DNA of 64,000 nucleotides, from contig NZ_CP036261.1 in NCBI RefSeq assembly GCF_007741475.1, positions 5,395,798-5,459,797 on the forward strand, written 5' to 3'. How positions within the stretch are numbered: position 1 is the first letter of the stretch; each line of letters begins with the position of its first letter. Origin of the DNA: Rosistilla ulvae. GTDB taxonomy: Bacteria; Planctomycetota; Planctomycetia; Pirellulales; Pirellulaceae. The position numbers were made by a program, and so were the translations under genes. Under the pieces are notes generated by a model. It did not search any database, was not told the DNA's origin, and saw only the letters and a program-made list of their open reading frames with translations. This document shows, one piece after another, positions 1 to 64,000 of this stretch.

Positions 1-1391
1 TCGCTCGCCGCGCGATGCCGATCGATTTCGCTCAGATGCCGCAACTCATCGCGACTCGGTTCGCCGCGACGGTGCAGCTCCAGTGTCAACTTGCCGCCGT
101 GAGGTGCCGTTCCGTTGACCGTGATCTCGGTTCCCGCCGGAGCACTCACCGGACATTCCAGCGACACCACCTCGGGATGCGAGATCTGCAACAACGGATC
201 GCCCAATAGATTGTACAACCGCGTATGCTCCAACCGCTCCTGCGGCAACCGGTCCGACGTCGGGCTGAGCATCGCCGCCATCGCATCGAGCATGCCAGGA
301 ACGGCCCCCTGCCCAGGCTCTCTGACCGCCAGACGCGAAGTCTCCAGCCAAACTTGGCCCAGGGTATCGGGACGCGATTCAAACCACGATTGGATCAACG
401 AGGTTGCGATGATCGCATTCCCATAGGGAAGCGTCATCCTCGAACCAGCAAAGACGGCGATCGGCCCTCCCGGTTCCAACAACATCTGCTCCGCCAAACA
501 ATCGTCTTGCGCATCGAAGGCCCCGGTGTAGCAAGCCAACAGCAACGCGATCGGCGATCGCTCCGCGGGACGTTTCAACTGGGAAACACTTGTGTCGTCC
601 AAGATCGGCGTCCCGGCGGCGGTTGCTGGCACCCGATCCAATTGCGTCACGTGACCATGACCGGCGTAAACCCAAAACAGGCCGCCACCATTAAAACCGT
701 TGACGACGGTTTGGCAGAAGTTTTTCGCCCCGGGAAAAAACGGACTCGTTGGACTCGCATACGTAACGCGTGTCTGAATGCTGGAGGGGAGATTGGAGGT
801 CAGGATGCCACGGACAACCGATTCCATCGCCGCATCGATCAACAGCCCAAACCCGCCGACTCCCGCGGTCAGGTCGACCTGATGTCGCCATGGACCGAAA
901 TGACGACTGGCTTCATACCGACGCACCCGATCGACAAACGATTCCACTTGATCGCCCCGTGCGATCGGAATCCGACCGACCGGCACATCGAGCGCTCCAT
1001 CGCCATCCAAATCGCCGTACAGACTGTCGGTCGCCAGCGTCGGCAGCGACCCCAAAGAGGCTGCCACGGGGCTGGCCAGGTGGTGCGTGGGAACATGTCG
1101 ACGGGGATCGACCGGCCAACGTGGGCCCTGAATTCGGCAGTCGCCAAAAATGACAACCGCTTCGGGACGCAGCCCCCTAGCAGCCACCATCGCCTGCAGA
1201 TCGGCGACGACATCGCCGACCATCGGCTTGCTGTCGACGACGTGCACCGTCACCCCTTGGCTCTGCCGATACTCCACCCACGGGCCGATTGCCGGCCGTA
1301 GATCGGTGGCACAGACGACGATCGCGTCGCGGGCCGCGGCGGTCGAAACAAGCGTGAGTGCAAGCAGCGTGGCGAGCGTTCGCGAGAGCAT
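1..1391 (-). CDS. C25 (gingipain-like) cysteine peptidase, C-terminally cut by window edge
   Basis: Reading leftward from ATG at 1391, the frame stays open to base 1, so the 3' end lies outside the window; at least 463 codons are present. The protein begins with a signal peptide (MLSRTLATLLALTLVSTAAA). It continues into a Rossmann-like segment (VVIFGDCRI), an Asp-rich turn (YGDLDGDGALDVPVGRIP) and VYAGHGHVTQLDR near 630-660. LLACYTGAF follows near 515-535. HGH and the Cys of ACYTG match the His and Cys of the caspase-like C25 family, and DGxxDxxVGRxP is also typical of gingipain-type proteins. The last visible part (ECPVSAPAGTEITVNG) resembles the Ig-like domain that follows the catalytic domain in this family. 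Expected to be exported. Substrate unknown; activity inferred only from motifs. Confidence 0.75.
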   Translation of the reverse strand, partial: MLSRTLATLLALTLVSTAAARDAIVVCATDLRPAIGPWVEYRQSQGVTVHVVDSKPMVGDVVADLQAMVAARGLRPEAVVIFGDCRIQGPRWPVDPRRHVPTHHLASPVAASLGSLPTLATDSLYGDLDGDGALDVPVGRIPIARGDQVESFVDRVRRYEASRHFGPWRHQVDLTAGVGGFGLLIDAAMESVVRGILTSNLPSSIQTRVTYASPTSPFFPGAKNFCQTVVNGFNGGGLFWVYAGHGHVTQLDRVPATAAGTPILDDTSVSQLKRPAERSPIALLLACYTGAFDAQDDCLAEQMLLEPGGPIAVFAGSRMTLPYGNAIIATSLIQSWFESRPDTLGQVWLETSRLAVREPGQGAVPGMLDAMAAMLSPTSDRLPQERLEHTRLYNLLGDPLLQISHPEVVSLECPVSAPAGTEITVNGTAPHGGKLTLELHRRGEPSRDELRHLSEIDRHRAAS

Positions 1392-1655
1392 GCATTTGCC
1401 TTTTGACGAAAAGGATCGATTGGAGTCGCACATCCGCTGGGGGGATGCGAGAAATAGCGTCTACCTAAACCGCTCTGGGCACAGCAACGCAAAGTCGATC
1501 TTACCGGCTTAGCTTTCCAAAAGTAAAGAGACTTCTCGTGGGGGAGACCACCGTAACCGGTTCAAATCGGGCGAGATTACCGCTAGGATAGCAGGGAAGG
1601 TCAGGGGTACTGACAGAGTTGAAGATTTCGCAACGTCCGTGATGGAAGCCGTGTT

Positions 1656-2036
1656 ATGAGTGAAGCAAAAGTTAAAGGCATTGTCCACCTTGTCGAAGAA
1701 ACCAAGACGTACGGAGCCAAGGGTTTTCGCAAGCGTATGGTCGTGCTGAGCCAAGATTTCGGCAGCTTTACGAACTACGTCCCCCTGGAATTCACCCGCG
1801 ACAATTGCGACCTGGCCAACGATCTGAACGTCGGCGACGAGATCGAGGTCAATTACCGGCTGAACGGCCGCAAGTGGCAGAAGGATGCCAACAGCGAAGT
1901 GAAGTACTTCCTGAGCGCTGAAGCGATGGGCTTCAAAGCGGTTGGCAACCCACCCGCTGCGGGTGGTCGCGACGCGGCATCCGCAAACGATGCCTTCTCG
2001 GAAGTTTCGTACGACGAAGGCGACGTGCCGTTCTAA
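1656..2036 (+). CDS. DUF3127 family protein with SSB-like acidic tail
   Basis: 126 residues, from ATG at 1656. The N-terminal half (KGIVHLVEETKTYGAKGFRK, then VVLSQDFGSFTNYVPLEF) matches the small OB-fold-like DUF3127 family. It is followed by a flexible Gly/Ala/Asp linker and ends in SYDEGDVPF. The tail closely resembles the acidic C-terminal tip (DDDIPF) by which single-stranded-DNA-binding protein recruits repair and replication proteins. The family has no settled biochemical role that I can name; a nucleic-acid-binding function is inference from fold and tail. It is monocistronic, with two stem-loops directly downstream. A long reading frame on the opposite strand is a shadow. Confidence 0.8.
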   Translation: MSEAKVKGIVHLVEETKTYGAKGFRKRMVVLSQDFGSFTNYVPLEFTRDNCDLANDLNVGDEIEVNYRLNGRKWQKDANSEVKYFLSAEAMGFKAVGNPPAAGGRDAASANDAFSEVSYDEGDVPF

Positions 2037-2110
2037 TCCAGAACGGCGCTCGCATGGGGACGACACTCCGTCGGCGCCCCCTGCACCGATCATCATTTCA
2101 GAACAAACGC

Positions 2111-2134
2111 GAGACGCCGGCAGAACGGCGTCTC
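2111..2134. terminator. stem-loop 1 of a tandem pair between convergent genes
   Basis: Perfect 9-bp inverted repeat GAGACGCCG / CGGCGTCTC with a 6-base loop, 77 bases after the DUF3127 stop. No T-run follows, so it is not a classical Rho-independent terminator on either strand. Its place between convergent genes suggests a bidirectional transcription end or mRNA-stabilising hairpin. Confidence 0.5.
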
Positions 2135-2144
2135 TCATTCTCCA

Positions 2145-2166
2145 AGACGCCAGCCCAATGGCGTCT
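2145..2166. terminator. stem-loop 2 of a tandem pair between convergent genes
   Basis: 8-bp inverted repeat AGACGCCA / TGGCGTCT with a 6-base loop. Its arms are nearly the same as those of the hairpin 10 bases upstream (GACGCC / GGCGTC shared), so the two look like copies of one small palindromic unit. Confidence 0.45.
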
Positions 2167-2223
2167 CTACTTGCGACGGGAACTCTCTTTCCCGGAAGAT
2201 GCCAGCTCAGTGACATCGCGACC

Positions 2224-2955
2224 TTAGGCCGAATCGTTGCCGATCTTGACTTTGATCGATCCGAGAGCCTGAGTCAGCAACTTCTCTTTGTTGCCGACAA
2301 ACAGAATATTGTCCAACACGATCGCACGAGTCTCACCGGCTGGATGCAGGATCAATCGCCCCGCTCCCAACAAGATGAACTCGAAGACGTCGTTGATCTC
2401 TTTGTCGACTCGCAACTGCGGAGCGGGATAACGTTTCAGATCGCTCAAGATCCCGTGGTGATGCAGCAATTCATTGTTGGAAAGCTCCCAATAATTCATC
2501 CGCACGCTGACGAAGACCGCGACATACATCAACAACATCGCAACACTGATACAGCCAAAGAAGGTTGAATTGGCAGCCGGTCGCAGCGCCATCACCCAAC
2601 TTTCCACGGCGGGCAACAGATTGGGTTTCATGCTAACCGCCATCCAGCCGCCAAGGGCAAGCGTGGTCAGAATAAAGATCAGCGTCAGCGAAGTGGCTCG
2701 GGGAAAATCGAACACGATCACAAACGTGTTCAGAGCCAGCACTCCCAGAAAGATGCCTGTCATCATCACCGGCAGCGAATCGTCGGGATTGACAGTTTTG
2801 AAACCTTTTATTGCCAACACTGCCCAGGCGAGCAGGGAGATCAGCAACGTGGGGTACATAAAGATGAACTTCGGAAACGGAACTAAATAGATCCTCTGCG
2901 ACTTCTTAGCTTGTGGTGGGTGATCGGTGTTCGTTTCGTCGCTACTCATTCGCAA
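2224..2955 (-). CDS. four-helix membrane protein with soluble C-terminal domain, unknown
   Basis: 243 residues. A charged N-terminus (about 1-32) precedes four hydrophobic stretches at roughly 33-49, 63-82, 88-106 and 132-150. A soluble domain of about 90 residues follows (NYWELSNNELLHHHGILSD onward, with repeated beta-like segments such as RLILHPAGETRAIVLDNIL). The C-terminal part reads like a membrane-anchored bacterial PH-type domain, but this is only an impression from alternating strands. ATG at 2955 and an in-frame ATG two codons later are both usable. Convergent with the DUF3127 gene. Confidence 0.65.
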   Translation of the reverse strand: MRMSSDETNTDHPPQAKKSQRIYLVPFPKFIFMYPTLLISLLAWAVLAIKGFKTVNPDDSLPVMMTGIFLGVLALNTFVIVFDFPRATSLTLIFILTTLALGGWMAVSMKPNLLPAVESWVMALRPAANSTFFGCISVAMLLMYVAVFVSVRMNYWELSNNELLHHHGILSDLKRYPAPQLRVDKEINDVFEFILLGAGRLILHPAGETRAIVLDNILFVGNKEKLLTQALGSIKVKIGNDSA

Positions 2956-3076
2956 CTTCCTTTTCGATGGGTGGGACCAAGTGCTCTTGCTTCAATTCGC
3001 CGTAGCGAACCGTTTCTTGGGTTCTATGGCGAATAATGTAGCCTGCACGCGGTTGCCACTCAATCGTAGGGTGTCG

Positions 3077-3409
3077 CTACACCAAGGAAGGCTCTTCGAT
3101 ATAGAGGTCCAACAACTGGCTCTGCACCTTGATCGCCCGCAGCAACGTCCAGATCTGCTCGGGTTCAAACTTGATCGGCCCATCGCCAGCCAGATCATCC
3201 AGTTCGTCGCTCATCGCGGCATGTTGATCCGATGCCGCCTGCAACCGAAAACAGGCACTGTTCCAATGTCGCAACAACGCTTGATCATCGGCGAGTTCGC
3301 TCGGTTCGGTGACGTCGTTCAGGATCAACAAGCTCAACCGCGCCACTTCGTGTGGGGTGAGTTGTGGCTGCAGTTTGATTAGACGTTCGGCCAATTCGTG
3401 ACATTGCAT
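3077..3409 (-). CDS. small helical protein of unknown function
   Basis: 110 residues from the ATG at 3409 (MQCHELAERLIKLQ). The frame extends 26 codons further upstream to 3487, but that extension (Arg/Ser rich) looks non-coding. Composition suggests an all-helical soluble protein with an acidic middle (SDELDDLAGDG). No family recognised. It lies between dapA and the membrane protein on the same strand, with gaps of about 120-250 bases, so co-transcription is possible but not shown. Confidence 0.5.
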   Translation of the reverse strand: MQCHELAERLIKLQPQLTPHEVARLSLLILNDVTEPSELADDQALLRHWNSACFRLQAASDQHAAMSDELDDLAGDGPIKFEPEQIWTLLRAIKVQSQLLDLYIEEPSLV

Positions 3410-3655
3410 CGTGGAATCCGAGCTGAGTGTTGAGTGCGCCCATGATCTACGGAGTTCGCTGGCGTCGCATCGTCTAACGCAACTCAAACTCCACGGAAAA
3501 TCCTACGATAGGGAAATCCCGCCGCGCGACGGGTCGACAAAAAAACAGCCAATAGTCGACCCTGCGGCGCACCACATCAACATGTGATGCCTGAAAGCAA
3601 CAGCTCAAGATACTCGGGGGGGCTTTTTCACCCCTACCTTGCTTGCAGCCCGCCC

Positions 3656-4558
3656 CTAAAGCAGCCCATACGCCTCGAGCGTCTGCACCAATTGAGCTTC
3701 CGAGGCTGGATCCAAGGGTGTCATCGGCAACCGCATCTCCCCCGAATCGCGTCCCAACAACCGCATCGCAGCCTTCAAGGGAATCGGGTTGGTCGCCAAG
3801 CCGAGCATGTTTTTGCACAGTGGGAAGAGTTTGTGATGCAACCGCAGCGCTTCCTCCGCCGCACCACTGGCAAACGATTCCACCAACGCTCGCATATCGC
3901 CCGGGACGATGTTTCCCGCGACCGAAACCACCCCTTCGGCTCCCACGGCCAGCATCGGCAGGGTCAGGCTGTCGTCGCCGCTGAGCACTGTCAAATCGGT
4001 CTGGTTGAGAATCTGCGAGCACATGTCCAACGAACCAGTCGCTTCCTTGACCATCGTGATCCCTGGCAATTCAGCCAAGCGGGCGATCGTTTCCGCTTCG
4101 ATCACCTTACCGGTGCGACCGGGAATGTTGTAGACGCAGACGGGAATCGAAACCGCTTCGGCAACGGCCTTGAAGTGCTGATAGAACCCTTCCTGCATCG
4201 GCTTGTTGTAATAGGGTGCCACCTGCAACGTCGCGTCGGCCCCTTCGCGTTCGGCCCGCTGCGTCAAACGCAACGCTTCGGCCGTGCTGTTGCTGCCCGT
4301 TCCCGCCATCACTTTGCAACGGCCTGCCACCACCTGAATCACTTCGCTGATCACTCGCTCGTGTTCATCGTGCGACAGCGTGGGGGATTCTCCGGTCGTG
4401 CCGACAGGAACGATACAGTTGGTGCCGGCGGCGATCTGAAATTCGACCTGCTCGCGCAACAGCGAATAATCGACCTCGCCATCGCGGAACGGGGTCACGA
4501 TTGCTACCGACAGTCCTGCGTAATCGGAACCTTTGCGTTGAGTCATCTTTCGCGTCAA
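3656..4558 (-). CDS. dapA: 4-hydroxy-tetrahydrodipicolinate synthase
   Basis: 300 residues, the usual length. It condenses pyruvate with aspartate semialdehyde in lysine and diaminopimelate synthesis. Visible family marks are GTTGE at 53-57 (substrate Thr pair 54/55), APYYNKP at 114-120, Tyr143 in CVYNIPGR (catalytic proton relay) and Lys171 in MVKEATGS (Schiff-base lysine). The closing [13 protein letters not shown] is typical of the C-terminal helices. ATG at 4558 is used; an in-frame ATG four codons later is an alternative. Lysine-inhibition residues were not assessed. No other lysine-pathway genes are adjacent. Confidence 0.95.
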
Positions 4559-4923
4559 TCCTACCTAGTCACCAAGAATTTGTATCGTTTGGTTGCAGTG
4601 GGCAAATCTTAGAAGTTCGGCCAATGGCACTTTCCACCCCAGCAGGATAAAGCAACCCGGGCACGGCGTCCAAGGGGCACTCGCCCCGGGAGGCTGCTCG
4701 GCGCCCCGCCCCGCCCCCGTCAGTCGGCCGATCCTCACCGCTGAATCTATCAGGACACCGCCCCCTGTCCCCGGTTCGTTAAAATCGAAACGATTCTTTC
4801 ACCAGCCTTCCCCCGCCGACTCGATTCCTTCAAACGAAAGTCGATTCGGATCGATTGACGCCTCCCCGCCGCTGCAATAGCCTGCGAGAAAAACAAGCGC
4901 CCCACCGGGTATGGAACCACTGT
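4559..4923. other. intergenic region, divergent dapA / xseA promoters
   Basis: About 365 bases between divergent genes. It holds a GC-rich C-run segment near 4700-4730 and no convincing ORF or RNA gene. Promoters for both neighbours must lie here, but I see no clear -35/-10 pair. Confidence 0.5.
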
Positions 4924-6177
4924 TTGAGCGATCCATTGAACACATCCAATCCAAGCACTGCCAACGCCAAGCCTTCGGCGCTGTCGGTGACTCAGCTGAA
5001 CAACCAAGTCAAACAGACGCTCGAGGGCCAGTTCCGCAACATCTGGGTCGCTGGCGAGATTACCGACATCGCGCGGCCTCACAGCGGTCACGTCTATCTG
5101 ACGCTCAAGGACAAACAGAGCCAGGTTCGGGGCGTGATCTGGCGCAGCGCAGCCGAACGGCTGCGGTTCGATTTGCAGGACGGCCAATCGGTCCTTTGCC
5201 AAGGTGACGTCGACGTCTACAGCGCGCGCGGCACATATCAATTGGTGATCCGCCGAGTCGAGCTGCGCGGGGTCGGCGATCTGCAAACCGCACTCCGTCA
5301 GCTGCAGCAGAAACTGCAGGCCGAGGGACTGTTCGATCCAGCGCGCAAGCGGCCGTTGCCTCGCTTTCCACGTCGAATCGGTCTGGTGACCAGTCCGACC
5401 AGCGCGGCGGTCCACGATTTTCTAGAGGTCGCACAGCGACGGTGGCCCGATCTGGACGTGCTGATCATCCCCACCAAAGTCCAAGGGGCCGAAGCGGCTG
5501 CCGAAATCGTCGCTGGAATCGCAGCGGCCCATAAGATCCAACCGGCGTTGGATGTTTTGGTCGTCGCTCGCGGTGGCGGCAGCCTGGAAGATCTATGGTG
5601 CTTCAACGACGAACGGGTCGTCCGCGCGATCGCCGCGTCGAAGATCCCGTTGGTCTCCGCGATCGGGCACGAGATCGATGTCACGTTAAGCGATCTGGCC
5701 AGCGATCGTCGGGCGCTAACTCCTTCGGAAGCGGGAGAATTGGTCGTCCGGTCGCGCGACGACTTATCGAACGAACTGACCAAACTGGCCGACGATCTGC
5801 GGTTGCGGATCTTTCAAAAGCACGCCAATCAACAGGCCCAGCTGGAACAACTGTCGCGACGCCCCGTCTTCACTCGCCCCTTCGATCGCATTACGCAACA
5901 GGCGCTCTGGTTTGATGAAGCCGAATTGCGGTTCAATCGCGGCATCCAAACGGTTGTCGAAAAAATGCGTCAACAGCTCGCTTCAGCCGCCGAATTGTTG
6001 GATGCCGTCGGGCCGTTGAAAGTGCTCGCCCGCGGTTACAGCGTCACGCAAACGGCCGACGCGGCAAAGTTGGTGCAATCGGTCGATCAGGTTCAGCCTG
6101 GCGATTCGATTCAAACCGTCCTCGTCGATGGGACACTGCACAGCACAGTCACCTCCAAATCGACAAAGCCGAAATAG
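4924..6177 (+). CDS. xseA: exodeoxyribonuclease VII large subunit
   Basis: N-terminal OB-fold (ALSVTQLNNQVKQTLEGQF, then VWVAGEI-type NIWVAGEITD and GHVYLTLKD). The nuclease core has RIGLVTSPTSAAVHDF, VVARGGGSLEDLWCFNDE and SAIGHEIDVTLSDLASD, all diagnostic for XseA. A coiled C-terminal region ends with the usual LARGYSVTQ. No ATG lies before the OB-fold. I place the start at TTG 4924 (LSDPLNTSN), about 417 residues; TTG 4936 and TTG 4855 are alternatives. The small subunit XseB, often encoded next to xseA, is not seen here. Confidence 0.93.
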   Translation: MSDPLNTSNPSTANAKPSALSVTQLNNQVKQTLEGQFRNIWVAGEITDIARPHSGHVYLTLKDKQSQVRGVIWRSAAERLRFDLQDGQSVLCQGDVDVYSARGTYQLVIRRVELRGVGDLQTALRQLQQKLQAEGLFDPARKRPLPRFPRRIGLVTSPTSAAVHDFLEVAQRRWPDLDVLIIPTKVQGAEAAAEIVAGIAAAHKIQPALDVLVVARGGGSLEDLWCFNDERVVRAIAASKIPLVSAIGHEIDVTLSDLASDRRALTPSEAGELVVRSRDDLSNELTKLADDLRLRIFQKHANQQAQLEQLSRRPVFTRPFDRITQQALWFDEAELRFNRGIQTVVEKMRQQLASAAELLDAVGPLKVLARGYSVTQTADAAKLVQSVDQVQPGDSIQTVLVDGTLHSTVTSKSTKPK

Positions 6178-6339
6178 CCACAAGAGCGGTCGCAAGGACG
6201 GCCAAACCAAGCCGACCTAGGCCCCCTTTTCGTTGAAGGCGTCATATCCCGCATCGATCGCAATCGCGGCTTGCAAACGCGCCATCGCACTCCAGAATTG
6301 GATGCACCCTTCGTTAAACTTGTCGGCCAGGAAATCAGT

Positions 6340-6918
6340 ATGCCCATCGTCACTTTCGGCGGCGTTCAAATTGAATGCGAACTTGGGGCCAACCTGCGCC
6401 GTGTCTTAATGAAAGCCAAGCTGCCGCTGTATCACCCTCTGGCGAGGTTCACCCATTGTCGCGGCATGGGCACCTGTGGCACCTGCGCCGTAAAACTTCG
6501 CGGCAGCGCTTCCTGGCCCACCAAACTCGAAGCACTTCGTCTGCGTCTGCCCCCGCACACCGCCGAAGCGGGATTGCGATTGGCTTGCCAGTGCTCGGTT
6601 CACGGCGACCTGGATGTCGAAAAATTTGGAGGCGTCTGGGGGCAACACTTGGATAGCCCCGTCAGAGTTCTCGATCCCCGAGCTCGCGCGCGAACGCCCA
6701 AAGTCCCGCCTCGCCAACCACATCAACCGGCCATCGCTGCGACTCCAGCGACACCGTTCCGCTCCAGCCGCTCGGTCATTCGATCACTGCAATCCGCGGC
6801 GGGCTCTTCTTCGGCGAGCCCTCGGCGGCATCGCGCCGCGATGTCGGAACACGCTCGCGTCAACCAAGCCCGACTGCTGCAACTGGCACGCGATCGCCAA
6901 CTGGCAATGCATTCCTGA
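6340..6918 (+). CDS. 2Fe-2S ferredoxin with long basic C-terminal tail
   Basis: From ATG 6340 (MPIVTFGGVQIECE), with AGGAAA eight bases upstream; the frame opens 23 codons earlier but that part looks untranslated. 192 residues. Cluster ligands are Cys40, Cys46 and Cys49 in HCRGMGTCGTC and Cys83 in RLACQC, i.e. CX5CX2C...C as in adrenodoxin-like rather than plant-type spacing. After about residue 95 comes a roughly 95-residue Arg/Pro/Ser-rich tail with no recognisable fold, unusual for a ferredoxin. Electron-transfer partner unknown; no reductase or hydroxylase is adjacent. Confidence 0.8.
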   Translation: MPIVTFGGVQIECELGANLRRVLMKAKLPLYHPLARFTHCRGMGTCGTCAVKLRGSASWPTKLEALRLRLPPHTAEAGLRLACQCSVHGDLDVEKFGGVWGQHLDSPVRVLDPRARARTPKVPPRQPHQPAIAATPATPFRSSRSVIRSLQSAAGSSSASPRRHRAAMSEHARVNQARLLQLARDRQLAMHS

Positions 6919-7142
6919 ACCGCGACAATCGTCGCAGCTCCAACGTTCCTGCTTTCCTTGCTTCGGGGGCGACCTATTCGCGACCGCGTGCCGGCGGATA
7001 CCACAAGCAGAAAAGCGATTCGCGCGGGATCGCAGAGCCTCGATGGTTTGTCAGCGACCGGTGATTGCTTTAAGGTGAAAATTGCTAGAATGAGAAACAC
7101 CTTGCGCTGCTAGCCCGCGAACCACATTCGATCGCTTTGCCA

Positions 7143-8135
7143 ATGTTCCAGTCCGCCCCACTTGATACGACAATCGAAGTGGTGACGCCTGAAAACATTG
7201 CGTTTAAGTATCAATTGGCGGGTCCCTTTCGTCGCTTGCCAGCCTTCTTGATCGACCTAGTGATCAAATTCCTGATCATCTTGCTAGCGATTCTCGCCGT
7301 GACATTGTTCGCAGGCTTGACCGGCAGCCAATTGGCCGGGATCGCTGGATTCGCGGCGATCAACGTCGGTTGGTTCTTGGTCTGGTGGTTCTACGGCGTC
7401 GCGATGGAGACCTGGTTCAACGGACGCACCGTCGGCAAGATGGCGATGCGGATCCGTGTCGTCACCGTCTCGGGGCATCCGATCGGCGGTGTTCATGCGA
7501 TGCTACGAAACCTGATCTGCGTTGCCGATTTAGCTCCGCCGGTCTCGTTGCAATTTTTTGCCGCCGACGCACCGCCGGTCTACATGATCCCCACGGGCAT
7601 CGTGGCATTGGTCGTGATGATCTGTACACGGCGGATGCAGCGGTTGGGCGATCTGGCCGCCGGCACGATGGTGGTGATCGATGAGCGAGGGTGGCAATTG
7701 CCCGTCGCTCATGTCGACGATACGCGCGTCCCGGCGCTGGCCAGCTTCATTCCTCCCGACTATCGGGTGAGTCCTTCGTTGGCCAAAGTCTTGGCTTTGT
7801 ACGCCGAGCGTCGCTTGTTCCTATCGCCCCAACGACGGCGTGAACTCGCAACCCCCTTGGCCCTACCGCTCGCCGAGCGTTTCGAATTCCGCGAAGACCT
7901 CGACCACGATCTGTTACTGTATGCCTTGTATTGGCGAACCTATCTGGCCGACGGACGCAACCAAGATGTCGACCTGCAACCCCTGGCCGGGTACAGCCCT
8001 TTGCAAAAGGATGCCCAGTGGGTGCCAGCCGAATCCGTTGCGTCGGACGCAACCCCATCGGTCGACGCCCTCCCGATCGATGCTACACCGATCGCTGATC
8101 AAGATCCTTCCACGCCCCAGGACTCCACACCATGA
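7143..8135 (+). CDS. RDD family membrane protein
   Basis: 330 residues from ATG 7143 (a TTG two codons upstream also opens the frame). The RDD signature is seen in FRRLPAFLIDLVIKFL and later in NGRTVGKMAMRIRVVT. The N-terminal 190 residues carry three to four hydrophobic segments. The last 140 residues are soluble (RRRELATPLALPLAERF, then an acidic Pro/Asp/Ala tail). First gene of a six-gene operon; its stop overlaps the next start as ATGA. RDD proteins are membrane proteins of loosely defined function, sometimes ion transport; the role in this operon is unknown. Confidence 0.85.
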   Translation: MFQSAPLDTTIEVVTPENIAFKYQLAGPFRRLPAFLIDLVIKFLIILLAILAVTLFAGLTGSQLAGIAGFAAINVGWFLVWWFYGVAMETWFNGRTVGKMAMRIRVVTVSGHPIGGVHAMLRNLICVADLAPPVSLQFFAADAPPVYMIPTGIVALVVMICTRRMQRLGDLAAGTMVVIDERGWQLPVAHVDDTRVPALASFIPPDYRVSPSLAKVLALYAERRLFLSPQRRRELATPLALPLAERFEFREDLDHDLLLYALYWRTYLADGRNQDVDLQPLAGYSPLQKDAQWVPAESVASDATPSVDALPIDATPIADQDPSTPQDSTP

Positions 8136-9112
8136 ACATCGTCGCTCTGCTGGAACAGCGTCGCCACGGCTGGGAAGAACTGGAACGGCTGTGCGACCAG
8201 ATGCAAGCGCGCGGTCGGACGCGAGAAAAAGCGGCCGGCGCGACGCGATTCGCTTCGCTCTACCGTTCCGCCTGCGCCGACTTGGCGTTGGCCGAAGCCT
8301 ATCAACTGCCGCCGGCAACGGTGGAATATCTGCATCGATTGGTCGGCCGCGCCCACAATCAACTCTATCGCAGCCGTAATTTTTCGTTGTCCCGATCGGT
8401 CGACATGTTTGTCCGCCAAGCGCCCCAGCAGATCTTCGCCGACCCCTGCGTTCATGTTTGCGCACTGTTGTTTTTTGGACTGTTCTGGCTGGCGATGTTG
8501 TTGGGGATGTCGGAAGAACGTTTGCCCGATTTCCCGGCGCAGGTCGTCGGCCAGGCGCAGCTGGAACAGATGGAGACGAACTTCGCAGAGGAGCTTAACG
8601 CCGGCGTCGATCATTACGTGATGATGGCCAGCTTCTACATTCGCCACAACACCGGGATCGGCCTGAAGTGTTTTGCGTATGGCATCTTGATTATCCCATG
8701 CATCTTCACGTTGGCTTACAACGCGGTTGCGCTAGGGACCAGTTTTGGATACATGGCCCGTGCGTCGACCACCGGCGGCGACAACTTCTTTGAATTTGTG
8801 ACGGCTCACGGACCGTTTGAACTGACCGCGATCGTGCTCTCCGCCGCCGCCGGTTTGCGATTGGGGATGGGGCTGATTTCGACCGCCGGCCTGTGTCGCG
8901 CCGATTCGTTGAAGGTCAGTGCGATCCGGGCGATTCCGGTGATCGCCGCAGCGGCGGTCTTGTTTACGCTGGCCGCATTCACCGAAGGCTTTTTGTCTCC
9001 CAGCCCGCTCCCCTACACGATCAAGGCGATGTGGGCGATCCTGTCCAGCGGCGCCATGACATTTTATTTCGTCGTTTTAGGATTCCCCAGGGCAGGCATC
9101 GATGCAACTTGA
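8132..9112 (+). CDS. SpoIIM-like (stage II sporulation protein M family) membrane protein
   Basis: 326 residues. A helical cytosolic N-terminus (about 1-105; REKAAGATRFASLYRSACAD is the familiar FxxLYR-type region) is followed by five or so membrane segments, including CALLFFGLFWLAMLLGM and FAYGILIIPCIFTLAYNAVALG. NTGIGLKCFAYG and TAHGPFELTAIVLSAAAGL match the SpoIIM family core. Planctomycetes do not sporulate; the family is also found in RDD/MoxR operons. Starts in ATGA overlap with the RDD gene. Confidence 0.85.
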   Translation: MNIVALLEQRRHGWEELERLCDQMQARGRTREKAAGATRFASLYRSACADLALAEAYQLPPATVEYLHRLVGRAHNQLYRSRNFSLSRSVDMFVRQAPQQIFADPCVHVCALLFFGLFWLAMLLGMSEERLPDFPAQVVGQAQLEQMETNFAEELNAGVDHYVMMASFYIRHNTGIGLKCFAYGILIIPCIFTLAYNAVALGTSFGYMARASTTGGDNFFEFVTAHGPFELTAIVLSAAAGLRLGMGLISTAGLCRADSLKVSAIRAIPVIAAAAVLFTLAAFTEGFLSPSPLPYTIKAMWAILSSGAMTFYFVVLGFPRAGIDAT

Positions 9113-10040
9113 TCGCACGCATGTCGTCGTTCGGCCGCGCTCGTGCAGCGAATTGTGCGATCTGGCGCTGCTGTTGATGCGTCAATATTTCTTTCCGCTG
9201 TGCGTCGCCTTTGCGGCCGGTGCGCTGCCGTTTGCGATCCTGAATGCTGCCCTGATCGGTTGGCTGCCGATCGAATCGGAATTTGAAGGGATCGCCGACG
9301 AAGAGACATTTGCGTGGCGATTGGAATATGTTTTCCTGATGGCTTCGCTGATCTTCCTGGAGGCACCGTTGGCGGGCGTTTTCGCAACGCTATTCATCGG
9401 CCAAGCCGTTTTCGAACAACGACCTACCTGGCGCGATGTCGCTCGCGAGGCGGCGGCAAGCTGGCACCGGTGCGTCTGGAAACTGGGAATACTGCGGGGG
9501 CCGTTGCCCGCCGTGCTGATGTTGATGTGGGCTTGGTCGCTTGGCGATGCCGACGGGCTGGCCGTCTTTTTCATGATGCTGATCCTGATGTTCGTCGGTT
9601 GCATCCGCGCCTTCCGACCGCACGCCCCCGAGATCTTGCTGCTGGAACGTTGCCCGTTGCGCGGTGGTAAATCGGGACGCATGACCTACGCTCAACGCAG
9701 CCATCTGTTCCACGCGCCTGTCACCGGCGATTCGGTCAACCGCTTTGTCACGATGATGCTGCTGGCGATGATGCTCACCACCTCGCTCTTCTTTGCGTTG
9801 ATCTTCCTACAGGGTGTCTTTGCACAGCGTTGGTCGTTCAATTTGGTGGCTCAATTGGTCTACGTCCCCGCCGCGATGTGGATCGTCGCCGGGTACAGCG
9901 TGCTGTTTCGCTTCCTGTGCTACCTGGACAATCGCATCCGGCTGGAAGGCTGGGATGTCGGGCTGGCGATCGGGGCCGAAGCGATCCGACAATTCGGCAG
10001 CCCCGAGAAAGAACTGGCGACCAGCGGAGCCAGCCAATGA
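9102..10040 (+). CDS. multi-pass membrane protein of the RDD/MoxR operon
   Basis: 312 residues, overlapping the SpoIIM-like gene by 11 bases. Hydrophobic segments lie at about 28-50, 70-95, 125-155, 205-228 and 240-265. The loop SFNLVAQLVYVPAAMWIVAG precedes a C-terminal soluble stretch that mentions LDNRIRLEGWDVGLAI, a sequence style common in membrane subunits that sit beside DUF4129 proteins. No named family assigned. Its stop overlaps the next start (ATGA at 10037). Confidence 0.75.
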   Translation: MQLDRTHVVVRPRSCSELCDLALLLMRQYFFPLCVAFAAGALPFAILNAALIGWLPIESEFEGIADEETFAWRLEYVFLMASLIFLEAPLAGVFATLFIGQAVFEQRPTWRDVAREAAASWHRCVWKLGILRGPLPAVLMLMWAWSLGDADGLAVFFMMLILMFVGCIRAFRPHAPEILLLERCPLRGGKSGRMTYAQRSHLFHAPVTGDSVNRFVTMMLLAMMLTTSLFFALIFLQGVFAQRWSFNLVAQLVYVPAAMWIVAGYSVLFRFLCYLDNRIRLEGWDVGLAIGAEAIRQFGSPEKELATSGASQ

Positions 10041-10948
10041 ACGTCGCTCGCCCCACGATAGCGAACCGGATTCGCACCGCACGGTCTGTCACGCGGGGAC
10101 GCTTCCCCAACCGAACGCACTGCCGTCACGCGTTGCGCGTCGTGATGCTCGTTTCCCTGCTTGCATCAACCGCGATGGCAAAACCCGCATCTCCAAGCTC
10201 CGCAATCCCCGCCGCCGACGATCAAACATCCGAAGCGATTGGGCGCCAGGCGATCCACGCGCTGGGCGATCCTCCCTGGTACGATCGAGACGAAGACCGG
10301 ATCAAGGCGATTCCGGTCGAGAGTACCGATGCGTCCGAGGATGATGTCGCCGCGCGGACCAGCGGGTACCAACAATCGGGACCTCCCAAGCCCCAAGGCT
10401 CCAACAACCTGAATTCGATCCTCGAAGCGTTGGGGCAAGTGGTCGCGTGGTCGGTGCTGGCGGTGCTCGTATTACTAATCGTCGCCGCAATTGGATATGC
10501 GTTCATGCTCCGCGAACGCGAGCACCGCTTCCGCCGCTCGGGCATGGCCGATGACGAACGAGAGGAGAGTGAAACGACCGAGCGTTTGGAACGATTGCCC
10601 GTCCAGATCAACCAACCGGCATCGAATCTTTTGAACGAATCCAAGCGGTTGATGGAGGCGGGGCGTTACAACGAAGCGATCATCTATCTGTTCAGCCACG
10701 AATTGGTCCAATTGGATCGCCACCAATTGGTTCGGTTGGCGCGCGGCAAAACCAACCGACAATATCTGCGTGAAATTCGCCAGTCGAACGACTTGCTAGA
10801 GATCCTACACTCCACGATCCACGCCTTCGAAGATGCCTTCTTTGGCGACCACACGATCACGCGGCAACGTTTTCAAAGCTGTTGGGCTCAACTCGACCGC
10901 TTCCACGCCGCCGTCGAACAGACAGTTAGCAAGGGGGACTCGGCATGA
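10037..10948 (+). CDS. DUF4129 domain membrane protein
   Basis: 303 residues from the ATG at 10037, coupled to the previous stop; the frame opens 69 codons earlier but that part is a shadow of the upstream gene. Signal-like segment HALRVVMLVSLLASTAMA, a Pro/Ser/Asp linker, one strong transmembrane helix (VVAWSVLAVLVLLIVAAIGY), then a cytosolic domain. EAGRYNEAIIYLFSHELVQL and RGKTNRQYLREI are the hallmark region of DUF4129. These proteins occur with MoxR ATPases and DUF4350 proteins; the function is not established. Confidence 0.85.
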   Translation: MNVARPTIANRIRTARSVTRGRFPNRTHCRHALRVVMLVSLLASTAMAKPASPSSAIPAADDQTSEAIGRQAIHALGDPPWYDRDEDRIKAIPVESTDASEDDVAARTSGYQQSGPPKPQGSNNLNSILEALGQVVAWSVLAVLVLLIVAAIGYAFMLREREHRFRRSGMADDEREESETTERLERLPVQINQPASNLLNESKRLMEAGRYNEAIIYLFSHELVQLDRHQLVRLARGKTNRQYLREIRQSNDLLEILHSTIHAFEDAFFGDHTITRQRFQSCWAQLDRFHAAVEQTVSKGDSA

Positions 10949-12195
10949 ATCGTTCATGGGGTCCGTGGGGCTTGTTCACCCTGGTCTTGATCGTTGGTTC
11001 GATCTACGCGAGCGTAACTCGCCAACGGGAAATGATCACTGCGTACGGCTATTCGTACTCGCATCAAGGCACGCTAAGCATCAACGGGACCGCGGCGTTT
11101 CGTGAAATGTATACGCTCCGTGACTGGGATACACAGACGATCAAACGGCTCTCCAACGCCGCCGATCAACTCGATACGATCGTCTGGTTTCCCGATGCCG
11201 AACAAGTTCCCAGCCACCGCGCCACCGCGTGGCTGGACCGATGGCTTTCGGAGTCTCCCCGGACGCTGGTCTTTGTCGCCCGCGGTTTCGATTCGACCGA
11301 ACCGATGTACTGGCGAAAGGCCATGGCCGACGCCCCACCGCAGCAACGGCTGGAATATCGTCGGCGTCAAGCGAGAACGGAAGTCCTCGCGGAGTCTCAG
11401 CCGCAAATAGGAACCACGAATTCGTTCTCAAACGGATGGTTCACATTGGATTTTCAGTCCCATTACACGACGGCCCAAGATTTTGGTGGCCCCTGGGCCG
11501 AACAGATCGACCCGCTCCCCCAACGCCTGACCACGCGAGCGACGATCCGCACCTTCGATCCCGACACCGACAGCCAGCTGTCGACCGGCCTGTTTCGTAT
11601 CGACACCGTCGACGAGGATGAAGCGGTCACCATGGAACCGTTGCTGACATCGGCGTCGGGCGATACGTTGGCAGCGAGATTGAAGAGCGAACGGTGGCCC
11701 GATTCCCAGGTCCTGGTCCTCAGCACGGCGGAGTGTCTACTGAACCTATCGCTTACCGAACCGGCAAACCGCGCGTTGGCCGATCGATTGATAAAACAGA
11801 CCGGCCCGCCGAGCGATGTCGGTTTCCTTCGGACCGACATGATGGGAGCGCGCGTCCAAGGCGATTCCGACGACGACTTGGCCGCCGGGATGGAACTGCT
11901 GACGCAATGGCCGCTCAGCATGACGACGATGCATGTCGTATTGCTAGGGTTTATCGCGATCCTAGCACTGTTGCCGATCTTTGGTCGGCCCCGCCGATTG
12001 CCCCCTCCCGCAACGGGCGACTTCGGCGAACATGTCTCCGCCGTCGCCGAATTACTGCAACGCAGCGGCGACACCGACTATGCGCGGCAACGAATTTCCG
12101 AATACTTCGTACAGGTTCGTGGCGAAGAATCGGGACCTTGGGTGCTGCCAACCGCACCCGCCCCAGAAGATAAACCACCAGGAGATGCAAATTGA
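10945..12195 (+). CDS. DUF4350 domain membrane protein
   Basis: 416 residues. N-terminal anchor (WGLFTLVLIVGSIYASVT), then a periplasmic region in which YGYSYSHQGTLSINGTAAF and DTIVWFPDAEQVPSH match the GATase-like DUF4350 fold. A second transmembrane helix lies near 325-345 (MTTMHVVLLGFIAILALLPIF), followed by a cytosolic tail (GDFGEHVSAVAELLQRSGD) shared by DUF4350 proteins beside MoxR. Overlaps the DUF4129 gene by four bases. Probably an anchor or sensor for the MoxR complex; this is inference from the conserved neighbourhood. Confidence 0.8.
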   Translation: MNRSWGPWGLFTLVLIVGSIYASVTRQREMITAYGYSYSHQGTLSINGTAAFREMYTLRDWDTQTIKRLSNAADQLDTIVWFPDAEQVPSHRATAWLDRWLSESPRTLVFVARGFDSTEPMYWRKAMADAPPQQRLEYRRRQARTEVLAESQPQIGTTNSFSNGWFTLDFQSHYTTAQDFGGPWAEQIDPLPQRLTTRATIRTFDPDTDSQLSTGLFRIDTVDEDEAVTMEPLLTSASGDTLAARLKSERWPDSQVLVLSTAECLLNLSLTEPANRALADRLIKQTGPPSDVGFLRTDMMGARVQGDSDDDLAAGMELLTQWPLSMTTMHVVLLGFIAILALLPIFGRPRRLPPPATGDFGEHVSAVAELLQRSGDTDYARQRISEYFVQVRGEESGPWVLPTAPAPEDKPPGDAN

Positions 12196-13175
12196 TCGAG
12201 ACCACTCCGACCGCAGAACGCTTCGAACGCGCCCGCGAGATCTACCAAAAGATCACCGAACAGATCAGCAAACTTTATGTCGGCCAAGACGAATTGGTAC
12301 TGGGCACGCTGACGGCGTTGTTCAGCCATGGGCACGTCCTGATAGAAAGCGTCCCAGGTTTGGGCAAAACGCTGTTCGTCCGCACGCTGGGCAAAGTGCT
12401 CGGCTGCGATTTCGGAAGGATTCAATTCACCGCCGACCTGATGCCATCGGACATCACCGGTGCACCGGTCTTTGATATGAAGGAATCGGAGTTCCGGTTC
12501 CATCCCGGTCCGGTCTTCACGCAACTGTTGCTGGCCGACGAGATCAATCGATCCCCCGCCAAAACGCATGCCGCTCTGCTGGAGATCATGCAGGAATACC
12601 GAGTCACGATCGACGGGGTCAGCCATCAGGTGCCGCGACCGTTTTTGGTTCTGGCAACGCAGAACCCGTTGGAGAGCGAAGGGACGTACAACCTGCCCGA
12701 AGCACAACTCGATCGATTCATGTTTAAATTGATCATCGATTACCCCAGCAGCCAACAGGAAGCCGAGATCCTGCGGATGCACAGCAAACAAATCGACCTC
12801 AACAAACGACTGCACGACGAAGTCGCCACAGTCACGTCGCCTCAAGAGATTCGCGACCTGATCGCGCTGTGTGGCCAAGTGAGAATCGAAGATCCCTTGG
12901 TCGATTACATCAACAACCTCGTTCGACTGACTCGCAACTGGCCCTCGCTTCACATCGGTGCTTCACCGCGGGCGGGGATCGCATTGATGCAATCGGCTCG
13001 TACCCTGGCGGCCTTTGGTGGTCGCGACTATGCCACGCCCGACGATGTGGTCGAAGTCGTGTTGCCGGCACTGCGTCACCGCGTGCAATTGACCGCCGAA
13101 GCAGAAGTCGAAGGGCGCCGCGTCGACGAAGAATTGACCGCGCTGATCCGTTCGGTCGAAGTGCCGCGCAGCTGA
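12192..13175 (+). CDS. MoxR-type AAA+ ATPase
   Basis: 327 residues. TTG start at 12192 is preceded by AGGAGA and overlaps the DUF4350 stop, which makes it convincing. Walker A is SVPGLGKT (53-60), Walker B LLLADE (112-117), sensor 1 ATQNP (155-159; Asn158), arginine finger in AQLDRFMF (Arg175); SPRAGIALMQSA is the lid region. MoxR ATPases act as chaperone-like assembly factors, usually with a VWA or DUF58 partner. The DUF58 gene that normally follows is absent; the next gene is the 1340-residue protein. Confidence 0.93.
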   Translation: MIETTPTAERFERAREIYQKITEQISKLYVGQDELVLGTLTALFSHGHVLIESVPGLGKTLFVRTLGKVLGCDFGRIQFTADLMPSDITGAPVFDMKESEFRFHPGPVFTQLLLADEINRSPAKTHAALLEIMQEYRVTIDGVSHQVPRPFLVLATQNPLESEGTYNLPEAQLDRFMFKLIIDYPSSQQEAEILRMHSKQIDLNKRLHDEVATVTSPQEIRDLIALCGQVRIEDPLVDYINNLVRLTRNWPSLHIGASPRAGIALMQSARTLAAFGGRDYATPDDVVEVVLPALRHRVQLTAEAEVEGRRVDEELTALIRSVEVPRS

Positions 13176-13407
13176 CCGCCCACAACCACCCACCTCAAAC
13201 GCCCCATCCCGCGCGACTCCCCACCGTTGTTACCCGAATTAGGCAAACCAACGCCCCCCTGCCGCTATCCACAGCGAACACCCACCTTTCTCCCCCGCCT
13301 AGACCAGCACCCCACACTTATCCTAGGATTGTGGGCAAGCTGCGTTTCCTAGCAGTCGACATTGCTTGGTGCAATGTTTGGCTGCGACGATCAACGGATT
13401 GTCCTCC

Positions 13408-16400
13408 ATGCCTCTTCAGAAACCGACTCCATCGAATGCCGACGACGCGATCCGCCAGATCGCCGGGTACCTGAACTTTTCTTCAGGGGCCAGCGATCCG
13501 CACACATTGGCGAACATCGACCAATTGTGCCAACCGTCTCAGGCGACCGATCCGCTGTTCAGCCAAGCCGCTTGGATCAACTTGGGCGATCGAATCAAGA
13601 CAGCGCTCGGCGAGCTCGAAGGTTCCAGCAGCGCGTTTGCCAGCGTCGAACAGGCTCGCACCGTCGTCCGTTTGGTCTGGAGCGACCTGCTGCCAGCCTA
13701 CATCGATTTCCATCGCGATCTGCTGTTTCATCAGCCCCCCGAAGTCCTGATCAACAGTTTTTTCCTGGGCCGCTGCATCGAAGCGGTCTTACAACAGGGG
13801 GGCCCTTGGGAAGAGACCGACCGGATCGTCAGCGGAGCGATCGCCACCCTGAACAACTGCGTCGGATACCGTCCCGTCGCGACGCTGGAAAATCGCCGCT
13901 GCCAACCCTATCCCCATGAATGGTTCGCACCGATCCCGTTATATATCGACGGGGTGGGCGTTGCGTCGGGTCGTTACCACGACGTGCTCGCACGCGCTTT
14001 GGAGATCCTCCGCGACACCGACGAATCGATTTTGCGAGCGGCCTATTTTGATGTCAGCCTGCTCTCGGAACTCGCCTACGATCCCCGCGCCTACGATTTT
14101 GATCACCCGGTAAACCGGCGACCAAACTATCACTTCGGCACCTGGGATCCGCACGCGATCGACAGCCAAGGTCGCTATCGACGTTTTCTCGTTCAACAGG
14201 TGACGCTCGATGCGTTGCAGAGTCGCGTCAGCGAAGCGAGCGACCTGCCCCAAGAACAACTGGCCGAAGAAGCGGCGGCTGTCCTCGCTGGCACGATCTT
14301 GATGGCATCGGGAATCAGTGGCTGGGGCCCGTCGGCTCACAGCTCGACCGTCACCCTGGCGACGCTTTGTCCGGAGATCGCTCAATTTCGCGATGCGTTC
14401 TACGACTACCTGTTGAACAACATGAGCGGTCCACACGGCGAGCGTTTAAAAGCCGAAGCCTTGGTCAGGCACCAAGCTTTTGGCGCCGCGCGGCAACACC
14501 TCAACGCGTCGTTGGCCCGCCAGCGAGCCATCCAATTACAGCACGTCCATCTGGCCAAGCTGTACGCCCGAATGGGATTTCCCGACGCTGCCAAACGACA
14601 AACCGATGTCGTGCATGTGACCAACGCGCGGATGCAGAGCCGGATCGATTGCGCGATGACCGAAGGCTTGCGAGCACTGCATAAAGGCGACCTGGCGACC
14701 GCGGCCGAAGTCCCGGCCCAAGTGATGGATCTGGTCCACCGCGGCATCGATTGCGGTGCGATGGTCGACCCTTGGAACATCATCGGATTCGCAGGGAATT
14801 TCTCCCGCTTCCTCGGTCCCGACAGTGCCGTTCACGACCACCGCGTCGACGAATTAATCGCGTTGATGGAACAATTGTTCGGCTACACCGCAAGGGTCTG
14901 GAGCGAAGCGGCGGCGGTCGACGACCAGCCCAGCTTTGAACTGCTGGACCGCCAGTTCCGCGATGCAGCGATGTGGTGGCGACAGTTCGCGGCGCACGAA
15001 GTCGCCGACCTCGAAGCGACCGACCCATTGGAAACCTACGAATCGGCGAAATTGGTCGCCGGCGCTTTGCGTGTCTGGCACCGCGGTGGCGCGTCGGCGG
15101 GAGATGTCAAATTCTGGGCCCCCCACGCGCAAGCCTTTGATTCACCGCGAGCTTACGCGCTGGTGATCGGCGCGCTGTTGGAACGGGAAGATTTCGTCGC
15201 CTCGATGGCCCTGTTGATGCACTGGTTAGGGAACGCGGCGGAAGTCGGTCTCGAACGGGGCAACAGCTCCTTTGCACGGATCGCCGAACGCTGGCTGGCC
15301 AGTCTGCGACAGACGGCGCGTCGCGGCGATCGATCCAAACCGGGCACCGAGCGTCCTTGGGAATTGGTCCACAAATTTTTCGATTTCCTGGAAGCCAACG
15401 CGGAAGACTTCTGGCATCCACCGCAATTCGCGCTGGGCGAACATTCGACACGAAAACGCGACTGGGATCGCGAACTCGAAGCGCTCGACCAAGATGGCGA
15501 TGACGACGAAGACCAACAAGACCTATTCGATGCCGCTTACGAAAACGTAACCTACCAAGACACGACCAACGACGGATTCGAAGGGGCCGTGTTCGAGGAA
15601 GGGGATGGCAGCCAGGATGAACTGGAAGCCGAATCGCGCCGCCTTGCTGAACACCTCAGCTTCCTCACCTCGCTGTCGCGATTGTGGGTGATCGCCGCCG
15701 ATTTCCGCGGTATCGCACACGCCGAAGCCGAAGAGCAGAAGGACGATGAACTGATTCGCCGGCGGATCGATTTGATGTCCCAATGGACTCAACATGCGGC
15801 CAATAACCGAGCCGGATTGCTTGAACTGCTCGAAGCGGTTCAACATTACCGCATTCCCACCGGGGGTGCGGATGACGATTCGATGAGCACTTACGATCGC
15901 CGGCGGATGGTCCGCGATTCGTTGATCGAACGGATCATCGGCACCGCGGTGGAAACCTCCGATGCGCGGCGGGTCCTAACCGGATCGCTCGGCGCCGAAC
16001 CGGGGGGCGATTCGGTCGCGGCCTCGTTGATGGCGTCGATGAGCGACGACGATCAGCAAGTGATCCAGATGTTCTCCGCATTGATCGATGGCCGCGGCGA
16101 AGACGTCAAGAAACAATTCCCCGACGTGCTGCGAGCGATCCAGACCAAGAGCTTGCTGTACATTCCGCTAGCCCGCGGTGGCGACCCGGTCAAGATCTTC
16201 ACGACTCGGTTGCGACGTCGACTGTTGACCCATCTGTTGCAATGGCTCCCCCGACAAGGACACATGGCGCTCGCCTGCCAATTGGTCGAAACAGCTCGGT
16301 TGATGGAACATCACAATCCGGTTGGCCCTGGGGCGGTGACTGAATTCGATTCGCTGTTTGGGTTTGGTTTCCGCAGCATGGTTCAATCGCTGGTCGACAC

Positions 16401-17430
16401 CGTCCGTTCATGGCATGAAACGCAACATGACGACGCCGGCGAACTGATTTCTCTGCTGGAGAAACTGACCGAAACCCTGCTCGGCAGCTGGCTGGCCCAC
16501 AGCCGAACGCTGCGGTTATCGGTTTTGGAAACCGCATCGGACGAGCGGTCGTGGAACGAACTGGTCCAGTTCATTCGCGAATACGGCGACCCGATCTTCA
16601 CCCAATCGTTCCTCAAGCTGGGGAATATTCGGGCGATCTTGCATCAAGGCGTTAAAAATTGGCTGCAGCGTTTGATGGAAGATCCCGACGCCCTCGTCGG
16701 TACGCCATTGGTCGAAGCGTTGGGCAATTCGTTGCCGCTGAACAAGGCGGAACAACACCTGGAAATCGTCTTCGAATCGATCTTGGATCATCACAGCGAG
16801 TATCGCGATTACAACAGCACGACGACGCAAAGCGATCGCGGCGACCTGATCTACATGTTCTTGGACTTCTTGCGATTGCGAGTTCGATACGACCGCATCG
16901 CTTGGAACTTGCGACCGGTGATGTGGGCCCATGAGATCCTGGTCCGCAGCGGTTTCGATTCCGCCGCCGCCGCCTGGCGACGCTCGTTGGCTGAACGCAT
17001 CGGCTCCGAATCGGAACTCTACCTGGTGAAGCTGCAAGAACTGCAGAACAAGTACGCGATGCGAATGCCTACGGTCGCCGATCGGATCAGCGAGCGGTTC
17101 ATCCAACCGATGACGATCGACCGGATGCGAGCTCTGATCAAATTGGCGATGAACGACGCCGACAAACAACAACACTCGCACGCCTTCGAACTGTTGGACC
17201 AAGAGGCGGAAGTGATGACCCGCAACCCTTCGGGCTCGGGGCTCGATCTGCCAGCATGGCTGGCGTCGTTGGAAGAAGAGGTCGACAACGTGATCGCGCA
17301 GCGCGAAGCCGATGAGGTCGACGATCGTAAACTGATCTCGATCACCGCGACCTTCCCAACGGCCGAAGAGTTGATCGAACAACTCGAACAAGCCAACCGA
17401 CAGGGCCGCCGCCTGCCCCACATGGAATAA
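13408..17430 (+). CDS. giant soluble protein of unknown function (1340 residues)
   Basis: ATG at 13408 (MPLQKPTPSNADDAIRQ); a TTG 14 codons upstream is possible. No signal peptide and no transmembrane segment, so probably cytosolic. It is rich in helices throughout, with amphipathic repeats. A strongly acidic low-complexity linker lies at about residues 690-750 (EALDQDGDDDEDQQDLFD and neighbours). Phrases such as RHQAFGAARQHLNASLARQR and AKLYARMGFPDAAKRQ suggest TPR-like helical hairpins near residue 370-410. No catalytic motif was recognised. It starts 232 bases after the MoxR gene on the same strand, so it could be the substrate or effector of that system; that is inference. Base composition matches its neighbours. 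Confidence 0.75.
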   Translation: MPLQKPTPSNADDAIRQIAGYLNFSSGASDPHTLANIDQLCQPSQATDPLFSQAAWINLGDRIKTALGELEGSSSAFASVEQARTVVRLVWSDLLPAYIDFHRDLLFHQPPEVLINSFFLGRCIEAVLQQGGPWEETDRIVSGAIATLNNCVGYRPVATLENRRCQPYPHEWFAPIPLYIDGVGVASGRYHDVLARALEILRDTDESILRAAYFDVSLLSELAYDPRAYDFDHPVNRRPNYHFGTWDPHAIDSQGRYRRFLVQQVTLDALQSRVSEASDLPQEQLAEEAAAVLAGTILMASGISGWGPSAHSSTVTLATLCPEIAQFRDAFYDYLLNNMSGPHGERLKAEALVRHQAFGAARQHLNASLARQRAIQLQHVHLAKLYARMGFPDAAKRQTDVVHVTNARMQSRIDCAMTEGLRALHKGDLATAAEVPAQVMDLVHRGIDCGAMVDPWNIIGFAGNFSRFLGPDSAVHDHRVDELIALMEQLFGYTARVWSEAAAVDDQPSFELLDRQFRDAAMWWRQFAAHEVADLEATDPLETYESAKLVAGALRVWHRGGASAGDVKFWAPHAQAFDSPRAYALVIGALLEREDFVASMALLMHWLGNAAEVGLERGNSSFARIAERWLASLRQTARRGDRSKPGTERPWELVHKFFDFLEANAEDFWHPPQFALGEHSTRKRDWDRELEALDQDGDDDEDQQDLFDAAYENVTYQDTTNDGFEGAVFEEGDGSQDELEAESRRLAEHLSFLTSLSRLWVIAADFRGIAHAEAEEQKDDELIRRRIDLMSQWTQHAANNRAGLLELLEAVQHYRIPTGGADDDSMSTYDRRRMVRDSLIERIIGTAVETSDARRVLTGSLGAEPGGDSVAASLMASMSDDDQQVIQMFSALIDGRGEDVKKQFPDVLRAIQTKSLLYIPLARGGDPVKIFTTRLRRRLLTHLLQWLPRQGHMALACQLVETARLMEHHNPVGPGAVTEFDSLFGFGFRSMVQSLVDTVRSWHETQHDDAGELISLLEKLTETLLGSWLAHSRTLRLSVLETASDERSWNELVQFIREYGDPIFTQSFLKLGNIRAILHQGVKNWLQRLMEDPDALVGTPLVEALGNSLPLNKAEQHLEIVFESILDHHSEYRDYNSTTTQSDRGDLIYMFLDFLRLRVRYDRIAWNLRPVMWAHEILVRSGFDSAAAAWRRSLAERIGSESELYLVKLQELQNKYAMRMPTVADRISERFIQPMTIDRMRALIKLAMNDADKQQHSHAFELLDQEAEVMTRNPSGSGLDLPAWLASLEEEVDNVIAQREADEVDDRKLISITATFPTAEELIEQLEQANRQGRRLPHME

Positions 17431-17490
17431 CCGCATCGACCTTTCCAAGTCGTGCACTCCAAAGTTTTTGACATTGCCCGAAACACGGCT

Positions 17491-17518
17491 TTGCAGGCTG
17501 GCAACAAATTGGTAAACT
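17491..17518 (+). promoter_or_regulatory. candidate promoter of tRNA-Lys
   Basis: TTGCAG, 16-base spacer, TAAACT, placing a start site about 12 bases before the tRNA. TTGACA at 17468 is an alternative -35 but has no good partner at -10. Confidence 0.35.
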
Positions 17519-17537
17519 CACCCTCGCTAAAAAGAAT

Positions 17538-17610
<73 letters not shown>

Positions 17611-17624
17611 CTTCAGGCATTATT

Positions 17625-17670
17625 CCCAGCGTTTTCGAGCTGTCCACAGCCGGAAACGTTGGGTTTTTTT
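17625..17670 (+). terminator. Rho-independent terminator after tRNA-Lys
   Basis: 12-bp stem CCCAGCGTTTTC / GGAAACGTTGGG (two G-T pairs). The loop itself contains a GCTGT / ACAGC hairpin, and seven T follow directly. It is a strong intrinsic terminator 15 bases after the tRNA. Confidence 0.85.
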
Positions 17671-18097
17671 GTGCCCTTTCTAAAGCCAGCCCCCGCGAGT
17701 CTGCGCCACAGCCTACACGCACTGCGATCGTGAACCTGATTTTCAGCACCAAAGTTGTGGGCTCAGCCTTTTCGTGTCACAGGGAAAAGGTTCGGGCGGC
17801 ATCGCATTCACCTCAGACATGCCCAACAAGACATAGCAGGCGAAAAACGCAGACAGGGAAGTGATAGCGGAGGCCCTTGCAAGTCGCAGAGCAACGTGAA
17901 AGGCTCCCCGACGTCGGTGGCTTGGTAGTACCGCAGCAAGCCTTACCGATCTTGACCGAATGCCCATCAAACCGTCGAGTCTTCGAACTCAATGAGAACA
18001 GCCCCCACTGAATTAGCTTGTCGACGGGGTCTTGCGCACCTAGCAGTATCGACGAATTGACCACAGCCCACAGGAAGATGCCCGCTGGACGGCGCCG
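17671..18097. other. gene-free region, possibly a decayed coding sequence
   Basis: About 430 bases. On the minus strand there are protein-like stretches in different frames (VNSSILLGAQDPVDKLIQWG, and LRYYQATDVGEPFTLLCDLQ slightly downstream), separated by stops or a frame change. They could be a remnant of a disrupted gene or repeat, but I cannot name a parent family. Confidence 0.3.
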
Positions 18098-18556
18098 TTA
18101 GGGTTTACTGAACAGTTCGAAATCGAGCTTCTCGTTAGACTCCTGCTTCACCTCCGCCGTCAATCCACTAGTAATGGCGTCGGCGCATCGTGTTGGTATG
18201 AGCGATTTGTCCGACGGAGGCTCAGGAGCTTCGGGGTCAAATGGAACGACTTCCATCGCCTGGATGCCGACCTTGTAGGAACCAGGTTTCACTCCATCGT
18301 TCGGCTCAAAAGTCCGCAATTGAAAGAAACCGTCGGCGCCGATCTGGCCAAAGGCAACCTGACCGGTCGTCCCCTTGGATGTGTCGGGAATAAATTCAAC
18401 CGTCCCCGTCTGCAACGGTTCTCCATCGATTGTCACCTTGCCCGAGACCGGGATCAGCCCAGGATGCCCCGAAGGACCACACCCCACCAGCGCAACACAA
18501 CAGGTCGCCGCGACACAAACATCGAGCCAAGTTTTAGACAAGCGTTCTATTCTCAT
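18098..18556 (-). CDS. small lipoprotein, carboxypeptidase-regulatory-like fold
   Basis: 152 residues. Signal peptide ending in a lipobox (CCVALVGC), then PVSGKVTIDGEPLQTGTVEF, the standard opening of planctomycete regulatory-like beta-sandwich lipoproteins. GADGFFQLRTF and PGSYKVGIQAMEVVPFD follow. It lies 137 bases downstream of a DUF1559 gene on the same strand, a pairing repeated elsewhere in this window. Role unknown; probably anchored in the periplasm or outer surface. Confidence 0.8.
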   Translation of the reverse strand: MRIERLSKTWLDVCVAATCCVALVGCGPSGHPGLIPVSGKVTIDGEPLQTGTVEFIPDTSKGTTGQVAFGQIGADGFFQLRTFEPNDGVKPGSYKVGIQAMEVVPFDPEAPEPPSDKSLIPTRCADAITSGLTAEVKQESNEKLDFELFSKP

Positions 18557-18693
18557 TATCGATTCAATTGCAATAGGTTAAAGTGCGCAAAACACCGGCT
18601 GGCAGTTCGTTGTCCACGAACTGCCAGCAACGGTTTACTCTTGATTTCCATACCGATTGTCAAGCAAGTGACAACGTGAGGCTGCACGCTCCG

Positions 18694-19650
18694 CTACCAG
18701 GGCGCGACCGTTTCGTTCCCGCCCTTTGTGCTGATGGCGCGCCAAGTGAGGATATCGACCGTCTCCGCAGCGAACCGAACGCTTCCATCGGCCATCACGA
18801 TTTGGACCCCGCCTGGATGCTGAGAACTAAATGGCAACAAAGTCCAATCGTTCGCTTGATTGCCGGTATAGGGCGTCAATTGGTTGGGTCCATACCGCGT
18901 GCCCCGTGTCGAGCCACTACCTTCCAAATAGATCCCGCCTACCCAAGGACTCCAGCGCGAGTTGACTTTCCAGGTGGACCAACCGATATCCTTCATAATC
19001 GTCGGCCGGAATTCGGCATACATCATGGTATTCGAGGTGCCATCGATGACATCTGCCATCCGAGTCTTACTGTTCGCGAAGAACATCCCGTAGCGACTCG
19101 AATCGCCCAGAGTCGTCGTCGACTTAAAATTCTGATGCCCGGTCGGATGATAGCCGCCAACAGCTAAGTAGTTACTGATCACAGCATCGAATGATGGATT
19201 CGAGCCACCATATTGATAGAACTGATCCTTACCCGATTCCTCTCCGGCATACGAAGGACACAGATAGGCATCGATCCGCGTCGCGGCAATCTTGTGGTTC
19301 ACTGGAGCGCAAAAACTGACGTTGAAGTCGACCTGATCGTACAACGGCCCTTGCTCGATGTAGGGCAAGATGTGAACCAACGGTCCAAATTTGTTGTCCA
19401 AATCGGTCGACGACGATGTGAAAGCCGTCCCGATACTTCCGGGAGGAAAACGTAGGTGCGTATCGTGGTAGTTGTGCATTGCCAAACCAATCTGCTTCAG
19501 ATTGTTAGAGCATTGCATTCGCCGAGCGGCCTCACGTGCCGCTTGGACCGCCGGCAACAGCAGCCCCACCAAGATCCCGATGATCGCAATCACCACCAAC
19601 AACTCAACCAGCGTAAGACCCTGCGATCGCAGGCCGCCGTTCGATTTCAA
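18694..19650 (-). CDS. DUF1559 prepilin-type protein
   Basis: 318 residues with a class III-like prepilin leader ([19 protein letters not shown]) and the planctomycete motif [20 protein letters not shown]. The DUF1559 body contains [26 protein letters not shown] and [16 protein letters not shown] (the near-invariant HPGG). No ATG lies in frame before the leader; TTG at 19650 is used, with an in-frame stop just upstream. DUF1559 proteins are thought to form pseudopilin- or fibre-like surface structures; individual roles are unknown. Confidence 0.9.
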
Positions 19651-20100
19651 TCGACTTTATCATTTGGCAATCTCCGAATGGTCGAGTGCTCGCAGCGCGA
19701 ACCCTCCACCAAACTCATACATTGTTAAACCAAGCTAACAGCGAACTCCAATGCGCTACATTTCGATCGAATATCGAATCGACAACGCGCGAGATCTAAT
19801 TTCCGAACCTGCAGCGGTTCAATCGGAGCACCGTTTTGCGGAAAGATAATTGACACACACAAGCTGACTTGGGTGCCAGATTACACATGAAGAAGGGTGA
19901 ATCTACAGATTTCCCGCAAACCCTTCAAGTTACCATGATAAACAAACCAAACCGGCCCGCACAAATGATCCCCTTCACAGCAACACTGCCGATATATAGA
20001 CAGACAAACCATGGTAAACTACACACTCCGTATACCCAACAATTCGAATGTTGAGTTTTCCTAAGTATCGATGTAGGGCAGAGCTTCTGTCGTACGCGAT
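19651..20100. other. intergenic region, no gene seen
   Basis: About 450 bases, more AT-rich than its surroundings near 19780-20060. A short plus-strand frame at 19869-20054 has no start-site support and no homology that I recognise. It probably contains the promoter of the leftward DUF1559 gene. Confidence 0.5.
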
Positions 20101-22680
20101 TTAGAGAATCGTCAGCGGGTTGCGGCGTTCTTCCAGAGTGCCGCGCGTGACGCCGACGCGGTTGCTGGCTCGCAATTGCGTCCAGACATCTTTTCCGGTC
20201 ACCTCGCCGCGCAACAGCTGTTGATACAGTTCGATCGTTCGCGCGATCTCGGGCCCCGTTTCTTCCAACAGCTCGATCCGCATCGCCGCGACGCCGGCGG
20301 AGATCAACGACGGCACGATCTCTGCCGCGCTTTGAGCCGCGGCGTTGAAGAGCGTGTTGCGACAAGCCACGTCGGCTTGCAGCGGATGTTCCATCCCCGC
20401 CCGATCGCGCAAATGAACGACATGCCGATCGCAGGGCCTGCCGCAATTGGTCTTGTTCGTCCCGGGCGACAACACGGCGCAGAAGACACAATGCTCCATG
20501 TGGAACATCGGCATGTGTTGATGCACGACGATCTCCAACCATCCGCTGGGAACCGCTTCGATAAGTTCGGTCAATTGTTGCCGATTCAGATCGTACGACG
20601 GCGTGATCCGCGTCGCTCCCTGCGCGATCAAATGATCGGCGGAGATTTCGTTGGTCGCGTTCAGTGAAAAGTCGGCGATCACGGGGAAGCCTTCGTTTCG
20701 GTAGTATCTCAGTCCGGCCAAATTGCGAACCAGGTAGCCATCGGGCTGATGGCGTCGCATCGCGCGGAACAGCCCGTATTCGTCGGGCTTCTGGATCCGC
20801 GGCGTCGCCAGCACGATCCTGGCATCGGCCTGCCGCGCCATCGCCACCGCACCACGATACTCGCGGATGTCGTGGAAATCGGCATACAGGTCTCGCATCC
20901 CGGCGTCGATCGCCGCCTGCATTTGGTCCATCGTGCGACACAAAATGTGCAGCGTCGGCACGCGGCCAGCTTCGCTCGCTGCTGCGGCTTGCGTTTCCGA
21001 AACGCTTCGCTGCAGATCGGTCAGCGCCGATTCACAGTATCGCCGCGGCGGCCGCGCGATCGCTTGAGCTTCCAGCGCCGCGACCAGTTCGCGTCGCAAC
21101 CGTCCCAACACGCTCAGCGGCAACATCGGACGGCCGACGATCTTGGCCGAAAGCGCCGCCAATTCAAACGCGGTCCCGCCCATCCGGCCCAGCTGGGCGT
21201 GAAGCGTTGCTTCGTCGATCGGGTGCTTGCGTGCTTCCTGCATCGGTTGGTCCGACTCGATTTCGACAGCCACCATGCCAGCCGCTTCGGCGACGACGCG
21301 CAGCGGTTGATCGACTGCGGCGGTCACGCGCATCCGCAGCGGACGCCGGCGGACCGGATCGGTTTGCGAATAGCTTCGCTTCAGCTTCTGGTTCAGCTTC
21401 GGATCATCGGTCTTCCACATCGCTTGGCCCGGTTCCAGCAGATCAAAATCGATCGCCCCGGTTCCGAACTGCAGCTCGACTCGCGAAGGATCCTCGCGAT
21501 CCAACGCGCGGACATCGAACAGCCGGCCGCCCTGTTCGGCTTGCTGATCTCGATCGCCATCGAAGACGACCCCGTCGCCTCGATTCAGAGGGATTTCGGC
21601 GTCGACGATCACGCCACGACGATTCGTTGCGATCACCGTTCCCGCACGGACGCCACGCTTAGCGGAACTCTGCCCGGGGACCAAACGCTTGTGCTCGCAA
21701 CCCTCCAGCCAGCCCGGCGAGAAGCCACGCGAAAAGGAAAGCTCCATCTCGCGGACTTCGGTCTCGGTCAGATGGACCGCGCGGCCCGCCATCGCGTCGT
21801 CGATCGCTTTGCGATAATGCCGAACGATGTTGGCGACATATTCGGGCGTCTTCAAACGCCCTTCGATCTTCAGCGAACAGACTCCAGCATCGATCAGATC
21901 GGGAATCAGCGCATATCCGGCCAGATCTTGCGGGCTCAACAGATACTTTTGGTCGCCGAGATCGCGGTCCTGGCCATCGACGATCAGCTCGTACGGCAGA
22001 CGGCAGGCTTGGGCGCACTGGCCGCGATTGGCGCTGCGGCCTCCCAGCGATTCGCTGGTCAGACATTGGCCGGAATAGGCGACGCACAGCGCGCCGTGAA
22101 TAAAACACTCCAACGGCATCGTCGTCTTCTGCGCGATCGCCTTGATCTCGCGGACCGACAGTTCGCGGCCGACGACCACGCGTTCGATCCCCAGCGATTC
22201 GATCTCGTCGATGCATTGGGCGCTGGTCATCGTCATCTGCGTCGAAGCGTGGATCGGCAGATCGGGAACCAGTTGCCGGACCAAGCGAACCAAGCCGAGG
22301 TCTTGCACGAGGACGGCGTCGACGTTGGCGTCGGAGATCTGTCGCAACAGGTCGGCGATCGCCGGCAGTTCGCTGGGAAAAATCAGCGTGTTTAGCGTGA
22401 CGTAACCCGCCAGTCCGCGGCTGTGCAGCAGATCCATCACCTCGGGCAAATCGGCGGGGCCGAAATTATGAGCCCGAGCCCGCGCGTTGAATCCACAGTC
22501 GAGGCCGAAGTAGACAGCATCGGCACCGTTTTCGATCGCCGCGCGAACGCAATCGATGTCGCCCGCCGGAGCAAGCAGTTCGGGAGGCAGGGGCGCGGGG
22601 CGATCGGGCGATAAGGTGGACAAGGTAGCTTTTTGCGGTTGGGGACAGAGGCGTGGGAGGCTGGACAAACACAGCCTCAT
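20101..22680 (-). CDS. U32 peptidase-family protein with C-terminal extension (RlhA/TrhP-like RNA hydroxylation)
   Basis: 859 residues. The U32 core begins at about 34 (ELLAPAGDIDCVRAAIENGA). It holds the four conserved cysteines Cys199, Cys206, Cys222 and Cys226 in IHGALCVAYSGQC and NRGQCAQAC, a likely Fe-S or metal site. The middle section resembles the DUF3656 domain of E. coli RlhA (ho5C2501 in 23S rRNA). The last 280 residues form a second U32-like barrel portion with its own Cys cluster (HCVFCAVLSPGTNKTNCGRPC). Members now characterised hydroxylate RNA using prephenate-dependent chemistry rather than acting as peptidases; which RNA is modified here is unknown. A downstream start near residue 22 is possible. 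Confidence 0.85.
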   Translation of the reverse strand: MRLCLSSLPRLCPQPQKATLSTLSPDRPAPLPPELLAPAGDIDCVRAAIENGADAVYFGLDCGFNARARAHNFGPADLPEVMDLLHSRGLAGYVTLNTLIFPSELPAIADLLRQISDANVDAVLVQDLGLVRLVRQLVPDLPIHASTQMTMTSAQCIDEIESLGIERVVVGRELSVREIKAIAQKTTMPLECFIHGALCVAYSGQCLTSESLGGRSANRGQCAQACRLPYELIVDGQDRDLGDQKYLLSPQDLAGYALIPDLIDAGVCSLKIEGRLKTPEYVANIVRHYRKAIDDAMAGRAVHLTETEVREMELSFSRGFSPGWLEGCEHKRLVPGQSSAKRGVRAGTVIATNRRGVIVDAEIPLNRGDGVVFDGDRDQQAEQGGRLFDVRALDREDPSRVELQFGTGAIDFDLLEPGQAMWKTDDPKLNQKLKRSYSQTDPVRRRPLRMRVTAAVDQPLRVVAEAAGMVAVEIESDQPMQEARKHPIDEATLHAQLGRMGGTAFELAALSAKIVGRPMLPLSVLGRLRRELVAALEAQAIARPPRRYCESALTDLQRSVSETQAAAASEAGRVPTLHILCRTMDQMQAAIDAGMRDLYADFHDIREYRGAVAMARQADARIVLATPRIQKPDEYGLFRAMRRHQPDGYLVRNLAGLRYYRNEGFPVIADFSLNATNEISADHLIAQGATRITPSYDLNRQQLTELIEAVPSGWLEIVVHQHMPMFHMEHCVFCAVLSPGTNKTNCGRPCDRHVVHLRDRAGMEHPLQADVACRNTLFNAAAQSAAEIVPSLISAGVAAMRIELLEETGPEIARTIELYQQLLRGEVTGKDVWTQLRASNRVGVTRGTLEERRNPLTIL

Positions 22681-22821
22681 CGCACTCTCGCATTGTAGCG
22701 TACGATCGACTTTTTAGCCCGACCGAACTTCCCTCGATTTGACACCGCTGGGCTGGAAACCTCGCCGCACGTGGTATCATCACTCGCCCGAAACGAATTC
22801 TTCCTCGCCGGACCGCCACCG

Positions 22822-23253
22822 ATGAAAACGGCCACTCGCCATCGACTGCTCTATTGGTACCTGCTGCTGTTTGGCGGCGTCGTCTTTTCCGCCTTCTTCG
22901 CCGCCGCGATGCCGAAAGCGTGGATGATCGCAACAGCGGAGTTCTTCGAAATCGCCGGCTTCCCCGACCACCGGCTCACCTGGTACCTGGCTCGGCACCT
23001 GTCGGTGGTCTACGGAATGCTAGGCGTCGCGGTCCTGGAACTGGCCCGCGACCTGCCGCGATACCGAGCGTTGGTGCTGAAGCTCGGTTGGGGGATCGTT
23101 GTCCTGGGCCTTTTGCAATGGTGGGTCGATCTAGCGACCGGCATGCCCGCGATCTGGACTTATGGAGAAGCGATCAGCACCGCCGCCGGCGGCGCTGTCA
23201 TTGTCTATCTGGCTCGCGGCTCCGAAGAGCCGCCCGCCGACGTCGACTACTGA
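22822..23253 (+). CDS. small four-helix membrane protein, unknown
   Basis: 143 residues from ATG 22822 (MKTATRHRLLYWY). Hydrophobic segments at about 10-30, 50-68, 80-100 and 115-135, with a short acidic tail. No family recognised. Its last seven bases overlap the 3' end of glgX on the other strand, so the two genes converge. Confidence 0.65.
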   Translation: MKTATRHRLLYWYLLLFGGVVFSAFFAAAMPKAWMIATAEFFEIAGFPDHRLTWYLARHLSVVYGMLGVAVLELARDLPRYRALVLKLGWGIVVLGLLQWWVDLATGMPAIWTYGEAISTAAGGAVIVYLARGSEEPPADVDY

Positions 23254-25361
23254 TTGACCAATTCGGAAACGTAGATCATCAGCCCTTTATAGGACAGGTC
23301 GATCGCTTGACCGCTGACCGGCACGGGACCGTCCAGATCGGGATAGATATCCGCTGGCGAAGGCGCCGTCGTGTCGACAAACAGATTCCACTTCATTCCG
23401 CGGCCGTGCAATGGCATGTTGAAGGTCTTCCGCTCTCCGGTCGAATTGAAGAACATCACGACATCGCGTCCCATCCCGTCGGGATCGTCGGCTTTCAACG
23501 GTGCGGCCAAATAAGCCGACATCGCCAATTCGGGTTGATGCCAATCGAGCGCGTCGCCGTTGGCGTTGAACCACGAAACGTCAGGGATCTTGCGACCGTT
23601 TTCAGGTCGACCGGTGAGGAACTTCTTGCGTCGCATCGTCGGTTGGTCGCGGCGGAATTTGATCAGCCCCTGGACAAACCGAACCATCGATTCGTTCTTC
23701 TCGACCAATCGCCAATCGAACCAACTGATGTCGTTGTCTTGGCAGTAGGCGTTGTTGTTTCCCTTTTGCGTGCGTCGAGCTTCATCGCCCGAGACCAGCA
23801 TCGGAACGCCTTGGCTGAGTAACAGCGTCGACAGCATGTTCTTGATCTGACGTTCACGAACCGATTGGATCCCGCGTCGTCGCGTCGGTCCTTCGATACC
23901 GTAGTTGTCGCTGATGTTGTGGTTGTCGCCGTCGCGGTTGTCTTCGCCGTTGGCCATGTTGTGCTTGTCACGATACGACACCAGGTCGTTCATCGTGAAG
24001 CCATCATGCGACGTGACAAAGTTGATGCTGCAGAACGGAGCCCGACCGGCGTGTTGGTACAGATCGCTGCTGCCCGCCAGGCGAGTTGCCACGGCGCCGA
24101 GCGTTCCGCCATCGCCACGCCAGAAACCGCGAACGTCGTCGCGGAAGCGACCGTTCCATTCGGCCCAACGCAGGTCGCCAAACGAGCCGACTTGGTATGC
24201 TCCCGCGGCGTCCCAAGCTTCGGCGATGATCTTGGTGTCAGCCAACATCGGATCTTCGGCGATCAATTCGACCATCGGCGGGTTGGGGACCAAATTGCCG
24301 TGCCGATCGCGACTCAAGATGCTCGCCAGATCGAAACGGAAACCGTCGACGTGGTAGTTGTGCACCCAGTGTCGCAGGCAATGGAAGATCATCTCGCGGA
24401 CAACCGGATGGTTTCCGTTGACCGTGTTTCCGCAACCGCTGTAGTTCGTGTAGTGCTCTTGTTCGGAAAGGATGTAGTAGACCGAATTCTCGAGCCCCTT
24501 GAAGCTCAACGTCGGTCCCTGTTCGTTCCCTTCACAGGTGTGGTTGAAGACGACGTCCAGGATCACTTCGATCCCGGCGGCGTGCAACGCCTTGACCATC
24601 TCTTTGAATTCGTTGACCTGCGCTCCCGGCTGCTTGCCGGCCGCATAGCCACGGTGCGGCGCGAAGAAGGCCATCGGGTCGTAGCCCCAATAGTTCGGCC
24701 GTTCCAGTTTTTCGCCGTTGGTCGCTTCGATAGGGAACTCGTGCACCGGCATCAACTCGACAGCCGTCACGCCCAGCGACTTCAGGTACGGAATCTTTTC
24801 GATCACGCCCAGGTAGGTGCCGGGATTTTTGATCTTCGCCGTCTTGCTTTTGGTAAAGCCGCGGACGTGCATCTCATAGATCACCGAATCGGAAAGATCG
24901 TGCCGCAAGTGGCGATCGCCTTCCCAATCGAAGCTGTCGTCTACGACAACGCACTTCGGCGGACGGGTGATCCCGTCTTCGTTCGATTGGAACTTGCCAG
25001 CCAATGCCTTGGCGTAGGGATCGATCAATCGCGCCGAAGCGTCAAACCGCTGGCCGCGTTCGGGATCGAAAGGTCCGCTGGCTTGGAAGTGATACAGCTG
25101 GCCCGGCTTGAGATTCGGAACCTGAATGCTCCAGATGTCCCCCCAGCGGTCGACGTCGCGATCGAACTCGATCACCTTCGACGGATCGCGGTCGTTGACA
25201 TTCTTGTAAAGCAGCAAACGCATCGAGGTTGCAGAACGGCTGTAAACAGAGAACTGAACGCCATTGGGCTTCACGACCGCCCCGTAAGGCAGTTGGTAAG
25301 CGAATTGCAACTCGGGGTGCGGGTGACGCATGAGCATATTTCGGAGATCCTTCTGGAGCAT
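23247..25361 (-). CDS. glgX: glycogen debranching enzyme (isoamylase type)
   Basis: 704 residues, normal length. N-terminal CBM48-type domain (NGVQFSVYSRSATSMRLLLY), then the GH13 barrel with VIYEMHVRGFT, VILDVVFNHT, nucleophile Asp344 in GFRFDLAS, acid/base Glu381 in AEAWD and Asp453 in SHDG. The C-terminal beta domain has the usual MFFNSTGE. It cleaves alpha-1,6 branches of glycogen or limit dextrin in the cytosol. No other glycogen genes are adjacent. ATG at 25361; an ATG eight codons on is also possible. Confidence 0.95.
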   Translation of the reverse strand: MLQKDLRNMLMRHPHPELQFAYQLPYGAVVKPNGVQFSVYSRSATSMRLLLYKNVNDRDPSKVIEFDRDVDRWGDIWSIQVPNLKPGQLYHFQASGPFDPERGQRFDASARLIDPYAKALAGKFQSNEDGITRPPKCVVVDDSFDWEGDRHLRHDLSDSVIYEMHVRGFTKSKTAKIKNPGTYLGVIEKIPYLKSLGVTAVELMPVHEFPIEATNGEKLERPNYWGYDPMAFFAPHRGYAAGKQPGAQVNEFKEMVKALHAAGIEVILDVVFNHTCEGNEQGPTLSFKGLENSVYYILSEQEHYTNYSGCGNTVNGNHPVVREMIFHCLRHWVHNYHVDGFRFDLASILSRDRHGNLVPNPPMVELIAEDPMLADTKIIAEAWDAAGAYQVGSFGDLRWAEWNGRFRDDVRGFWRGDGGTLGAVATRLAGSSDLYQHAGRAPFCSINFVTSHDGFTMNDLVSYRDKHNMANGEDNRDGDNHNISDNYGIEGPTRRRGIQSVRERQIKNMLSTLLLSQGVPMLVSGDEARRTQKGNNNAYCQDNDISWFDWRLVEKNESMVRFVQGLIKFRRDQPTMRRKKFLTGRPENGRKIPDVSWFNANGDALDWHQPELAMSAYLAAPLKADDPDGMGRDVVMFFNSTGERKTFNMPLHGRGMKWNLFVDTTAPSPADIYPDLDGPVPVSGQAIDLSYKGLMIYVSELVNQ

Positions 25362-25906
25362 GACTCAAGGGGTAGTTCATCGACAGGCTTCAAATTGCCT
25401 ATGTAAAAACAATACCCCCCGGTCTCGACTTCGGCCGGATTCTTCATGCACCTTCGCCCATTTTTATTTGAGCGATGGCCGGACGAATCAGCTAGCAAGC
25501 CGCTACCAGAAGCACCTTCATTGTCGGTCAGCGAAGAAAGAACGGACATTCCGGTAGGGTTAGACGCACTTTCGCCTTAACACCTTCCAGACCCAGACCA
25601 CAAGATACCTTGCAATCCCCCGCTTGACTGCCCCGGCACTCGTATTATCCCCTCGCCACCGACCGGTAGCGATCGCTCCCACGCACAGCCTACTGGGGAA
25701 GTTAACCCGCCTTCAACGCCACCAGAGAGGCCTTAAGGACGAAATAATCGAAATAAACCTTGGAGTTTTCCGGTTGATCCGATCGTATGCCCAATACCGG
25801 GGGAGGAACATTGCCGACTATTTGCCAGCAGTCGACGCCGGATTGCCCAGGAGATAACGTCGGCAGACACGGAAGTCTACCGAACCGCTCTCCCGGCCCC
25901 CATGGA
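25362..25906. other. intergenic region, no gene seen
   Basis: 545 bases between glgX (leftward) and the 3' end of the sialidase-like gene. Short frames here have no start context or recognisable product. No strong hairpin or repeat was found. Confidence 0.5.
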
Positions 25907-27076
25907 TCACTCCGAAGTAGCAAGCCCCTTGGACATTCCGTCCAGCTCCGCCAGCTTCAATCGCACGCTGAGGATGTAAGGGTCGAGGCCTTCGTCCCAG
26001 TGACCGTAAGAGGTGGCGACAAAAGTGCCGTCACCCAGCAGTTCAACGCCCGAATAACCAGTGTCGTAACCCTTTGTATTTTCCTTCAGGCGAACGTTGT
26101 ATTGGCCCTGCTTTCCGTTGGCGATATCGTCCCAGGTGCCAACCCAAGCGACCCAACTGCCTTCGAAGGGACGAGTATTCGCGGAGCGATAAGGTGATCG
26201 GCAACGGAAACTGACCATCAAACGGCCGTCGGAATCGTAGCGAGCGACATGCCGTTCGCCGGTCAGCGCCAGCGGAAGCTCACGCGGCTGGGTCCACGTC
26301 TTCCCTTCGTCGTCGCTAAACATCACGTGCGAGTTCTTACGCAAGCGACTCTCTTGCAACAGCACCGCCAACCGCTTGCCATCGGGCGATCGAATGCACG
26401 CCGGTTCGGCAAGATGAATCTCGTCGGATCGGAAAACAGCTTCGGGACGCGACCAAGTCAAACCGCCATCGGTCGACAGGCTCTTGTAGACCGTCACCGT
26501 TTCGGTGCTCCCACCACGTTCGGTAAAGTAGCGGCCGTCGTCGTGGAACATCGCCAAATAATGCCCCTTGGTGTTCAAGGCTTCGACACACCCCATCACC
26601 ATGCTGCCGCCCCAATCGCCGGCCGGCTTCAATTCGCTCCACTGCTTTCCTTCGTCATCGGAAACCGCCGTTCGCGCCGGATACCTCCCCGCCCACAACA
26701 AGTTGCGACGCTTCCCCTCGGCATCGATGACACGATGCAGATTGGGAACTCCTTTGGAAGTCGACCAGTTTTCGGGAGTATCCAGCCGTGGGCCCCAAGT
26801 CTTTCCGCCATCTTCGCTGCGTTTATAGAGAAGCGCCCCGCGGCCGCGTCCCTTAGCATAGATGCACAGCATCGATTGGCCATCGTCTAACAAAGCGGTC
26901 GTGGGATAGCCAAGATAGAGTCCCGTTTCGCGGTCGACCACGACTTGGCGACGCAGTTGGTCGGTCAGATCGATCGTTTCCAGAGTCACCGCGGTCAGCG
27001 GATCATCCGCTCCCACACGTGAAGCGGTCGCGGCAAAGGCAAGCAGAACGGCCAGCGGAAAGGCTACAACTTTCAT
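25907..27076 (-). CDS. secreted sialidase-like (BNR repeat) protein
   Basis: 389 residues. Signal peptide (VVAFPLAVLLAFAATASRVGA), then a six-bladed-propeller-type sequence. Four Asp-box motifs are visible: SEDGGKTW, SDDEGKQW, STDGGLTW and SDDEGKTW. They mark the fold but not the specificity. LGYPTTALLDDGQSMLCIY and HLAEPACIRSPDGKRLAVL are typical of planctomycete exo-alpha-sialidase-annotated proteins. Catalytic Arg-triad residues were not verified, so true sialidase activity is uncertain. Monocistronic. Confidence 0.8.
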   Translation of the reverse strand: MKVVAFPLAVLLAFAATASRVGADDPLTAVTLETIDLTDQLRRQVVVDRETGLYLGYPTTALLDDGQSMLCIYAKGRGRGALLYKRSEDGGKTWGPRLDTPENWSTSKGVPNLHRVIDAEGKRRNLLWAGRYPARTAVSDDEGKQWSELKPAGDWGGSMVMGCVEALNTKGHYLAMFHDDGRYFTERGGSTETVTVYKSLSTDGGLTWSRPEAVFRSDEIHLAEPACIRSPDGKRLAVLLQESRLRKNSHVMFSDDEGKTWTQPRELPLALTGERHVARYDSDGRLMVSFRCRSPYRSANTRPFEGSWVAWVGTWDDIANGKQGQYNVRLKENTKGYDTGYSGVELLGDGTFVATSYGHWDEGLDPYILSVRLKLAELDGMSKGLATSE

Positions 27077-27267
27077 TTGTCATCGGTCCTTGATGAACGA
27101 TCGATCCGTACGGTGCAACGGCAGCGCCGTCCCGATCTATGCCGTGCATGGTCTCTGAAAACAAACCCTGCCTGCGAAAAAGCAGGATCTGTCGCCCGGG
27201 CCACGCGAATTGAAAATGAACTGAAACGGGAGCTAAATACGTCTTCTCTTATAAGCTAAGCGAACGA

Positions 27268-28686
27268 TTAAGCGAGCTGAAAAACTTGCGGGCCAAAGTG
27301 CTTCGTATGGACGGTGCCAATCAGCGTGTGGCACAACGCTTCGCGAACGACGATGTCCATCATCTGTCCCGCTTGGCGGCGATTTCCATCGAACACAACG
27401 ATCCGGTCGCAATGCGTCCGCCCGGTCATCTGAACGACAGGCCCATCGTCGCCGTTTTTGATCGCCTTCTTGCTCGGCCCTTCGACCAGCACCTGAACCG
27501 TCTCGCCGACAAAGCGTTGATTGTCTTCCAGACAGATCTCGTTCTGCAGGTTTAACAAATCGTTGTTGCGACGCTTCTTGACATCCAACGGGATGTCGTC
27601 CTCCAATCGCTGGTTGGCGACGGTTCCCTCGCGAACGCTGTATTGGAAGATGAAGCTGTTTTTGTAGCGGTACTCGCGAACCAGATCCATCGTCATCTGG
27701 AACTGCTCTTCGGTCTCGCCGCAGAAGCCGACGATAAAGTCGCTGCTGACCGACGCTTCGGGCAGGAACTTGTGGATCCGTTCCATCATCGCTCGGTAAT
27801 CGGCGATCGTATAACCGCGCTTCATCCGCTTCAGGACCTCATCCGATCCGCTCTGCGCTGGAACGTGAAGATAGGGCGAACACTTCGGCAATTCGTGAAC
27901 CGTTCGCAGCAGATCTTCGGTCATATCCTTGGGATAGTTTGTCACGAACTTCAACCGCTCGATGCCGTCGATCTCGTGCAGCGATCGCAGCAGATCGGCC
28001 AACCGCGTCGTCGTGCCATCTTCGCTGTATTTGTAACTGTTGACAGTCTGCCCCAACAGCGTGATCTCTTTGCAGCCCTGATCGGCCAACGTTTGAGCTT
28101 CCAACAAGATGTCGGCCGGACGGCGTCCCTGTTCCGGACCGCGAGTCATCGGCACGACGCAATAGGTGCAGAATTTGTCGCAACCGATCTGGATTCGCAG
28201 ATAGGCTTGAAACGGAGTCGGCCGCATCGACGGATCGCGCAACGGATCAAACGTCTCGTGGCTGCGACGGATATCGGCCTGCGAACCTTCCTTGCGGCCG
28301 AGGCTGACCATCACCTGAGGCCCGGCACCGGCGCGCACTTGTTGAATCAAGTCGGGGATCTGATGCAGCTGGCCCGGGCCGATCACCAGATCGACATGCG
28401 GGGCGCGATCAAAAATCTTCGCCTGATCCTTCTGAGCCATACAGCCCATGATGCCGACCACGCGATCGGGGTGCGCTTCCTTGATCCGTTTGACCTCGCC
28501 GACGGCACTGTAGATTTTCTCTTCAGCCATCTGGCGAACGCTGCAACTGTTGTACAACAGCACGTCGGCATCTTCGGTCGATTGCACGACCTCGTAGCCG
28601 TGTTGCCGCAAATTGGCAACGACCATCTCGCTGTCCAAGACGTTCATCTGGCAGCCGACAGTTTCGATATAAAGTCGTTTCGTCAT
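27268..28686 (-). CDS. miaB: tRNA-2-methylthio-N6-dimethylallyladenosine synthase
   Basis: 472 residues. UPF0004 domain with cluster Cys12, Cys48 and Cys82 (ETVGCQMN, NSCSVR, GIMGCMAQ). Radical-SAM domain with Cys169, Cys173 and Cys176 in IGCDKFCTYCVVP. C-terminal TRAM domain (VGETVQVLVEG, then VQMTGRTHCDRIVVF). It adds methylthio at C2 of i6A37 in tRNA. TRGPEQGR differs from the usual RGxExSR by Gly for Ser. The start overlaps the stop of the small upstream gene as ATGA. Confidence 0.95.
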   Translation of the reverse strand: MTKRLYIETVGCQMNVLDSEMVVANLRQHGYEVVQSTEDADVLLYNSCSVRQMAEEKIYSAVGEVKRIKEAHPDRVVGIMGCMAQKDQAKIFDRAPHVDLVIGPGQLHQIPDLIQQVRAGAGPQVMVSLGRKEGSQADIRRSHETFDPLRDPSMRPTPFQAYLRIQIGCDKFCTYCVVPMTRGPEQGRRPADILLEAQTLADQGCKEITLLGQTVNSYKYSEDGTTTRLADLLRSLHEIDGIERLKFVTNYPKDMTEDLLRTVHELPKCSPYLHVPAQSGSDEVLKRMKRGYTIADYRAMMERIHKFLPEASVSSDFIVGFCGETEEQFQMTMDLVREYRYKNSFIFQYSVREGTVANQRLEDDIPLDVKKRRNNDLLNLQNEICLEDNQRFVGETVQVLVEGPSKKAIKNGDDGPVVQMTGRTHCDRIVVFDGNRRQAGQMMDIVVREALCHTLIGTVHTKHFGPQVFQLA

Positions 28687-28841
28687 GTTTTACTTTTAGC
28701 TTCGCTCTTTGGCGATTTGTCGGTCGAACGCTCTCGCTCGACATGTTCCCGAAGTTCTTGGACCAATTGATCGCGCCGACGACGCATCAAGCCCATCAAG
28801 ATCCCCACAGCCAGAATCGACCCGACCACCCAGAGGATCAT
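28683..28841 (-). CDS. tiny single-helix membrane protein coupled to miaB
   Basis: 52 residues from ATG 28841 (MILWVVGSILAVGILMGLMR). The frame opens upstream as far as 28931, but that part has no membrane-protein character. One transmembrane helix, then a highly charged tail (RRRRDQLVQELREHVERERS). The stop overlaps the miaB start by four bases, implying translational coupling. No family recognised. Confidence 0.55.
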   Translation of the reverse strand: MILWVVGSILAVGILMGLMRRRRDQLVQELREHVERERSTDKSPKSEAKSKT

Positions 28842-29109
28842 ATTTATGTAGTCAGCACCCACGCGGCATAAGCTTCCAGATAGCGATTCCCGATTCGTTA
28901 CCGCGTCCGGGATCCCGAACACGCACCCCAACTTAAGCCCTGATGGGTGTAGATGTTACCAGCGGAAGTGCCTGAAAGGCTAGTGCTTTGTGACAGCAAG
29001 CCGCTGCGGATAGACTGGACCTTCCGCTGCAAGGGGCCCGCGTCTACCCAACCAGCCCCCCTTTCCGCCGCCCCGCCCCACAAATTGATATCAACCCCAG
29101 GCTCGCTCG

Positions 29110-29886
29110 ATGTCGATGACCGCTATCAAAACCAGTCTACTCGCCAGCTTTTGCACTCTCGCCAGCCTCGGCGCGGATCTCCCCGCCGCCGCTTCGGACA
29201 AGCCTCAGCCGTCCGCGACGGCGTCGCCGGAGCAGCATTACGAAAAGCGTAGCCTCTCCGGCTGGACGATCCAGATCCGCCGCGAACTGCTCGAACCGGA
29301 AAGTCGCGACGCCACCGATCAGGCTTTGGAACTGCTGACGATTCAGTTGGATGAGATCTGCCGCGTCGTACCGGCGGCGCCGCTCAAACAGCTGCAACAG
29401 GTAACGCTCTGGTTTTCACCCGAATACCCCGGCGTCTCCCCTCGCGCCGAATACCATCCCAGCGGCGATTGGTTGCGAGCCAACGGGCGCGATCCGGCGA
29501 TGGCCCGCGGCGTCGAATTTACAAACATCCGGATCTTCGCCGCCGAGACGCGGCGCATGCCCAACTTCGCCCTGCATGAACTCGCCCACGCCTACCACGA
29601 CCGCGAACTGGAGGACGGGTTCCGAAACGGCCCGCTGCGATCAGCTTTCAAAAAAGCCCAGTCCAGCGGCATCTATGATCGCGTGGAGCGTCAAGATTCC
29701 GAAGGGAACAAACGCTTCGATCGCGCCTATGCGCTGACCAGTCCGCAGGAATATTTCGCCGAAACGACCGAAGCCTTTTTCGCGCGGAACGATTTCTTCC
29801 CCTTCGACCGCAAAGAACTGCAACAGCACGATCCCGAAGTCTGCCAATTGTTGACCAAACTCTGGGGCGTGCAGACAGCCCCTTAG
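29110..29886 (+). CDS. secreted zinc metallopeptidase, anthrax-lethal-factor-like domain
   Basis: 258 residues with signal peptide (SLLASFCTLASLGADLPAAA). Zinc site HELAHAYHD at about 157-165 and a downstream QEYFAETTEAFFARNDFFPF, whose Glu residues fit the third ligand position of the lethal-factor-like (ATLF, M34-related) fold. Length and arrangement match the short planctomycete versions, which lack toxin domains. Likely periplasmic or secreted; substrate unknown. Alone on its strand. Confidence 0.75.
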   Translation: MSMTAIKTSLLASFCTLASLGADLPAAASDKPQPSATASPEQHYEKRSLSGWTIQIRRELLEPESRDATDQALELLTIQLDEICRVVPAAPLKQLQQVTLWFSPEYPGVSPRAEYHPSGDWLRANGRDPAMARGVEFTNIRIFAAETRRMPNFALHELAHAYHDRELEDGFRNGPLRSAFKKAQSSGIYDRVERQDSEGNKRFDRAYALTSPQEYFAETTEAFFARNDFFPFDRKELQQHDPEVCQLLTKLWGVQTAP

Positions 29887-29949
29887 CTTGTCGATCGGTG
29901 CTCATTAGCACATCTGGCCCCCCCCCACAACGACGGCCGAAAAATTTAG

Positions 29950-29976
29950 CCACAGAGGCCTTAATGCTCACAGAGA
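29950..29976. repeat. CACAGAG-type repeat, single degenerate arm
   Basis: GCCACAGAGGC...GCTCACAGAGA, related to the arms of the inverted repeat at 33201-33277. It lies between convergent genes. A matching second arm was not found. Confidence 0.4.
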
Positions 29977-30113
29977 CCATGTGATCGAAGGAGCAGGACG
30001 TTGGTCACAGCGAGTTCAAATCTACAATGCGCCCGGACTGTATCGCTGGCTAGACGAGTGAACCAAGGCAACACGACGGAGTCACGTTTCCACTGTCTTT
30101 TCTAATTTGGTCT

Positions 30114-33059
30114 TTACCGTCGTGCGTTGGCTTTTGCTTGCCGCAAGCGCTCGGTGTACGAGAGAGTTTCGGGGGCATCGTCGATGCCGAGGCTTGGCGG
30201 CTTCGCCTGAACGGTTGATGGTTCAGAAACAGCGGGCGACGGCGAGAGTTCGGGCTGAGGAGGCGTGCTGCCAGCCGCTTGCTGTTTGATCGAGCGGAGG
30301 GTTTGCAGGCGCTGAAGCTTGCCCGCGTCGGCATCCTGTAACTTCGTCGCTCTCTTGGCCGCCACGCGTTTCACGCCGCTGAAGTCCCATCGAATGCGGC
30401 GGACCGCGATGTCACCGACAAACAGACAGCAGCCGATCAGAACGAAGATGGGCCAAAAATCTTGGATCGAACGGATCGCATCCAAACCGCCACGAAACGG
30501 GTCCAATGACGTCGGATCGGCGTCGCCGTTCTCCATCGATGGAGCCAACGTTCCGGCCGCGCCGCCGCGTGGCTCCGCGGCTGCCAGCTGTTCCAACAGC
30601 CCTCGATTCACTTCGCGGATCCGATATTCGGCGCTAAACGGCACGCTGACGCCGGTGGTCAGCGGAGCCGAGCCAGCTTCGGGGACGACGTGGACAAAAT
30701 AGTTCCCCGCGCGATCGACGGGAAACGAACCGACGTAACGTCCCGGCGCGGTCTGCCGCATCCGCAAGTCGATAGGTTCGAGATCGGGGTCGAGCACCGA
30801 CGCTCCCATCTCCAGAAAGTTCAAATACTGATCGCTCTCATCCAACGCGTTCACAACAACTTGCACCTGCCCATCGTCAACGACGGTCGCCAAAGTAAAC
30901 TTCCCCGCGTCGCCAGCGGGCCGGTTCAGCCATCGCATCAATTGAGCGATCAATTTCTTGCGGTCGTCCCAGGTCCGCCAATCGCTCGCCCAACGCTGGC
31001 CGCCATCGGTCGTTAAGACAGCGGTTCGGCCCAGTCCATACTGCCAGACCGCCAGCACCGGTTGTTGGCTGTTCTGTGGTCCGGCCGCGGACATCAGGAC
31101 CTGAGCCAACGGGCTATCCTTGGCCGTCGTCATCACATAGCCGCGGATCGGTGGCGGGCTGCCAACGCCTTGAATCAGCGGATGATCTTGTGCGAGCTGC
31201 GGCTGCACGCCTGCTGGCTGCTCAAAAATCAAGGGCCGCGAAACCCGACGCGTCTCCCGCATCACGATCCGCGGAATGCCTCGCGGCGAATGGACGTGGT
31301 ACATCTTTCCGCTGCCGATCGAAGCGATCTCCCGCATCAAAGCGAGATCGGCATCTTTACCGATCGCTACCGATGAAACAGTGATCCCTTGTTGTTGCAT
31401 CCGCTGCGTTAAAGCGGCAAAGTCGTTTGGCATGGTTTGCCCATCGGTCAGCACGATGATATGTTTCACCGCCGCTTCGGTTTGCGACAGCCCGATAAAT
31501 GCTCGCTCCATCGCCGGATACATCACCGTTCCGCCGCCAGCCGTGATCCGCGAAACCATCGGCAACATGTGCGTCCGCCCCGCAACCGGCTGCATCGGAA
31601 TCACCTCGCGCGTCGCGCCGTCGAAGGTCCAGATTCCCAAGTGATCGCTCGGGCCAAGCATCTTGATCGCCTCGGACGCCGCCGCTTTGCACAGCTGCAT
31701 TTTTTGGCCATCCATCGATCCGCTGCTGTCGATCACCAGTGCCAACGCCCCAACCGCAGCGACTTTCAGATTCTTGATTTCAAAGTCGACAGGCATCGCT
31801 TTTTCGAGAGCCGTCCCAGTCCAACCGCCGACTCCCAACGCATCGGGACCGCCGATCATCAGCAACCCCGCTCCCAGTTGTTGCGTGTTGCGCACCAAGA
31901 TCTCGATCTGATCATCGTTGAACCATTGCAGCGAATCGGCAGCGTCCCCGCCGACTCGCGGCACATTGGCCAAGATCACTGAATCGTAGGCTTGCAGTTG
32001 AGCCAGCGAACTGAAAGTCGCATCGCTCGGTTCGACCACGACTTCGATATTCTCTTCCCGCAACCGATCGGCAAACTCGGCCCATGCTCCAGGCTCGGTC
32101 GCCGGTTCGATCAGCAGCACGCGACTCTGCCCCCGCACATTGGCAAACGCCACGGCGCGATTATTCTGCGACCGCGCGTCGTCCGCCGGATCGTCCGGGA
32201 CAAAGGTCGCCGTGTACGTATAAGGCGCGGCGCGATCGATCGTATGTCGCAGTGGAAAGACGTTTTTACCGGGCGTCAGCTGGATCGGTTGATTCAAGAT
32301 CATCTGATCGTCGTGTCCGCTGCGCCGCGTTACCTGCAGCCGCCCCGGAACGGGCGCGTCCGAATTCTCCGCGGCAAAATTAGTCATCACCACGCGAGAT
32401 TCGATCGGTTGCCCGCGACGAATTTGCGCCGGCATGTCGATCTTTTCGACTAGCACATCGCTGCCCGACTGGGTTGGAACAGGAACGATGTCGATTCCAA
32501 TCCCATCGGCGGCGATCCGATCTGCGATTCGCGCAGCCTGTCCCAGCGTCTGATTCCCATCGGTGATGACCACGATCCGGCGGCGGACGTCGGTCGGCAT
32601 CGCGGTCCGTGCCAACTGCAACGCCTGTTCAAGATTCGTCGCGTCGGTGCGAAGCGAGCTGTCGCTGAATTGCGACCGCTGCGGAAGGTCGTCGCTGAAC
32701 GGAGGGACTTCGATCGTCGCCTCTCGGCCAAACAAGATCACTCCCGCCAGATCGTCGCGAGACGCATGGCGATGCTCGCGCACGTTGGCAGCAACGAAGT
32801 CGAACATCTCCCGACGCCGACCGGCATCGATACTCTCGGATTGGTCCAACAGATACATCACCGCGACGCGATCGCTGTGCCAACGAATCTGCACGCCCGC
32901 TATCGCCGCAACGATCGCCAACAGGACCAGCGAACGTAAACCGATCGCAACCGCCGCATGCACGACGCCCAATCCGCGACGCCGGTACGCGGCTACCCAG
33001 AACAGAGGCAACAGGCACAGCAGCCACAAAAATTCGGGGGCATCAAAACCGATTCGCAT
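30114..33059 (-). CDS. membrane protein with two VWA domains and a GATase-like region
   Basis: 981 residues. Two or three N-terminal membrane helices (about 10-55). A first VWA domain has MIDAS DQSES (72-76). A beta-sandwich region follows, then a GATase1-like stretch ending in MIGGPDALGVGGWTGTALEK (402-420). A second VWA domain has MIDAS DSSGS (444-448), then RYGLGRTAVLTTDG-type sequence, a C-terminal helix (IFVLIGCCLFVGDIAV) and a Pro/Gln-rich tail. This is the long BatA/BatB-like architecture common in planctomycetes, normally encoded with a MoxR ATPase and DUF58. Here it is alone; the nearest MoxR gene is 17 kb away. Role unknown. Confidence 0.85.
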   Translation of the reverse strand: MRIGFDAPEFLWLLCLLPLFWVAAYRRRGLGVVHAAVAIGLRSLVLLAIVAAIAGVQIRWHSDRVAVMYLLDQSESIDAGRRREMFDFVAANVREHRHASRDDLAGVILFGREATIEVPPFSDDLPQRSQFSDSSLRTDATNLEQALQLARTAMPTDVRRRIVVITDGNQTLGQAARIADRIAADGIGIDIVPVPTQSGSDVLVEKIDMPAQIRRGQPIESRVVMTNFAAENSDAPVPGRLQVTRRSGHDDQMILNQPIQLTPGKNVFPLRHTIDRAAPYTYTATFVPDDPADDARSQNNRAVAFANVRGQSRVLLIEPATEPGAWAEFADRLREENIEVVVEPSDATFSSLAQLQAYDSVILANVPRVGGDAADSLQWFNDDQIEILVRNTQQLGAGLLMIGGPDALGVGGWTGTALEKAMPVDFEIKNLKVAAVGALALVIDSSGSMDGQKMQLCKAAASEAIKMLGPSDHLGIWTFDGATREVIPMQPVAGRTHMLPMVSRITAGGGTVMYPAMERAFIGLSQTEAAVKHIIVLTDGQTMPNDFAALTQRMQQQGITVSSVAIGKDADLALMREIASIGSGKMYHVHSPRGIPRIVMRETRRVSRPLIFEQPAGVQPQLAQDHPLIQGVGSPPPIRGYVMTTAKDSPLAQVLMSAAGPQNSQQPVLAVWQYGLGRTAVLTTDGGQRWASDWRTWDDRKKLIAQLMRWLNRPAGDAGKFTLATVVDDGQVQVVVNALDESDQYLNFLEMGASVLDPDLEPIDLRMRQTAPGRYVGSFPVDRAGNYFVHVVPEAGSAPLTTGVSVPFSAEYRIREVNRGLLEQLAAAEPRGGAAGTLAPSMENGDADPTSLDPFRGGLDAIRSIQDFWPIFVLIGCCLFVGDIAVRRIRWDFSGVKRVAAKRATKLQDADAGKLQRLQTLRSIKQQAAGSTPPQPELSPSPAVSEPSTVQAKPPSLGIDDAPETLSYTERLRQAKANARR

Positions 33060-33200
33060 CCAAGATTCCTAGTCCTACGCATCCATCAATCGAACCAACG
33101 CTATAAGCTACATTGCTACCTGCGAGAAGTAAAACAGAGCGTCGAGACCCGCGGGAGCTATTGGTGCCCGGCTGATAGATCCAATTTGAAGCACGGCTTC

Positions 33201-33277
33201 GCCACAGAGTTCTCAGAGTCCACAGAGAAACCTAGCCGCGATTCGTGGGCCTCGGTGAACTCGGAGAGCTCTGTGGC
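33201..33277. repeat. 27-bp CACAGAG-type imperfect inverted repeat
   Basis: Left arm 33201-33227 (GCCACAGAGTTCTCAGAG...), right arm 33251-33277, 23 of 27 positions complementary, 23-base spacer. It can form a long hairpin. Resembles the CACAGAG palindromes scattered in intergenic DNA of many bacteria. Lies between two leftward genes. Confidence 0.65.
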
Positions 33278-33358
33278 TTCGACTGCATTGCTTTGATGCT
33301 ATAAGGATAACATCGCGGCTTCGAAATAGCCCACGCGACGGAGTCGTATAGCCACCAA

Positions 33359-35029
33359 CTAATAGACGTCGCGACGGTAGCGGCCGTCGGCGAGCATCTG
33401 GTCGACTAGCGTGTTGCCAAGCGTCTCGCGGATTACGGCATCGACCGCGGGAGCCATCCCGGCCAGGCTACCGCAGACGTAGATCGCCGCGTCGCGTGCG
33501 ACCCAGGCTTTCAATTCGTCGGCCGCTTCACTCAGTCGATCCTGAACGTAGGTCCGCTGTTCGCCGTCGCGGGAGAAGGCGAGGTCCAAACGTTTCAGCA
33601 GACCTTGCTGCTGCCAATCGGAGAGTTCATCCCGAAAGAAGAAGTCGCGATCGGCGGAGCGTTCGCCAAACAGCAGCCAGTTTTCGGCATGCCCCTCGGC
33701 GACGCGTTGCTTCAAATGTCCTCGCAGCCCCGCAATCCCGGTCCCGTTGCCGATCAGGATCACCGGCCGGGCGACCTTCTGCGGATGGAAGCTCGGGTTG
33801 CTGCGAATCCTCAATCGCACCGACTGCTGCAATTCCAAGTGGTCGCACAACCAACCGCTACAAATTCCAAGCGCCCCGTCGGTCCGCACGACGCGACGCA
33901 GCACCAGTTGCAGATTGCCATCGCTCGGCAACGATGCGATCGAATATTCGCGAGCCTTCAGCGGCTTCAACCGGTCGGCCAGCGTTTGCGGATTCCGATC
34001 TTCGACGCCGTCGAACTCTGGCAGCTCGCACCGCGACAACCGTTCGGCAAACGTTGTGCTCTCGTGGCCCACTTCAATCGTCGTCTCTCCATCGCATCCG
34101 GCCTGCTGCAGCCAACGATCGACCGATGCCTTTGCGTTCCGCGGTTCGACTTCGGCGATGTCTCCCGCCTGCCAATCGATCGACTGCGACGCGAGACTCT
34201 TGCGGTCTAATGTCAGATGATAGACGCCGCCGCCGAGACTGCCTGGATTCAGTTCCACGCGGCCTGTCAGTTGCCAGTCGTCGAGCTCCGCCGGCTGCCA
34301 TGGCTCAGCCGATGAGGTTTCAAACGTTTCGGCGACCTTCGTTTGCCACGTTTGCACCGCGGCGGGATCGCAGTTGTCGACCTCGATGAGATCGAACAGC
34401 GGCTGCGCCTGGTGGCGCCGCAACCAACTGTCGATTTGACGTCCGAAGGCACAAAACTGGTCATAGGTGCGATCGCCGAGAGCCAACACGGCGTATTCCA
34501 AAGCTTGCAGATCAGCCCCCTGCCCCATCACCTCTTCGAGAAATCCGTAGGCGTGATCGGGCGGATCCCCATCGCCGGTCGTGCTGGCGACAAACAACAA
34601 ACGTCCGCCGCGGACCAACCGATCGCGATCGATCTGCTCGATCCCCGCCAGGTGCGCCAACCTGCCCGATTCGTTTAACAGCGCGGTCGTCTGCTCTGCC
34701 AATTCGTAGGCGAAACCGGTTTGGCTCGCATAGACCACGGCGATCGATGACGGATCGATCGCCACACCCTCATCCGCGGCGGTTGCCGAAACAACCGACG
34801 GGTTCGATTTCAATCGGTTCGCCGGACGGCGGAGCATCCGCAGGCAGAACCCGATGTAAATCGTCAGCGCACCGCCGGCAAGCCACCACCGCGAAGAGGG
34901 TGGATTTGCGATCCACCAAGCGCCGCGAGTGAGCCGCAGAAACAGCAACGCAACGATCACCAACAGCAGCATGACGACTGCGTTGCCGATCACTTCAGCG
35001 AATCTGCGGCGGGGTGGTTGGTTTGCCAT
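33359..35029 (-). CDS. membrane-anchored CysJ-like NADPH flavoprotein reductase
   Basis: 556 residues. Two N-terminal transmembrane helices (about 14-30 and 47-64) anchor a flavodoxin domain (VVYASQTGFAYELAEQT, VASTTGDGDPP, LGDRTYDQF). A FAD-binding barrel (REYSIASLPSDGNLQLVLRR) and an NADPH domain (LIGNGTGIAGLRGHL, YVCGSLAGMAP) follow; the protein ends in RYRRDVY, the classic tail of CysJ and cytochrome P450 reductases. No CysI hemoprotein is adjacent. It ends an operon with DUF4198, DUF2271 and PepSY-TM genes, so it probably passes NADPH electrons to a membrane or periplasmic acceptor such as a ferric complex. Confidence 0.88.
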   Translation of the reverse strand: MANQPPRRRFAEVIGNAVVMLLLVIVALLFLRLTRGAWWIANPPSSRWWLAGGALTIYIGFCLRMLRRPANRLKSNPSVVSATAADEGVAIDPSSIAVVYASQTGFAYELAEQTTALLNESGRLAHLAGIEQIDRDRLVRGGRLLFVASTTGDGDPPDHAYGFLEEVMGQGADLQALEYAVLALGDRTYDQFCAFGRQIDSWLRRHQAQPLFDLIEVDNCDPAAVQTWQTKVAETFETSSAEPWQPAELDDWQLTGRVELNPGSLGGGVYHLTLDRKSLASQSIDWQAGDIAEVEPRNAKASVDRWLQQAGCDGETTIEVGHESTTFAERLSRCELPEFDGVEDRNPQTLADRLKPLKAREYSIASLPSDGNLQLVLRRVVRTDGALGICSGWLCDHLELQQSVRLRIRSNPSFHPQKVARPVILIGNGTGIAGLRGHLKQRVAEGHAENWLLFGERSADRDFFFRDELSDWQQQGLLKRLDLAFSRDGEQRTYVQDRLSEAADELKAWVARDAAIYVCGSLAGMAPAVDAVIRETLGNTLVDQMLADGRYRRDVY

Positions 35030-35052
35030 CGGTCCGACTTATTCAAAAGGAT

Positions 35053-35859
35053 TTACTGTGGCAAAACTTCCAGCGTCGCGGCATAGCTGAGACGACGGGT
35101 CTTCGCTTGCGCGGTCTTCCCCTTTTCGTCCTGCGACGAGGTCGACAACCAATACATCCCCGGCTTGTCCAAGGCAACGGTGAACTCTCCGTTCTCGTCG
35201 GTCGTCACGGAGATTTCCTCTTGCGAATCGCGATACCGCGTGCCACCTCGGATGATCTCGACCTCCAGTCCCGCCGCAGGCTTGCCTTCGACGAGCAATT
35301 GGAACTGAGTCTTTTCTCCAGCGTACAGATCGTTCGGATGTGTGGCGGTGACCAATTCGATTCCCACGCCAGTCGGCTTCAACGCTTCCTTGGTCGGAGC
35401 GCCATTGGTGACGAAGGTCTCGACCCGCCCGACGCTTTCGGTAACCTTCAGGTTTTCCGCATTGGCCGGTACTTCGGTGGCAAACGTTGCTGCCGATCCA
35501 CGCCAACGTTTGCGTTCGCCGTTTTCGACCCAGCTTGCAAACAGCCCCTGGTTCATCAACGCGATGCTGTAGGTTCCCTCTTGCTCCAATTGAACATCAA
35601 AGACGCTGCGGTACTTTCCGGTCGAAGGATTTTGCGCTTCGGCCGAACCGCCATCCGGAGCAGTGATGACAACGTTGTCGAGCCGCAGCGGGTGGTGGTT
35701 GAAGTAAAACAGATCGTTCGACACTGCGGCGTCGACGGTGACCCAGGGATCGTTCCCCGAAAGCGTCGTCTGCGATGGCAACAGCCACACTTTGTGGGCG
35801 GATGCGATCTGGGACAGGGTGACCACAAGGGCGATGGACAGGAAGGATGCAATTTTCAT
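35053..35859 (-). CDS. DUF4198 periplasmic protein
   Basis: 268 residues from ATG 35859 ([13 protein letters not shown]), which has GAAGAGAGAAG just upstream; the frame extends 18 codons further but without coding character. Signal peptide cleaved before [13 protein letters not shown]4198 features: His-first mature end, two beta-sandwich domains, [20 protein letters not shown] and [20 protein letters not shown]. Family members sit near nickel, cobalt or iron uptake genes and are thought to bind metal, partly through the N-terminal His. 23 bases before the flavoprotein gene. Confidence 0.82.
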
Positions 35860-35932
35860 CGTGAACTTCTCTCTTCGGGTTAAGGAGCGGAAATTACTGA
35901 GAACTGGATTCAAACGTTGATGGATTGGAGAC

Positions 35933-36466
35933 CTAAGGTTTGACCGATAGGGTCACTTCCCCCAGCTCCTTTTCGCCTTTCGCGTCGAACTTCTGCGACG
36001 ACGCGGGAGGCCATGTGAACGGGATCTTCACCATTTCGCGGCCGCCGACTTCACGTGCCGCTTCGACGATCAGGGTGTATTTCCCCGGTGGCAGATCGGC
36101 CAAGTGAGGCTGTTTGTCGGTGAAGGTCAGCGCGTGCTTGCCTGCGGGTTGCGTGGCACCGGTGACGCCATCGACCGGCACGTCCAAGCTGCGCCCCGAG
36201 ACTCGCCACCACTGTCGCAGATCGGGCAACCATTTCGTGCCGTGCCCTTCATCGGTATCGCGCATCTGGTACCAAACCGTCAGATTGCGAACCAGTTTGC
36301 GATCGGCGGTTTGAATCCAGGCGGCGACATAGGGGCGGTGATATTCCGAAACGTTTAATCGCGGAATTTCGATACTCAGTTCGATCTCAGCGGCCGTCGC
36401 CGGGGCGCTGGTCAAAGCAAACACCATGGCCAACGAAGCGGCAAGAATTGGAAAGCGTTTCAACAT
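35933..36466 (-). CDS. DUF2271 periplasmic protein
   Basis: 177 residues from ATG 36466 ([20 protein letters not shown]); ATG 36499 is an alternative. Signal peptide ending near ATAAE. Body with [18 protein letters not shown] and [16 protein letters not shown], the signature of DUF2271, which is commonly found between PepSY-TM and ApbE or flavoprotein genes. Suggested role: accessory protein of a flavin- or iron-linked electron-transfer complex. Part of a four-gene leftward operon. Confidence 0.8.
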
Positions 36467-36531
36467 GCGTCGACTCTTGTTGTTCAAGGAAACAGTCATG
36501 GAGGTGATGGTGAATCAGGGAAGCGTGGCGG

Positions 36532-37206
36532 TCAGTGGATTAGCAGTAGCGCGAGCAACAACGGAACGATCAGCCCGAGTCCGACCAGCGGCCACGTCAT
36601 CCGACGGTGCCTGGCATGCAGGAACAAAAGCCCCAAACCGGTGAAACAAAAGACGAGTGTCGCAAGCGCAAAGATATCGATGAACCAACTCCACGCCGGC
36701 CCCGTGTTGCGTCCTTTGTGCAGGTCGTTGAAATACGAGATCCAGCCGCGCTGCGTTCGTTCGAATTCGACTTCGCCAGCGAACCGATCGATGCTCAACC
36801 ACGCATCGCTCCCGGGCCCAGGCATCGAGAGATAGATCTCGTCCTCGCTCCATTCGGCCTTTCGCGAACCGACCGAGACGCCCAACTGATCGTTCAACCA
36901 TCCCGCGACCGCGACCGGCAACGGTGCATCGTCCTCGGACGACTCCGCGTCGATCGCATCGATCACCGACTGGGGCAGCTCGATGATCTCGTGCTCGACG
37001 TCCGGGACGGTTTCGATCTGCGATGCATGGTTCAGCGTGATCCCGGTGACCGAAAACAAGATCATTCCCAGCAGACAGACAGCGGAACTGATCCAGTGCC
37101 ATTGGATCATCGTCCGCAACCAAAATCCGCGGCGCAGCGTCTGGCTGACCGATGGTAGATCGGATTCGATCGGTGCGTTGGTGGTGTCGGAAGATCGTTG
37201 ACTCAA
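36532..37206 (-). CDS. PepSY-associated membrane protein
   Basis: 224 residues. TTG start at 37206 is chosen because GGGGAGAG stands five bases upstream; the frame opens 50 codons earlier without a usable signal, and the first ATG would delete little of the fold. Helices at about 36-56 ([18 protein letters not shown]), 175-195 and 203-222. The motif GITLNHA with downstream [20 protein letters not shown] is the PepSY-TM core. Such proteins are linked to ferric-siderophore reduction. First gene of the operon; a palindrome lies about 265 bases upstream. Confidence 0.82.
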
Positions 37207-37941
37207 ACCGGACTCTCCCCAGAAAAACCGCACAGCATCGAAGCACGCAGGGAGGCGAACCGTGAGGAATGGGTTGGAGGGCGCATTTTGCAGCCTTGAG
37301 TTTGCAGTACAAATCGGCGAGCACGATGCTGCCGCTGGATGCTGGCTACAAGGCAAAAATGCTTGGCGTCGATCGGAGGCCTAGATGCGGCGGACGGATC
37401 GTCGGAGCATTGCCATTTGCTGGCGGGAACAACCGATCGTAAACAGTTTGCTATCGGCTGCGGCGACGCGTTATTGAGATCGCGTCGCAATAAGCGTAGT
37501 TACCGCCAGCCTCCTTGGCAACCGGTGAAGTCCAAATTTCCCGCGCTGCAGTCAGAATATCCCCAGCGTTTTCCTTGGCGAACGTCGGTCGGCGGTCAAT
37601 TGATCGCCGGCGGTGAAACTTCCGCCGCCGCGGGAACAAGAACCCCTCTTCCGGAGAGTCCCACCGAGCGGACGCAAAATTTTGTTTGCTGGTCCTCGTT
37701 CCCCACCAGAGAACGGACGAGTCTGAAATCCGCTTGTCGAAGAGGCTCCAACGCGACGGGCGAGGGGAACGGTACGGGTGGCATCGAGTCGAAGCGATGG
37801 ACAAGGTTGGCACGCGGGTTGCATGGGGGACGAGCAATCGAAGAAGTCGACGGTTGACGATGATTCCGGCGAAGCGGCATCACGACGAGAGCGACGTCAC
37901 AACCTTTTAACCCTCAATGCACCGGCGAATTGCCAACCTAC
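37207..37941. other. long regulatory/intergenic region
   Basis: 735 bases between the divergent PepSY-TM operon and the ABC ATPase. Contains the 23-bp palindrome at 37471-37493, a CGGCGG hairpin near 37607-37627 and a perfect CAAAATTTTG at 37675-37684. Overlapping short frames on both strands have no start support and look non-coding. Confidence 0.5.
37471..37493. promoter_or_regulatory. Fur-like imperfect palindrome
   Basis: TTATTGAGA, five-base spacer TCGCG, TCGCAATAA; eight of nine arm positions are complementary. AT-rich arms in a GC-rich region, upstream of an operon of metal/electron-transfer type. Could be a Fur-family operator; the exact family is not assignable by eye. Confidence 0.4.
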
Positions 37942-38718
37942 ATGAGCCAAAAAAATCTAACCGCACCGCTGTCGGTCCGAAACGCGACCAAGACGTTTCG
38001 CCAGGGAGAGCGTGCGATCGACGCGTTGAAGGAGGTCGATCTGACTGTCGAGCACGGTTCGTTTGTCGCCGTGATGGGTGCCAGCGGATCGGGCAAAAGC
38101 ACGCTACTGCACTTGATGGCGGGACTGACGCGACCGACCGACGGCGCGGTCTTTGTCGACGGACAAGATCTCGCGACGCTCTCGGACCGCAAGCTGACCG
38201 AGTTTCGTCGCGACCAAATCGGCTTGGTCTTCCAATCGTTCAATCTAGTTCCAGCGCTCACCGCGGCCGACAACATCCTACTGCCGCTGTACGCCGCCGG
38301 GATCAAGCAGCCACAAAACGGGTCGCTGAACGAATTGGCAGAGCGCCTCGGAATCGCCGACCGATTGTCACACCGCCCCGATGCACTCAGCGGTGGACAA
38401 CAGCAACGCGTCGCGATCGCGAGAGCGTTGGCAACCGACCCGGCAATCGTGTTGGCCGACGAACCGACCGGAAGCCTCGATTCGGTCACCGGCGAATCGA
38501 TCTGCAAACTGCTGCGTGAACTGTGCGATCAACAACAGCGGACGATCATCGTCGTAACCCATGAACCAAGCGTGGCGATCTGGTCCGATCGGGTCGTGAT
38601 CCTAAAAGATGGTCAGATCGTTCAGTCGCTGCAAACCGACGAATACACCGACGCCCAAGCCTTGGCGGCTCACTACCAAGAGGTTTTGGGAGCGGGCGAA
38701 CCCGCCTTAACCACTTAA
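37942..38718 (+). CDS. ABC transporter ATP-binding protein (LolD/MacB type), orphan
   Basis: 258 residues from ATG 37942; TTG 37930 also opens the frame. Walker A GASGSGKST (46-54), Q-loop GLVFQSFNLVP, signature LSGGQ (149-153), Walker B VLADEP (170-175), H-loop His207. NLVPALTAADNILLPL is typical of the LolD/MacB/FtsE subfamily that works with FtsX-type permeases. No permease gene lies on either side, which is unusual, so the partner must be encoded elsewhere or this is a relic. Confidence 0.9.
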   Translation: MSQKNLTAPLSVRNATKTFRQGERAIDALKEVDLTVEHGSFVAVMGASGSGKSTLLHLMAGLTRPTDGAVFVDGQDLATLSDRKLTEFRRDQIGLVFQSFNLVPALTAADNILLPLYAAGIKQPQNGSLNELAERLGIADRLSHRPDALSGGQQQRVAIARALATDPAIVLADEPTGSLDSVTGESICKLLRELCDQQQRTIIVVTHEPSVAIWSDRVVILKDGQIVQSLQTDEYTDAQALAAHYQEVLGAGEPALTT

Positions 38719-39027
38719 CTTCCAATCCGATGGCGAGAAGCCTGATTGCAATCGATCGCAAACAGGTTTCGACCGCCTCCTCCACACCAAATTCCAATTT
38801 CCAATTTCCCGGAAGCTTCGAAAAACGAAAACCTACGCTCGATCGAGAGCTCTCGATCGGCGCGACAACACCGCCCCAAGGCTCAGCCATTTGCTGCAGC
38901 GTCCGCGGTTAGCAAGCAACAGAGTCTCTATCTCTTAGCCAGCCAAACTCGGTTTTCCATGCCGCGGTCCTCGTTGGACTGCGGGCAACCGTTTCCATTT
39001 GCCTGCCTATCTGAGGAGAACTGTACT
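38719..39027. other. intergenic region, no gene seen
   Basis: 309 bases. Contains GAGGAGA at about 39012-39019, the likely ribosome binding site of the following DUF1559 gene. No RNA gene or repeat recognised. Confidence 0.5.
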
Positions 39028-40125
39028 ATGGCGTTTCGCCACGCTTCGTTTCTATCGCTGTACCCACGCAACATTTCCGGCCCCTCGAGCCGCACCGATC
39101 GACGTCGCCGCGGGTTCACGCTTGTCGAATTGTTAGTTGTCATCGCGATCATTGGGATCCTTGTCGGACTGTTGTTACCCGCCGTGCAAGCGGCTCGCGA
39201 AGCGGCCCGCCGAATGCAATGCGGCAACAACATGAAGCAACTGGGGCTGGCGCTGCACAATTATGCGTCAACCTACAACGAAGCGTTCCCGAACAACGGC
39301 TGGACCTACTCCGGCGGCTACCCCAACGACTTTTCACCTCTTGCGAAACTGCTCCCGTTTATCGAGCAGGCGAACTTGCAGGACTTGATCGATTTCGACA
39401 TCTACATGGGACATCCCGCACTGGCCGACTTGCCCTTGGCCCTGCAAGTCGCTGCCGGAACGCAGGTTCCGACTTTCGAATGCCCAAGCGATGTTGGAGC
39501 TGACCTGCACTCGTTGACGATGCCATCGGGAACGACGATCCAAATCGCGGGGACCAGTTATGCGATGAATCAAGGGAGCGGTTTGGATGGCGTGTTCCAT
39601 CCCGGCAATGGCACGCCGTCGGATGGACTGTGTTGGATCGGTGCCAAGATTCGTTTCCGCGACATCGTCGACGGAACCAGCAATACGATCGTCTTTGCCG
39701 AGACAACGATTGGGACGGGAAACACCGCAGCCTCCCCGACGCCGCTGCAAGATCCACGAGCCTATCGAGCCGCGGCAACGTCGGGTGTCGACCAAACGAT
39801 GGCCAACGCTGCCGATGCCAGTGGAGTCGCGGGGATTCAGTCGTACATTGGATCCTGGACGGGCGACCGAAATCACTATTGGCTGCGCGGTAGCGTCCCC
39901 AACGGCCCGGTGATGAACGGTCGCTTGACACCCAACAGCGAGGTCCCCGACATGGTTTACGGCTCTTCCAAAATGACAGCCGCCCGCAGCTACCACCCCG
40001 GCATCGCCGTGGTCAGCCTAGCCGATGGCAGCGTCCGCAACGCCAGCAACACGATCGATCGCACGGTCTGGCACGCCAGCTGGACCCGGCACGGCGGCGA
40101 AGTGAAGACCGTTGTGTCGCAATAG
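39028..40125 (+). CDS. DUF1559 prepilin-type protein
   Basis: 365 residues from ATG 39028, supported by GAGGAGA upstream; the frame is open for another 94 codons before it without coding character. An unusually long pre-leader (about 30 residues) precedes [19 protein letters not shown]. The body shows MQCGNNMKQLGLALHNYAST, VDGTSNTIVFAETTIGTG and SYHPGIAVVSLADGSV, where HPGI replaces the common HPGG. Followed by a stem-loop with T-run. Not paired with a lipoprotein gene, unlike the other copies. Confidence 0.9.
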   Translation: MAFRHASFLSLYPRNISGPSSRTDRRRRGFTLVELLVVIAIIGILVGLLLPAVQAAREAARRMQCGNNMKQLGLALHNYASTYNEAFPNNGWTYSGGYPNDFSPLAKLLPFIEQANLQDLIDFDIYMGHPALADLPLALQVAAGTQVPTFECPSDVGADLHSLTMPSGTTIQIAGTSYAMNQGSGLDGVFHPGNGTPSDGLCWIGAKIRFRDIVDGTSNTIVFAETTIGTGNTAASPTPLQDPRAYRAAATSGVDQTMANAADASGVAGIQSYIGSWTGDRNHYWLRGSVPNGPVMNGRLTPNSEVPDMVYGSSKMTAARSYHPGIAVVSLADGSVRNASNTIDRTVWHASWTRHGGEVKTVVSQ

Positions 40126-40167
40126 AATCGCCCCACAGGTTCTTTTTATAATGCAACGTCTGCGAGG

Positions 40168-40200
40168 CTCCAAGCTGTGATTGCAACGGCTTGGAGTTTT
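40168..40200 (+). terminator. Rho-independent terminator after DUF1559 gene
   Basis: 8-bp stem CTCCAAGC / GCTTGGAG with a 13-base loop followed by TTTT, 43 bases after the stop. It covers TTG 40191, the most upstream possible start of the esterase frame, arguing that the esterase starts later. Confidence 0.65.
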
Positions 40201-40271
40201 CGTATCGCCTTCGTCCGCCTGCTGCTTCGAATCGCAGATCCAATCCATTCCACTCTTGCCGAAGATCTCCT

Positions 40272-41942
40272 TTGTTCAATACAAGTTCAACGCTTACCTG
40301 CCGCCTGGCAATTGCCCTGGTCGTAGTCGCCTGCAACTCATCCGCAAAATTGCGGGCCTCAGAAAATGCTTCACCACCGGCAGCGGCAACGCTTACGATC
40401 GGCGAACCGCTAAACGATTCACTCGACGCTCAAGGCAATTCGCCAACGATCGTCATTCCCGCACCCGCTGGGGACTTCATTCGTGGCGCAATCGCTGGCG
40501 AACAACTGGTCCTGTCGCTCGTCGGTTCCGCTGGAAACCACATCCGTCAACTCACCGCCGGCCAGGGGAGAACGCAAACCTTCATGTTTGTCGTCGCCAG
40601 CGAAGGCCCCTACGCGTTTTCGATCTCCGGTCCTGCGAAGGGGGAGTTTTCGTTAACGCTACGCAGCAGCATCCCGCTGGCCAAACAAAAGGCTCCGCAA
40701 CCTGAATTGCAGAGCCCTCGGCTGCGTCAGCTGCAGCAAGACCTTTTGAAGGATCCGAGCACCGATCGTTTCTGGAGTGAAATCCGCGAAGCGGGAGCGC
40801 CGTTGGTCGAATCCGAAGGGGTGATGCCACCGCTGCCGGAGCCCGACGCTTTGGTAACCTTTCTCTGGCGGGGCGATCATCGCAACGTGCGGTTGTTTGG
40901 CGCGCCGTCGGGCGACCACGACGAACTGCATCGCCTGGGCGATTCCGATGTTTGGTATCGCAGCTACCGCGTCCCCCGCAGCGCTCGAATCGACTACCGA
41001 TTCGCTCCCGACGTGCCGGTATTCGACGGAACGCCCTGGGAGCGACGCCGCGCGATTCTCGCCACGGCGCAGCGTGATCCCTTAAACAAGCTTTGCTTCC
41101 CCGCCGATCCGGTCGACATCTACGACGGCAGCTCGGTCGTCGAACTGCCCGACGCACCGCAACCGACCTGGATCGAAGCGAATCCTGAGACGCCGCGCGG
41201 CGTAATCACGCGACACCGATTAACCAGCGAGACGCTCGGCAACACCCGCGACATCCACCTGTACCGACCCGATGGCTACCGACCAGGCGATTCGGAAAAC
41301 GGAATGTTAGTCGTCTTCGATGGCGACAAATACCTACAAGAGATCGGCGCCGCAACGATTCTGGACAATCTGATCGCCGCGAAAAAGATCCGCCCCACGG
41401 CGGCGATCTTTGTCAGCAACCCCAGCCCCGCAAGTCGATCGACCGAGCTTCCCTGCACCCCCGACTTCGCCAGCTTCATCGCCGACGAACTGATTCCCTG
41501 GACGAAGGCGCAGGAGATCACCGCGACTCCAGCCAACAGCGTGGTTGCCGGAGCGAGCTACGGCGGGCTGGCGTCGGCATTTATCGCGCACCCCCATCCC
41601 GAGATCTTTGGCAACGCCTACAGCCAATCGGGATCCTTCTGGTGGTCGCCCGGCAGTCGTCCGACCTTGCCAGGATCGGAGCCGGAATGGCTCGCTCGCC
41701 AATTCGCCGACGCTCCGCTAAAACCGATCCGGTTCCATCTCGAAGCGGGCCAATTCGAAGTCGACATCTTGAATTCGACTCGCCACTTCCGCGACGTCCT
41801 GAAAGCGAAAGGCTACACGCTTACGCACCGCGAATACAGCAGCAGCCACGGTTATTTTTATTGGCGATACACCTTTGCCAACGGACTGATCGACCTACTG
41901 GGCAGCGAGTCTTCTCAAACGACCTCGGCGACAATTGATTAA
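40272..41942 (+). CDS. Fes-like esterase, predicted lipoprotein
   Basis: 556 residues if TTG 40272 is the start (TTG 40191 lies inside a terminator; no ATG available). Leader RLAIALVVVAC ends in a lipobox-like VVAC. An N-terminal beta domain (ATLTIGEPLNDSLDAQG) precedes an enterochelin-esterase N-like region (VTFLWRGDHRNVRLFG). The alpha/beta-hydrolase follows, with nucleophile in VVAGASYGGLASAF and His in SSSHGYFYWR. LYRPDGYRPG and LVVFDGDKYLQ also match Fes. Family members hydrolyse ferric-siderophore or similar esters. The location (predicted lipoprotein, no siderophore genes) leaves substrate open. Confidence 0.8.
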   Translation: MFNTSSTLTCRLAIALVVVACNSSAKLRASENASPPAAATLTIGEPLNDSLDAQGNSPTIVIPAPAGDFIRGAIAGEQLVLSLVGSAGNHIRQLTAGQGRTQTFMFVVASEGPYAFSISGPAKGEFSLTLRSSIPLAKQKAPQPELQSPRLRQLQQDLLKDPSTDRFWSEIREAGAPLVESEGVMPPLPEPDALVTFLWRGDHRNVRLFGAPSGDHDELHRLGDSDVWYRSYRVPRSARIDYRFAPDVPVFDGTPWERRRAILATAQRDPLNKLCFPADPVDIYDGSSVVELPDAPQPTWIEANPETPRGVITRHRLTSETLGNTRDIHLYRPDGYRPGDSENGMLVVFDGDKYLQEIGAATILDNLIAAKKIRPTAAIFVSNPSPASRSTELPCTPDFASFIADELIPWTKAQEITATPANSVVAGASYGGLASAFIAHPHPEIFGNAYSQSGSFWWSPGSRPTLPGSEPEWLARQFADAPLKPIRFHLEAGQFEVDILNSTRHFRDVLKAKGYTLTHREYSSSHGYFYWRYTFANGLIDLLGSESSQTTSATID

Positions 41943-42373
41943 TTCGACGTCAGATCAAAATTGAACTCATTGTCGCCCGGTTGAACGTCGGCGGTGAGTT
42001 CGGTCTCGGCATTATATTTCGCCGGCAAAGTCTCCGGCTTGGCGCTTCCCGGAATCGAATCGTCCCCCGGCTTGGCGGTCACAATCATGACTTGATTTGT
42101 GCCAACCGGAGCCCCTTCGATATCGTTCAGCAAGTAGATTGTGTAGTTTCCATCGGTGTCGGTCCCCCCCGAAGCAACGCGACCAGCCTCCTTCGATTGG
42201 AAAGAGACCACAGCGTCGGCCAACGGCTGGCCATCGAGCGTAACGGTTCCGGTCACCTGCCCTAGTTTCGGCAAATCACGTCCGCCCGAGCCACCACAAC
42301 CGATCACTGCGAGAGACGAAACGACAATTAATAGAGCGTATTGAATCTGAAAACATCGACAAACAACGGACAT
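41939..42373 (-). CDS. small lipoprotein, carboxypeptidase-regulatory-like fold
   Basis: 144 residues from ATG 42373 (a start seven codons earlier is possible). Lipobox in VVSSLAVIGC, then GQVTGTVTLDGQPLADAVVSF and GGTDTDGNYTIYLL, the usual planctomycete pattern, ending in FDLTSN. Downstream partner of the DUF1559 gene 148 bases before it. Its stop overlaps the end of the opposite-strand esterase gene by four bases. Confidence 0.8.
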   Translation of the reverse strand: MSVVCRCFQIQYALLIVVSSLAVIGCGGSGGRDLPKLGQVTGTVTLDGQPLADAVVSFQSKEAGRVASGGTDTDGNYTIYLLNDIEGAPVGTNQVMIVTAKPGDDSIPGSAKPETLPAKYNAETELTADVQPGDNEFNFDLTSN

Positions 42374-42521
42374 CGGTAACAAGCCTTGGATCACAATTTA
42401 AGAACGGGAAGAAGCGGCATGCAAACACAGGGCTGAAAGGCGGAACATACCAACCTCCCAGCCCAGCATCATTCACTTGAACAACAATCCAGCGTGACGA
42501 GCGTCTCGGATTTGAGAACGA

Positions 42522-43466
42522 CTAAAATTCGCTGATAGGGTTTCCGTCGTTGATCCCAATCAAGAACTCATACAAGCTGTCGCAGGCACTCGTATTGTTA
42601 TTGGGGGCCGCACTGCGGGCGAACTGAATGTTTTCCGACAGGAACCGAATGCTGCCATCGAACAACTGCACCATCGCGCCTCCAGGGTGCAAGCTGCTTA
42701 GCGCTTCCCCCTTTTGATCGATGCTGCCCGTTGAATCGTTAATCGGCCATCGCCCCGAAAGTCCCACTTCATCCAAACAGTTGCCATCCTCACCGTAGAA
42801 GCAACCTGCCCATGATTTCAAGCTCATCGTTTGGCCATTCAATCGTGAGCACGATTCTCCGACCGCCATCGAATTGCTGAGCCCATCGGTGACGTCGCGA
42901 AACTTACGCGATTTGTTCTGATAGAAGCCACCGTCTGGCGTCGTGTTGTGATAGAAGACGCCCGAGCGGGAGTTATTGTAAGCCGCATAGTTTGAACCGG
43001 CCCCTTTCAGAAATCGCTGCGCTACATCGCCAACCTCGGCACCAACGTCCGAAGGACAACGGTACGCCGACACAACGACCTTGGCAGCATTGTTGACTTC
43101 GAGTTCTAGCAAACGTCCCTCTCCAATCCCCGCCGATTCGTGAAGCGCGCCTTGCTCGATGAAGGGCAAAATAAACGCCGTCCATCCCCAGCTTTCAACA
43201 TTCCCGCCGCCAATTGGGTTGTTCGCGGTGGAATCACTAGGATCGGCTGCTGGCGTAATCACCAACGGCGGTAGCGTGTTGTAGGTGTCGTGGTAATTGT
43301 GCAATGCCAGGCCAATCTGCTTCAGATTGTTACTGCACTGCATCCGCCGGGCCGCTTCCCGCGCCGCCTGGACCGCAGGCAACAGCAAGCCGACCAAAAT
43401 GCCGATAATCGCGATCACGACCAACAATTCAACTAGCGTAAAACCTTGCCGCTTGACTCGAGCCAT
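42522..43466 (-). CDS. DUF1559 prepilin-type protein
   Basis: 314 residues from ATG 43466, with GAAGG nearby. Leader [19 protein letters not shown] is followed by [20 protein letters not shown]. The body includes VTDGLSNSMAVGESCSRLNG and LHPGGAMVQLFDGS. It contains more cysteines than its neighbours (e.g. in WAGCFYGEDGNCLDE), so an extracytoplasmic disulfide is possible. First of three successive DUF1559-lipoprotein pairs reading leftward. Confidence 0.9.
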   Translation of the reverse strand: MARVKRQGFTLVELLVVIAIIGILVGLLLPAVQAAREAARRMQCSNNLKQIGLALHNYHDTYNTLPPLVITPAADPSDSTANNPIGGGNVESWGWTAFILPFIEQGALHESAGIGEGRLLELEVNNAAKVVVSAYRCPSDVGAEVGDVAQRFLKGAGSNYAAYNNSRSGVFYHNTTPDGGFYQNKSRKFRDVTDGLSNSMAVGESCSRLNGQTMSLKSWAGCFYGEDGNCLDEVGLSGRWPINDSTGSIDQKGEALSSLHPGGAMVQLFDGSIRFLSENIQFARSAAPNNNTSACDSLYEFLIGINDGNPISEF

Positions 43467-44159
43467 TTTTCAACACCTTCAAAATCTCGTTGACGAAAAT
43501 AGAAAGACAATTCTGAGAAGGGGGTAGTGTCCACCCCCCGGAGTTGTCTGTCAACGGTCCACTGGTGCTAGAGAGGCAACTAAGCCCCTTCCAACGGAAC
43601 TGCATCTCCCGTTAATGCACGAATCAACTACGCGATGGTGGCCTCCCCCTCATTGCTTTTTTTCTAAAACTGCACCGCGATGCGGGCAACAAAAAGCATT
43701 TCCACACCGCAGATCGCCACCTTATAGGAACACAAGCAACCGCACCACGGTGTCAGCGGGAGCCAACAGAGACGAGCCAATCCCACGCCAATGAGAATTG
43801 CGGCGCTTACCCGTGACCCACGATGCCGCTTAACCGATGCTATGTGAAGAGACTATTCACCAACATCGAAACACGGTTGTGCGGAGCATATTCGCCAGCG
43901 AAACGCGGCTCCAAACAGCCAGATCCCGCAAAGGAAGGGGCTAGGCTCGACGGACCGCTTGGCGACCGACAGCCTTTGGAGCCCTTCGATGCCGAAGATT
44001 AGACAGAACGCGCTGTTGGTACGGAATCGCGCCACGTGAGCATGTGGCTGCGGCAGAAGGAAAAGCAAGCATCCACATGCCGTCGGATACACCGCTCGCA
44101 CATTCCGCTCGGCGCCCAATCCTGAAGGATCCCAACACCGGTAGCCGTTCGCAGCCGAA
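43467..44159. other. intergenic region with hairpin, no gene seen
   Basis: About 690 bases. Contains a GGGGGT / ACCCCC hairpin (43520-43538) and a TTGACA-like element at 43549-43554 upstream of the DUF1559 gene. A minus-strand frame at 43853-44119 has no credible start or family. Confidence 0.5.
43526..43554 (-). promoter_or_regulatory. candidate promoter of DUF1559 gene
   Basis: On the minus strand TTGACA, 17-base spacer, GACACT, ending 60 bases before the ATG. The -10 is weak. An equivalent TTGACA-17-CAGACT lies before the DUF1559 gene starting at 47720. Confidence 0.3.
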
Positions 44160-44531
44160 CTATTCGCCCATGTTCTGGGGTTCGGGAACTAGAGTGCTGA
44201 CCGTGTCGGCGAATTTCTGCACACTCTCAGCGGGTGGGTCGCCCGCCTGCAATGAAGTTTGCAACGACTTCCCCGCATCACGCAAATCGACCAACTTTCC
44301 TCCGAACGCATCAGCTTGGGCATTGAGCGATTCCATCATGATGCTCAACTTGGCTTGAATTACATCCGACTTGCGTTCCTTCTTCGCCTCGTGAATGAAT
44401 GTCCAGACAAAATGCGCCGAGTCTTGAAGCACTTGGTTTTCCGCAGGGACCGGTGCGCCACCGCTGCAGCCAATCGATAGCGACGAGAGAAGACAAATAC
44501 ACGCCAACACTTTTGCGGAACGGGGCAACAT
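44160..44531 (-). CDS. small helical lipoprotein (cassette copy 1)
   Basis: 123 residues from ATG 44531 (MLPRSAKVLACICLLSSLSI). Lipobox LSIGC, then a short Pro/Ala linker and a helical domain (KKERKSDVIQAKLSIMMESL). Ends in VPEPQNMGE. Close paralogue of the gene at 46218-46589, with most residues identical from the lipobox on, and preceded by the same sequence GATCTNTCATCG before ATG. Family unknown. Lies 292 bases after a DUF1559 gene. Confidence 0.75.
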   Translation of the reverse strand: MLPRSAKVLACICLLSSLSIGCSGGAPVPAENQVLQDSAHFVWTFIHEAKKERKSDVIQAKLSIMMESLNAQADAFGGKLVDLRDAGKSLQTSLQAGDPPAESVQKFADTVSTLVPEPQNMGE

Positions 44532-44823
44532 CGATGATAGATCCTGAATGTTTTTTTTCGGTAACCGTGAACGACAAGGGCAAATGGGATCGCCGTTCAC
44601 GAAAGGTGAAGGATTGAGGACATTGCGGCAGATGCCACGCATGACCAAAATTACTTGTCGCTGGAACTAACGTTTTGGTCGACAGCAACGTCGTCCCGAT
44701 GAAGCGGCCGATGACCGCCACCCGTGGGGCTCGCGGATCGATCAAAGGTCATGCGAAGGAGCCGCCAATCGCGAACTCCCCCGAGGCATCAAACACGAAC
44801 CTGTTTGAGCAAAAAACGCTAGA

Positions 44824-45810
44824 TTAGTACTGGCCAATCGGTTGGCCGTCTTGAATCCGTAGCAGATTTTCGTAGATGACCTCATCGATGGTTTCGGTGA
44901 TGAAGTGCACACTGCCGTCACAGAAAACCGCTTGCACGCCGCCGGGGTGATAGCTTCGAAGTGCCATTCCTTGGGTGGTGTTGCGATCTGGATTGTTGCG
45001 TTGATTAAAATTTACGTTGGATGTGTCATTGCTTGCGTACGAAGTGGCATCGGTCTGCTGCGGATCATTTGGCGTCAAGAGACCGTTGGCAAAAGCTGAG
45101 GCACGCAAGCCGAATATCACTCCACTGGGCCACCCCCACGCACCGCGATCATCTGCCGAGTGACCAGTAGAGGCCACGATATCCCCAGCGGCGATCACTT
45201 GCGAAGTACCGTCGGTTATATCACGAAACTGCGCTCCATACTGGGCCGGAAGTGAAAACGGTCCTTTGTAGGTGCTATTGGTGAACGTGTTCATGTCTTG
45301 CGTGTAGTGTGTTCCACCGTTCGCAGCATAATTACCCTTTGCGAAGCCGTTGTAATCCTGGGTCAATCGAGCCCCGATGCCAGGGTGCGACGGACAAACA
45401 TAAGCATCCATTTGCTCCCCCGTGATCGCGTTGTTAACAGTCGAGCGAGCGACTCGGCCAAAATCCATCTGATTGTGGGCAGCTTGCTGTTCGATGAATG
45501 GCAGAATCAAAACCATCCATGTCGCGCCCCAAAATTCATCGCGACCATTGCAGCGGTTGGAAGTCAACGGCGGGCTCTGCTTGGGTGCTTCCCCGGTGTA
45601 AATCGCCGCACTTGGAAAACTTTTGAACGTGTCATGGTAGTTGTGCAACGCCAAGCCAATCTGCTTCAGATTGTTGCTGCATTGCATCCGACGTGCTGCC
45701 TCGCGGGCAGCCTGCACTGCTGGCAACAACAACCCCACCAAGATCCCGATGATCGCGATCACGACCAACAGTTCCACCAAAGTAAAACCTTCTTTCTTCA
45801 TTCGAATCAT
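44824..45810 (-). CDS. DUF1559 prepilin-type protein (cassette copy 1)
   Basis: 328 residues. Leader [19 protein letters not shown]. The body closely follows the copy at 46731-47720: FPSAAIYTGEAPKQSPPL, WMVLILPFIEQQAAHNQMDF, YAANGGTHYTQDMNTF, ending IQDGQPIGQY versus IQDGQPLGQF. Both carry the same downstream lipoprotein, so the pair was duplicated as a unit. ATG 45810; ATG three codons later is an alternative. Confidence 0.92.
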   Translation of the reverse strand: MIRMKKEGFTLVELLVVIAIIGILVGLLLPAVQAAREAARRMQCSNNLKQIGLALHNYHDTFKSFPSAAIYTGEAPKQSPPLTSNRCNGRDEFWGATWMVLILPFIEQQAAHNQMDFGRVARSTVNNAITGEQMDAYVCPSHPGIGARLTQDYNGFAKGNYAANGGTHYTQDMNTFTNSTYKGPFSLPAQYGAQFRDITDGTSQVIAAGDIVASTGHSADDRGAWGWPSGVIFGLRASAFANGLLTPNDPQQTDATSYASNDTSNVNFNQRNNPDRNTTQGMALRSYHPGGVQAVFCDGSVHFITETIDEVIYENLLRIQDGQPIGQY

Positions 45811-46217
45811 TGTTTGTCCCCCAAAAGCTCGCTAAAAGAATAATAAAAGAGATTTGAGTCAAGTCTTGACAACCACCCATGCGGTGTCAAGCGCCAACAA
45901 TTCGAGCCACATCGCTAAACAGGACAGAACGGACCAAAACACGCCATTACGGCTCAACGCAGACCACCACTGGTGCCGCCCCGGCCATTCCGTTTTTCAC
46001 TTAAAATCGCAATAAGGCTGACGACAGTCAGCTTCCGAACACTTCCACCAAAGTGGTTTGTCTAGTTTACAAAACTAACGGTTTCGCATGCCGAGTCAGG
46101 CACCGATGCCTGAGAATAGCATGCAAAAACCGATCTTCCCTAAATCCGCTGCGAGCAATTACGACCAGCAGACCTGAAGCTGCAAGATCGACCAGGTGGA
46201 TGCAGTAGCTAGCGAAG
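45811..46217. other. intergenic region between duplicated cassettes
   Basis: 407 bases without a credible gene. TTGACT at 45857-45862 on the minus strand may be part of the promoter of the following DUF1559 gene. Confidence 0.5.
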
Positions 46218-46589
46218 CTATTCGCCCAGATTTTGGGGCTCGGGGACCAACGCGCTGACCGAATCGGCGAACTTTTGCAAGCAATCGGCCGGTTTCTCGC
46301 CGGCTTGTAGATCCGCCTGAAGCGTCTTGGCAGCGTCGCGCAGTTCGACCAATTTACCGCCGAAGGCCTCGGCTTGAGCGTCGAGCGCTTCCATCATGAC
46401 GGACAGCTTGGCTTGAATCACATCCGACTTACGTTCCTTCTTTGCCTCATTGATGAAGGTCCAGACAAAACCTGCCGAATCTTGAAGCACTTGGTCTTCC
46501 GAAGGGGCCGGGGCCCCGCCGGTGCATCCGGCCAAAGTCGACATGAAAAGACAGACGCAAACGAAGGTTTTCGAAACAGACGCGAACAT
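46218..46589 (-). CDS. small helical lipoprotein (cassette copy 2)
   Basis: 123 residues from ATG 46589 (MFASVSKTFVCVCLFMSTLA). Lipobox in STLAGC, same linker and helical domain as the copy at 44160 (KKERKSDVIQAKLSVMMEAL), ending VPEPQNLGE. Starts 141 bases after its DUF1559 partner. An internal Cys (KPADCLQKF) replaces Ser of the other copy. Function unknown. Confidence 0.75.
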   Translation of the reverse strand: MFASVSKTFVCVCLFMSTLAGCTGGAPAPSEDQVLQDSAGFVWTFINEAKKERKSDVIQAKLSVMMEALDAQAEAFGGKLVELRDAAKTLQADLQAGEKPADCLQKFADSVSALVPEPQNLGE

Positions 46590-46730
46590 CGATGAGAGAT
46601 CCAGGATTACGATGGGGAAGAATGTCATGGGAAACGAGACGCGCGAGCAACTCGCGATCCGAAGAAGCCCAAGCGAACGCCTGGACTGTGAAATGCTGTT
46701 GGCGGCCAGCAACCGCCAACGCAAGCTTTG

Positions 46731-47720
46731 TTAGAATTGGCCTAACGGCTGGCCATCCTGAATCCGCATCAGGTTTTCGTAGATGACTTCGTCGATCGTC
46801 TCACCGATGAAGGTCACGCTGCCGTCACAGAAGACCGTTTGCACACCGCCGGGGTGATAGCTTCGCAAAGCCATCCCTTGATTGGTCGAACAATCGGGAT
46901 TGTTGCGCTGATTGAAGACGACATTCGTGTTGTCGTTGCTCGCATACGCGGTGCAGTCGGTCTGACGGGGATCGTTTGGAGTCAGCACTCCGTTGGAGAA
47001 CTGTTGGGCGCGGAGCCCGAACAGCGACCCGCTGGGCCATCCCCAAGTCCCGCGATCATCCCACGTGTTGCTCGGCGAAGCGACCACATCCCCGGCGGCA
47101 ATCACCTGCGAAGTGCCGTCGGTGATGTCGCGGAATTTGGCACCATACTGGCCAGGCAACGAGAAAGGACCTTTGTAAGCGCTGTTGTTGAACGTGGCGA
47201 TGTCCTGGGTGTAGTGCGTTCCGCCATTGGCCGCATAGTTGCCTTTGGCAAAACCATCGTAGTCCTGGACCAACTTGACCGGGACCGAGACGTGCGAAGG
47301 ACAGAGAAACGCATCCAGCGGTTGGCTGGTGATCGCGTTGTTGACCGTCGACCGCGCTCGCTGGGTGAAATCCATCTGGTTGTAGGCTGCTTGCTGCTCG
47401 ATAAACGGCAGGATCATCACCATCCAAGTTGCACCCCAGTTTGCATCGCGGCCGTTGCAGCGGTTGCTGCCGTCCAAAGGCGGACTCTGCTTAGGAGCGG
47501 TGCCGGTATAGATCGCCGCGCTCGGAAAACTCTTGAACGTGTCGTGGTAGTTGTGCAACGCCAAGCCGATCTGCTTGAGGTTGTTGCTGCACTGCATCCG
47601 CCGAGCCGCCTCGCGTGCCGCCTGAACCGCTGGCAACAATAGCCCAACCAAAATACCGATGATCGCAATCACGACCAACAATTCAACCAGCGTAAAACCT
47701 CGTCTCTGGGTTCGGATCAT
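46731..47720 (-). CDS. DUF1559 prepilin-type protein (cassette copy 2)
   Basis: 329 residues from ATG 47720; a TTG three codons upstream also opens the frame. Leader [17 protein letters not shown]. Body: FPSAAIYTGTAPKQSPPLDG, FRDITDGTSQVIAAGDVVAS and LRSYHPGGVQTVFCDGSVTF. Paralogue of the gene at 44824-45810 with divergence concentrated in the loop after NNAITS and around the D-rich segment. Upstream TTGACA-17-CAGACT at 47779-47807. Confidence 0.92.
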   Translation of the reverse strand: MIRTQRRGFTLVELLVVIAIIGILVGLLLPAVQAAREAARRMQCSNNLKQIGLALHNYHDTFKSFPSAAIYTGTAPKQSPPLDGSNRCNGRDANWGATWMVMILPFIEQQAAYNQMDFTQRARSTVNNAITSQPLDAFLCPSHVSVPVKLVQDYDGFAKGNYAANGGTHYTQDIATFNNSAYKGPFSLPGQYGAKFRDITDGTSQVIAAGDVVASPSNTWDDRGTWGWPSGSLFGLRAQQFSNGVLTPNDPRQTDCTAYASNDNTNVVFNQRNNPDCSTNQGMALRSYHPGGVQTVFCDGSVTFIGETIDEVIYENLMRIQDGQPLGQF

Positions 47721-48127
47721 CTTCTGCAAAGCCTCGATACTCTCGATAAAAATTCATGGAAAACTAGGACCTTGCGGAAGTCTGCCTCGACCTAAAAAAT
47801 TTGTCAACTCACCAAAAGTGCAACTACCAGGCCTTAGGCAACCACAAAGGTCCACCACGAACCATTAATGCACACATCCACCTTTCATCGGTGGATAACA
47901 CAACTTTCTTTTTTCGGATTTTTTCCACACCATTAGGGAACACTTACCACCATCAAAGCAAAGCCGGACCGCCCTAAAAGAACCTCGCCCCAGACTGAAG
48001 AGCCAAACGCAAAACACCATTAGTGGCAACCTCCGCACGCGATAGACCGCAGATCCTTAGTTCTCTCCGAACGGACTCGTGGTACGCTAACGGCAGAGTC
48101 CACTCCGTAACTAACCGAGAATACGAT
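47721..48127. other. intergenic region
   Basis: About 400 bases, AT-richer than average, between divergent genes. A TTGACA-17-CAGACT promoter candidate lies on the minus strand at 47779-47807. No RNA gene recognised. Confidence 0.5.
47779..47807 (-). promoter_or_regulatory. candidate promoter of DUF1559 gene (copy 2)
   Basis: TTGACA, 17-base spacer, CAGACT on the minus strand, 59 bases before ATG 47720. Same spacing and xAxAxT -10 type as the element at 43526-43554. Confidence 0.3.
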
Positions 48128-48325
48128 ATGAAACCGAAAATCGTCGACCAACTCGAACGAGAGATCGAAGCCGTCTTAGCCGAGCTCTTCGACCAGCCGA
48201 GAAACTCCCCGTTGCCGATGCAGCCTTCCCCCAAAACACTGCACTTGATGGCAAAAGCGGCTGCGACGGTCTTCGAGACAGCGGTCGAAAATCGACCGCG
48301 TGATGAGGGGATACGACCCGACTGA
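48128..48325 (+). CDS. small protein of unknown function (65 residues)
   Basis: MKPKIVDQLEREIEAVLAEL begins at ATG 48128. The frame opens 35 codons earlier, but that part is not protein-like. Predicted amphipathic helix, then a Pro-rich turn (PRNSPLPMQPSPKTLH) and a second helix. No family recognised. It lies 75 bases before the sulfatase gene on the same strand and could share its transcript. Confidence 0.55.
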   Translation: MKPKIVDQLEREIEAVLAELFDQPRNSPLPMQPSPKTLHLMAKAAATVFETAVENRPRDEGIRPD

Positions 48326-48400
48326 CCACTTCCCCCACATCGCATCTCGCGGGCGACTAGAATTGTGGATCCCATCCCCCAACACCTAGCGAGTTTGTCG

Positions 48401-49810
48401 ATGTATCGATCGATTCTATTTGCCGCGATCGCCGGCTTCTGTCTGTTCCGCTGCGAGATCAGCCCCGCGGCGACGCCCAACTTTGTGATCATTTTCGCCG
48501 ACGACCAGGGTTACGGTGACCTCGGCTGCTTCGGCTCCGAAAAGATCAAAACGCCCAACATCGATCGGATGGCGAAGGAGGGGCGGCGGATGACAAACTT
48601 CATGGTCGCCTCGCCCGTCTGCACTCCGTCGCGAGCGGCGTTGCTGACCGGATGTTATCCAAAGCGCGTCGGGCTTCACGAACATGTGCTCTTTCCGCAA
48701 TCGACCAAGGGGTTGAATCCGGCCGAGCATACGATCGCCGATCACCTGAAGGGGCTCGGATATGCGACTGCATGTTTCGGCAAGTGGCACCTCGGGCATC
48801 ACCCCGAAACCTTGCCCCGCCAGCACGGGTTTGACACCTATCTTGGGATCCCCTATTCCAACGACATGAATCACCCGGACAATAAACGCAAGTCGCGAGT
48901 ATCGTCGGACGATCTGTGGCGAAATCCCAACAGTGCGGTGAAGTACTGGAACACGCCCCTTGTCGAAAACGAAACGATTGTCGAATTGCCCGTCGACCAA
49001 CGGACCGTCACGCGTCGCTACACCGATCGGGCGATCGAGTTCATTCGCGAGAACCAAAAGAAGCCCTTCTTCGTCTATCTTCCGCACAGCATGCCACACA
49101 TCCCGCTGTATGTTCCCGAGGATGCCTACGACGCCGATCCACAAAACGCCTACACCTGCGTGATCGAGCACATCGATGCCGAAGTCGGCCGATTGATCGA
49201 TACGATCCGCGCATTGGATCTGGCAGAAAATACGTACGTGATCTACACGTCGGACAACGGCCCATGGTTGCAGTTCAAAAATCATGGTGGCTCGGCCGGT
49301 CCGCTTCGCGCGGGGAAAGGGACCACGTTCGAAGGAGGGCAACGCGTTCCCTGCGTCGTCTGGGGACCAGGCCGCATTCCCGCCGGGACCGAGTGCGACG
49401 AACTGATGGGAACGATCGACCTGTTGCCATCGATCGCCGCGCTGACCAAAAGCACCCTGCCCAGCGATCGCAAGATCGACGGTATGAACCTCGCCCATCT
49501 GATGACCGGCGAATCGGGGGAAACGTCGCGCGACGAGTTCGTCTACTACACGTCCCGCGGTGCACTAGAAGGACTGCGGCAAGGGAAGTGGAAGCTGTTG
49601 GTCAAAGCTCCGCCAAAGAAGAAACCTTCGGCGAAGCTGAAGACCGATACCAACCTACCGCAGCGGATGCTGTTCGATCTGCAGGCCGATGTTGGCGAGC
49701 AGAAGAACCTAGCCGATGCCCATCCCGAACGGGTCGCGGAACTGGAAGCGAGGATGAAAGAGTTGGATGCAGAGATCACGGCCAACGCTCGCCCACCGTG
49801 GACCAAATAG
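48401..49810 (+). CDS. secreted formylglycine-dependent sulfatase
   Basis: 469 residues from ATG 48401. Signal peptide SILFAAIAGFCLFRCEISPA. Metal site FADDQGYGD (Asp34, Asp35). Sulfatase signature SPVCTPSRAALLTG with Cys74 as the residue to be converted to formylglycine; Lys128 and His130 in FGKWHLGHH; YTSDNGPW as the second metal site. Closest in style to arylsulfatase A-like (S1) enzymes, which remove sulfate from polysaccharides in marine planctomycetes. Substrate unknown; a C-terminal Lys-rich stretch (APPKKKPSAKLK) is present. Convergent with the SDR gene. Confidence 0.92.
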   Translation: MYRSILFAAIAGFCLFRCEISPAATPNFVIIFADDQGYGDLGCFGSEKIKTPNIDRMAKEGRRMTNFMVASPVCTPSRAALLTGCYPKRVGLHEHVLFPQSTKGLNPAEHTIADHLKGLGYATACFGKWHLGHHPETLPRQHGFDTYLGIPYSNDMNHPDNKRKSRVSSDDLWRNPNSAVKYWNTPLVENETIVELPVDQRTVTRRYTDRAIEFIRENQKKPFFVYLPHSMPHIPLYVPEDAYDADPQNAYTCVIEHIDAEVGRLIDTIRALDLAENTYVIYTSDNGPWLQFKNHGGSAGPLRAGKGTTFEGGQRVPCVVWGPGRIPAGTECDELMGTIDLLPSIAALTKSTLPSDRKIDGMNLAHLMTGESGETSRDEFVYYTSRGALEGLRQGKWKLLVKAPPKKKPSAKLKTDTNLPQRMLFDLQADVGEQKNLADAHPERVAELEARMKELDAEITANARPPWTK

Positions 49811-49920
49811 GATCGAGGGCTCCACGAAAGCAAAGGCGGGTACATTGCAAGCCGCTTCAAAATTGCGAATTGGCTCGGGCCCGAGTGATGCGATTCACGG
49901 GCCCCGCGCCATCGATTGGA

Positions 49921-50691
49921 TCAGTCGAGCATGCGTCCGTCGCGATAACGAAACGCCCCATCGACCGGCAAGATCGCTCCCGTGATATAGTCGGCATCGG
50001 GCGACATCAAGAAAGTGGCGGCACGGCCAATATCCCGAGCTGTCCCCAGCTTCCCCCACGGCAGCTTGGTCGCTTCCCGCTCGAAGAACTTCGGCGTGAA
50101 CGCCTCTCTTTCCCCGGGCGTATCGATCCAGCCCGGCTCGATCACGTTGACGTTAATGCGATGGCAGGCCAGCTCGACAGCGATTGTCATGGCCAATTGA
50201 TTCAAGCCCGCTTTGGCTGCGCAATAGGCGCTCTTCTGAGCCATAGGCCGCTGAGCGAGAACGCTTGAGATGAAAACAATCTTCCCCGCGATGCCTTCGT
50301 CAACCATCTGGCGTGCGACCAACTGGCTCATGTGAAAACTACTGAAAAGAGTTCCCTGAACCACGTTTTCAAAGTCCTCCGGCTGCAAGTCGAGAAACGG
50401 AGAGACCTTCTGGAAAGCGGGACAACTCACAAGTCCGTAAACCGGCCCCGACTGCTCCTCCGCTTCGCGAAGCAAGCCTTCGCAGCCAGAGCGAGTGAAG
50501 ACATCGGCTTCGACACCGTGCACGTTAGCCCCCTGGTCGCGTAGCTCTTCCACGGTTGCCTGCAAATCTTGGCTCCCGGGTCGATCATTAACGATCAGCG
50601 AAGCCCCTTGGTTGGCCAGTTCAACGGCGCACCCTTTCCCGATCCCTCTGCCCGCTGCCGTGACAATAATTGTTTTGTCTTTAAGTTTCAT
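49921..50691 (-). CDS. short-chain dehydrogenase/reductase
   Basis: 256 residues. NAD(P) motif TAAGRGIG (11-18), catalytic Ser142/143, Tyr156 and Lys160 (SAYCAAK), PGWIDTPGE. The usual NNAG structural motif is replaced by VSCPA (88-92), an oddity. Starts 32 bases after the mannonate-dehydratase-like gene, so it most likely takes part in the same pathway, for example as a fructuronate/mannonate reductase replacing UxuB. Pathway role inferred from position only. Confidence 0.85.
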   Translation of the reverse strand: MKLKDKTIIVTAAGRGIGKGCAVELANQGASLIVNDRPGSQDLQATVEELRDQGANVHGVEADVFTRSGCEGLLREAEEQSGPVYGLVSCPAFQKVSPFLDLQPEDFENVVQGTLFSSFHMSQLVARQMVDEGIAGKIVFISSVLAQRPMAQKSAYCAAKAGLNQLAMTIAVELACHRINVNVIEPGWIDTPGEREAFTPKFFEREATKLPWGKLGTARDIGRAATFLMSPDADYITGAILPVDGAFRYRDGRMLD

Positions 50692-50723
50692 GCGTTTTGC
50701 TTAGGTTCCGTGGAACGATCGCG

Positions 50724-51689
50724 TCAGCGGGCGGCGGGAAGCTCGGTCGCTTGAATTAATGCTCGGATATATCCAAAAGCAAAGTATCGGGCCAGCATCG
50801 TATATCCCGGTTGGCCTTCTTCTTCGCCGGCCAGCTGTGGCACGTGATCGGGACGTATCGGGCCGGTGAATCCGATATCGCGGTAGGCTTTCATCGCAGC
50901 CACCATATCCGTCGGGCCGTTGTCGTGGAATGTCTCGATGAAGTCGTCGGCGGTCCCTTGGACGTCTCGAAAATGAACATAACGAATCCGCTTTCCCCAT
51001 CGCCGGATGGTATCTGGAATGTCGACTCCCATTGCGGCGAAGTTGCCCTGGCAAAAGCAGATTCCATTGCTGGGCGAGGCGGAAATTTCCAACAGCCGAT
51101 CGAAGTCTTCCAGGCGATTCATGATGCGAGCATGTTTGCCAAAGGATGCCAGCGGAGGATCGTCGGGATGCATCGCCAAGGCGACGCCGGCCGCTTCGGC
51201 AGCAGGCAGCAGCTCTTCCAGAAATCGCTGAAGGTTGCTCCACAATCGGTCGGAGGAAATCGGCGAGATCGAATCGGTCTGAGAAATGGAATGCAGCGAA
51301 GCCGCCGATTCCGCATCGGAACTACGAAAGGCGGTTGTGAGCGCTCCACCCCGTTCTCGAACCTTCGTGTCGGTTCGGGCCCAATCGGTTGCGGGCATAA
51401 AGTTGTAGCAACAGATCGGTACCTCGGCTTCTCCCATGATGGCAAACAACTGCTTCATGCGGCTGAAATCATCTGCCCGATTCGCGGTGCCAAAGATGGC
51501 ATTTTGAATCGGCAGTTCTCCCTCGATCGCAGCGATCTTCAAGCCATGGCGGCTTAACCGCTCGCGGGTTTCCAGAAGACCTCGAAGCTCTAATCCCGGA
51601 TAGCGGATAGCGACAGCACTGACGCCCAACTGGGCAACGCGTGCCAGGTTCTCGTCATCAAAAGGAGTCACCACGGATGCCAACTGCAT
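50724..51689 (-). CDS. uxuA: mannonate dehydratase (UxuA family)
   Basis: 321 residues from ATG 51689 with AGAAGAG upstream; six codons more are open. TIM-barrel enzyme that dehydrates D-mannonate to 2-keto-3-deoxygluconate. Metal-site residues by motif: His174 in MHPDDPP, Cys213 in CFCQGNF, His239 in VHFRDVQG and Asp281 in RPDHVP. CCYNFMPATDWARTD and HDNGPTDM are also diagnostic. Shorter than E. coli UxuA (about 394), as in the compact family members. Middle of a leftward operon: lipoprotein, uxuA, SDR. Confidence 0.88.
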   Translation of the reverse strand: MQLASVVTPFDDENLARVAQLGVSAVAIRYPGLELRGLLETRERLSRHGLKIAAIEGELPIQNAIFGTANRADDFSRMKQLFAIMGEAEVPICCYNFMPATDWARTDTKVRERGGALTTAFRSSDAESAASLHSISQTDSISPISSDRLWSNLQRFLEELLPAAEAAGVALAMHPDDPPLASFGKHARIMNRLEDFDRLLEISASPSNGICFCQGNFAAMGVDIPDTIRRWGKRIRYVHFRDVQGTADDFIETFHDNGPTDMVAAMKAYRDIGFTGPIRPDHVPQLAGEEEGQPGYTMLARYFAFGYIRALIQATELPAAR

Positions 51690-51821
51690 ATCAAACTCTT
51701 CTAGCAAAAGGGGATCAAATCCAGCGACCGTTGGACATCGAGCGCGAACGACGTCACCGCACGCGGGACTTCTTAGATTAGATAGTCCTCGCGTCGGCGG
51801 AGGTTGCCAAAAACGGAACTC

Positions 51822-52244
51822 CTATTCCAGATCGAAATCGATCGTCTGCTTTCCTTCGCCCGATTCGACCTCCGTGCTCAAAACAGACTCCTCGTTGTAT
51901 TTTGCGGGAATCGTGATCGTTTTTGGCTGAGCGCCGCCCGAATCCAAATCGTCTTGCGAGACGCCAGCGGCCGACGGGACAGCGACGATCATTACTTTCG
52001 CCGGACCAATAACCGCGCCCCCACGGTGTGCGATTTCAAACACTCCGTTCGTAATTTGTGCCGCCGACACAGGTCCGTCACCTTCAGGGGCAAGCCGAAT
52101 TTCTCCCGATGGGACGGCTTCGCCTTGATAGGTAACCCGCCCTGTAACGACACGTCTCTCCGGCCCACTTTCGCTGGAACAGCCCCCCAAAACGAGAAGC
52201 CCCACCCCGATCAAACCCACGATGCGAAAATCAAACGATCCCAT
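51822..52244 (-). CDS. small lipoprotein, carboxypeptidase-regulatory-like fold
   Basis: 140 residues from ATG 52244 (MGSFDFRIVGLIGVGLLVLG). Lipobox LVLGGC, then RVVTGRVTYQGEAVPSGEI and the regulatory-like beta sandwich. First gene of the leftward operon with uxuA. This is the only lipoprotein of its type here whose DUF1559 partner is on the opposite strand across the regulator gene. Confidence 0.78.
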   Translation of the reverse strand: MGSFDFRIVGLIGVGLLVLGGCSSESGPERRVVTGRVTYQGEAVPSGEIRLAPEGDGPVSAAQITNGVFEIAHRGGAVIGPAKVMIVAVPSAAGVSQDDLDSGGAQPKTITIPAKYNEESVLSTEVESGEGKQTIDFDLE

Positions 52245-52357
52245 AATTCCAGAGCCAACTATTAAAAGGTTTCGAGAAGAACGAAAGAGAAAACCATGAA
52301 ATTTTCTCCAAGCCACAGCAACCAACCTTAGCAAACCCGTACTCGAAATCAATCACT

Positions 52358-52369
52358 TATTGTGCACAG
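52358..52369. promoter_or_regulatory. candidate GntR operator 1
   Basis: TATTGTGCACAG; inner TTGTGCACAG fits the FadR-subfamily consensus TNGTNNACNA with one mismatch. 114 bases before the lipoprotein start. Confidence 0.45.
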
Positions 52370-52525
52370 CACAGCTTGATTCGCGAACCAGACGCCTGGA
52401 ACCACCCCCGCACCGGCAGTCCTTCCAGCCCGGAATAGCGGCCAAGAGAGCGATGACAAGCTCCTAGATGCCCCGATCGCCAGCCCGATAAAGCACGTCG
52501 CGTGCTGCGTTCATTTTCTTGTTGA

Positions 52526-52537
52526 TATTGTACACAG
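52526..52537. promoter_or_regulatory. candidate GntR operator 2
   Basis: TATTGTACACAG, differing from site 1 only at one central position and carrying the same mismatch at the last base of the consensus. Position suggests autoregulation of the GntR gene. Confidence 0.45.
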
Positions 52538-52557
52538 ACCGTGCTACCCTGAACCAA

Positions 52558-53232
52558 ATGATCAGCGAGAAGAAACCCGAGCGACTTGTTTTGCTGAACG
52601 CGAGTGGAAAATGCTATTCCGTGTTGCGGAAGATGCTTGTCTGCGGCCAAATCCCGGCTGGCAGTCGCTTGGCGGAGGTGGAATGGTCTCAGCGGCTTGT
52701 GGCTCAACGCGCTGCGTTGCGCGAGGCGATGGTGCTGCTAACGCACGACGGGCTTTTGATTCGTCGACCGACCGGTGGCTTTTTTGTGCCGACCCCGGAA
52801 GAGGTCCACTATGATTCACTTTGGGATGCTCGAGTCGTTCTTGAACTCGGGGCACTTGATTTAGCGTTTGCTCCAGGCGCGGCACCCCGAAATTTGTCAC
52901 CCTTGAAAAAGATCTGCAGCACGATGGAAGACCTGCATCTGGCAGGGCTGACGATGGGATTTTATGAATCCGATTTCCTGTTCCATCAGACCCTTTTAGA
53001 ATTCTCGGGAAACGAGATCCTTGCGAAGATGTTTTCCCATTCCGCTCAGCATTTTTATCCGCTTGCTCCCGTCACCGGAGATATTCGCAGACAGAGGGAA
53101 GCGAGCGTAATTCGCGAGCACCGCGAAATCATCGCAAACTTAGAAGCCGGACAGATCAAAGAAGCTTCTAAACTTTTACGAGAACACATAACACGGAGCA
53201 AAGGAGTTAAAGCCTTCGCATCCGGTCGCTAG
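52558..53232 (+). CDS. GntR family regulator, FCD (FadR-like) type
   Basis: 224 residues from ATG 52558; the frame is open 13 codons earlier. Winged-helix domain with IPAGSRLAEVEWSQRLVAQR and ALREAMVLLTHDGLLIRR (core RxALREA-type). FCD domain with potential metal ligands Asp and His in ESDFLFHQTL, His in REHREII and His in LREHITR, all retained. FCD regulators of this kind respond to uronate- or organic-acid-type ligands. Sits between uxuA and the glycosidase genes and has two candidate operators upstream. Confidence 0.9.
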   Translation: MISEKKPERLVLLNASGKCYSVLRKMLVCGQIPAGSRLAEVEWSQRLVAQRAALREAMVLLTHDGLLIRRPTGGFFVPTPEEVHYDSLWDARVVLELGALDLAFAPGAAPRNLSPLKKICSTMEDLHLAGLTMGFYESDFLFHQTLLEFSGNEILAKMFSHSAQHFYPLAPVTGDIRRQREASVIREHREIIANLEAGQIKEASKLLREHITRSKGVKAFASGR

Positions 53233-53338
53233 TAGTGGCGAACATGTAAATTCCCTTTTTGATATTTCCTTCCTCCATTCACTCCCCACCTACCTCTACA
53301 GTCTTTTCCCTTTTTTGCCTTGATTTAAGGAATAGAAA

Positions 53339-54259
53339 ATGATTCAGCAGAAAAAGCGCCCCCCCCTGCGCAGTGGTTTCACACTGGTTGAACTCTTGGT
53401 CGTGATTGCGATCATCGGCATTCTGGTTGGGCTGTTGTTGCCTGCGGTACAGGCTGCACGCGAAGCGGCACGCCGCATGTCCTGTTCGGCCAATTACAAA
53501 CAAGTTGCATTGGCGATTCACAACTATCACGACACGCATCGAACCTTTCCTTTGGGGGGAGGAATCACTGGTGGTTGCAGCGGCCTTACCGGCCCTCACA
53601 TGTTCTCCTGGGGCGTCCATACGTTGCCGTTCATAGAACAGAGCGCTCGATATGACGCGATCAATTTCAACGTCGACAATTATGTTACAGGCTACGGCCC
53701 AAACCATGATCCGGACACCGCGTTGGGACCAATCCCTGTCTATCTTTGTCCCTCCAATCCGCAAAGCGATACGATGGTCAATACCGGTTTAGCCGGGGCC
53801 GTTGATGCCTTTGCCCGCACCGATATGGCCGGCGTCGCGGATTCCCGTGACTGGCGTTGCAACAGTTCGGGAACAATTGGCCTTCGCCCTCGCTCCGACG
53901 GAAACGGCATTTTCTATGGCGGGTCCTCTACCAAGTTCCGCGACATCATCGATGGCACCTCCAACACACTGCTGATCGGCGAAGTCACCGGCGACTTGAA
54001 TCCAGCGAACACCGTGAACGCCAATACTTATTCCTTATATGACGTCTTCGATACCTCCACCGGTATCAACGGGCCATTTACCTTGCCCGGCGGAGGAACT
54101 TTCAATTACCGCCCGCAAGGTTTTTCGAGCTATCACCCCGGTGGAGCCCACTTCGCGCTCGCCGACGGTAGCGTGCGATTGTTCACCGAAACGATCGATC
54201 AGACGCTTCTCTATGGTTTGACGACGCGACTCGGTGGCGAAGTCCTGCAAGAGTTCTAG
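53339..54259 (+). CDS. DUF1559 prepilin-type protein
   Basis: 306 residues from ATG 53339 with AAGGAA upstream. Leader [19 protein letters not shown], then [20 protein letters not shown] instead of the more common SNNLKQ. Body with FRDIIDGTSNTLLIGEVTGD and SYHPGGAHFALADGSV. Lies between the GntR regulator and the two carbohydrate-active-type genes on the same strand and may be co-regulated with them. Confidence 0.92.
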   Translation: MIQQKKRPPLRSGFTLVELLVVIAIIGILVGLLLPAVQAAREAARRMSCSANYKQVALAIHNYHDTHRTFPLGGGITGGCSGLTGPHMFSWGVHTLPFIEQSARYDAINFNVDNYVTGYGPNHDPDTALGPIPVYLCPSNPQSDTMVNTGLAGAVDAFARTDMAGVADSRDWRCNSSGTIGLRPRSDGNGIFYGGSSTKFRDIIDGTSNTLLIGEVTGDLNPANTVNANTYSLYDVFDTSTGINGPFTLPGGGTFNYRPQGFSSYHPGGAHFALADGSVRLFTETIDQTLLYGLTTRLGGEVLQEF

Positions 54260-54339
54260 TCCACGTCGGCAGGAATGGATGGACCAAGACCGGTCCATCG
54301 CAAATTTGCTTCCCCAAAAGTTCTTTGAGATTCGTTTTT

Positions 54340-55941
54340 ATGATCCGATGTTCGCATGTTGCTGCTACTCTTTTTGCCCTGTTGGTTGTTGCTATCAGCA
54401 TTGGTCAGGCTGACGAGCCTCTTTCCCTTGCTCAATTGAGAGCAGACAGGGAAGCGGCCACTCAGCGCGAGCGGCGGATCATCTTTAATAACGACGGAAA
54501 CGAACCGGTCTATCTCTGTCGAGATACGACACCCGACGAACTGCTCCGTCACCGCACCTCTCCGTTGGTGAACACCCACGTCGATACGATTTTCTATTGC
54601 ACGTGGAGCAGCGGCTTCGGCATGTTCACCCATGACACGAAAGTGGGGAATGTCTTTAAGACGAAAGAAGGCTTGTTCTCCAAGAACTCGATCGAAAAAA
54701 TGCTCGACGCGGGGACCGACCCGCTGCAAGTCATGGCCGATTTCGGCAAGAAGAATGACATCGAAATCTTCTGGTCGTTTCGCATGAACGACACACATGA
54801 TGCGGGCTTGTCGGGGTACGGGCCGATCATGTTGCGAGCGAATCCGTTAAAGCTCGAGCATCCCGAATGGCTGATCGGGACCCCGAAAAATCGCCCCAAG
54901 TTCGGCGGTTGGAGCGCTGTCGATTTCACGCGTCCTGAGATTCGCGATCTTGCGGTCGCGTATGTCGAAGAGGTTTGCCAAAACTACGACATCAACGGAA
55001 TCGAACTCGACTTCTTTCGACATCCTGTCTTCTTTAAACGGGCAGCTCAATCGGGAACTCCTTGCAACGACGAGGAGCGAAGCCTGATGACGGAAATGAT
55101 CCGTCGAATTAGAAAAATCACGGAAGTCGAAGGGCAAAAAAGAGGCAAGCCGATCCTGCTTTCGGTCCGTGTACCCGACTCGGTCTCCTATTGCCGTGAC
55201 TGCGGTCTCGATATCGAACAATGGCTGCAGGACGATTTGATCGACCTAATGACAGTGTCGGGATATTACCGGCTGAGCCCATGGGAGGATTCGGTCAAAC
55301 TAGGTAACAAGTACAACGTCCCGGTCTACCCGTCGTTAGATGAATCCCGCGTCCGAGATCCCGATGCGAAAAAGATGCGAATGACGGTCGAAGCCTACCG
55401 CGGGCGAGCATTGGCCGCGCGAAGCGCCGGCATGGCGGGACTCAATCTATTCAATTCGTTTGATCCCAACGCGCCGATCTGGAAAGAGCTTGGTGAGCCG
55501 GCAACACTTGCCCGGCAAGATCACGACTACTTCGCCAGTATCCGAGGCGTCGGAGCTGCGGCTGGAGGCGCTTTGCCACATCGCAGCTACCAAAAAATCG
55601 CCACGCTCAATCCGAAAGCTGCGGTTTCGGTAGCATCCAATAAACCGGCGACGGTGAGCTTCTACAACGGCGTGGAATATCAAAAGTTGGACTCCGTCGC
55701 TCCGCCCAAAATCACACTCAGCCTTCAGTTTGACAAGGAAGCTCCCAAGAACGTCGATGTCGCGCTCAATGGAAAAACGCTGAAGTCATCGCCCGCGGCG
55801 GATGGCTGGCTGGAATGCACTGTCGATCCTGGAATGCTCAAACTGAACGAAAACCAAGTGACGGTTTCACTCGGCGACAAAGACGCGGCGGCGAAGTGGA
55901 CCGACCTGCGCTGCACGGTTCGCTGGAATCAAGACAAATAA
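54340..55941 (+). CDS. secreted GH10-like (GHL10) glycosidase-fold protein
   Basis: 533 residues from ATG 54340; TTG 54325 is an alternative. Signal peptide VAATLFALLVVAISIGQA. The TIM-barrel part includes HVDTIFYCTWSSGFGMF, FWSFRMNDTHD, WSAVDFTRPEIRDLAVAYVE and YDINGIELDFFRHP (IELDFFR is the clearest family mark). A C-terminal beta domain (APKNVDVALNGKTLKSS) may bind carbohydrate. Such proteins are annotated as family 10-like glycosylhydrolases. Catalytic residues and substrate are not established. Confidence 0.75.
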   Translation: MIRCSHVAATLFALLVVAISIGQADEPLSLAQLRADREAATQRERRIIFNNDGNEPVYLCRDTTPDELLRHRTSPLVNTHVDTIFYCTWSSGFGMFTHDTKVGNVFKTKEGLFSKNSIEKMLDAGTDPLQVMADFGKKNDIEIFWSFRMNDTHDAGLSGYGPIMLRANPLKLEHPEWLIGTPKNRPKFGGWSAVDFTRPEIRDLAVAYVEEVCQNYDINGIELDFFRHPVFFKRAAQSGTPCNDEERSLMTEMIRRIRKITEVEGQKRGKPILLSVRVPDSVSYCRDCGLDIEQWLQDDLIDLMTVSGYYRLSPWEDSVKLGNKYNVPVYPSLDESRVRDPDAKKMRMTVEAYRGRALAARSAGMAGLNLFNSFDPNAPIWKELGEPATLARQDHDYFASIRGVGAAAGGALPHRSYQKIATLNPKAAVSVASNKPATVSFYNGVEYQKLDSVAPPKITLSLQFDKEAPKNVDVALNGKTLKSSPAADGWLECTVDPGMLKLNENQVTVSLGDKDAAAKWTDLRCTVRWNQDK

Positions 55942-56018
55942 TCCCAACGCCGCAAAGTTGCTTAGAAGCTTGTGAATTCGGCAATCCAACAAGAACATCA
56001 CCTAAGGTAATCCATCGC

Positions 56019-57128
56019 ATGAACCAACGAACGAACGTCGCTTTTGCAACATTGCTGGTCATTGCCGCCTCGATTTCTTCAGTCGGTGCCGCCGAAGCCA
56101 TCGAAGACATACACATTGTTCCCAAAGCAGAGAAACTACGCGGCTATCGCGGCATCAATGGCGACTTGATGCAGCGAAAAGATGGCTCCCTTTTGTTCTG
56201 CTACACCGAACCCGGTGAAGGCGGAGGCATTGTTTCCAAGACTTCGACCGATCAAGGAAGTACATGGAGCGAGCCGAAGGTTATCGTCGCTCAGCCACCC
56301 TCGTCGGGACCGGGAAGATACAACCATCCAAGCTTGCTGCAGCTGGACAATGGGGACCTTCTCATCTCCTACAACTACACCACTCACCCCGCCAAGCCGT
56401 ATTACGCGATGACCCTTTATCGTCGCAGCGCCGACCAAGGGGAAACATGGAGTGAGCAACTGCCGATGACGCCGCACGCGGGGTACACCCTGGTCCACAA
56501 CGACAAACTGCTTTCTCTCAAGGATGGCCGCGTCATCGCGGTGGCCGTTACGAAGAAGTACATGCCTAGTTCCCATGACCATAATGGCTATGTCGGTTTA
56601 ACCTTTTACTCCGACGATCAAGGATACAGCTGGCACCCTAGCGAGAACGAAGTCGACTTATACGACTCGAAAAAGATTGAGGTCCAAGAACCGGATGCCG
56701 TGGAACTAAAAGACGGCCGACTGCTGATGTTCGCTCGCACCTACAGTGGTCATCCCGTGAAAGCCTATTCCGAAGACCGAGGCGAAACTTGGTCGAAAGG
56801 CGAGCTCATCCGTGAGTTGAAAATGCCTTATGCTGGCCTGCCTACGGTCCGCCGAATTCCATCGACAGGAGACTTGCTCTTCATTTGGATCAGCGGCAAG
56901 TCCAAAAGCGAGAGCGGGCTCCCACTGCGAAGCGTGCTCTCCACAGCCATCTCTCAAGACGAAGGGGAAACCTTCGTGCACCAGCGTAACCTGGTCGACG
57001 ATCCTACCAACGATTTGGGTTATCAATGCGTTGAATTCTTGGAAGATGGAACCGCGTTAATCGTCTATCACAGCAACGATGGCTTGCATATGTCTCGCCT
57101 GAACGTCGATTGGTTCTACGGCAAGTAG
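56019..57128 (+). CDS. secreted sialidase-like (BNR repeat) protein
   Basis: 369 residues from ATG 56019; the frame opens 68 codons earlier inside the upstream gene's tail and is a shadow there. Signal peptide FATLLVIAASISSVGA. Asp-box-type turns are STDQGSTW, SADQGETW, SDDQGYSW, SEDRGETW and SQDEGETF, five in all. GDLMQRKDGSLLFCYTEPGE, GDLLISYNYTTHPAKPY and QEPDAVELKDGRLLMFAR fit exo-sialidase-like propellers. 77 bases after the GH10-like gene, likely the last gene of the rightward unit. Confidence 0.82.
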   Translation: MNQRTNVAFATLLVIAASISSVGAAEAIEDIHIVPKAEKLRGYRGINGDLMQRKDGSLLFCYTEPGEGGGIVSKTSTDQGSTWSEPKVIVAQPPSSGPGRYNHPSLLQLDNGDLLISYNYTTHPAKPYYAMTLYRRSADQGETWSEQLPMTPHAGYTLVHNDKLLSLKDGRVIAVAVTKKYMPSSHDHNGYVGLTFYSDDQGYSWHPSENEVDLYDSKKIEVQEPDAVELKDGRLLMFARTYSGHPVKAYSEDRGETWSKGELIRELKMPYAGLPTVRRIPSTGDLLFIWISGKSKSESGLPLRSVLSTAISQDEGETFVHQRNLVDDPTNDLGYQCVEFLEDGTALIVYHSNDGLHMSRLNVDWFYGK

Positions 57129-57226
57129 AACAATAGTGCGACTTCCTGCGAAGCTTTGCTTGAGACCAGGCTTCACCGTAAGTTCGACTCAACACAACTT
57201 TGGTTCAGCGACGTTCGAGCTTGACG

Positions 57227-58705
57227 CTAAAGTTGTTGCAAGGCGACGCCGCCGGTCGCCTTGGCTAACTCGATTAGATCGTCGTTGACTTCTTCGACGA
57301 TAAACGCGTGCAGGATGATCCCGTTAAGCTCTTCTGGCTTGACGTTGATCCCGTGATCTCCATCGGTCACGATGATCAACTCGGGACGTTCGGCCTGAGT
57401 GTCGGCGACAACGGCTTCGATCCGCGTGATCCCCTCGCGAATCGCGAGGTTGATATCGGTATCATCGCCAAGAAAAAAGCTGGAGTGCAGATTTTGCATT
57501 GCGTGGCGAGCCTGAGACACTTCGTCGACAAGCACCTGTTCATGGACAACCGAATCAAAAAAGCTGAAACCGAGGATCGCTTCGCGTCGCAGCACGGCTC
57601 GCAATCGGTTCATTAAAATCGCGATCAGCTTGTAGATCCGCTCTCCCTGCTGCATCGATTTCGAACGATCCAGCATCGCGTAGAACAGTTGCTTCTTGTC
57701 GCTCTTCTTGATCTTCTCGCGGACCATAAAGCTTTTTGTCGCCACGCGGTAGCGAAAATATTTGGGCGACGCGACTTTCAGCGCCCACGCTGCCGGCACC
57801 ATCCGCGACAGTTCGTCGAACGATTGCATCATCCGCATCCGCGTCTGGTCGCCGTCGGCCGCGGGCAACATTTTCTTTTCAAAGCGAGGCTGAAAGCCGA
57901 CGTATTCGTTGGCGATCCGCGCGATCCGCACCAACGCTTCGAGCCCCGGTTCGCTGAGCATCCGCGACGCGATATCCAACCGCCGGACCGACAGCGGATG
58001 GATCTCCTTGTGCTCGGTCTCGCGACGGACGCCACCGAAACAGTCGCTCAACAGCGACGCGATCTTATCGCGTGTCTCCAGGTTTTCGACCAATTGGATC
58101 TCGCTGATCCCGCGGTCCAACGCCATCCGTTCCAGGTCGAGCGAATCGGTCGACTGCAGCGAGTCCTCGTCAGGCAGACATTCCAACAACTCGATCTCAT
58201 CGGCCGTTAGCCCGCCGACTTCACCGAGTGCCCAATTGACTTGCGCCGCGATCACGTCAGCCGCCAAACCGATCGCAAGAGCTTGCTTGACGGTCGAGAT
58301 CAGGGCGACGTTGGCGATCGCGCGATCGATGTCGGTGCGACCGGCCAGTCGATCGAATTCGATCTCCCGCAGCGCGGATGCTAACGCATGGTAGATCGCT
58401 GTGTCGCGCTGCGACCAATGAAAGATGTCGTCGAGGAAACGTTTGATCCGCCCCATTCGCATCCGATAGGTCAGCCCGATCCGCCGGTCGATCTCCAGCG
58501 ATCCCGCCAAGCGTCCGTCGTCGACTAGATGAACGCCGTCCCAGATCGTCGGGATGGGGATGTGCTGCATTCCGATCGCGTCGAGCCGCCGGATCACCTC
58601 GGCAGTGTTGATTTGTTGCCGCCGCTCGCTCTCGTCTGGGTAGGTCACATGCGTGTGGAAGCGGATGAAGTTTCGATAGCGTCGCGGCAGATCAGCGGCA
58701 TCCAT
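57227..58705 (-). CDS. CoxE-like VWA domain protein
   Basis: 492 residues from ATG 58705, with AAGGGG upstream; seven more codons are open. Helical N-terminal two-thirds (TYRMRMGRIKRFLDDIFHWS and others), then a VWA domain with MIDAS MLDRSKSMQQG, TDINLAIREG (MIDAS Thr) and IIVTDGDHGIN. No signal peptide or helix for the membrane, so cytosolic. This arrangement is that of MoxR-partner VWA proteins (CoxE/YehP-like). No MoxR gene is adjacent. 36 bases after the redox fusion gene on the same strand. Confidence 0.82.
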   Translation of the reverse strand: MDAADLPRRYRNFIRFHTHVTYPDESERRQQINTAEVIRRLDAIGMQHIPIPTIWDGVHLVDDGRLAGSLEIDRRIGLTYRMRMGRIKRFLDDIFHWSQRDTAIYHALASALREIEFDRLAGRTDIDRAIANVALISTVKQALAIGLAADVIAAQVNWALGEVGGLTADEIELLECLPDEDSLQSTDSLDLERMALDRGISEIQLVENLETRDKIASLLSDCFGGVRRETEHKEIHPLSVRRLDIASRMLSEPGLEALVRIARIANEYVGFQPRFEKKMLPAADGDQTRMRMMQSFDELSRMVPAAWALKVASPKYFRYRVATKSFMVREKIKKSDKKQLFYAMLDRSKSMQQGERIYKLIAILMNRLRAVLRREAILGFSFFDSVVHEQVLVDEVSQARHAMQNLHSSFFLGDDTDINLAIREGITRIEAVVADTQAERPELIIVTDGDHGINVKPEELNGIILHAFIVEEVNDDLIELAKATGGVALQQL

Positions 58706-58741
58706 GATCGGCCCCTTGGGCAACAAATGGGGACAAGCGAC

Positions 58742-60763
58742 TCACGAGCCAAACCGCTTCTTGGCGGCCTGTTCGATTTCCTGCCGCGTGAGGATCGAAT
58801 CGCCGTCGCGATCGAACTTACGAAATCCGTAGCGGCTGAAGGCCATCGGCGTCTCTTCGCGAGCGACCTGGCCGTCGCCATCGGTATCCATCTGTTTGAA
58901 GAAGTCGCGGACGAAATCGTTGACACGCTGCGTCGCCTCGTCGGTGACCTTATCACGCGATGCCTTCGCTTTCGACTTCTTCTTCGCGCCGCCATCCTTC
59001 TCGACATCCAACGGCTGGCAGACTTCGAAAAACGCCAATGCCATCTCCTCCCAAGTCTGATCGCCCCAACTGACATACTGCGACGGATCGGGATTGACGA
59101 GATTGTTTTTGGAATTGTCGAACCAGACGGTCCCCGCCAAATCGTCGATCGTCGACAGATCGATCGGGTTGGCAAAGGCGTAGGAGTGCTGCCAATTGAA
59201 GTCGTACGCCGGCACGTCTAACAATGTTTCCTGCTGGCCCGCGATGCGTCCCTCCAAACGGAACGCCTTGCCGCGCAGATGCATGTGCGGGGCGACGGCT
59301 AATAGCTGCCCAATTTTCGGCAACCCGCCCGGCTTGATTTCGACGGGATGATTGGCCGCTCGAGGTGGAATCTCGAACTCTTGATCGATCGCCGCCACCG
59401 TAAAGACTTCGTGAGTGACCGTCGATCGATCGGCCAGCTTGATGCCGACCTTGGTCAGATCGTCCACTTCCGAACCGTTGGGAGTGTAGTGCATCTGGAA
59501 GACAAACTTGGAACCGGCGGGGACACGACGAGCCAGGCCGGGCGGATACTCGGCGACGCGTTGGCCCGGCACGTAGGCGGTCAACCAATTGACGCCACGT
59601 TGGCGTTGGCCATCGGGGGGGCGGACAAAGATGATCGCGTGATGGACGACGCTGCGGTCGCCAGGGATCACCTCGGCCGCTTGAATCCACTGATCCTCGG
59701 TAACCCCACTGTCGACGACAAAATACTGGTACTCCACCGTTCCCTCGGCCGGCACGCGATACGGCTTGTCGTTCATCGAGAAGACAAGATCGGGAGTTCC
59801 CAGTCCCCAATCGCCTCGCGGCGGCAACGGTTCGGGAAGGTCGTTGGCATTGCCATAGGGCATCCCTTGATCGACCCAGTCTCGCAAGATCTGCTTGTCC
59901 CCCGCCGGCATCTGCCGGGCCCCTAAGAAGTCGCCATATTCGGGATTCGCGTGCCAGGGCGGCATCCGTCCCTGGTCGATCACTTCCAGCGACATGTCGG
60001 CCCAGCCGACGACTTCATCGTAATCGGTCAGGGCGAACGGTCCGATCTCGCCGGCGCGATGGCATTCGACGCAGTGCTGCTGCAGAACGCGTGAGACCTG
60101 TTTACAGAAGGTGATCGAACCCTCATCGGCTAGCGGTCGCGATTGGCCGATGATGCAACCGACCGCCGTGGTCCGTGGCATCGCCACGGGGCGATCGGCC
60201 AGCAGGTCGTCGATCGCTTCGCGCAATTCGCTGCGGGTGGCGACGGGACGGGAAATGCCCGGTCGATACTGATCGTCGATACGGCCCTGGTAGCGGATCT
60301 TGCCGGTTGCATCGAGCACAAAAACCTCGGGCGTTCGCGTCGCTCCCAACAGCGTCGCCGCGGCGCCGTCGTAGTCTTTCGCCATCGGGAACGAGATCGC
60401 ATACCGATCGACGTACTCGCGGACCTCTTGCAGCGAATCCTGGCGGTTGCTGTTGACCCCCAAGACACGCACGCCGCGATCGCGCAGTTCGGCATCCAAC
60501 GCCGACAACCGCGGCCCATACAACCGGGCTAATGGACACTCAGTCCCCAGGAAGCAGATCACATGCAACTTGCCCGCATCGGGATCTAACAAGCGAACCG
60601 ATTGGTTCTCCACCACCGAAGGCAACTGCAACGACTGGACCGATTCGGCAGCGGTGGCAGGCAGCCCACTAAAACAGCAAGCCACGATGAAGACAAACAA
60701 TCGCCAAAAATCTGCCCCGCGATTGTTTCGAAAGGCCTCGTGCGTCAGATCTCGAATGTTCAT
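58742..60763 (-). CDS. redoxin / cytochrome c / copper monooxygenase-like / EF-hand fusion protein
   Basis: 673 residues. Signal segment at about 20-39 (RLFVFIVACCFSGLPATAAE). Thioredoxin-fold redoxin domain 45-195 with a lone Cys76 in GTECPLARLYG (no CXXC). Heme motif CVECH (231-235) followed by GPFALTDYDEVVGWA and MPPWHA, as in planctomycete cytochromes. A PHM-like copper domain follows, with HH at 374-375 (VVHHAIIF), His425 (HYTPNG), His493 and His495 (PHMHLRG). Two EF-hand loops lie at 626-637 and 651-662. Likely exported. Thought to combine redox and copper chemistry, but the substrate is unknown. A Lys/Ala-rich linker precedes the EF hands. Confidence 0.85.
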   Translation of the reverse strand: MNIRDLTHEAFRNNRGADFWRLFVFIVACCFSGLPATAAESVQSLQLPSVVENQSVRLLDPDAGKLHVICFLGTECPLARLYGPRLSALDAELRDRGVRVLGVNSNRQDSLQEVREYVDRYAISFPMAKDYDGAAATLLGATRTPEVFVLDATGKIRYQGRIDDQYRPGISRPVATRSELREAIDDLLADRPVAMPRTTAVGCIIGQSRPLADEGSITFCKQVSRVLQQHCVECHRAGEIGPFALTDYDEVVGWADMSLEVIDQGRMPPWHANPEYGDFLGARQMPAGDKQILRDWVDQGMPYGNANDLPEPLPPRGDWGLGTPDLVFSMNDKPYRVPAEGTVEYQYFVVDSGVTEDQWIQAAEVIPGDRSVVHHAIIFVRPPDGQRQRGVNWLTAYVPGQRVAEYPPGLARRVPAGSKFVFQMHYTPNGSEVDDLTKVGIKLADRSTVTHEVFTVAAIDQEFEIPPRAANHPVEIKPGGLPKIGQLLAVAPHMHLRGKAFRLEGRIAGQQETLLDVPAYDFNWQHSYAFANPIDLSTIDDLAGTVWFDNSKNNLVNPDPSQYVSWGDQTWEEMALAFFEVCQPLDVEKDGGAKKKSKAKASRDKVTDEATQRVNDFVRDFFKQMDTDGDGQVAREETPMAFSRYGFRKFDRDGDSILTRQEIEQAAKKRFGS

Positions 60764-60891
60764 GGCTGCCCAATGGACTGATGGTGAAGAGTGCGGATCA
60801 AGCGAGCCTGTTCAACAGGTTTTAATCGTTCACAAACGAGTCGGCGATCAACCGCCCCACGTGCTGCAACCCACGTACAGACGCAAGACGA

Positions 60892-61320
60892 TCAAAGGGC
60901 CGCGTCACCGGAATGGGAGAACCCGGCAGCCCATTGCGAAATCTCGGCCGCGGAATGAAACCCCATCCGTTCGTCGATCTTCTTGCCGTCGCGAAACATG
61001 ATCATATGCGGGATGCCCGAAACTCGGTAACGCGCACTCAGTTCGGGATTGTTGTCGACGTTGATCGATACGATCTCGACTTCGCCGGTGACATTCGGCA
61101 ATTCGTCGTCGAGCATCCGGCACGGACCGCACCACGGGGCGCCGAACTTAATCAAGGTGAGCGGCGACTGTGCAACCAATTCGTCGAACTGCTGTTCGCT
61201 GTAGTGAGGGTCATCGCTGGCCGAACCATCTCCCACGCGAAAGCGATCGCAACCGACGACGATCAAAGTAACCAGCGTGATCCATCCCAAAGCGATTCGG
61301 GTCGAGGCGAGCATATTCAT
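60892..61320 (-). CDS. thioredoxin-like lipoprotein
   Basis: 142 residues. Lipobox at VVGC24, then a short linker and a thioredoxin fold with WCGPC (63-67), cis-Pro104 in SGIPHMIMF and a normal strand order. Predicted to be membrane-anchored on the periplasmic side, where it would reduce disulfides or donate electrons. It lies 128 bases before the redox fusion gene on the same strand, so a functional link with that protein is plausible. Confidence 0.88.
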   Translation of the reverse strand: MNMLASTRIALGWITLVTLIVVGCDRFRVGDGSASDDPHYSEQQFDELVAQSPLTLIKFGAPWCGPCRMLDDELPNVTGEVEIVSINVDNNPELSARYRVSGIPHMIMFRDGKKIDERMGFHSAAEISQWAAGFSHSGDAAL

Positions 61321-61621
61321 TTTCCAATCAAGCTATATTGATTTATTATCTAATCGAATCCCAGAATCTTATATACCAGATCCGACGGCAAACCGCCGGT
61401 TGGCGATTCGTCTTCAAACACACGATTTCGATCGGTGGCGAAACGGATGGTGGGAATTACTCTGCGATTAACATTGCGGAGCAGGTCAGGCGCCGACGCG
61501 TTAGTTCCTGGAGGGGGGGGGCCATCTGGCACCTTCCTACCATCACTTTGTCCAGTGACAGCTTTTGCTGCCACTTTCAAACTCCCCCATTCCCGCCATC
61601 CATTCTAAGACACTGCCGTCC
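61321..61621. other. divergent promoter region thioredoxin / LuxR gene
   Basis: 301 bases, AT-rich at 61320-61380 with a run of nine G near 61513. Neither a clear promoter nor an RNA gene could be fixed by eye. Confidence 0.45.
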
Positions 61622-62281
61622 ATGGGCAACAACCTTGAAAACTTTGAACAGACCGTTCAACGCATCTCCGATACGGTTCTCGACTGCATTCGACAGCGGC
61701 AGCCTCCGCTGGCCTCGATTGCAGATGAACCCGACAGCATTTTCGTAAAGGCGGCCAACGGACACACGCAAATTGTCAACAGCGCCTATCACCTTCGGTT
61801 TACAGCGGGGGCGGATCCCGCGGGGAAACCGGGGGCTTCTTATTTGCATTCGTCGATTGTCGACGTCTCACAACGCAGCGACAAGATGATCCTGGGCGGT
61901 TGTTCGACGGTGCAATTCAATCATGTGGGAGAAGATCCCCTGGGAAGAACGCTCCATTTCCGCACTTACAAACGTTCCCTACAAGAAGCGGGCGACCCGC
62001 GTTATGCAATTCTGGGCATCTCGCGAATGATGGGCATCATCGCATCGAACGCCCCGACGACACTGCTTTCCGAAAAATGGCGGCGTTTCGAGCAGTTGAG
62101 CCCCACGGACCGCCAGATTGCGATCGTGATCGCTGGTGCCAACATTGAAGGCGTCTCGAGCGACGCCATCGAACGCCGGCGCAACGCGATCCTGCAAACC
62201 CTGGAGGTTGAATCACAGGTCGAACTGATCAAGCTGTTGGTGCGATTGCAGGATAACGGCTTTGGCAACCTAGGAATCTGA
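61622..62281 (+). CDS. LuxR-type regulator with sensor-like N-terminus
   Basis: 219 residues from ATG 61622; the frame is open 19 codons before. C-terminal helix-turn-helix of LuxR type (LSPTDRQIAIVIAGA, SSDAIERRRNAILQTLEV, VELIKLLVRLQDNG), with Asn instead of the usual Gly/Lys features in the recognition helix. The N-terminal 130 residues include YHLRFTAGADPAGK and FNHVGEDPLGRTLHFRTY, possibly a PAS-like sensor. Ends 10 bases before pstB on the other strand. Target genes unknown. Confidence 0.7.
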   Translation: MGNNLENFEQTVQRISDTVLDCIRQRQPPLASIADEPDSIFVKAANGHTQIVNSAYHLRFTAGADPAGKPGASYLHSSIVDVSQRSDKMILGGCSTVQFNHVGEDPLGRTLHFRTYKRSLQEAGDPRYAILGISRMMGIIASNAPTTLLSEKWRRFEQLSPTDRQIAIVIAGANIEGVSSDAIERRRNAILQTLEVESQVELIKLLVRLQDNGFGNLGI

Positions 62282-62291
62282 CGTCGCTGTG

Positions 62292-63137
62292 TTAACTGAA
62301 TTCGCCGCGAATGTACTGCTTGGTGTACTCTTCCTGCGGATCGGCGAACATCGCTTCGGTCTTGCTGTATTCGACCAGATAGCCGGTTCGCGCACCTTGC
62401 GAGGTGTCGACATACATGAACGCCGTCATGTCAGCGACGCGTTGAGCTTGTTGCAGATTGTGAGTGACCACCGCGATCGTGTACTGCTTCTTCAGTTCGG
62501 TCATCAGTTCTTCGATCCGTCGCGTGGCGATCGGATCCAACGCCGAACAAGGTTCATCCATCAACAGCACCTCGGGTTCGGTAGCGATCGCCCGAGCGAT
62601 ACAGAGCCGTTGCTGTTGTCCGCCGGACAACGACAATCCGCTGTTCTTCAGCTTGTCCTTCACCTCATCCCAAAGCGCCGCGCCACGCAGCGCCTTCTCG
62701 ACGCGCTCGGGCACATCCCCTTTAACACGGTTCAGGCGCAGGCCAAACGCAACGTTATTATAGATGCTCATCGCAAACGGATTGGGCTGTTGAAAGACCA
62801 TCCCGATGTAGCGACGGACCGCCACGGGATCGACGCTGCGATGGTAGATGTCGCGGCCGCGAAAATGAACATGCCCTTCGAAGCGGAAGCCGCGGACCAG
62901 ATCGTTCATCCGGTTCAGACATCGCAGCGCGGTGCTCTTACCGCAGCCCGAAGGCCCGATGAAGGCGGTGATCTGCCCCTGCTGGACCGGGATGTGGCTA
63001 TCGCGAACAGCTCGAAACTTGCCGTAATAAAGGTTGTCGATCTTGCAATCGATAACGATATTGGAGGCCGTACCATTGCTGCTGCCGTTGGCGGCCTTTC
63101 CGGCTTTCGATTGGACCGTCGATGATGCTTGAATCAT
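62292..63137 (-). CDS. pstB: phosphate ABC transporter ATP-binding protein
   Basis: 281 residues, slightly long because of a Ser/Gly-rich N-terminal extension of about 25 residues. Walker [10 protein letters not shown] (61-69), [10 protein letters not shown]-loop, signature LSGGQ (170-174), Walker B LLMDE (191-195) and VVTHNL H-loop. PstB drives high-affinity phosphate import with PstA and PstC. 14 bases after the pstA gene, so the two are co-transcribed. Confidence 0.97.
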
Positions 63138-63151
63138 ATGGAAATACCTGC

Positions 63152-64000
63152 TCAGCTTGTGACTTTATTGCGCGATAGGATTTGCCCACCGATGTTGATC
63201 ACTAACACGATCATCACCAGCACGAGAGCGGCTGCCCAAGCGAGTTCAATTTGATTCTCGAAAGGAACGCCAGAGAAATTGAAGATCAGCACCGCCAGAG
63301 AAGCCGTCGGATCCATCAACGCCAACTCGCCATCTTGTACGATCCAGTAGTTGCTGTTGAGCGCCGTGAACAACAGCGGAGCGGTTTCGCCAGCGGCACG
63401 CGCCACGGCCAACATCACTCCAGTTAACAGCCCCGGCAGTGCCGTGGGCAGAATCACTTTCCAAACGACTTGTGTTTGCGTCGCACCCATCCCGATCGCC
63501 GCTTCTTTCATGCGGTGCGGGACCATCTTGATCGCCTCTTCCGCAGTCAACATCACGATCGGCAGCATTAGAATCGAAAGGGCGATGCCGCCAGCCGGAG
63601 CCGAATAGGTCCCCGTGACCAAGACGACGGCCGCATAGGCGAACACGCCAGCCAAAATCGACGGGAATCCGGTCAACAACTTGGCACAGAACCGGACCGC
63701 CGACGCCGTCTTGCTGCCGCTGCCAAATTCCGCCAGGAACAGAGCGGCCAAAACGCCAAAGGGAACACTGATCAAGATCGCGATCCCAACCATCAACAGC
63801 GTCCCCACGATCGCGTTGCCAAACCCACCTCCGCTTTCAAAAGCCGATGGAGGTGTTTCGGTCAGCAAGCTCAGACTCAACCGCTTCCCACCGCGCCAGA
63901 TCAGCATGAACAGCACAGAGAACAAAGGGATGCAAGCGACAACCGTCACAACCCCAGTCAGGATGCTGAGTGCTGAACTGAAAAATGTGCGTGGGTGACG
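63152..64000 (-). CDS. pstA: phosphate ABC transporter permease PstA, N-terminus outside window
   Basis: The frame stays open to base 64000 (upstream codons read [20 protein letters not shown]), so the start lies beyond the edge; GTG at 63949 is only an internal possibility. At least 282 residues are visible. Six hydrophobic segments, with [20 protein letters not shown] and [20 protein letters not shown] (the EAA loop that contacts the ATPase). It ends with [16 protein letters not shown]. Partner of PstB; pstC and pstS are expected outside the window. Confidence 0.95.

Follow-up and report, generated by a model that had tools for sequence, protein, structure and literature searches.

The locus considered here raises the question of what a single polypeptide that carries a redoxin domain, a c-type heme site, a copper core and a pair of EF hands does, and with which other protein it works. 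It lies near one end of the window, by which we mean the whole 64,000-nucleotide stretch of DNA that was analysed (C1:5395798-5459797 of a 7.48 Mb single-contig genome), and its features are collected in Table 1. The initial annotation had joined this enzyme to a thioredoxin lipoprotein encoded immediately upstream, proposing an extracytoplasmic electron route from thioredoxin to redoxin to heme to copper. What was observed then is real and was in part read correctly, and the interpretation finds partial support: the conserved partner of the enzyme is an MMPL/RND transporter, not the thioredoxin, and this close pairing is a more useful finding than the fusion itself. We posit, with a probability of roughly 0.5, that the enzyme is an exported copper oxygenase with the PHM/DBH fold and a built-in heme donor, and that it forms a two-protein unit with the transporter, its substrate or product being hydrophobic.

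Table 1. Features of the locus, in window coordinates
Feature	Position	Strand	Description
vWA-domain protein	57227..58726	(-)	499 aa; starts 15 bases downstream of the enzyme
Four-part enzyme gene	58742..60763	(-)	673 aa; hydrophobic N-terminal segment, redoxin, cytochrome c, PHM/DBH core, EF-hand pair
EF-hand pair	58754..58936	(-)	aa 610-670; Pfam EF hands in two stretches
PHM/DBH-type two-domain copper core	59000..59812	(-)	aa 318-588; H374, H375, H425 (CuH); H493, H495, M574 (CuM)
Cytochrome c domain	59852..60109	(-)	about aa 219-304; CVECH at aa 231-235 (60059-60073), Met267
Redoxin (thioredoxin-fold) domain	60137..60652	(-)	aa 38-209; conserved Cys76 and Cys203
Gap between thioredoxin and enzyme	60764..60891	(-)	128 bases
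Thioredoxin lipoprotein (WCGPC)	60892..61320	(-)	142 aa; neighbour in the window's genus; system membership doubtful

Structurally, the four-part architecture in one chain that had been read from the sequence is borne out by Pfam, by an AF2 model built from 58 sequences (pLDDT 90.1, pTM 0.85) and by residue conservation, and an ORF check confirmed both reading frames and the gap between them. Pfam detects AhpC-TSA/Redoxin and EF hands on the enzyme, matches cytochrome CBB3 weakly and leaves Cu2_monoox_C under its threshold, and the N-terminus carries a hydrophobic stretch that would serve as a signal peptide or anchor, which supports the earlier view of a protein that is probably exported. Scanning GTDB genomes turned up 452 relatives, from which 80 loci were kept; because these match the enzyme over most of its length at 45-55% identity, chance is excluded. 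The 80 loci come from planctomycete records (including Stieleria, Rhodopirellula, Neorhodopirellula, Thalassoglobus and Roseimaritima) and from a handful of MAGs that carry no label beyond 'bacterium', and the peptide patterns used to collect them contain CxxCH and the ligand stretches, a choice that favours those motifs, although sequences from a whole-protein search agree with them on the motifs. For residue counts, each set of identical proteins counted as one sequence (132 references gave 127 sequences, 128 with the window), sequences with an internal stop were dropped (at least L095, L100, L101 and L134), and 20 regions from the phylum-wide search were chosen by hand for spread; of the resulting 128 sequences, 96 belong to the window's clade and 32 lie outside it. 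Rather than being lost in most homologues, the His and CxxCH ligands are kept throughout: ten ligand columns (C231, C234, H235, M267, H374, H375, H425, H493, H495 and M574) are invariant in 128/128 sequences. Three residues had been overlooked in the initial annotation, namely Met574, Met267 and the conserved Cys203.

The wider enzyme family is found in 153 of 392 genomes of the phylum at E<=1e-30, with up to several copies per genome among the matches listed. The window's own genome encodes a second four-part protein (C1:6015173-6016978; L123:6174-8282) that is 48% identical and has EF-hand-like motifs, with no such MMPL/RND transporter within the 14 kb around it. Elsewhere, redoxin-heme-copper enzymes stand in tandem on one strand, with three in L129:85-5432, and two in L128:3211-6808 together with a third match that contains an in-frame stop.

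The likeness to PHM, part of the earlier reading, is now supported by predicted fold and by ligand alignment. The copper core of the model aligns with PHM entries at VIA Z 17.1-21.4 over 228-251 residues and thus spans the complete two-domain fold; the best PHM entry reaches Z 21.4 (251 residues, 2.8 A), a DBH entry reaches Z 20.6, and Foldseek ranks 1-12 are all PHM. Further, a profile built from 41 PHM-like parts retrieves human DBH (E 8.4e-7), and in the profile alignment the HH, H, HxH and M of DBH fall on H374/H375, H425, H493/H495 and M574, the DBH copper ligands being listed in PMC4846438 as His262, His263, His333, His412, His414 and Met487. The five histidines named in the initial annotation are therefore present as described, but the set was incomplete, since it left out Met574, the CuM methionine, which aligns to the DBH methionine and is kept in 128/128 sequences. 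By Pfam, the window protein scores 12.8 bits against Cu2_monoox_C (PF03712), below the cut-off of 23, while its own-genome paralogue passes with 33.1 bits and 32 of the 41 members give a match at E<=0.01; among the Pfam hits of the window protein there is none to the N-terminal Cu2 monooxygenase family. We call the core 'PHM/DBH-like' because the assignment rests on fold and ligands, with the PF03712 cut-off not reached, and the fusion appears to be a novel variation on the PHM/DBH type.

The heme site is likewise supported. CVECH is present as first read, CxxCH occurs in all 128 sequences, and so does Met267 (within GRMPPW), which is probably the second (axial, distal) heme ligand. Pfam Cytochrome_CBB3 and Haem_bd match 41/41 members at E<=0.1, CBB3 remaining under its cut-off for the window protein. 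Modelled alone (pLDDT 80.6), the heme part aligns with the monoheme cytochrome PccH at a modest Z of 7.0 (1.8 A, 74 residues), and its sequence profile gives weak matches only to solved structures, the best being hydrazine synthase at E 0.0027. Prerequisites of the proposed mechanism are in place: besides the hydrophobic N-terminal stretch of the enzyme, genes for cytochrome c assembly and a DsbD_TM gene (a DsbD-type membrane reductase) are found in the window genome.

The redoxin domain, in turn, departs from its first description as a one-cysteine domain. Cys76 is kept in 126/128 sequences and Cys203 in 124/128, and the latter, together with counterparts in solved relatives, refutes the single-cysteine reading. 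Pfam AhpC-TSA/Redoxin covers aa 45-158 (6e-15), and the domain of the model aligns with 2cvb, 2ywo, 3u5r and 2ywi at VIA Z 21-22 (22 for 2cvb and 3u5r), compared with Z of about 15 for PrxQ and ResA-like folds. The thioredoxin CxxC is absent from this domain, its site being LGTEC, where Cys76 alone is present. The peroxiredoxin motif is PxxxT/SxxC; in the enzyme, Gly73 occupies the motif position three residues before Cys76. At the C-terminus, the two EF hands that had been claimed are recovered by Pfam in two stretches, and at least two EF-loop-like motifs are found in the tails of 95/96 sequences of the clade versus 12/32 outside it, where 18/32 lack any EF-loop motif.

Genomically, the partner of this enzyme emerges from its neighbourhoods. 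Neighbour clustering places an MMPL/RND protein downstream of the enzyme on the same strand at 58 of the 80 loci (about 750-830 aa where complete, with two MMPL stretches), against 8/80 for the next most frequent clusters. The transporter was not found at the other 22 of the 80 loci, where a contig end lies within 300 bases in four and not in most of the others. In the window genome it is encoded at C1:3700108-3702345, outside the window, where the initial annotation could not have noticed it, and unlinked to the enzyme; the window's genus keeps both proteins, apart. Across the phylum sample, the subtype enzyme and the transporter (each at E<1e-200) are found in an identical set of 21 genomes out of 392 and lie side by side in 19 of them. 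In the family sample of 119 genomes there are at least 48 adjacent pairs in 46 genomes, as tallied from the stronger matches, and 40 of the 42 genomes with an enzyme match of at least 640 bits also have a transporter match of at least 640 bits; in the remaining two (G424 and G437) a partial-length transporter match lies next to the enzyme. Among the 77 family genomes without such an enzyme, 11 have the transporter, and in these it stands beside a lower-scoring enzyme in nine and is accompanied by a lower-scoring enzyme elsewhere in two, among the matches listed. All eight family genomes in which an enzyme of at least 640 bits is non-adjacent (five single-contig genomes and three multi-contig drafts) have the transporter elsewhere in the genome, again among the matches listed. 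Fisher values for the co-occurrence are 3e-35 and 4e-19, figures that ignore relatedness and that rest on bit and E-value thresholds set after the scores were seen.

Evolutionarily, a quick tree (LG+G4) of the 128 enzymes places the transporter-linked sequences within a clade of 96 (SH-aLRT 99), made up of 72 linked sequences, 18 unlinked sequences (the window's two congeners among them), five with too little sequence and the window itself. As this clade was defined as the common ancestor of all linked sequences, the absence of linked sequences outside it is by construction, and the information lies in its size, its support and the clustering of the label, which changes 16 times on the tree compared with a shuffled mean of 41.9. 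The window enzyme and the window transporter have different nearest sequences in the full trees, and enzyme and transporter distances correlate poorly when taken from the window (r 0.22, against 0.81 over all pairs of 48 sequences). In constrained tests, placing the transporter with the enzyme's Rhodopirellula group gave p-AU 0.55 and the alternative group gave p-AU 0.14 and 0.10, the enzyme's own support for the Rhodopirellula group being only 26. Since neither grouping is rejected, the data are compatible both with a pair that was split in the window's genus and with the replacement of one member.

As for what the transporter carries, it scores higher with the HAE3 and HpnN models than with those of metal or multidrug pumps, and among solved structures its closest relatives in sequence are 5khn, an RND transporter, and HpnN 6wu0, which makes a hydrophobic or amphiphilic cargo likely. 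Its scores, 141 and 165.8 bits against a cut-off of 351.9 for HAE3 (TIGR00921) and 72.8 and 97.6 bits against 751.85 for HpnN (TIGR03480), reach neither cut-off and fall so far under both that the class of cargo can only be guessed from superfamily membership.

These results bear on a reading in which the protein is no oxygenase, but an envelope stress or copper-handling protein whose redoxin would reduce peroxides, whose heme would give electrons, whose core would oxidise or hold copper, and whose RND partner would export a toxic compound. The resemblance of the redoxin to PrxQ and ResA-like folds noted above, the drug pumps among the relatives of the RND partner and the occurrence of up to several copies per genome, among the matches listed, all fit such a role, yet the six catalytic copper ligands, including the CuM methionine, are invariant in 128/128 sequences, as expected of a working PHM/DBH site, and the preference of the transporter for the HAE3 and HpnN models over metal or multidrug pump models points elsewhere. 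We consider this reading unlikely.

More doubtful still is the route first proposed, in which the thioredoxin lipoprotein would reduce the redoxin, which would pass electrons to heme and then to copper, the neighbouring genes making up one extracytoplasmic chain. The neighbour is indeed a thioredoxin (Pfam 8e-20) in which WCGPC and, by eye, a VVGC lipobox can be read, its orthologue lies directly upstream of the enzyme in 3/3 genomes of the genus sampled among the 119 family genomes (identity 80, 87 and 100%), and the genome encodes a DsbD-type membrane reductase. A simple consensus scan of the gap found neither a promoter-like nor a terminator-like site, the lack of the latter being in keeping with the route, and the gap is poorly conserved. 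Against this, tblastn (E<1e-3, flanks of up to 6 kb, with more than 600 bases upstream at 73 of the 80) found the thioredoxin at 0/80 other loci, whereas the same query, as a control, did recover the window, its two congeners and a 41% relative. Scanning for a WCxxC-type motif up to 3 kb from each of the 80 enzymes gave matches at six loci, none thioredoxin-like by eye. Moreover, the best relatives outside the genus (41%) adjoin other genes, the enzyme keeps its ligands at loci without the thioredoxin, and the feeding of a heme by a dithiol would be chemically awkward. As a conserved partner the thioredoxin was rejected, and as a general component of the system it is not supported; as far as sampled it characterises one genus, where it is a local neighbour of the enzyme and not a defining part. 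Its place in the weakly supported electron route aside, it was possibly recruited locally, and it is possible that it acts as a genus-level add-on that reduces Cys76/Cys203.

The other neighbours in the window can be described briefly. The vWA-like protein, whose VWA_2 match is below the cut-off and in which no signal peptide was seen by eye, ends the same-strand run and lies 15 bases past the enzyme stop in 3/3 sampled genomes of the genus; it is probably a positional neighbour of the enzyme only, perhaps sharing a transcript with it without sharing a function. Upstream of the thioredoxin and on the same strand, 61565-64000 holds genes that by eye resemble pstB and pstA (phosphate uptake), separated from the thioredoxin by an opposite-strand gene (61565-62281), a layout found in 3/3 sampled genomes of the genus. 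Elsewhere in the window, alignments show that the stretch at about 51727-56542, which holds a DUF1559-like pseudopilin-type protein and a GHL10-like protein, is, along with most of a BNR/sialidase-like gene, present in one congener (G459) and absent from the same place in the other (G397), and five proteins encoded within 38746-54259 (ORFs at 38746, 42522, 44824, 46731 and 53339) have a common start sequence.

That the pair modifies and moves hopanoids is highly improbable, and hopanoids were set aside as the substrate in the window's genus, because, for all that the transporter's nearest solved structures are 5khn and HpnN 6wu0 and that it scores 73-98 bits with the HpnN model (cut-off not reached), none of the three genomes sampled from the genus gave a hopene cyclase match at E<=1e-60 and only 7 of the 24 cyclase-matched family genomes have the transporter.

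Functionally, the oxygenase reading can be set out as a sequence of steps. The c-type heme domain would take electrons from the periplasmic pool and pass them to CuH, the fused heme acting as electron donor in place of ascorbate, while CuM would bind O2 and oxygenate the substrate. The redoxin, through Cys76/Cys203, would most likely clear peroxide leaked by the copper centre or run a thiol/disulfide couple, and the EF hands would most likely bind Ca2+ that stabilises the exported protein. The transporter, as a member of the HAE3/HpnN-like group, would move a hydrophobic or amphiphilic substrate or product, the direction of transport being as presumptive as the class of substrate, and the unit would persist in the window's genus through two genes that stand apart and are both retained. 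More broadly, and more tentatively, the enzyme may represent a self-sufficient, ascorbate-free PHM/DBH-like branch in Planctomycetes, in which heme replaces ascorbate and which, paired 1:1 with an RND transporter, would oxygenate a hydrophobic compound during its periplasmic transit. Neither such a fusion nor such an enzyme-transporter pair is named in the titles or abstract openings among the literature matches listed, a coverage that leaves out most of the subscription literature. With the heme domain in the same chain, the enzyme would allow a direct test of how PHM/DBH-type enzymes could obtain two electrons without ascorbate, and of what bacterial members of this type do. Its pairing with one RND subfamily offers a handle on the substrate and, conversely, a lead on function for a group of transporters which our profile libraries assign to its superfamily and no further.

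The closest known systems can be compared with the unit part by part. The redoxin domain shares its fold, and counterparts of both Cys76 and Cys203, with 2ywi (Geobacillus), 2cvb (Thermus thermophilus) and 3u5r (Sinorhizobium), but those are chains of 188-218 residues without the enzyme's other parts; the structure listing describes 2cvb as 'thiol-disulfide isomerase/thioredoxin' and states no function for 2ywi or 3u5r. PccH and cbb3-type cytochrome c domains have CxxCH in common with the heme domain, as well as the small, helical layout of a cytochrome c, but here the domain sits within the oxygenase chain, the Z of the match to PccH being modest. The partner transporter belongs with HpnN and HAE3-type RND/MMPL transporters to one superfamily and has two MMPL stretches, but it scores far below both cut-offs and is tied to the oxygenase clade. 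PHM and DBH have the same two-domain copper core, with three histidines at CuH and two histidines and one methionine at CuM, whereas in the enzyme this core, 14-19% identical to theirs in structural alignments, is part of a fusion in which a redoxin and a c-type heme domain precede it and EF hands follow. At the positions 491, 576 and 578, which we assume, from a by-eye alignment to the PHM sequence, to be equivalent to the peptide-binding residues of PHM (Arg240, Asn316 and Tyr318), the commonest states in the clade are A/T/S, V/I/L and F in place of Arg, Asn and Tyr.
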